From the NCBI GenBank assembly GCA_903958915.1, contig CAJBVC010000073.1:1-26322 (forward strand): a stretch of 26,322 nucleotides of DNA, read 5' to 3'. Below, one piece after another: positions 1 through 26,322 of this stretch. Both the position numbers and the translations under genes were made by a program. Positions within the stretch are counted from its first letter, which is position 1, and the number at the start of each line of letters is the position of its first letter. The notes under the pieces are model-generated. The model was not told where the DNA came from. It ran no database searches and was given only the letters and a program-made list of their open reading frames with translations. Origin of the DNA: an uncultured beta proteobacterium. GTDB lineage: Bacteria > Pseudomonadota > Gammaproteobacteria > Burkholderiales > Burkholderiaceae_C.

Positions 1-1099
1 CTTCATCGGGGTTGAGGTTGGTCAACGGCTCCTGGCCAAAGAACTCGGCCACGGCCGCCTGCACCTGTGGCATGCGGGTGGAACCACCTACCATCACCAC
101 GCCCTGCACTTCGTCTTTGGTGAGCTTGGCGTCACGCAAGGCTTTGCGCACCGCTGCAATGGTGCGAACGGTGAGCGCTTGGGTGACATCATGGAATTGC
201 TGTTCTCCTACATCAAAATGCACGCTAGCGCCCGCCAGATCAGCGTGGAACGCTACTACATTAGTAGCAGACAAGGCTTCCTTGCAGCGACGTGCAGCGA
301 TGGTGATGCTGGCCTTGTCACCGGGGGTGCGCACCTCGGCACCGGTTTGCCGCACCACCCACGCGGCCAGCGCCTGATCGTAGTCGTCACCACCTAGGGC
401 GGAGTCGCCTCCCGTGGCCACTACCTCAAACACACCTTGGCTCAGCCGCAAAATGGATATGTCAAAGGTCCCACCGCCGAGGTCATAGATGGCATAGACG
501 CCTTCGCTGGCATTGTCGAGCCCGTACGCAATGGCAGCCGCAGTAGGCTCATTAATTAGTCGCAGCAAGTTGATGCCCGCCGTTTGGGCTGCGTCCTTGG
601 TGGCCTGGCGTTGAGCATCGTCAAAGTAGGCGGGCACGGTGATGACCGCTCCATACAGATCGTCGTTAAAAGTGTCTTCCGCGCGGTAGCGCAATGTGGC
701 AAGGATTTCGGCACTCACTGCAACCGGTGACTTTTCCCCATCGGCGGTGAGCAAGCCCAACATGCCCGGATGGTCGACAAAACGGTACGGGAGTCGTGCC
801 GGGTCTTTGATATCCGCCAGACCACGCCCCATAAACCGCTTGACAGAGGAAATCGTGTTCTCAGGATCGGTTGACCGGGCCTCCTGCGCCGCGTAACCAA
901 TCTCACGCCGCCCACCCTCCATGTAACGCACCACCGAGGGCAGTATCACTTGCCCCTGCGCATCCGGCAAACACTCGGCCACGCCATTGCGCACCGCGGC
1001 CACCAGAGAATGGGTGGTGCCCAGATCGATGCCCACTGCGATGCGCCGCCCATGGGGGTTGGGTGACTGGCCCGGCTCGGAAATTTGAAGTAGCGCCAT
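1..1099 (-). CDS. hscA: Fe-S assembly Hsp70 chaperone HscA (3' end beyond window)
   Basis: This is the specialised Hsp70 that, with HscB, uses ATP to release [2Fe-2S] clusters from the scaffold IscU in the cytoplasm. The first 366 codons lie here; the family is about 620 residues, so part of the nucleotide-binding domain's end and all of the substrate domain lie outside. Seen: an HscA-style N-terminal extension before the phosphate-1 motif GIDLGTTHS (about residues 23-31), phosphate-2 motif [11 protein letters not shown] in the middle, and the adenosine motif [12 protein letters not shown] near the left edge. The ATG at 1099 is chosen because the upstream gene's stop is only 25 bp away and the extension matches HscA. 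No strong ribosome site is seen, which suggests coupling to hscB. The frame is open throughout with no sign of damage. A ferredoxin gene usually follows but is outside the window. Confidence 0.96.
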
Positions 1100-1124
1100 A
1101 GCGATCGAAGTTTGACTTTCGTCT

Positions 1125-1643
1125 TTAGGTTTCCAGGGCCTCGAAGCGTTGCTCCAGATCCCGGCCAAATTTCTCGATAAACAGCAGAGAACGGATCTGC
1201 AACACCGCCGCCACATAGTCGGCTCGTTCGTCGATCAAATCGGCACACTCTCGCATGAGTTTGTCGTGCGTACTGGTTACTTCCGTCTGCAGGCTTTCGA
1301 GGGTTTGCAAGTCCCGCGCTTCATCCATAGCTTCACGCCACTCTATCTGCTGCATCAGAAACGCGGACGGCATGGCGGTGTTGCTATGTGCGTCCACGGG
1401 CACGTTTGCCAGTTCACAGAGATAGGCGGCGCGGGCCAAAGGGTTCTTGAGCCGCTGGTAGGCTTCGTTAACCCGTACGGACCATTGCATGGCAATGCGC
1501 TGCTGTGCCGCTCCCTGCTGAGCAAAGTTGTCCGGATGCACTTCGCGCTGTAATGCCTTCCACCGGACATCGAGTTGCGTGCGGTCCTGAGCGAATTGCT
1601 GTGGCAACCCGAACAGTTCAAAATCGTTCGATTGAAGGTTCAC
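1125..1643 (-). CDS. hscB: Fe-S assembly co-chaperone HscB (J-domain protein)
   Basis: HscB is the J-domain partner that delivers IscU to HscA and stimulates its ATPase. The protein is 172 residues, normal for the family (about 170-175). The N-terminal J domain carries the diagnostic HPD tripeptide (in EVHPDNF, about residues 35-41), followed by the helix [18 protein letters not shown] typical of HscB. The C-terminal three-helix region that binds IscU is present (about residues 95-170). The start is GTG at 1643, whose bases overlap the iscA stop as GTGA, so translation is probably coupled to iscA. It lies between iscA and hscA in a standard isc operon. Identification is secure from the motif, the length and the context. 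Confidence 0.95.
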
Positions 1644-1963
1644 ACCCGAAACGACTCACCACATCCACACCGATCGCGCTCATTGGGGTTGTTGAAGCGA
1701 AATCCCTCGTTCAAGCCCTCGCGCACAAAGTCAAGTTGGGTTCCATCGATGTAGGCCATGCTCTTGGGATCCACCAGAACCTTGATCCCGTGCCCCTCAA
1801 AGACAACATCTTCCGGGGCAAGTTCGTCCACATATTCAAGCTGGTAGGCCAAGCCCGAGCAGCCTGTGGTCTTGACGCCCAAACGCACACCCACCCCTTT
1901 GCCACGCTTGGCAAGGTAGCGCGTTACGTGGCGGGCAGCCGCCTCAGTCAAAGTAACGGCCAT
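1640..1963 (-). CDS. iscA: Iron-sulfur carrier protein IscA
   Basis: This is an A-type carrier of the HesB/IscA family that receives Fe-S clusters or iron and passes them to target apoproteins. It has 107 residues, the usual length. The three conserved cluster-ligating cysteines are visible: C35 in TTGCSGLAY, and C99 and C101 in the C-terminal RCGCGESF motif. The ATG at 1963 lies 2 bp after the iscU stop, and the gene overlaps hscB by 4 bp. ErpA is a related alternative, but the position inside iscU-iscA-hscB makes IscA the natural call. Confidence 0.96.
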
Positions 1964-1965
1964 GG

Positions 1966-2394
1966 TTATGCAACGGCTGCAGTACTTGCCGATGGGTCCA
2001 CGTTCGCGCCGGTGGAATGCTTCTGGCGGTAGTCATCTACCGCTGCCTTAATGGCGTCCTCGGCCAGGATGGAGCAATGAATTTTGACCGGCGGAAGGGC
2101 CAGTTCTTCCGCGATCTGGCTGTTCTTCAAGCTAGACGCCTCGTCCAGCGTCTTGCCTTTGACCCACTCGGTCACCAACGACGACGACGCAATGGCGGAA
2201 CCGCAACCGTAGGTCTTGAAGCGTGCATCCTCAATAACCCCGGTGGTCGGATTGACCTTGATTTGCAACTTCATCACGTCGCCACAAGCCGGTGCGCCCA
2301 CCATGCCGGTACCGACACTATCGTCGCCTTTTTCAAAGCTCCCCACGTTACGGGGATTCTCGTAATGGTCCACCACTTTTTCAGAATATGCCAT
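1966..2394 (-). CDS. iscU: Fe-S cluster scaffold protein IscU
   Basis: IscU is the scaffold on which IscS-derived sulfur and iron form [2Fe-2S] clusters. The ATG at 2394 gives 142 residues starting [16 protein letters not shown], the canonical IscU N-terminus. It has a good ribosome site (AGAGG about 9 nt upstream), whereas the longer open frame reaching 2481 runs into repeat sequence. Ligand residues are all present: C37, D39, C64 and C107, and the HscA-recognition motif LPPVK lies at about residues 100-104. The C-terminus has an extra Ser/Ala-rich tail of about 15 residues (GANVDPSAS...) compared with the E. coli protein (128 residues). It is separated from iscS by 135 bp holding a small palindromic repeat, which may let the two genes be expressed at different levels. 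Confidence 0.97.
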
Positions 2395-2484
2395 TTTGCT
2401 TACCTCTTCAACAAAGAACCAAAATCCGCCAAGAACCGTGTCCCTACCAGGATTGCCGTGGAACCGGCTCAGCCGGGCCACTGG

Positions 2485-2529
2485 CGATGCCCCCTTGAGG
2501 GGGGAGCGGCGTCAGCCGCACGGGGGTGT
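2485..2529. repeat. Short double-hairpin intergenic repeat between iscS and iscU
   Basis: Two adjacent perfect small palindromes lie between iscS and iscU: CCCCCT-TG-AGGGGG (about 2490-2503) and GCGGC-GTCA-GCCGC (2506-2519), followed by a GGGGG run. This arrangement resembles a small GC-rich element I recall scattered through Comamonadaceae intergenic regions; that recollection was not checked against a database. In the isc transcript it would fold into consecutive stem-loops just after the iscS stop and could act as an RNA-processing or stabilising element. There is no T-run, so a simple Rho-independent terminator is unlikely. Confidence 0.55.
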
Positions 2530-3750
2530 TCAATGTGCACTCCACTGGATGGTGGAAATATCGATGCCATCCTGGTACATCTCCCACAGGGGACTGAGTT
2601 CGCGCAGCTTGGCCACGTTCTTGCGTATCGTGTCCACTGCGTAATCAATTTCCGCTTCGGTGGTCCAACGGCCGATGGTCATGCGCAGGCTGCTGTGAGC
2701 CAGCTCGTCGCTGCGACCCAAAGCGCGCAGCACATAGCTGGGTTCCAGGGAAGCCGAAGTGCACGCCGAGCCGCTGCTCACGGCCAGGCCTTTGATGCCC
2801 ATGATAAGTGACTCACCCTCAACATAGTTGAAGCTCATGTTCAGGTTGTGCGGTACCCGCTTTTCGGTGTGACCATTGATGAAGACCTGCTCCAGCCCTT
2901 CCAGACCCGCGAGCATGCGGTCGTGCAAGGCGCGAATGCGCACGTTCTCGAACGCCATTTCTTCTTTGGCAATACGGTAAGCCTCACCCATACCCACAAT
3001 CTGGTGCGTAGGCAAAGTGCCACTGCGCATGCCGCGCTCGTGCCCGCCACCGTGCATCTGCGCCTCAAGACGCACGCGCGGTTTGCGACGCACAAACAAA
3101 GCACCAATGCCCTTGGGGCCATAGGTCTTGTGTGCGGTGAGGCTCATCAGATCCACCGGCAATTGCGACAAATTGAAAGCGACGCGACCGGTGGCCTGCG
3201 CTGCGTCCACATGAAAAATGACGCCCTTCTCGCGGCACACGGCACCAATCGCAGCAATGTCCTGAATGACCCCGATCTCATTGTTCACATACATGACGCT
3301 CGCAACGATGGTGTCAGGCCGAATCGCGGCCTTGAATGCATCCAGATTGACCAGTCCGTCTGGCTGCACGTCCAGATAAGTTACTTCAAACCCCTGCCGC
3401 TCCAGCTCGCGGCAGGTGTCGAGCACCGCCTTGTGCTCGGTTTTCACAGTGATGAGATGCTTGCCCTTGGACTTGTAAAAGTGCGCAGCGCCCTTGAGCG
3501 CCAGGTTGTTCGACTCGGTCGCGCCCGAAGTCCAGACAATCTCACGCGGGTCAGCCCCGATAAGGTCCGCCACTTGGCCACGCGCTTTCTCCACGGCAGC
3601 CTCGGCTTCCCAGCCCCAGGCGTGGCTGCGAGATGCAGGATTGCCAAAGTGGCTGCGTAGCCACGGCACCATGGCATCCACCACCCGCTCGTCGCAGGGG
3701 TTGGTGGCGCTGTAGTCCATGTAAATGGGGAAATGGGGGGTCTCATCCAT
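2530..3750 (-). CDS. iscS: Cysteine desulfurase IscS
   Basis: IscS is a PLP-dependent cysteine desulfurase that converts cysteine to alanine and passes persulfide sulfur to IscU and to tRNA thiolation partners. The product is about 406 residues, the usual length (404-408). The N-terminus [16 protein letters not shown] matches the family; the PLP lysine sits in [12 protein letters not shown] (about K208), and the catalytic loop is [20 protein letters not shown] (about C330). The ATG at 3750 is preferred because GAGGG lies 8 nt upstream. An in-frame GTG at 3759, 2 bp after the iscR stop, would add three residues but has no spacing for a ribosome site. It is co-transcribed with iscR and is usually repressed by holo-IscR. 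Confidence 0.97.
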
Positions 3751-3761
3751 GGCGTTCACCC

Positions 3762-4298
3762 TCAGCTCTTGGAGAAAGCATTGCCCAACGCAAACACCGA
3801 GTTGGGTGCGTTGATGCGAATCGGTTTAACCACCGGCATAGCGGAAATCGCCCGCTTGAGGCTGGGCTTGCCCTCAACTTGCAGCCCCTTGGCCAACTGG
3901 TCATCGACGAGCTTCTGCAGATTCACCGAGTCCAGAAACTCGACCATGCGGGTGTTCAATGCGGCCCAGAGATCGTGTGTCATGCACTGAGCACCTTCAC
4001 CATGGCAATTCTCATGGCCGCCACACTGGGTTGCGTCCAATGGCTCGTCCACCGACAAAATAATGTCCGCCACGGTGATATCAGCGGCCTTGCGTGCCAG
4101 CGTGTAGCCGCCGCCCGGCCCTCTGGTAGACTCCACCAGCTCGTGGCGGCGCAGCTTGCCGAAGAGCTGCTCCAGATACGAAAGCGATATTTCCTGGCGC
4201 TGGCTGATGGCAGCCAAAGTGACTGGCCCACTGGCCTGGCGCAAGCCCAGATCAATCATCGCCGTCACAGCAAACCGGCCTTTGGTGGTGAGTCGCAT
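3762..4298 (-). CDS. iscR: Fe-S cluster assembly transcriptional regulator IscR
   Basis: IscR is an Rrf2-family regulator that binds a [2Fe-2S] cluster and represses the isc operon when clusters are plentiful. The ATG at 4298 gives 178 residues beginning [14 protein letters not shown], the classic Rrf2 start, with AAGGAG about 6 nt upstream; the longer open frame to 4391 runs through the promoter and is rejected. The winged-helix domain covers about residues 1-80 ([16 protein letters not shown] recognition region). Cluster ligands are C92, C98, C105 and H108; the last two are shifted by one residue relative to E. coli (C104, H107). The C-terminus (about 130-178) is longer than in E. coli and of unclear role. 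The gene heads the operon and has an IscR-like palindrome in its own promoter. Confidence 0.96.
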
Positions 4299-4339
4299 GG
4301 GGTACTCCTTGGAGGTCGTGAAAAACAACCGATGCGTGG

Positions 4340-4374
4340 AGTATAGCAAGAAACCGAGTAATTTACTCAAGTAC
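4340..4374 (-). promoter_or_regulatory. iscR promoter with IscR type 1-like operator
   Basis: Reading the minus strand, a perfect 13-bp palindrome GAGTAA-A-TTACTC (4356-4368) lies inside CTTGAGTAAATTACTCGG. This follows the layout of the E. coli type 1 IscR site (ATAxxYGACT-N-AGTCRR), with the central C/G pair swapped symmetrically. A -10-like TATACT is at 4340-4345. The -35-like TTGAGT (4365-4370) overlaps the palindrome with a long 19-bp spacer. Binding there would block RNA polymerase, the known mode of isc autoregulation. The palindrome and hexamers are seen directly; the assignment to IscR is inference from position. Confidence 0.7.
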
Positions 4375-4394
4375 TTAGACTGATTAGTCACTTT

Positions 4395-6530
<2,136 letters not shown>

Positions 6531-6573
6531 GGGGTGTTGACTCAGGCCCGTTAAAATCAGGGGAAACCCTTAA

Positions 6574-6735
6574 GGACGCTCTGCATAACCCCTCGCGGTG
6601 TGTGATAGCACGGCCTCGGGCGGTCTGCGGTGTTGCCTTTCTTGCCAATAGCTACAGCTATTGGCTGCAAAATGCGCCTTGCAGCCCTTCCCGATCCGCG
6701 CTACACCCACTCGCGTAGAGTTATGCAGAGCATCC
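6574..6735. repeat. 162-bp near-palindromic foldback (MITE-like) element
   Basis: The left arm (6574-6613) and the reverse complement of the right arm (6696-6735) start GGACGCTCTGCATAAC and GGATGCTCTGCATAAC, which is 15 of 16 identical. They continue with weaker similarity (CGCGGTGTGTGATAGCACGG against CGCGAGTGGGTGTAGCGCGG) for about 40 bp. The centre contains further perfect inverted repeats (see 6644-6686). The element fills most of the 244-bp gap between the divergent uvrB and aminotransferase genes. Long imperfect terminal inverted repeats without coding capacity are the hallmark of a MITE or foldback element. No clear target-site duplication was found, so mobility is inference. Confidence 0.6.
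6644..6686 (+). other. Two mutually exclusive perfect hairpins at the foldback centre
   Basis: A 10-bp perfect inverted repeat, GCCAATAGCT / AGCTATTGGC (6644-6653 and 6656-6665), is followed by an 8-bp perfect one, GGCTGCAA / TTGCAGCC (6663-6670 and 6679-6686, 8-nt loop). They share the bases GGC at 6663-6665, so only one can form fully at a time. They lie about 90 bp before the aminotransferase ATG. If they are transcribed in its leader they could act as alternating structures; no T-run or peptide-coding leader supports classical attenuation. Confidence 0.5.
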
Positions 6736-6774
6736 TGAAGAATAGCCCATCTTTTTTCTCACTAGGAGTCTCTT

Positions 6775-7971
6775 ATGTCCCTGTTTTCCGCCGTCGAAAT
6801 GGCCCCCCGCGACCCTATCCTGGGTTTGAACGAGCAGTTCAATGCCGACACCAACCCCAACAAGGTCAACCTCGGCGTGGGTGTTTATTCCGACGACAAC
6901 GGCAAACTGCCGCTGCTGCAATGCGTGCAAATGGCCGAAAAGACCATGATGGACAAGCCGACCGCGCGTGGTTACCTGCCCATTGACGGTATTGCTGCCT
7001 ACGACGCCGCGGTCAAATCACTGGTGTTTGGCGCTGACAGCGAAGCCGTCACAGCGGGGCGTGTGGCGACTATTCAGTCATTGGGTGGCACTGGCGGTCT
7101 CAAGGTGGGTGCGGATTTCCTGAAGCGGCTCAGCCCGGATGCAAAAGTGCTGATTTCGGACCCGAGCTGGGAAAACCACCGCGCCCTGTTTACCAACGCA
7201 GGCTTTCAGGTCGATTCCTACACCTACTATGACGCAGCCAAGCGCGGCGTCGACTTTGACGGCATGCTCGCGGCGCTCCACGCTGCGGCGGCGGGCACTA
7301 TCGTCGTGCTGCATGCCTGCTGCCATAACCCTACCGGTTATGACATCACAGCGGCCCAGTGGGACCAAGTGATTGCCGCCTGCAAAGCCCGCAATCTGAC
7401 ACCGTTCCTGGACATGGCCTACCAGGGTTTCGCACAGGGCATTGCAGAAGACGGTGCGGCCGTTGCCAAATTTGTCGCCGCGGGCTTGACCTTCCTGGTG
7501 TCCACTTCGTTTTCCAAGAGCTTCAGCCTGTACGGCGAGCGCGTGGGCGCTCTCAGCGTGTTGTGCACCGACAAGGAAGAAGCGGGACGTGTGCTATCGC
7601 AACTCAAGATCGTCATCCGTACCAATTACTCCAATCCACCCACACACGGAGGTGCCGTGGTGGCGGCAGTGCTCAACAACCCTGAATTGCGTGCACTGTG
7701 GGAAAAAGAGCTGGGCGAAATGCGCGTGCGTATCAAGGCCATGCGCCAGAAACTGGTCGATGGACTCAAGGCAGCCGGGATTGCACAGGACATGGGCTTC
7801 ATTACCACGCAGATCGGCATGTTCAGCTACTCGGGCCTCACCAAGGACCAGATGGTGCGCCTGCGCAGTGAGTTCGGTGTTTACGGAACCGATACTGGCC
7901 GCATGTGTGTGGCGGCTCTGAACAGCAAGAACATTGACTACGTCTGCGCCTCCATCGCCAAAGTTCTATAA
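6775..7971 (+). CDS. Class I aminotransferase (aspartate/aromatic amino acid type)
   Basis: This is a PLP-dependent transaminase of the AspC/TyrB subfamily, expected to interconvert aspartate or aromatic amino acids with 2-oxoglutarate in the cytoplasm. It has 398 residues, the family norm (396-398). Active-site residues line up with E. coli AspC/TyrB: W132, N185 in CCHNPTGYD, D213 and Y216 in FLDMAYQGF, the PLP lysine K248 in STSFSKSFSLYGERVG, R256, and the substrate carboxylate-binding arginine in the C-terminal TGRMCVAALN. The start is supported by AGGAG 6 nt before the ATG. It is divergent from uvrB. Substrate preference between aspartate and aromatic amino acids cannot be read from the sequence alone, so no symbol is given. 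Confidence 0.95.
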   Translation: MSLFSAVEMAPRDPILGLNEQFNADTNPNKVNLGVGVYSDDNGKLPLLQCVQMAEKTMMDKPTARGYLPIDGIAAYDAAVKSLVFGADSEAVTAGRVATIQSLGGTGGLKVGADFLKRLSPDAKVLISDPSWENHRALFTNAGFQVDSYTYYDAAKRGVDFDGMLAALHAAAAGTIVVLHACCHNPTGYDITAAQWDQVIAACKARNLTPFLDMAYQGFAQGIAEDGAAVAKFVAAGLTFLVSTSFSKSFSLYGERVGALSVLCTDKEEAGRVLSQLKIVIRTNYSNPPTHGGAVVAAVLNNPELRALWEKELGEMRVRIKAMRQKLVDGLKAAGIAQDMGFITTQIGMFSYSGLTKDQMVRLRSEFGVYGTDTGRMCVAALNSKNIDYVCASIAKVL

Positions 7972-7972
7972 G

Positions 7973-8013
7973 AAAAAAGTGGCTGCAGCGCCCTCCAGAC
8001 AAGCGTAAGCAGC
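7973..8013 (-). terminator. Hairpin repeat between convergent genes, terminator-like on minus strand
   Basis: The stem has GCTGC (7982-7986) pairing with GCAGC (8009-8013), and an inner CGC (7989-7991) pairing with GCG (8003-8005). On the minus strand the hairpin is followed within 2-3 nt by six T residues (complement of 7973-7978), so it can terminate the secreted-protein gene ending at 8022. The overall pattern (TGGCTGC-AGCGC ... GCG-AGCAGCTA, flanked by A/T runs) resembles an AT-flanked repeat I recall from Comamonadaceae intergenic sequence; this was not checked. The stem is imperfect, so strength is uncertain. Confidence 0.45.
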
Positions 8014-8021
8014 TACAAAAT

Positions 8022-9122
8022 TCAGAGCAAACCGGCGCTACGCAGACGCTCCAGTGCGGTTTTCGCCTCGGGCGTCGGGTTGCGCAGCAAATAGAACACG
8101 ATGGCGTAGCGCGACGTGAAAGCGTGGCCGGGGCCACTTTGGAGCGCCTGCGCAAAGTCCTGCGCAAACTCCCAGTGCTCCCAGGTACCCAGATCTGACG
8201 CGACCAGACCCGCACGTTGCGGATTGGCGGCAATGAAGGCTGAGTAGGCTTGCACCACCTGTTGCCGCGTAACCCGAACCGCCTCGCCCCCGTGCACGCT
8301 CAGCGCCAGCAAGGCGGCTTGAGTCGAAGGGTCAGGAATCTTCGGATCCTGCAAAAACCGTTGCTGGACCCACAGCAAACCCTCAGCACCACCCTGCTCC
8401 ACCAGCGCGGCAAGCAAAGCGGAAAGCTCGGCCACTGGCAATGTGGTGTTCGCTTGTGCAAGCTGCGCCTGCAACAGCGCGAGCGTGCCAGATTTCTTTT
8501 GCAAACCCCACAAAAGATAGTACAAGGGGCGGCGACTCAGCAGCGCCGGGTCCTCAACCCATACCGCAAGCGCTGCGGCGTCCACCCAGGGAGCGACACG
8601 GCGCAGCGTTGCATAAGGCAAGGTCGCAATTTCGTCGTAGGCCGCACGTGCAATCAGGGGTTCTGCGTCTTCCAGGCCTCGGACAAAGAACCGCGCCCGC
8701 TCCAGTTGTAGCTCGGTGCGGTCGGCAGTGGCAACGGGCATTTTCATCGCCTCGAGCAGCCATGGCAGCCGCTGCACCCCGAGCCGCCCTGCAGACCACC
8801 AGGTTTGCGAACCCGCATTGAACAGCAAGAGATGCGCGTCGCCGGCAAGCCGAGGTGGCAACGCATCCGCCCCCGGCAGGACTCCTGCCACCATCAGGTC
8901 CGATTGCGGTAATAAACCGCTTGCAGACACCAAGGGGTGCGCGAGACCGCCGGGAACGGCCCACTGCGCCAACACCACCCGATCTGCAGCAGCGAGGCGC
9001 CGCATCAGCGTATTTTGCAAGTCGCTTGGCGCACATATCGAACACGCCTGCGCGTCGGCGGCGCACAATAGCAGCAATAGCGCAGCCCACAGGCCCGCTC
9101 GGCGCAATGCGTTGAAGTACAT
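8022..9122 (-). CDS. Uncharacterised secreted protein with N-terminal CSIC motif
   Basis: I do not recognise the family. Starting at ATG 9122 the product is 366 residues with a clear signal peptide (ALRR, then GLWAALLLLLC, cleavage near ADAQA at about residues 24-26). The mature chain therefore begins with CSICAPSDLQ (C27, C30), two closely spaced cysteines that are not a haem site because no histidine follows. The rest is Ala/Leu-rich and helical, with stretches such as RAAYDEIATLPYATLRRV that could form HEAT-like repeats; this is inference. There is no Shine-Dalgarno sequence, and a TACAAT -10 element ends 7 nt before the ATG, suggesting leaderless translation. It is divergent from the phospholipase-like gene at 9226 with a 103-bp shared control region. 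A longer open frame to 9227 would remove the signal-peptide position and is rejected. Confidence 0.75.
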   Translation of the reverse strand: MYFNALRRAGLWAALLLLLCAADAQACSICAPSDLQNTLMRRLAAADRVVLAQWAVPGGLAHPLVSASGLLPQSDLMVAGVLPGADALPPRLAGDAHLLLFNAGSQTWWSAGRLGVQRLPWLLEAMKMPVATADRTELQLERARFFVRGLEDAEPLIARAAYDEIATLPYATLRRVAPWVDAAALAVWVEDPALLSRRPLYYLLWGLQKKSGTLALLQAQLAQANTTLPVAELSALLAALVEQGGAEGLLWVQQRFLQDPKIPDPSTQAALLALSVHGGEAVRVTRQQVVQAYSAFIAANPQRAGLVASDLGTWEHWEFAQDFAQALQSGPGHAFTSRYAIVFYLLRNPTPEAKTALERLRSAGLL

Positions 9123-9129
9123 CAGTGCT

Positions 9130-9135
9130 ATTGTA
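9130..9135 (-). promoter_or_regulatory. -10 element TACAAT placing transcription start at or next to the ATG
   Basis: On the minus strand, TACAAT (5 of 6 match to TATAAT) ends 7 nt before the ATG at 9122. Transcription would therefore start at or within about a base of the start codon and give a leaderless mRNA. No good -35 hexamer was found 16-18 bp upstream, so this is a weak or activator-dependent promoter at best. Confidence 0.4.
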
Positions 9136-9225
9136 GGATTCAGATACCGACAAAATCCCGGTGCAATCGACACATAATCGCGCATCGACGGATGAACTTG
9201 CCAGCCGCAATTTAGGGAAACCTCC

Positions 9226-10575
9226 ATGAAACGACTTCACCAACTTCCCGTGCTGGCCTGCTTTCTCGCTTGCTGGGCACCATCGGTGATGGCCTGGGGA
9301 AACCACAGCTTCCCCTCGTACCGGGCTTTCGAGAAATTCCCCGAGGTTGTCAATGCGGCCCCGGTGACCGTCGAAACACTCGAGAGTTTCCTGAAGGCGG
9401 AAGAAAAGACCCTGGAAGTGCTGCTGGCCAGCCAGGAGGCGTGGGCCCAGGCCAATATCGACAAGTTTCCGGCACGCCCGGCAGCGCTTGCTTTCAAGGC
9501 CGAACCGCAGCGATCGGACGAGGCCCGGCGTCTGGCGTTTCTGATGGCGTTACGGATAGCGCCCAACGCGAAATTCGCGCTGTTTTACCAGCCTGACCCG
9601 CAGAACCCGGTGCAAACAACCAGCCTGCTGCCCCACACTGCCGTCAACACCCTGCCGGAGGTAGCCAATTCGACCTACCGCTACCTGCCCCTAAAGGCAG
9701 GAGAACAGATTGCGCCACTCTCGGTGCTGGCGTCGGCCAGCGACGAGCCAGACTATGGCATCGACATCAACCTCTGGGAGGACAGCCCCTCCGATTGGGG
9801 CAAAGTCTACGGATTCGCCCTGCAGCCCTTCGGCAACCCGGCGTTGGCGTATTCGTCACAAGCGCCTTTTCACATGGGTTTCATGCACGAGAACAAAGTG
9901 CTGTACCTGGCCGCGCCGTTTATCAAGCGTACGTTCCCATTGCTTCGGTCCCACCAGTTTTCCAGTTTGGCAGAACTGGCGTTTCGCACCGGCCATCACT
10001 ATTGGGGTTGGCGATTCACGGGGCTGGCGCTGCACTATTTGCAGGACCTCACCCAGCCCTACCACGCAAGCCTTGCCCCGGGTCACTCCATCTTCAAACT
10101 ACTGGGCGCCAACGCATTGGCGATGGCGGGAATGCCAGGCATGAAGGACAACATGGTGGTACTGCTCTCCAACCGCCATCTGGCGCTGGAGAAGTACCAG
10201 ACCGAGCTGCTACAAAGCGCGGCATTGAAGAAGCAGGAAACCGCCATCGAAAAGGCGTTGCGCAACCAGGAGCGTGACGTCTCCTACCCGGAGTGGAACG
10301 ACCGCTACGTACGCGACACCGTGTCCGCACAGTCTGCAGGTGCAGGTGAGCAGTTGGCCAAAATACTGGTCGCCTCGATGCCGGAACTCTTTGTGAACGA
10401 TCCGACATTCGACTTCGGCGTCAAGGAGTCAGGCATCACACTGGCGACCGAACTGGCCAAGCGCGATAGCCGCGACAGCGCCGCCCTGGAGGCCATCATT
10501 GCCGAGCTTCTGGGCAATTTTGGTGCCCACAGCCGCAACGCGGTTCGCGGAATCTTGCGGGCCGGAGCGATGTAA
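9226..10575 (+). CDS. Exported zinc-dependent phospholipase C / S1-P1 nuclease-like protein
   Basis: The 449-residue precursor has a signal peptide cleaved after VMA (residues 21-23), leaving tryptophan W24 as the new N-terminus. This is the hallmark of the zinc phospholipase C/P1 nuclease fold, where the terminal Trp binds zinc. Further ligands keep the spacing known from Bacillus cereus PLC: H257 in TGHHYWGW, then H270, D274 and H280 in LHYLQDLTQPYH (spacing H-x3-D-x5-H), then H318 and E322 in NRHLALEKY (H-x3-E). An Asp-rich stretch at about 173-186 may supply the remaining ligand. It probably hydrolyses a phosphodiester (phospholipid or nucleic acid) in the periplasm or outside; substrate is not readable. 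The start codon has only a weak purine-rich site upstream. It is longer than PLC (about 245 mature residues) owing to insertions before H257 and a C-terminal extension. Confidence 0.8.
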   Translation: MKRLHQLPVLACFLACWAPSVMAWGNHSFPSYRAFEKFPEVVNAAPVTVETLESFLKAEEKTLEVLLASQEAWAQANIDKFPARPAALAFKAEPQRSDEARRLAFLMALRIAPNAKFALFYQPDPQNPVQTTSLLPHTAVNTLPEVANSTYRYLPLKAGEQIAPLSVLASASDEPDYGIDINLWEDSPSDWGKVYGFALQPFGNPALAYSSQAPFHMGFMHENKVLYLAAPFIKRTFPLLRSHQFSSLAELAFRTGHHYWGWRFTGLALHYLQDLTQPYHASLAPGHSIFKLLGANALAMAGMPGMKDNMVVLLSNRHLALEKYQTELLQSAALKKQETAIEKALRNQERDVSYPEWNDRYVRDTVSAQSAGAGEQLAKILVASMPELFVNDPTFDFGVKESGITLATELAKRDSRDSAALEAIIAELLGNFGAHSRNAVRGILRAGAM

Positions 10576-10591
10576 CGATGGAGGATTAAAT

Positions 10592-11752
10592 ATGTCTCTA
10601 GCGCTTGCCAAGCATGCGTCAACAGCTATTTTATTCATAGCAGCCACGGCGCTACTCCGGCCTGCCTGCGCGCAGGAAGCCACGGCACAAACGGTGGCCC
10701 GCGGTCTGGAAAATCCATGGTCGATGGCAGTATTGCCAGATGGGCGCTTTCTCGTAACCGAGCGTCCCGGGCGGCTACGCGTGGTGGGTGCAGACGGCCA
10801 GCTCGGGACACCGGTGACAGGGTTGCCCGCCATTGCGGCTGGCGGCCAAGGCGGCCTGCTCGATGTGGTGCTCGACAGCGATTTTGCCCGCAACCGCACC
10901 CTTTACTTCTGTTTCTCGGAGCCCGCCGTATCGGGTAACGCCAACAGTACAGCCCTGGCGCGTGCGCGCTTGAGCGCTGACGATGCACGACTGGAGGACC
11001 TGAAGGTTCTGTTTAGCCAAAAACCCAAAGTCGACAGCGCCCTGCATTTTGGCTGCCGTATTGTGGAGAGCCGAACGCCTGGCGCCAATGGCCTGGCCGA
11101 TGGCAAGCTGTTTCTGACCTTGGGCGAACGTTTTTCGCGCCGCGAGGATGCCCAGACCCTGGACAACCACCACGGCAAGATCGTACGAATAAACAAGGAC
11201 GGCTCGGTCCCACCAGACAATCCGTTTGTGGGCCGGGCCGGTGCATTGCCCGAGATCTGGAGTTATGGGCACCGCAATCCGCAAGGCGCCGCACTGAGCC
11301 CCAATGGCACACTGTGGATGCACGAGCACGGCCCCCAGGGTGGCGACGAAATCAATTTGCCACGCGCCGGTGCCAACTATGGCTGGCCGGTGATCACCTA
11401 CGGCGAGAACTATGGCGGCGGCAAGATCGGCGCGGGGCTGACCCACCATGACGGCATGGTGCAGCCCCTGCACTACTGGGTGCCGTCCATTGCCACCTCG
11501 GGCATGGCCTTTTTGAGCAGCGATCGCTACGGCCGTGCCTGGGTCGGCAATCTTTTTGTGGGTTCACTCAAGTTTGGCTACCTGAACCGCATCCTGCTGT
11601 CGGAGCCGTTTGGCGGACGGGTGGTCAGCGAAAGCCGCCTGCTCGGCGAATTGAAGGAGCGCGTGCGCGACGTACGTCAGGGGCCAGATGGCCTGCTCTA
11701 CGTGCTGACAGACAGCCACGATGGCAAGCTCATTCGGCTGCTGCCACCATGA
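10592..11752 (+). CDS. PQQ-dependent sugar dehydrogenase (YliI/soluble aldose dehydrogenase type)
   Basis: This is a periplasmic six-bladed beta-propeller oxidoreductase of the glucose/sorbosone dehydrogenase family that uses PQQ to oxidise aldose sugars. ATG 10592 gives 386 residues with GGAGG 7 nt upstream and a signal peptide cleaved near ACA-Q (about 27). Family motifs: LENPWSMAVLPDGRFLVTER (about 39-58), LHFGCRIVE, SYGHRNPQGAA, HEHGPQGGDEINLP and GANYGWPVITYGENY, with the closing DVRQGPDGLLYVLTDS. A cysteine replaces the usual serine in HFGxRI, a minor oddity. It lies 16 bp after the phospholipase-like gene, so the two may be co-transcribed. PQQ biosynthesis genes are not in the window. 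Natural substrate unknown. Confidence 0.9.
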   Translation: MSLALAKHASTAILFIAATALLRPACAQEATAQTVARGLENPWSMAVLPDGRFLVTERPGRLRVVGADGQLGTPVTGLPAIAAGGQGGLLDVVLDSDFARNRTLYFCFSEPAVSGNANSTALARARLSADDARLEDLKVLFSQKPKVDSALHFGCRIVESRTPGANGLADGKLFLTLGERFSRREDAQTLDNHHGKIVRINKDGSVPPDNPFVGRAGALPEIWSYGHRNPQGAALSPNGTLWMHEHGPQGGDEINLPRAGANYGWPVITYGENYGGGKIGAGLTHHDGMVQPLHYWVPSIATSGMAFLSSDRYGRAWVGNLFVGSLKFGYLNRILLSEPFGGRVVSESRLLGELKERVRDVRQGPDGLLYVLTDSHDGKLIRLLPP

Positions 11753-11810
11753 TCGTGCGCACGCCGCGAGCGAACGGGTGGCGACTGGCGTGTTCAGCTA
11801 GGATTAGCGC

Positions 11811-12281
11811 ATGAAGAAACACATCGGATATTTGTCTCTATGGTTCTTGGGTATCGGCGCGGCGCACGCCAGTGCCGTGGTACTTCAGCAACCCTTGCCC
11901 CCATTGCCTTTGCAAGACCAGCATGCCAAGGCATGGAGCATGAGAGCGGATACGCGCCTGGTGATATTTGCAGCGGGTCGCACGCCATCGAATCTGGTGA
12001 TGGAGGTACTGGGCGAGCAGCCCAAAGGATTTCTGGATTCACGCCATGCGGTGTACGTCGCCGACATGAGTCGCATGCCAGGCATCATTGCTCGCACTTT
12101 TGCATTGCCCGCACTGCGTGAACAGCCGTTTGCAGTCGGTGTGGCCCTGGAAGAAAAGCTGTTGTCCCAGTGGCCGCGGCAGGAAGACGCCATCACCTTG
12201 ATACACCTGGAGGCCGGCAAGGTGGCACGCATAGACTACGCCCGCTCCGCCGTTGAACTGAAAGCTGCCCTGGGCTTGTGA
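11811..12281 (+). CDS. Small exported protein, thioredoxin-like fold without CXXC
   Basis: The 156-residue product has a signal peptide (MKKHIGYLSLWFLGIGAAHA, cleavage about residue 20). The mature part starts LPPLPLQDQHAKAWSM, then a beta strand TRLVIFAAG, an amphipathic helix, and strands AVYVADMS and AITLIHLEAGKV, the order expected of a thioredoxin-like domain. There is no cysteine pair, so it is not a disulfide oxidoreductase. I recall similar uncharacterised betaproteobacterial proteins but no assigned function. TAGGA lies 7 nt before the ATG. It is 58 bp after the sugar dehydrogenase gene, and its stop overlaps a GTG in GTGA that could serve as an alternative start for the next gene. 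Confidence 0.7.
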   Translation: MKKHIGYLSLWFLGIGAAHASAVVLQQPLPPLPLQDQHAKAWSMRADTRLVIFAAGRTPSNLVMEVLGEQPKGFLDSRHAVYVADMSRMPGIIARTFALPALREQPFAVGVALEEKLLSQWPRQEDAITLIHLEAGKVARIDYARSAVELKAALGL

Positions 12282-12343
12282 ACGCCGCGCACCTACACCC
12301 CCGATGCGCTAGTGTTCGAGAACCTTCAAGTAAGTCCTGCACC

Positions 12344-13240
12344 ATGAAGATCGATGAAACCATACCGTGGCGATGGCCGCAGTCATGGTGGAACCGGTCA
12401 ACCTACCGGGTTGCTGTTGTCGTTTGCGCAACGTGCTTAGCATTGCCAGTCGCTTCGCAAACAGCGGCTACTCCATCTGTGCCCGCGGCTTCGGCGGTGA
12501 GGGCGCCCATGTGTGTACACACCGTACGATGGTCATCCAATCTTGCCAAAGTTCAGCGCAATGCCGACGGCATCTCGCCCAGCCAGGATAGCGACATTGC
12601 GCAAGAGGTCTTGCGCCGCATGGGGTGCAAAGCAAAGTTTATCGACCTGCCGTGGGCACGTGCACTGGTCGAGCTCGAACTGGGACGTCTGGATGTTCTG
12701 CCAGGTGCTTTTGTTAAACCAGAGCGGCAAAAGTACGCCTACTTTTCGCGGCCCTACCTGCGCTCCACCAATATTCTGTTCATTCGTTCGACGCTGGTAG
12801 CCAAGTACCCCTTCAGGAACCTCACCGACATCATGGAGTCCGACTTCCGGCTGGGCGTGCAGATTGGAGTGTCCTACGGGCCGGCGTTCGATGCGATGCG
12901 CAAGCATCCGCAGTTCCAGGCGCGTCTGGTCGAACTCAGTGCCCGCGAAAGTGCGTGGAAGATGCTGCAACTCGGACGCATAGACGGGCTGGTCGCCGAC
13001 GCGTACATTGGAGGTACGGAATTGCGCGACCTGGGGTTTGGGGCCGTTGCGGTGCCTACCGATTTGGTGATTACCGACGAGCCCTCGACGTTTGCCCTCA
13101 GCAAGCGCAATTTGAACGAGACGTTTGTGCGGGGTTTTGATGCGGCGCTGGAGAGCATGATGTCCGATGGGACCTACAAGAAAATCCGTGAGCGCTACGA
13201 AACCTGCCAGATTTCTGCAACGAAACTCGCCTGCAAATAG
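12344..13240 (+). CDS. Solitary periplasmic solute-binding protein (SBP family 3)
   Basis: The protein is about 298 residues, with an N-terminal signal segment (STYRVAVVVCATCLALPVASQ, residues about 21-41) and a mature domain resembling amino-acid-type binding proteins of ABC systems. It has the two-lobe pattern DSDIAQEVLRRMGCKAKFIDLPWARALVELELGRLDVLPGA (about residues 83-123) and a second-lobe region LGVQIGVSYGPAFDAM. No permease or ATPase gene lies nearby, so it may serve as a sensor or a binding module rather than a transporter. The start is uncertain: ATG 12344 puts the signal peptide near the N-terminus, while GTG 12278 overlaps the previous stop by 4 bp and would add 22 residues. A hairpin follows the gene and separates it from the signalling operon. 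Confidence 0.8.
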   Translation: MKIDETIPWRWPQSWWNRSTYRVAVVVCATCLALPVASQTAATPSVPAASAVRAPMCVHTVRWSSNLAKVQRNADGISPSQDSDIAQEVLRRMGCKAKFIDLPWARALVELELGRLDVLPGAFVKPERQKYAYFSRPYLRSTNILFIRSTLVAKYPFRNLTDIMESDFRLGVQIGVSYGPAFDAMRKHPQFQARLVELSARESAWKMLQLGRIDGLVADAYIGGTELRDLGFGAVAVPTDLVITDEPSTFALSKRNLNETFVRGFDAALESMMSDGTYKKIRERYETCQISATKLACK

Positions 13241-13256
13241 ACGGATGCCTCGCCTG

Positions 13257-13288
13257 GGCATTCGGTCCAAAGGGACCTTTGGAATGCC
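13257..13288 (+). terminator. Stem-loop after the solute-binding protein gene
   Basis: An inverted repeat with TCCAAAGG (13266-13273) pairing to CCTTTGGA (13276-13283) is closed by an outer GGCAT (13257-13261) / ATGCC (13284-13288) stem with a 4-nt bulge. It lies 17 bp after the stop codon. Only two T residues follow directly (a run of seven T appears about 20 nt later), so it may be a weak intrinsic terminator or an mRNA 3'-end stabiliser. Confidence 0.5.
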
Positions 13289-13301
13289 TTGACCATGCCC
13301 G

Positions 13302-13330
13302 CTGACATTTTTTTGCGTGCAGTCTAGAAT
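13302..13330 (+). promoter_or_regulatory. Near-consensus sigma-70 promoter of the signalling operon
   Basis: CTGACA (13302-13307) and TAGAAT (13325-13330) are separated by exactly 17 bp; each matches 5 of 6 consensus bases. The predicted start is near 13337, giving a leader of about 50 nt before the receiver gene at 13389. It lies just after the stem-loop that ends the previous gene, so the five signalling genes can be transcribed as their own unit. Confidence 0.7.
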
Positions 13331-13388
13331 GCGCGTCACTACGCCGGTTCAGGCGGATCGTGCAGGCTGATAACGTGCAGGGCGATAC

Positions 13389-13853
13389 ATGAACCAGTAC
13401 AGCCAGGTCAAGATTTTGATCGTTGATGACATCGAAGACATGCGCAACATCGTGCGTCGCCTGCTCTTGGCCATGGGCTTCGGAAAAGTTCACGTCGCCC
13501 GCAATGGGCTTGAGGCGTTGAATCTCCTGCGATCGTTCCCGATTGACATTGTGGTATGCGACTGGAACATGCCCAAGATGTCCGGGCGAGAGTTGCTCGA
13601 AGCTGTGCGTGGCGACCCGAACCTCTGGCTGATTCCGTTCATCATGTTGACCGGAGAGAATTCCGAGCAGCAAGTCAAGAGCGCCGTAGCCGCAGGCGTG
13701 ACGGATTTCATCGTCAAGCCTTTCAAGGCGTCCACCCTGGAGCACCGCCTGGGTCTGATACTGAATTCAGCAACTCTGCCGGATGCGCCGGAAAGTCCTT
13801 CCACCGAGCGAAATGCTCCCTCGAATGCGCGCAATGCCAATCAATCCCAGTAA
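13389..13853 (+). CDS. CheY-like single-domain response regulator
   Basis: The 154-residue protein is a stand-alone receiver domain (about residues 5-125) with a short Ser/Asn-rich tail. The acidic pair D13-D14, the phosphoacceptor D58 in VVCDWNMPKMSG, T88 in MLTGE and K110 in IVKPF are all present, so it should be phosphorylated. The sequence VKILIVDDIEDMRNIVRRLL and DWNMP resemble CheY. There is no output domain; it presumably acts by protein contact or as a phosphate shuttle. AGGG lies 6 nt before the ATG. The gene is first in the operon and its end overlaps the start region of the following kinase, which suggests a cognate pair. Confidence 0.93.
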   Translation: MNQYSQVKILIVDDIEDMRNIVRRLLLAMGFGKVHVARNGLEALNLLRSFPIDIVVCDWNMPKMSGRELLEAVRGDPNLWLIPFIMLTGENSEQQVKSAVAAGVTDFIVKPFKASTLEHRLGLILNSATLPDAPESPSTERNAPSNARNANQSQ

Positions 13854-16494
13854 CTCATCCGTACAAACAGCTGACAGTTCCGTCAGCGAGTTGATAGAGA
13901 CGATCCGGCAGCTCAAGGCCCGTGAAAAGCAGCTTCTTGGCCTGCTGGGTTCTGCTGCCAATTCGGTTATGGGCATGGACACCGAAGGCATCGTTACCGA
14001 GTGGAACCCCGGCGCAGAAAGGATACTGGGCTGGTCCAAGCCAGAGGCGATGGGACGGCGCATGTCGGAGTTGATCATTCCCGAGCAGCTACGCGAAGCC
14101 CATGAATCCGGCATGCGCCGGTACGTCGAAACCGGACAGGCCCACGTGCTCAACCGCATTGTCCCGATGGAAGCCAGGCACAAAGACGGGCACATATTTC
14201 CGATCGAACTCATCATCTGGCAAGTCTCCACCGACCGTTGTGACGGATTTGCTGCTTCCATTCGAGACGTGTCGATTTTGCACGATAGTCAACGGGTGCT
14301 GCGCGAGTCCGAAGAGCGTTACCGCTCTGTTGTCGAGCATTTGGGCGAAGGCATGTTTGTCGCACAAAATGACCGTGTTGTGTTTTGCAATGCGCAGGCA
14401 AGCACCATATTGCGTGTGCCCAACGAGCAGTTGCTGGGTTCTGATCCCACCGAGTGGATCCACCCCGACGACCGGACCATTGTTCTGAACCTGCGCTCCC
14501 GCCTGCAGCAGGGCCTGGATACCGAGCCGCAGTATGAACTTCGGCACATCGGGCAGGACGGGACCATTGTTTGGCTCAACATCCGTCCCAAGCCTGTAGC
14601 CTGGGGTAGTGGTCAGGCGACCCTGACCTTTTTCTCGGACGTCACAGCGCAGAAGCAGATTTTGCAGGCCATGGAGCGCTCCGAGGAACGCTATCGTGCA
14701 GTCATTGAGAACGTGGACTCTGGCATGGTCGTGAACCAGGCAGACCGATTCGTTTACGCCAACCGTCGGGCCGGTGAAATCGCGCGCATGACGCAGGAAG
14801 ACATCCTGCAGGTTGGGTTCCTGCACCGCATTCACCCGCAAGACCATGCCCTCATTCTTGACCGACGTGCGCGACGACTGGCCGGGGAAGATGTCCCGAG
14901 CCGCTACGAAGTGCGGTTGCTGCACGATGATGGCAGTGTCTGCTGGATAGAGTTGGGTGTATCGGTAGTTCCATGGGATGGCCTGCCGGCAACGATCACC
15001 TTCTTTTCGGATGTCACGCAACGCCGCGCGATGACGGAAGCACTACAGCGCTCGGAGGACCGCTACCGTGCCGTGGTGGAACACAGTGGCGAGGGTATGG
15101 TGGTGGTCCACGACGGCCGCTTTGTGTTTGTCAACCGCCGGGCAGCCGAGCTGGTGCAGATGACGCCCGAAGACATGATTCGTGAGGGGTATTTACACCG
15201 GATCCATCCGGACGACAAGCAACTCGTTGACGACCGCCGCAAACGCCGACTGGCGGGCGAAACGGTTCCGAGTCGTTACGAGATTCGCATGCTTTTGCCT
15301 GGTGAAATCGTACGCTGGCTGGACATTGGTGTGACCGTCGTACCCTGGGATGGAGCTACGGCTTCACTTACCTTCTTTTCAGACATTACCGATCGCAAGA
15401 ACGCGCAAGCGGAATTGCAGCGCACCGCATCGGAACGGGAAGCCATTTTCAATAGCGCACTGGTAGGCATTGTGCTGTCGGTCCGGCGCGAGTTGCGCTG
15501 GGTCAATGACAAACTGGCAGAGATGGTCGGACTTTCGAAAGAAGAGTTGATTGGTCAGACGACCCGGGTCTTTTTCGCTTCGGAAGAAGAATGGAAAGAC
15601 GCGGTTGCCCTGCAACGCGCGTCGCTTCTGGAGACCGGCGTCTTCTCCGGTGTGCGACAGCTGCAATTGGCCAGTGGTGCATCGTTGTGGGTGCAGGTGG
15701 CCGGCCGCTGCATTCGGGACCGCGAGCCCGACGCGGGTGTCATCTGGACTTTTCTGGACATTTCGGAACGCGTTCGTGCAGAACAGAACACGCTGGCCGC
15801 ACTGGAGAAAGAACGCGAGCTCAATGAGTTGCGATCACGCTTTGTGGCCATGACCAGCCATGAGTTCCGTACGCCGCTGGCCACGATCCTTTCCTCCGCG
15901 GAACTCCTGAAGTATTACGGGGAACGCATACCTGCTGAGGAAAAGATGGAAGTGATTGAAACGATCGAGAGCAGTGTGCATCGCATGACCCGCATGCTCG
16001 ACCGCGTGCTGTTGCTGGGCAAGGCCGATGCACAGATGCTGGAATTCAATCCCCGTGAAATCGACCTGCATGCTCTTTGCTGCGAGCTGGTTGAAGAGGT
16101 CAAAACACAGTACCCCGATTCGAAGCACACCATCGTTTGCACGTTTGATGCGCACACCCGCATCGGAAAATTCGACGAGAAACTGTTGCGACACGTGTTT
16201 GGCAATTTGCTTTCCAACGCGCTCAAATACTCCCCGGATGGCGGGGAAGTCAGTTTTTCCATTGAACGTGAGAGTGGGCGCGTGGTTTTTCGGGTGCGCG
16301 ATCACGGTATCGGCATTCCGCCCGAGGAAGTACCGCATCTGTTCGAATCGTTCCATCGTGCAAGCAATGTTGGTGACATTCAGGGAACTGGTCTGGGACT
16401 CGCGATCGTCAGGAACTCCGTGCATTTGCACGGTGGAGAGATTCAAGTGAGCAGCAACATGGGTGCGGGCACCACTTTTGCCGTCACCCTATAG
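13813..16494 (+). CDS. Soluble multi-PAS sensor histidine kinase (five PAS domains)
   Basis: No membrane segment is visible, so this about 893-residue kinase should sense cytoplasmic signals. Order: PAS1 (about 40-160), PAS2 (170-277), PAS3 (293-404), PAS4 (417-528), PAS5 (537-657), then the phosphoacceptor domain with H683 in MTSHEFRTPLATILSS, and the ATPase domain with N-box NLLSNALKYSP, G1 DHGIGIPPEE and G2 GTGLGLAIV. PAS2-PAS4 are evident tandem duplications, each beginning RYR(A/S)V and ending TFFSD(V/I)T. The start is uncertain: ATGs at 13783, 13813, 13825 and 13834 are in frame, all overlapping the receiver gene. 13813 is chosen because GAGCGAA precedes it. It is followed by a receiver gene after 15 bp. 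Ligands of the PAS domains are not evident. Confidence 0.92.
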   Translation: MLPRMRAMPINPSNSSVQTADSSVSELIETIRQLKAREKQLLGLLGSAANSVMGMDTEGIVTEWNPGAERILGWSKPEAMGRRMSELIIPEQLREAHESGMRRYVETGQAHVLNRIVPMEARHKDGHIFPIELIIWQVSTDRCDGFAASIRDVSILHDSQRVLRESEERYRSVVEHLGEGMFVAQNDRVVFCNAQASTILRVPNEQLLGSDPTEWIHPDDRTIVLNLRSRLQQGLDTEPQYELRHIGQDGTIVWLNIRPKPVAWGSGQATLTFFSDVTAQKQILQAMERSEERYRAVIENVDSGMVVNQADRFVYANRRAGEIARMTQEDILQVGFLHRIHPQDHALILDRRARRLAGEDVPSRYEVRLLHDDGSVCWIELGVSVVPWDGLPATITFFSDVTQRRAMTEALQRSEDRYRAVVEHSGEGMVVVHDGRFVFVNRRAAELVQMTPEDMIREGYLHRIHPDDKQLVDDRRKRRLAGETVPSRYEIRMLLPGEIVRWLDIGVTVVPWDGATASLTFFSDITDRKNAQAELQRTASEREAIFNSALVGIVLSVRRELRWVNDKLAEMVGLSKEELIGQTTRVFFASEEEWKDAVALQRASLLETGVFSGVRQLQLASGASLWVQVAGRCIRDREPDAGVIWTFLDISERVRAEQNTLAALEKERELNELRSRFVAMTSHEFRTPLATILSSAELLKYYGERIPAEEKMEVIETIESSVHRMTRMLDRVLLLGKADAQMLEFNPREIDLHALCCELVEEVKTQYPDSKHTIVCTFDAHTRIGKFDEKLLRHVFGNLLSNALKYSPDGGEVSFSIERESGRVVFRVRDHGIGIPPEEVPHLFESFHRASNVGDIQGTGLGLAIVRNSVHLHGGEIQVSSNMGAGTTFAVTL

Positions 16495-16509
16495 GACTCA
16501 GGGGTACAC

Positions 16510-16899
16510 ATGAAACGCATTCTGGTGATCGAAGATGAAGCTCCCATTCGGGCCAACCTGATCCGGTTTCTGCGCCTGGAGGGCTTTGAAACGTTTGAGG
16601 CGCCGGATGGTGAGGCCGGGCTGGCGATGGCCATCGAAATAGAGCCCGACCTGATCTTCTGCGACGTAATGATGCCGCGAATGGACGGATTTGCGTTGCT
16701 CGATGCGATGCGCCTGGACGCGCGCGTCCGGGACATTCCGTTCTATTTTTTGTCGGCAAGCGCAGAACCTGAACGCCTGGAGCTGGCAATGGAAAAGGGC
16801 GCTCTTGGTTACCTGACCAAACCATTCAATCTCACCCAGTTACACGAAATTCTGCGCCGACAATTTCCGCTGGACGACCGTACGGGAGCCACCCAGTGA
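16510..16899 (+). CDS. Single-domain response regulator
   Basis: The 129-residue receiver has E8-D9 in VIEDEAPIR, phosphoacceptor D52 in LIFCDVMMPRMDG, S82 (LSAS) in place of the usual Thr position, and K104 in YLTKPF. It lacks any output domain. It follows the multi-PAS kinase by 15 bp, with an AGGGGT purine-rich site before the ATG, and its stop overlaps the next GTG start by 4 bp. It may act as an intermediate in a phosphorelay or as a competing phosphate sink; which kinase phosphorylates it cannot be read from the sequence. Confidence 0.93.
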   Translation: MKRILVIEDEAPIRANLIRFLRLEGFETFEAPDGEAGLAMAIEIEPDLIFCDVMMPRMDGFALLDAMRLDARVRDIPFYFLSASAEPERLELAMEKGALGYLTKPFNLTQLHEILRRQFPLDDRTGATQ

Positions 16900-18638
16900 A
16901 CAACGTCATTGTGGTCGCCGAAGACGATGCAGATATCCGCAGCAACCTGACGCGGCTGCTCCGTATGGAAGGTTTTACCGTACACGCTGCGCCCAATGGG
17001 CGCGAAGGATTTTCACTGGTGCAAAAGCACGTACCGGATATGGTGCTCAGTGATGTCACCATGCCCGAAATGACCGGGCACGACCTGGTGCGGGCCATCC
17101 GCGCCTTACCCACTCTGGCCCAGATTCCGGTCGTGTTGCTGACCGCCCGCGCGGACCGCGGTGATGTCAGAGAGGGCATGAACCTGGGCGCGGATGATTA
17201 CCTGACCAAGCCGTTTCAGCGCGAGGAATTGCTGACCTGCATTCGCGCCCAAATGGAAAAGTCAGCCATGCGACAGATGGCCTCCAGGCGTCAGCTCGAA
17301 CAGGCACACCACCTTTCCCACTTTGACAAAGTCACCAACCTGCCGAACCGGACTCACTTTCTTGTGCTGCTTACCGACGCGCTGGCACAGATGCGCCAAC
17401 AGGAGCATGGACACCGGCTCCTGCTCGCCTCGCTGGCACTGGACAATCTGTCGCATGTGGCCGAGGTGCTTGGCACTGCTTCTTTGGACGCCTGTGTCAA
17501 TGCGCTGGGTCGACGCCTTGTGGAGGTCACCCATTCGAAAATCGCGCCGCATGCAGCGCGCGTTGCAGTCGGACGGCTGGGCTTTGACCGCTTCGCAGTC
17601 TTTGTATTGCAACCCCCGGGCGACAATGACCCCCGACCGGTCGCCGAACTCTTGCTGGCGGACATGGGGAGCCCCATCCAACTCAATGAGCAGGAGCATT
17701 TCCCTTCGGTGTCGGTCGGCATCAACACGTCGCTGCGCGATGACGACAACGCGGAATCACTTTTGGCACGGGCGGAGATTGCTGTCTCCATCGCCGCGTC
17801 GCAGTTTGGCGTGAAGCTGGCCATTCTGGATGGCGATACCAGTGCCGACTTCTCCTCAACGTTTCGCTTGCACAACGACCTGCACCGATCCGTTGAGCGT
17901 CAGGAATTGCTGGCCTTTTTTCAGCCTCAGGTCTCATCTTTTGACGGGTCGGTGTGCGGATTCGAGTCCCTGATGCGCTGGAACCATGCCACATTGGGCT
18001 TTGTCTCGCCCGCCCGCTTCATCCCGTTGGCCGAGAACAATGGGCAGATCGTGAGCATGGGAGCATGGATCCTTCGTGAAGCCTGCATGCAGGCCAGGCA
18101 TTGGCAATCTGGAGCAGGCCAGCCGTTGCGGGTTGCCGTGAACCTGTCCATGCGGCAGTTCATGGATCCCTCGCTCGAGACGCACATTCGCAGCGCCCTA
18201 GAGGAAAGCGGGTTGCAACCGCCACAACTTGAACTAGAGGTTACCGAGGGCACGGCCATGTTTGACATGGAACAGACTCTGGCTTTGTTGCGCCGATTCA
18301 AGGCCATGGGATTGAAGCTCGCCATTGACGACTTCGGGACAGGGTATTCCAGCCTGTCTTACCTGAAACGATTTCCGCTCGATGTACTGAAGATCGATCA
18401 GTCCTTCGTCCGTCAGCTCTGCACCGATCAGGACGATCTTGCAATTGTGCGAGCCATCATCTCGCTGGCTCACAGCCTGGGCTTGAGCCTGATCGCCGAA
18501 GGCGTGGAAACGGTTGCGCAGGAATCCCTGCTCAGGGACATGGGCTGCCAGGAGATTCAGGGCTATCTGCATGCCAAACCGATGCCTGCGAGCGATGTCT
18601 CCGGTTGGCTGGCCACACGTGCGGGAAGTACCGCATGA
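16896..18638 (+). CDS. Response regulator with degenerate GGDEF and intact EAL domain (c-di-GMP phosphodiesterase)
   Basis: The 580-residue protein has a receiver domain (about 1-120: acidic pair D10/D11, D53 in LSDVTMPEM, T82, K105), a GGDEF-like domain (about 150-300) and an EAL domain (about 325-570). The cyclase signature is replaced by GFDRF (229-233), so synthesis of c-di-GMP is not expected. The EAL domain reads E357-S-L in FESLMRWNH, with the metal and catalytic positions retained: NLSMRQF, LELEVTEG, AIDDFGTGYSSLSYL, K of LKIDQSF, IAEGVET and QGYLHAKPM. It should therefore hydrolyse c-di-GMP to pGpG when phosphorylated or de-repressed. GTG start 16896 overlaps the previous stop (GTGA); its own stop overlaps the next ATG (ATGA). 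It is the only gene in the operon with an effector output. Confidence 0.94.
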   Translation: MNNVIVVAEDDADIRSNLTRLLRMEGFTVHAAPNGREGFSLVQKHVPDMVLSDVTMPEMTGHDLVRAIRALPTLAQIPVVLLTARADRGDVREGMNLGADDYLTKPFQREELLTCIRAQMEKSAMRQMASRRQLEQAHHLSHFDKVTNLPNRTHFLVLLTDALAQMRQQEHGHRLLLASLALDNLSHVAEVLGTASLDACVNALGRRLVEVTHSKIAPHAARVAVGRLGFDRFAVFVLQPPGDNDPRPVAELLLADMGSPIQLNEQEHFPSVSVGINTSLRDDDNAESLLARAEIAVSIAASQFGVKLAILDGDTSADFSSTFRLHNDLHRSVERQELLAFFQPQVSSFDGSVCGFESLMRWNHATLGFVSPARFIPLAENNGQIVSMGAWILREACMQARHWQSGAGQPLRVAVNLSMRQFMDPSLETHIRSALEESGLQPPQLELEVTEGTAMFDMEQTLALLRRFKAMGLKLAIDDFGTGYSSLSYLKRFPLDVLKIDQSFVRQLCTDQDDLAIVRAIISLAHSLGLSLIAEGVETVAQESLLRDMGCQEIQGYLHAKPMPASDVSGWLATRAGSTA

Positions 18639-21109
18639 CCTCCGCACTCATGCGGGGGGTTGCATGCCGTGCGAAGTTCTTTTGCCAAGTTGAGAGACTC
18701 TTCTTCTGCTGCCTGTTTATCGCACTACTTTCCGGCGTGGCGCCCCCTGCTAACGCTGACAGCCAGCCCGTTGTGTCCGTCAGCACCCAACAAGAGCACA
18801 TTTCGTTATCGGCCAGTGCCTGGGTCTTTCGGGACTTGGGGCGCGAGATTCGCCTGGTGGACCTGATCGGGCCGCAGGGTGATGCACTTTTTGGCGCCGG
18901 CACCCTGGACGTCGGCCATCAAGAAGCTGCCTTCTGGGTTCGCCTGAAGCTGCAAAGCAGCGCGCAAATCGACACCCGGTGGTGGCTGGATACCGGTAAT
19001 CACTACCTGCCGGAAATTGTGGTTTACGCCACGGACGCACAAGGCCGCTACCAGGCCCAGTCGGCGGGCGGATCACGGCCATTTTCAGACCGGCCCTTGC
19101 CTACACCGCACTTTGTCTACCCCATTGAGCTACCGGCGGGAAAGCCCATCGACGTTTATGTGAAGGCCACCACGCGGGGAATCCTGAATCACACCTTGAA
19201 CTTCAGGCTATGGCAGCCCGAGGCGCACAAAGCCCACAACCGGTTGGTCGAAGTTCAATGGTTTCTGTTTCTGGGCATTGCCGCAGGGCTCGCCCTGTTC
19301 AATCTCTCGTTGTATTTTTCGTTGCGTGACACCAGCTACCTGCTGTTTGTGGGCACTGTGCTGGCGCAGGTTTGGCGTACCAGCGACAACGGGCTGGCAT
19401 TTGAGTACTTCTGGCCAGACGCACCCTTTTTTGAGCAGGTGATCTCGCGTGGGCTGTCGCTCATTGCCGTGCTGGTATTCACGAACCTGTTTGTCAGCCG
19501 GTTCATCGAGCTGCACAAGTTGCGTCCTGCCATGTACCGGCGACTCCACGGCGTGACGCTGGCGATTTCTGCCCTGATTTTGTTGAGCATGAGCAGTGTC
19601 TATACGTCATCCTTCGTGCCACCTGGAGTGTTTCGGTTCCTTCAACAACTCTTTGTCGCGGGGCTCGTTCTGTATGTTCTGTACATGCTGGGCCTGCTGG
19701 CACGCTGGACCTGGCAGGGAAATCGCAAGGCCAGGTCGATTCTGTTTGCCTTTTCACCGGTGTTGATCCTTACCGGCCTGATCGTGCCGTTGCTTGCTTT
19801 GTGGCAGATTGACTTCAACTGGACCATTCCACCGATGATGATCGGTGCCGCCCTCGAAATGATCCTGATGTCCCTGGCGCTGGCAGACCGGCTCAATGAA
19901 GCGACGCTGGCCAAAGAACAGGCGCAAATCGCACTTGTCGACGGTTTGCATCGCAAAGAGCGTGAGCTCGAATTGAGGGTTGAACAGAGAACCCAGGATC
20001 TGGCACACGCCAATGAGGCGTTTCAGGGCATTCTGGAAAACGCGCACGATGGCATCGTCCTTACCCACCAACGCGGCCAGATTACCCACTGGAATCGGCA
20101 AGCGGAATTGACATTTGGCTGGTCACGCGACAGTGTTCTGGGACGTGACTTCACTTCCATAGTCTTTGGTTCGGGTAGCGTACCGATACCCGTAACAAAT
20201 CTGCTGAGTCAGAATCCGAACAACGACCCACCGGAAACTTCACGAATTGAAACGACCGCCGTGCGGCAGGACGGCACCAAGTTTCCACTCGAACTCTCGG
20301 CAACGTCCATTCATGTCAATGACCAGCCCGAGTTCGGCTTTTTCTTGCGTGACATCACCCAGCGGCGCAAGGCGGAAGAGGAAATTCGCGCCTCCCTTGC
20401 CCGTCAGCGAGAGTTGGTGGATCTCAAGTCCAGTTTCGTGACCATGGCATCCCACGAGTTTCGCACTCCCTTGACCACCATTTTGTCGTCGACCGAATTG
20501 CTGCGCTTTTATGGCGACCGCATGCCGCAGCAGGAGCGCGAGAACCTGCATCTTTCGGTTGAAAGTTCCGTCCAGCGCATGACCCGGATGCTGGACGATG
20601 TCCTGCTGATCGGAAAGAGCGATGCCGGCATGCTGGAGTGCCATCCGGAGCCGACCGATGTGCGCGCCTTCTGCGCATCGCTGGTCGATGAAGTTAGTGC
20701 CGCCACTGACTTGGAGAAAAAAATACTGCCGCCAATCCATTTACGTATTGCATCGGATGTGGGTTGGGCCGCGTTTGACCCCAAGCTTCTTCGGCACATT
20801 TTTTCAAATCTCTTGTCAAATGCCATCAAGTACTCTCCCAATGGCGGCACCGTGGAATTCGATGTCGCAGTACAAGGTTCCAGCTTGGAATTCTCGGTTG
20901 TCGATCATGGGATCGGCATTCCGCCCGAAGAGTTGAACGGACTATTTGAATCTTTTTTCCGCGCCAGCAATGCCGCAGAAATTTCAGGGACTGGCCTGGG
21001 GCTCGCTATTGTGAAGCGGTCGGTTGAACTCCACGGTGGGACGATCACAGTATCCAGTGTACTGAGCCAAGGGTCCCGATTTGTGGTGTTGTTACCTGTT
21101 CTAAACTAA
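18635..21109 (+). CDS. 7TM-DISM membrane sensor histidine kinase
   Basis: The 824-residue protein has a signal peptide (cleaved near PPANA, about residue 40), a periplasmic sensing domain of the 7TMR-DISMED2 type (about 50-190), seven membrane helices of the 7TM-DISM family (about 208-422), a short coiled coil (KERELELRVEQRTQDL), a PAS domain (460-575), the phosphoacceptor H607 in MASHEFRTPLTTILSS, and an ATPase domain with NLLSNAIKYSP, DHGIGIPPEE and GTGLGLAIV. DISMED2 domains have a carbohydrate-binding-like fold, so a sugar-like periplasmic ligand is a reasonable guess. The ATG at 18635 overlaps the EAL gene's stop by 4 bp and follows GGGAAG; an upstream in-frame ATG at 18605 is less likely. 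The kinase core is closely related to that of the soluble kinase in the same operon. Confidence 0.94.
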   Translation: MTSALMRGVACRAKFFCQVERLFFCCLFIALLSGVAPPANADSQPVVSVSTQQEHISLSASAWVFRDLGREIRLVDLIGPQGDALFGAGTLDVGHQEAAFWVRLKLQSSAQIDTRWWLDTGNHYLPEIVVYATDAQGRYQAQSAGGSRPFSDRPLPTPHFVYPIELPAGKPIDVYVKATTRGILNHTLNFRLWQPEAHKAHNRLVEVQWFLFLGIAAGLALFNLSLYFSLRDTSYLLFVGTVLAQVWRTSDNGLAFEYFWPDAPFFEQVISRGLSLIAVLVFTNLFVSRFIELHKLRPAMYRRLHGVTLAISALILLSMSSVYTSSFVPPGVFRFLQQLFVAGLVLYVLYMLGLLARWTWQGNRKARSILFAFSPVLILTGLIVPLLALWQIDFNWTIPPMMIGAALEMILMSLALADRLNEATLAKEQAQIALVDGLHRKERELELRVEQRTQDLAHANEAFQGILENAHDGIVLTHQRGQITHWNRQAELTFGWSRDSVLGRDFTSIVFGSGSVPIPVTNLLSQNPNNDPPETSRIETTAVRQDGTKFPLELSATSIHVNDQPEFGFFLRDITQRRKAEEEIRASLARQRELVDLKSSFVTMASHEFRTPLTTILSSTELLRFYGDRMPQQERENLHLSVESSVQRMTRMLDDVLLIGKSDAGMLECHPEPTDVRAFCASLVDEVSAATDLEKKILPPIHLRIASDVGWAAFDPKLLRHIFSNLLSNAIKYSPNGGTVEFDVAVQGSSLEFSVVDHGIGIPPEELNGLFESFFRASNAAEISGTGLGLAIVKRSVELHGGTITVSSVLSQGSRFVVLLPVLN

Positions 21110-21480
21110 TGGACTGGATCAGCGCCGGGATTGGGGGAGCTGTTTCGCGCGATTCAATTAGCGCAGTCTTATGTTTTGCGAGATGTTAGTACAAGGTAAC
21201 TCAAGGTGACCAAAGCGTTTGCGTCACGCCCGTGCCGCGTGCCGCACCAGCAACATCTTCGTAAATAAGCAAATGCGCACCAAGATGCACTTAGCACGGA
21301 TTCAGCCCGGGCGCACTGCCTGCCGTCATTCGCCGGAATTCTTTGCGGGTTTGTACGGAGCCAAAATTTGCGATCAGGCCTTACTATTTGTACATCCGAA
21401 ACCACTCATATACGAACGCTTGCGCACCCGTGGGTTTGGGGTCCGATGGATACTTTCAACAACCATAAGCAGGAGACGAC
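21110..21480. other. 371-bp region without a convincing gene
   Basis: I see no credible coding sequence; the open frames here have no recognisable motif or supported start. It holds a short inverted repeat GTGAC/GTCAC (about 21207-21228) without a T-run, a long-range pair AGATGTT/AACATCT (near 21182 and 21250), and a possible promoter for the fcc operon near its right end. Confidence 0.5.
21368..21396 (+). promoter_or_regulatory. Possible promoter of the fcc operon
   Basis: TTGCGA (21368-21373) and TACATC (21391-21396) are spaced by 17 bp. The -35 matches 4 of 6 and the -10 four of 6 consensus bases, which is weak. The predicted leader would be about 75 nt to the GTG at 21481. It is the best pair I found in the region upstream of fccA. 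Confidence 0.3.
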
Positions 21481-21783
21481 GTGCATATTGTTCCCAAATT
21501 TGTGTTGAGCCTGACACTCGCTGGCAGCTGTCTGGCTGCCCAAGCAGACGCCCTTCAAATACGCAGCATGGCGGCGTCCTGCGCAGGATGCCATGGAACC
21601 AATGGCGTAGCCCAGCCGGGCATGGAGTCCCTGGCCGGCAAGCCCAAGGATGACCTGCTGACAAAAATGCAGGACTTCAAGTCTGGCAAGAAACCTGCAA
21701 CCCTGATGAATCAGTTGGCAAAAGGGTATTCGGACGAGCAAATCGTCCAGCTCGCCATCTATTTTTCGGCTCTCAAGAAGTAA
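21481..21783 (+). CDS. fccA: Monohaem cytochrome c subunit of flavocytochrome c sulfide dehydrogenase
   Basis: A 100-residue periplasmic class I cytochrome c: signal peptide cleaved near AQA (about residues 20-22), one haem site CAGCH (C34, C37, H38) and a likely axial methionine M76 in ATLMNQLAKGYSDEQI. The gene directly precedes the flavoprotein subunit, so it is the electron-accepting partner that takes electrons from FAD during sulfide oxidation. It carries one haem, unlike the dihaem subunit of Allochromatium, and resembles the smaller FccA/SoxE type. GTG start 21481 is supported by AGGAG 5 nt upstream. The stop is 10 bp before the fccB ATG, showing an operon. Confidence 0.88.
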   Translation: MHIVPKFVLSLTLAGSCLAAQADALQIRSMAASCAGCHGTNGVAQPGMESLAGKPKDDLLTKMQDFKSGKKPATLMNQLAKGYSDEQIVQLAIYFSALKK

Positions 21784-21793
21784 GGTGAACAAC

Positions 21794-23083
21794 ATGAAAC
21801 GTCGTCAATTTGTCAAAACGCTGAGCGTCGGTTCGGTATTGGGAGCGTCTGCAACGCTGGGTGTGCTTTCGGGTTGTGCATCCACGGGCAATGGTCGCGG
21901 TCCCAAGGTGGTCGTGATCGGTGGTGGTTTTGGTGGTGCAACGACTGCCAAGTACATCCGCATGTGGTCGGATTACGGCATCGGCGTAACACTGATTGAA
22001 CCCAATTCATCTTTCGTTTCGTGTCCGATCTCCAACTTGGTACTTGGCGGCATCAAGACGATGGCAGACATCACTACCCCCTACGACGGCCTGGTCAAAC
22101 ACGGTGTCACGCTGGTACGCGATTCGGTGGTGTCCATTGACACTGAAAAGAGATTGGTGAAGTTGGCCGGCGGCTCCGAGCTGGGGTACGACCGGGTTGT
22201 TGTTTCGCCAGGCGTGGATTTCATGTGGGAGACATTGCCCGGCATGGCAACACCGGGTGCCAAAGACAAGGTACTGCACGCCTGGAAAGCCGGGCCACAA
22301 ACGCTGGCCCTGCGCCAGCAGCTTGAATCCATGCCAGACGGTGGTGTTTTTGCCATGGCAATTCCGCTGGCACCCTACCGCTGCCCACCTGGGCCGTACG
22401 AGCGGGCCTGCCAGGTTGCCAATTACCTGAGCAAGGCCAAACCGAAGTCCAAGGTGTTGATTCTCGATGCCAATGAGGATGTCACCTCCAAAGGCCCGTT
22501 ATTCAAGAAAGCCTGGGCGGAGCGTTACAAAGGCATGATTGAATACCGGCCCAAACACGGTTTGAGTGATGTGGATGTTGGCAAGAACACACTGAAGTTC
22601 GAGTTTCACGATGATGTGCGGGCCGATGTTCTGAATGTCATTCCCTCCATGCGCGCGGGTGAGATTGCGGTCAAAACCGGACTGGCTACGGCCAACAAGC
22701 GCTGGTGTGAGGTTGACTTTTTGACCTTTGAATCCAAGGCCGCCAAAAATGTTCACGTTTTGGGAGACTCCATCCAGATTGCTCCGGGCATGCCCAAGTC
22801 AGGTCACATGGCCAATCAGCATGGCAAGACCTGTGCTGCAGCCGTGGTGGCCTTGTTAACGGGCAAAGAACCCAACCCCACGCCCATCTACAACAACACC
22901 TGCTACAGTTTTGTGAGCGAGGAAGACGCTGTGCATGTGGCCAGCGTACACACCTATGATCCCGACAAGAAAACCATGGTGACGGTGGCAGGGTCTGGTG
23001 GCGTATCCAGGGCTGCCAGCGAGCTGGAGGGTCGCTTTGCCCATGCATGGGCGCGTGGCATCTGGGCCGATACCCTGGGTTAG
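21794..23083 (+). CDS. fccB: Flavocytochrome c sulfide dehydrogenase flavoprotein subunit
   Basis: This FAD enzyme of the periplasm oxidises sulfide to sulfane sulfur/polysulfide and hands electrons to FccA. The 429-residue precursor has a twin-arginine signal (MKRRQFVKTLS) followed by a lipobox-like LSGC (C28). The FAD dinucleotide motif is VVVIGGGFGGATTAKY (about 39-54). Three cysteines of the enzyme are conserved: C77 in SCPISNLVLGG (covalent FAD site, C42 of A. vinosum), and the redox pair C197 in YRCPPGPYERA and C370 in YNNTCYSFV (C161/C337). The motif MPKSGHMANQHGK near the second FAD region also matches. ATG 21794 follows AAGGTGA at good spacing; the in-frame GTG at 21785 is less likely. 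Sulfide:quinone reductase is excluded by the cytochrome partner and Tat signal. Confidence 0.93.
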   Translation: MKRRQFVKTLSVGSVLGASATLGVLSGCASTGNGRGPKVVVIGGGFGGATTAKYIRMWSDYGIGVTLIEPNSSFVSCPISNLVLGGIKTMADITTPYDGLVKHGVTLVRDSVVSIDTEKRLVKLAGGSELGYDRVVVSPGVDFMWETLPGMATPGAKDKVLHAWKAGPQTLALRQQLESMPDGGVFAMAIPLAPYRCPPGPYERACQVANYLSKAKPKSKVLILDANEDVTSKGPLFKKAWAERYKGMIEYRPKHGLSDVDVGKNTLKFEFHDDVRADVLNVIPSMRAGEIAVKTGLATANKRWCEVDFLTFESKAAKNVHVLGDSIQIAPGMPKSGHMANQHGKTCAAAVVALLTGKEPNPTPIYNNTCYSFVSEEDAVHVASVHTYDPDKKTMVTVAGSGGVSRAASELEGRFAHAWARGIWADTLG

Positions 23084-23087
23084 GCCG

Positions 23088-23690
23088 ATGAAGTCCATTG
23101 ACTACACCGCTGCTGCTGCGCTATGTTGGTTGATGTTCGGCCCGGTTTGGGCGCAGGCCGATCAGGCCCGCGCTGAAAAAATTGTGATGGGTTCGTGTTT
23201 TGTGTGCCATGGTGAGAGTGGGGAATCTTCCAGCGAAGTGTTTCCCAAGCTGGCTGGGCAGCATTACGAATACATCGCCAAGCAACTGGAAAACTTCAGG
23301 ACTGGCCAGCGCAAAAGCACGGCCATGGCAGATATGGCTGCCAGGCTCAAACCTGACGAGATGGTGGCGATTGGCAAATTCTTTGAAGCGAAAACGACAC
23401 CGGTTGAATCCCCCAAAGACCCGGCTTTGGCTGGCGTAGGCAGCTACATCTTCAATGTCGGAAACAAATACAGCGGTGTACCGGCATGCGCCAGTTGCCA
23501 CGGTAAGGACGGGTTCGGCTCCCCTTCGTTGCCGCGACTGGCCGGGCAGTATGCGTCGTATGTGGAGAGCCAGCTCAAACTGTTCAATACCCGTGAACGC
23601 ACCAACGACAACGCCATCATGCACTCCATCGTCAGCAAGATGTCGCCATTGGAAATAGCCGCTGTAGCGGAGTACGTTAGCGGTAAATGA
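23088..23690 (+). CDS. Dihaem cytochrome c4-type protein
   Basis: The 200-residue precursor has a signal peptide (cleaved near WAQA, about 21-24) and two haem-binding motifs in a duplicated domain: CFVCH (C37, C40, H41) and CASCH (C134, C137, H138). Each is followed by the c4-type sequence KLAGQHYEYIAKQL or RLAGQYASYVESQL and a methionine-containing segment (STAMADMAARL; NAIMHSIVSKM). It begins 4 bp after the fccB stop, so it is the third gene of the operon and probably carries electrons from FccAB to a terminal oxidase. The ATG at 23088 is chosen because the longer frame to 22998 lies wholly inside fccB. Ribosome site weak, consistent with coupling. Confidence 0.92.
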   Translation: MKSIDYTAAAALCWLMFGPVWAQADQARAEKIVMGSCFVCHGESGESSSEVFPKLAGQHYEYIAKQLENFRTGQRKSTAMADMAARLKPDEMVAIGKFFEAKTTPVESPKDPALAGVGSYIFNVGNKYSGVPACASCHGKDGFGSPSLPRLAGQYASYVESQLKLFNTRERTNDNAIMHSIVSKMSPLEIAAVAEYVSGK

Positions 23691-23730
23691 ACAGCGCACC
23701 AGCGGTGGCCTGACCAACCCGGTAGCGTTG

Positions 23731-24159
23731 CTAAGGACGGACGGTCGGCCAGCCGCGGCGGCTCCATTCGCTCATACCACCCTGTACAAACTTCACGTTG
23801 GTATAGCCGGCCTTCTTCAGCGCCGTCAAGGTTGCGCTGGAGCGATTCTGGGTATTGCAGATCAATAGGACCGACTTGCCCGGATCTTTGGGAATTTCGG
23901 CCAGGCGGTTGCCAATTTGCTGCATCGGCAACAGCTGCGCGTTCTTTGCGACACCGGTTGCGTGTTCGAAGGGCTCGCGTATGTCAATCAGTATGGCACG
24001 GCCAGACTCGTGCTCCGCGCGCGCAAAGTCGAGGCTTACGGAATCTTGCGCGTCGGCAGCCGAGCAACCCGCAAGGGCCACCGCCAGTACTGCTACAAGA
24101 ACCATAGCCAGGCTCCGAAAGCCGGAGAAAAATGCCGCAGGAGAAAAGTGAATTTGCAC
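23731..24159 (-). CDS. Rhodanese-domain lipoprotein
   Basis: A single rhodanese (sulfurtransferase) domain exported as a lipoprotein. Reading from GTG 24159 (GAAAGG 7 nt upstream) gives 142 residues with an N-terminal charged segment, hydrophobic core and lipobox LAGC (C32). ATG 24105, with GGAG 7 nt upstream, is an alternative giving a shorter, uncharged signal. The domain contains IDIREPFEHATGV and the active-site loop ICNTQNRSS with catalytic cysteine about C101, then FVQGGMSEWSRRGWP. It probably transfers sulfane sulfur in the periplasm. It converges on the fcc operon with 40 bp between stops and follows the small membrane-protein gene by 52 bp on the same strand. Confidence 0.88.
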   Translation of the reverse strand: MQIHFSPAAFFSGFRSLAMVLVAVLAVALAGCSAADAQDSVSLDFARAEHESGRAILIDIREPFEHATGVAKNAQLLPMQQIGNRLAEIPKDPGKSVLLICNTQNRSSATLTALKKAGYTNVKFVQGGMSEWSRRGWPTVRP

Positions 24160-24211
24160 AAGAAAACCTTTCGATGGGATGGATTGCCACGCGGAGCAAC
24201 ATGGGTGAACC

Positions 24212-24448
24212 TTAACGCTCAGACTCTGCACGCCGCTGGGTGAACCACCGGGTGGACTTTGCAATGAGAACGGCAAGCGGCGCCGTGTGGAGCACAAGAT
24301 CAAAAATGTCGAGCACTTTCACCAAAGTGCCGGCCATCAGCATGCGGAGCTTCTCAATGAGGTGAGGCTCCGGAAACACGGGGGCTACCGCCAGCCACGC
24401 CGCGATCAACGCAACCCAAACCCACGGCAAACGGTCCAGCAACTTCAT
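24212..24448 (-). CDS. Small two-helix membrane protein (unknown function)
   Basis: The 78-residue product begins MKLLDRLPWVWVALIAAWLAVAPV, a first membrane helix (about 8-25), has a soluble stretch PEPHLIEKLRMLMAG, and a second hydrophobic segment LDIFDLVLHTAPLAVLIA (about 42-59), ending in a basic tail. I recall similar short proteins annotated loosely as RND-transporter associated, but there is no evidence here for transport. ATG 24448 gives a typical membrane start; the longer frame to 24484 adds an uncharged stretch. It lies upstream of the rhodanese gene on the same strand and may form a two-gene unit with it. Confidence 0.7.
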   Translation of the reverse strand: MKLLDRLPWVWVALIAAWLAVAPVFPEPHLIEKLRMLMAGTLVKVLDIFDLVLHTAPLAVLIAKSTRWFTQRRAESER

Positions 24449-24571
24449 CGCAGACTCACAAAGCACGAACGGCGTGTTTACCAAATAGAAACAGTGACCC
24501 GGGAAAAGGCAAATGGAGGAAAGTCATGATGCGAGGTTCACTGAGGTCGTAAATAAGCGATGGAGCATATA

Positions 24572-25035
24572 TTATGCAGACAATGGCAGTTGTAGGTGCC
24601 CAGCGCCCTTTGCCTGGTACATCGCAGCGTCGGCATATTTGCAGACGTCGACCTGGCTCAGAGTTTCGCCTGCAAACAGTGCGACGCCGATACTGGCAGT
24701 GCAATGGTGCTGCACGATGCACACCGAACCATCGGAGCTGTGCACTTCCACCAAATAGGGCTGCGCCAGGCTGGCCCGAATTTTCTCGGCCACGGAGTCG
24801 GCCTGCACTTGCGAAGCAGCCCGATCGTTGTCGAACTCCCGGAACATCACGACAAACTCATCACCCCCTTACGCGCCACGGTGTCCATGGCACCAACACC
24901 AGCGCGCAGGCGATTGGCGACTTCGATCAACAGGAAGTCACCGGCTGCATGGCCATGCGTGTCGTCAAAAAGCTGGCGGATGCGTACCTGGCGGTCTGGT
25001 GCGATCAAGGTGTACTTCCTGCAGTTACGCCGTAG
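24572..25035 (-). pseudogene. Decayed diguanylate cyclase (GGDEF) fragment with frameshift
   Basis: Reading the minus strand, one frame gives DDTHGHAAGDFLLIEVANRL and ...MDTVAR (24966 down to 24871), the first half of a GGDEF domain. A different frame then gives GGDEFVVMFREFDNDRAA (from 24868) through CTASIGVALF and YADAAMYQAKGAG to a stop at 24572. The GTGGCGCGT codons are followed by AA before GGGGGTGATGAG, where one base appears missing, breaking the domain right at the active-site motif. The part before DDTHGH is also degenerate, and no N-terminal DxLTGLPNR segment was found up to 25187. This is a relic gene with no product expected from it. Confidence 0.7.
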
Positions 25036-25136
25036 TAGGGTCCAGGTTGAGCACTACTAATTGACCAAAAGCAAGCCGTGGAGCATCTTGTTTGTTGCTT
25101 CTACCCCAAACGTTTCACCGCAAAAGGCTCTCCGGT

Positions 25137-25164
25137 GCGACAAAATCCAAGGGCACCATAGAAT
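25137..25164 (+). promoter_or_regulatory. Promoter of the following unknown gene
   Basis: GCGACA (25137-25142, 4 of 6 to consensus) and TAGAAT (25159-25164, 5 of 6) are spaced by 16 bp. The transcript would start near 25171, leaving a very short leader with GGAG (25173-25176) just before the ATG at 25188. Confidence 0.5.
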
Positions 25165-25187
25165 TCGACAATGGAGTGCCCATAGCC

Positions 25188-25859
25188 ATGTTCTCAATAT
25201 TCAAGCGCCTGCTCAGGAAAGATGCCGCTGCTGGCGAAATACATCCGACTGCGGTTAACCGAATGAGTCTGGAACAGCGCCAAGCCTACCGCCAGGAAAT
25301 GTTGTACCAGGCGGTACGTGAGACGTTCCAGGCTTTGGAAGTTGCGCCCAGCATGTACAAGTTCAAGGTGATGCCGATGGATGCGCGCCACCACCGGTTT
25401 ATCACCATGATCGACGTGGCCAAGTCCTTCGTTTCTGGCAGAGATAGCCGTACCAAGAGTTTTACCGATGTTGAAAAGTGGATGCGCACGCATACCTACG
25501 ATCGCTATGGCGTGTTGATTGTGGGCGTCTACTGGAGAGTCGACGAGGCGGTGGAGCAATTTGCAACGCAATCTCGCGCAAGCGACGCGGCGGTAGCCAA
25601 CAGCACTGCGGCACTGCAGGCACTGCAGGCAAGAAAGCAGGCGCCAGAAGTGCCTGCGCAAGGCAGCAGCCACGCACCTTTGGCACGCGAGCGGTTTCAA
25701 CCGGTATCTGCCGAAGAAGCCCAGGCATTCCGCGAAGCATTGCGTCAGGGCGTCTCTCCACCACCTGTCCAAATCGGCAATATGGAGTACAAATCAGACT
25801 TGGCGCCTCTGGACGATGGCATCATGATTGGCGGCACCCAGTACGGGAAGCTTAGCTGA
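25188..25859 (+). CDS. Cytoplasmic protein of unknown function
   Basis: I do not recognise the family. From ATG 25188 (GGAG 11 nt upstream) the product is 223 residues, with no signal peptide or membrane segment. It starts with a basic helix (FSIFKRLLRK). An N-terminal half (about 30-120) has mixed strand/helix predictions, including YKFKVMPMDARHHRFITMIDVAK and DRYGVLIVGVYWRVDEAVEQF. A low-complexity Ala/Gln linker follows (about 125-165), then a C-terminal segment with SAEEAQAFREALRQG and a Gly-rich end (DDGIMIGGTQYGK). The longer frame to 25092 is rejected because it would place the promoter inside coding sequence. It converges with the membrane-protein gene at the right edge (16 bp between stops). 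Confidence 0.75.
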   Translation: MFSIFKRLLRKDAAAGEIHPTAVNRMSLEQRQAYRQEMLYQAVRETFQALEVAPSMYKFKVMPMDARHHRFITMIDVAKSFVSGRDSRTKSFTDVEKWMRTHTYDRYGVLIVGVYWRVDEAVEQFATQSRASDAAVANSTAALQALQARKQAPEVPAQGSSHAPLARERFQPVSAEEAQAFREALRQGVSPPPVQIGNMEYKSDLAPLDDGIMIGGTQYGKLS

Positions 25860-25875
25860 CCGACCAACGTTCAGT

Positions 25876-26307
25876 TTAAGGGTAGCTCTGTCGGTTCGGT
25901 GCGGGGTTGACGCGACGGTGCACTTGGACGGCCATGTTCACCAGTGTGTAGGCGATGATGAGTGCCATCAAGAACTTGGCCGTCTGATCACTGGCGGACG
26001 CAAGAAATATGGGGCCGTCCATCACTGTCCAGGCCATCACTGCACACAAGATCAATGCCAGGCCCGTTTCTGCGGAGCGCACAGCGGCACCCCATCGGCC
26101 CTGGACGATCACCAACATGTGCATGGGGATATTCATCGCAATCAGTGCAAACAGGTAGGGTGCCTGGCGCTGGAGAAACGGGTCGGAATAGGTCAGCGCC
26201 ATGTAGGCCGCTGGGGCCGCATGGCCGCCCCAGAAGATGTCCAGTATCCAGCGCGGCTCCATCAGCACGAGGAGGCCGCACACCATGCCTGCGATTCCCA
26301 TCGACAT
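25876..26307 (-). CDS. Polytopic membrane protein (possibly continues past the window edge)
   Basis: The visible product is 143 residues with about four hydrophobic helices: MGIAGMVCGLLVLM, PYLFALIAMNIPMHMLVIV, LALILCAVMAWTVM and FLMALIIAYTLVNMAV, ending in a basic tail (HRRVNPAPNRQ). ATG 26307 is preceded by GGAAGG with 6-nt spacing, so it may be a complete gene. However, the frame stays open to the window edge at 26322, so it could be the membrane part of a larger protein. I cannot assign a function. Confidence 0.65.
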   Translation of the reverse strand: MSMGIAGMVCGLLVLMEPRWILDIFWGGHAAPAAYMALTYSDPFLQRQAPYLFALIAMNIPMHMLVIVQGRWGAAVRSAETGLALILCAVMAWTVMDGPIFLASASDQTAKFLMALIIAYTLVNMAVQVHRRVNPAPNRQSYP

Positions 26308-26322
26308 GGCAAACCTTCCGCC

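Follow-up and report, generated by a model that had tools for sequence, protein, structure and literature searches.

Two Histidine Kinases and a Predicted c-di-GMP Phosphodiesterase in One Operon: A Putative Multi-Input Module in Burkholderiales

Introduction

When two histidine kinases with unlike sensors are encoded in one operon, do they act on the same target? The question is raised by a locus of an uncultured member of the Burkholderiales. The window, i.e., the whole stretch of 26,322 nucleotides that was analysed, is one contig of a genome assembled in as many as 982 contigs, with 93% completeness and 6% contamination. A sequence-only reading had described a five-gene signalling operon at this place and suggested that two signals converge on c-di-GMP hydrolysis while small receivers act as phosphate shuttles or sinks. 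Here, the anatomy of the operon, the kinship of its kinases and receivers, and the distribution of its genes were examined.

Results

Five co-directional genes at 13389..21109, encoding REC1, HK1, REC2, a REC-GGDEF-EAL protein and HK2, were identified by ORF calling and Pfam searches, and their domains are those that had been named (Table 1). The REC2 and EAL genes overlap by 4 bp (GTGA), as do the EAL and HK2 genes (ATGA), and a 15-bp gap separates HK1 from REC2. While these junctions agree with the earlier description, that between REC1 and HK1 does not: the overlap is 20 to 71 bp, depending on which in-frame ATG (13783, 13813, 13825 or 13834, the last of the four) starts HK1, the ORF being open from ATG 13783. 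The HK2 start is most likely ATG 18635 rather than the TTG at 18605 picked mechanically. The near-consensus promoter reported before REC1 is present, but such sites are not more frequent than expected by chance in this 10 kb (one found vs. 3.4 expected), and it is kept as a weak candidate supported solely by its position. As had been noted, Pfam detected no DNA-binding output domain in the five operon proteins. No Rfam family reached its gathering score within the window. A solute-binding protein gene lies upstream of the operon, and cytochrome c and flavocytochrome c sulfide dehydrogenase genes begin 371 bp past HK2.

Table 1. Positions of the operon features and of other genes mentioned in the text
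Feature	Locus	Position	Strand	Evidence or remark
Candidate sigma-70 promoter, CTGACA-N17-TAGAAT	window	13302..13330	+	58 bp before REC1
REC1, 154-aa CheY-like solo receiver	window	13389..13853	+	Pfam Response_reg 1.5e-26
HK1, soluble 5-PAS histidine kinase	window	13834..16494	+	Pfam: 5 PAS stretches, HisKA, HATPase_c
REC2, 129-aa solo receiver, signature IRxNLxRxLRLEG	window	16510..16899	+	Pfam Response_reg 6.8e-25, alignment
REC-GGDEF (degenerate, GFDRF)-EAL, predicted phosphodiesterase, 580 aa, GTG start	window	16896..18638	+	Pfam EAL 1.6e-73, REC 1.1e-29, GGDEF 4.4e-16
HK2, 7TMR-DISMED2/7TM-PAS histidine kinase, 824 aa from ATG 18635	window	18635..21109	+	Pfam 7TMR-DISM_7TM 1.5e-29, DISMED2 9.1e-21, HisKA, HATPase_c
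ORF, 401 aa	window	8022-9227	-	No Pfam/NCBIfam match
ORF, 449 aa	window	9226-10575	+	No Pfam/NCBIfam match
ORF, 156 aa	window	11811-12281	+	No Pfam/NCBIfam match
Solute-binding protein gene	window	12278-13240	+	Upstream of operon
Cytochrome c and flavocytochrome c sulfide dehydrogenase genes	window	21481-23083	+	
Solute-binding gene	L095 (G009)	7746-8579	-	Between REC2-like gene and clade kinase
REC-Ser/Thr protein kinase fusion	L164	601-1848	-	Receiver of same alpha-1 type
REC-Ser/Thr protein kinase fusion	L162	583-1845	-	Receiver of same alpha-1 type
REC-Ser/Thr protein kinase fusion	L165	1429-2757	+	Receiver of same alpha-1 type
Receiver/guanylate-cyclase/Ser-Thr kinase gene, 749 aa	L148 (G143)	2010-4259	-	Divergent from clade kinase
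DISM kinase, SREFRTPL	L144 (G331)	3857-6664	+	Arg replaces phospho-acceptor His
Clade kinase with GGDEF domain in sensor part	L052	4966-8586	+	
Clade kinase with GGDEF domain in sensor part	L141	6077-8683	-	Reads RLGGDEF

The EAL protein is similar to other GGDEF/EAL phosphodiesterases, and its receiver is N-terminal (residues 5-116 by Pfam). The closest homologues are 81% and 77% identical (P0002, P0003), and one carrying the name of the cultured Rhodoferax saidenbachensis is 62% identical. The GFDRF motif, already pointed out from the sequence, was confirmed at the position of the expected GG(D/E)EF. Residues were checked in the 120 homologues listed of 198 that matched at E 1e-120. Throughout these 120, E357, R361, N416, E448, D478 and D479 of the EAL domain are invariant and neither GGDEF nor GGEEF occurs at the motif site; K499 is conserved in 119 and replaced by R in one, and 119 retain the receiver Asp, Thr and Lys, the remaining one having a gap there. 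With an intact set of EAL residues and a degenerate GGDEF motif, the protein is predicted to be a phosphodiesterase, not a cyclase.

The expectation that one kinase is soluble and the other senses the periplasm was borne out. A Kyte-Doolittle scan found no hydrophobic segment in HK1; HK2 has a signal-like segment followed by six segments above threshold, and its DISMED2, 7TM, HisKA and HATPase_c domains all exceed the Pfam cut-offs, which places it among the 7TMR-DISM kinases. The cores of HK1 and HK2 are mutual best matches in the genome (254.7 bits, 56%; the next match reaches 123.2 bits, 36%). At the six DHp positions that we take to set specificity, HK1 reads ATSSLL and HK2 TTSSLL, while in the genome's next four kinases these residues are SSGFLL, ASGFLL, ASGYLL and ASGYLM. 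The mutual best match and the five of six residues in common argue for the suggested convergence of two signals on c-di-GMP hydrolysis. Two observations count on the other side: the H+7 residue differs (A vs. T), and the HK2 core falls in a different subclade from HK1.

This subclade structure comes from a tree of 65 kinase cores, 60 of which form one clade (support 100/96) that is partly dispersed in Burkholderiales genomes. The HK1 core groups with the kinase at the G009 EAL hub (99/94). The HK2 core pairs (100/94) with a G012 DISM kinase near which, within 1.5 kb, no receiver gene was detected. The wider 8-row subclade of HK2 (94/85) includes GAF/TPR kinases of G023 and G003 that are encoded just past the EAL gene, as well as non-hub kinases of G009, G003 and G022. 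Clade kinases number two in G000, four each in G009 and G023, and nine in G003, with a single one in each of seven two-gene genomes (G001, G007, G020, G025, G029, G032 and G036) and in G012 and G022, both lacking the hub. Three of those in G009 and six of those in G003 lie away from the hub, as do the single kinases of G012 and G022. HK2 itself is rare: ten proteins matched at E 1e-150, five of them (own included) with at least 64% identity; the closest homologues (P0122, P0123) share 72%. Two clade kinases carry a GGDEF domain in their sensor part (Table 1).

The receivers were then compared. The best solved-structure match of REC1 is CheY (2chy, E 3.2e-30), and it scores 111.3 bits against the NCBIfam CheY equivalog, under the cut-off of 189. 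The best solved-structure matches of REC2 are RpaA, a response regulator (4ja2) and PhoB. At five alpha-1 positions REC2 reads PINLF and the EAL receiver DINLL, with I, N and L in common, and REC1 is different (DMIVL); the receivers of eight two-gene loci read SLNLM or SLNLL. These residue patterns are consistent with a single kinase type that addresses both REC2 and the EAL receiver, REC1 standing apart. Three receivers are present, as had been counted, but they belong to two classes, one CheY-like (REC1) and one with another alpha-1 signature (REC2 and the EAL receiver). The shuttle or sink role ascribed to the small receivers may suit REC2, which fits as a co-target; it is not supported for REC1, whose likeness to CheY may point to another pathway, and hence not for every small receiver.

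To read the layout elsewhere, the EAL protein was searched in near-relative genomes (11 of 61 matched at E 1e-120, own included) and in family and order genomes (8 of 399 and 2 of 399, respectively, at E 1e-125, own included). These matches and one further locus make up 18 other loci, all of which were read. Locus L036, the same record as L054, and 13 weaker loci (28-43% identity) were left out; L054 and L035 are near-identical and were counted as two. Per genome, the best three (EAL), seven (clade kinase) or ten (REC2) candidates were scored, and per-genome counts may be low. The exact five-gene order recurs at none of the 18 loci. Its core, HK-REC2-REC/GGDEF/EAL, is nevertheless found at eight (G009, G023, G003, G113, G270, G069, G401 and a bin from Erken lake), among which those of G401 and the Erken bin are near-identical and the contig of G069 ends within the kinase. 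The earlier reading had named a gene order unique to this locus as grounds for its refutation, which applies to the exact order but not to the core. Nine loci have HK-REC/GGDEF/EAL without REC2, eight of them with Gly at H+11 of the kinase, and the G765 locus combines a kinase, a phosphodiesterase and another receiver protein, also without REC2. REC1 recurs in G009 only. Extra kinases accompany five of the eight core loci; when the window is included, nine of the ten extra kinases at hub loci belong to the clade, the exception being a hybrid kinase in the Erken bin. The solute-binding gene upstream of the operon and that of G009 (Table 1) share 22% identity over 152 residues, and the former was rejected as a part of the system.

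An operon of this layout could also have gained HK2 by chance, as a neighbour inserted behind it that serves another receiver, leaving HK1, REC2 and the phosphodiesterase as the system. This agrees with the BLAST result that DISM kinases are missing from all 18 other hub loci, and with the setting of the kinase closest to HK2 among the loci (that of G012, 64% across the DISM part), which has no hub or detected receiver nearby. However, HK2 overlaps the EAL gene by the 4 bp of the ATGA junction, and in G023, G003 and G270 the EAL gene is immediately followed on its 3′ side by a clade kinase in convergent orientation, those of the first two genomes belonging to the 8-row subclade of HK2. We consider a chance insertion improbable. 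Among the loci examined, the window is the one with a clade DISM kinase inside a hub operon.

The DISM-type members of the clade number 14, HK2 included; a truncated DISM/PAS kinase fragment of G320 (L170) was left out. For 12 of the 13 outside the window, no receiver gene was detected within 1.5 kb (BLAST, E 1e-3), and the remaining one has an NtrC-type regulator 568 bp upstream. Since these kinases stand without a nearby receiver, the window suggests a partner for this orphan group. In the DISM kinase of G331 the phospho-acceptor His is replaced by Arg, and this protein is likely dead or repurposed. Much the same NtrC-type regulator adjoins clade kinases in five genomes (L098, L130, L133, L141 and L146; Pfam on three), but its receiver has another alpha-1 and is 33-36% identical to REC2, and a role as general partner of clade kinases is not supported.

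Co-occurrence was analysed in the family genomes, whose draws show the same handles and were treated as one set of 399. A clade kinase (E 1e-50) is present in 29 of them. REC2 homologues (E 1e-27) were found in ten of these 29 and in none of the other 370 (Fisher p 8e-13, ignoring kinship and partly reflecting plain linkage). An EAL orthologue (E 1e-125) was absent from five of those ten. Among the 29 genomes, five have the hub and REC2, three the hub only, five REC2 only and 16 neither, and the hub-REC2 association is weak (p 0.066). REC2 thus follows the kinase rather than the phosphodiesterase. Given that REC2 occurs without the EAL gene in half of its genomes, its role goes beyond tuning the phosphodiesterase, and the main target may be another than the EAL protein. 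An exclusive tie of clade kinases to the EAL hub was rejected, as 21 of the 29 genomes lack the EAL orthologue. At the thresholds used, the 16 genomes with neither gene imply that other receivers must serve many such kinases.

These counts open another reading, in which REC2 would be the chief receiver and act as a hub or relay in the manner of Caulobacter MrrA (PMC5964349), while the EAL protein would be just one among several exchangeable outputs served by the same kinases. In addition to the distribution of REC2, it draws on four genomes (G302, G159, G454 and G099) where a clade kinase directly adjoins REC2 without the EAL gene. Another possible output of the same kind was found in G003, G009 and G012, three of the 61 relatives, which encode REC-Ser/Thr protein kinase fusions 64-100% identical to the query; in these proteins the receiver shares 52-56% identity with that of the EAL protein and 46-50% with REC2. 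Four relatives have clade kinases away from the hub, and the three genomes belong to these four (3/4 vs. 0/57, p 1e-4, ignoring kinship). At E 1e-60 the query matched six of the 61 relatives; the others, G038, G046 and G052, come from other families, match at 37-48% and have no clade kinase, and with them counted the enrichment is 3/4 vs. 3/57 (p 0.002, ignoring kinship). What weighs against REC2 as the main receiver, besides these three genomes, is its absence from the nine two-gene loci and from G765, and the fact that it usually adjoins the kinase, so that the co-occurrence is partly linkage in counts that ignore kinship. On balance we regard this reading as rather unlikely.

G143 encodes a 749-aa receiver/guanylate-cyclase/Ser-Thr kinase protein (Table 1). 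This gene and the Ser/Thr kinase fusions indicate that the network may reach beyond c-di-GMP.

Discussion

The gene anatomy, the intact residues, the kinship of the kinases, the receiver signature and the conserved HK-REC2-phosphodiesterase core are the basis on which we read the locus as a multi-input two-component module for c-di-GMP breakdown, an account that we consider probable, with considerable reserve. HK1 would act as a cytoplasmic PAS sensor and HK2 as a periplasmic DISM sensor with a catalytic core of the same type, and each would phosphorylate REC2 and the receiver domain of the EAL protein. In the EAL protein this phosphorylation would set c-di-GMP hydrolysis by the EAL domain, the degenerate GGDEF domain having a structural or allosteric role. 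REC2 would compete for the same phosphoryl groups or pass them to another target, and REC1 would be a CheY-like accessory, more likely linked to motility than to the phosphodiesterase. Every phosphotransfer is a prediction, as are the signals, the way in which control runs and the part played by REC1. At a larger scale, and only tentatively, the Comamonadaceae-type Burkholderiales may possess one kinase clade with exchangeable sensors (PAS, GAF, TPR, HAMP and 7TM-DISM), with as many as nine members in a genome and often no receiver encoded nearby, which converges in a bow-tie onto a few receivers of one specificity: solo, c-di-GMP phosphodiesterase and REC-Ser/Thr protein kinase.

The locus suggests a concrete partner for a group of orphan 7TM-DISM kinases. 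It may also be a testable case of many sensors feeding one c-di-GMP phosphodiesterase, in which the phosphotransfer interface is kept and the sensor domains are swapped. The kinases with Ser at H+11 beside REC2 and the eight two-gene systems with Gly at this position form a natural comparison for specificity drift.

A literature search covering mostly titles and abstract openings, with few subscription journals, found no account of this gene set, and a narrow query for receiver-Ser/Thr-kinase regulators had no match. The VieSAB system of Vibrio cholerae resembles the operon in that a kinase, a REC-EAL protein and an extra receiver protein are encoded together, but it has a single kinase and VieA includes a DNA-binding domain. 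In the Shewanella HnoX-HnoK-HnoB-HnoD system, as outlined in a review, a kinase likewise phosphorylates the receiver of a phosphodiesterase and an extra protein tunes it (HnoD inhibits HnoB), but the kinase is single and under a nitric-oxide sensor protein (PMC8846402); no HNOB domain was found among the 24 window ORFs scanned. MrrA of Caulobacter is a solo receiver fed by at least six kinases in a bow-tie layout, but it belongs to the alphaproteobacterial general stress response, passes phosphate to PhyK and LovK, and has no EAL output named in the abstract (PMC5964349).

The closest likeness is to RavA-RavR-RavS of Xanthomonas campestris, in which both kinases phosphorylate RavR, which degrades c-di-GMP and controls swimming and virulence (PMC6707612). 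There, as here, two kinase genes lie near one receiver/degenerate-GGDEF/EAL gene, one kinase has tandem PAS domains (PMC6707612), and a degenerate GGDEF (GFDRF in the window) is joined to an intact EAL domain. The comparison is one of architecture. In RavR, GGDEF-EAL is N-terminal and D496 is phosphorylated, hence its receiver is C-terminal, whereas that of the window protein is N-terminal; RavA has no recognisable input domain, and the outline of the system names neither solo receivers nor a DISM kinase (PMC6707612). The earlier reading knew of no described system with this exact order, but two kinases acting on one receiver/degenerate-GGDEF/EAL protein had been described, and RavA-RavR-RavS may be taken, by analogy, as a published functional precedent. 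The compact multi-input c-di-GMP phosphodiesterase module predicted from these sequences appears to be real. What is new here is that a DISM kinase type, orphan elsewhere, is tied to the REC2/EAL receiver pair, with a dispersed clade around it. Similar systems are thus already known, and this copy hints at the missing partners of sensors that are usually alone in the genome.
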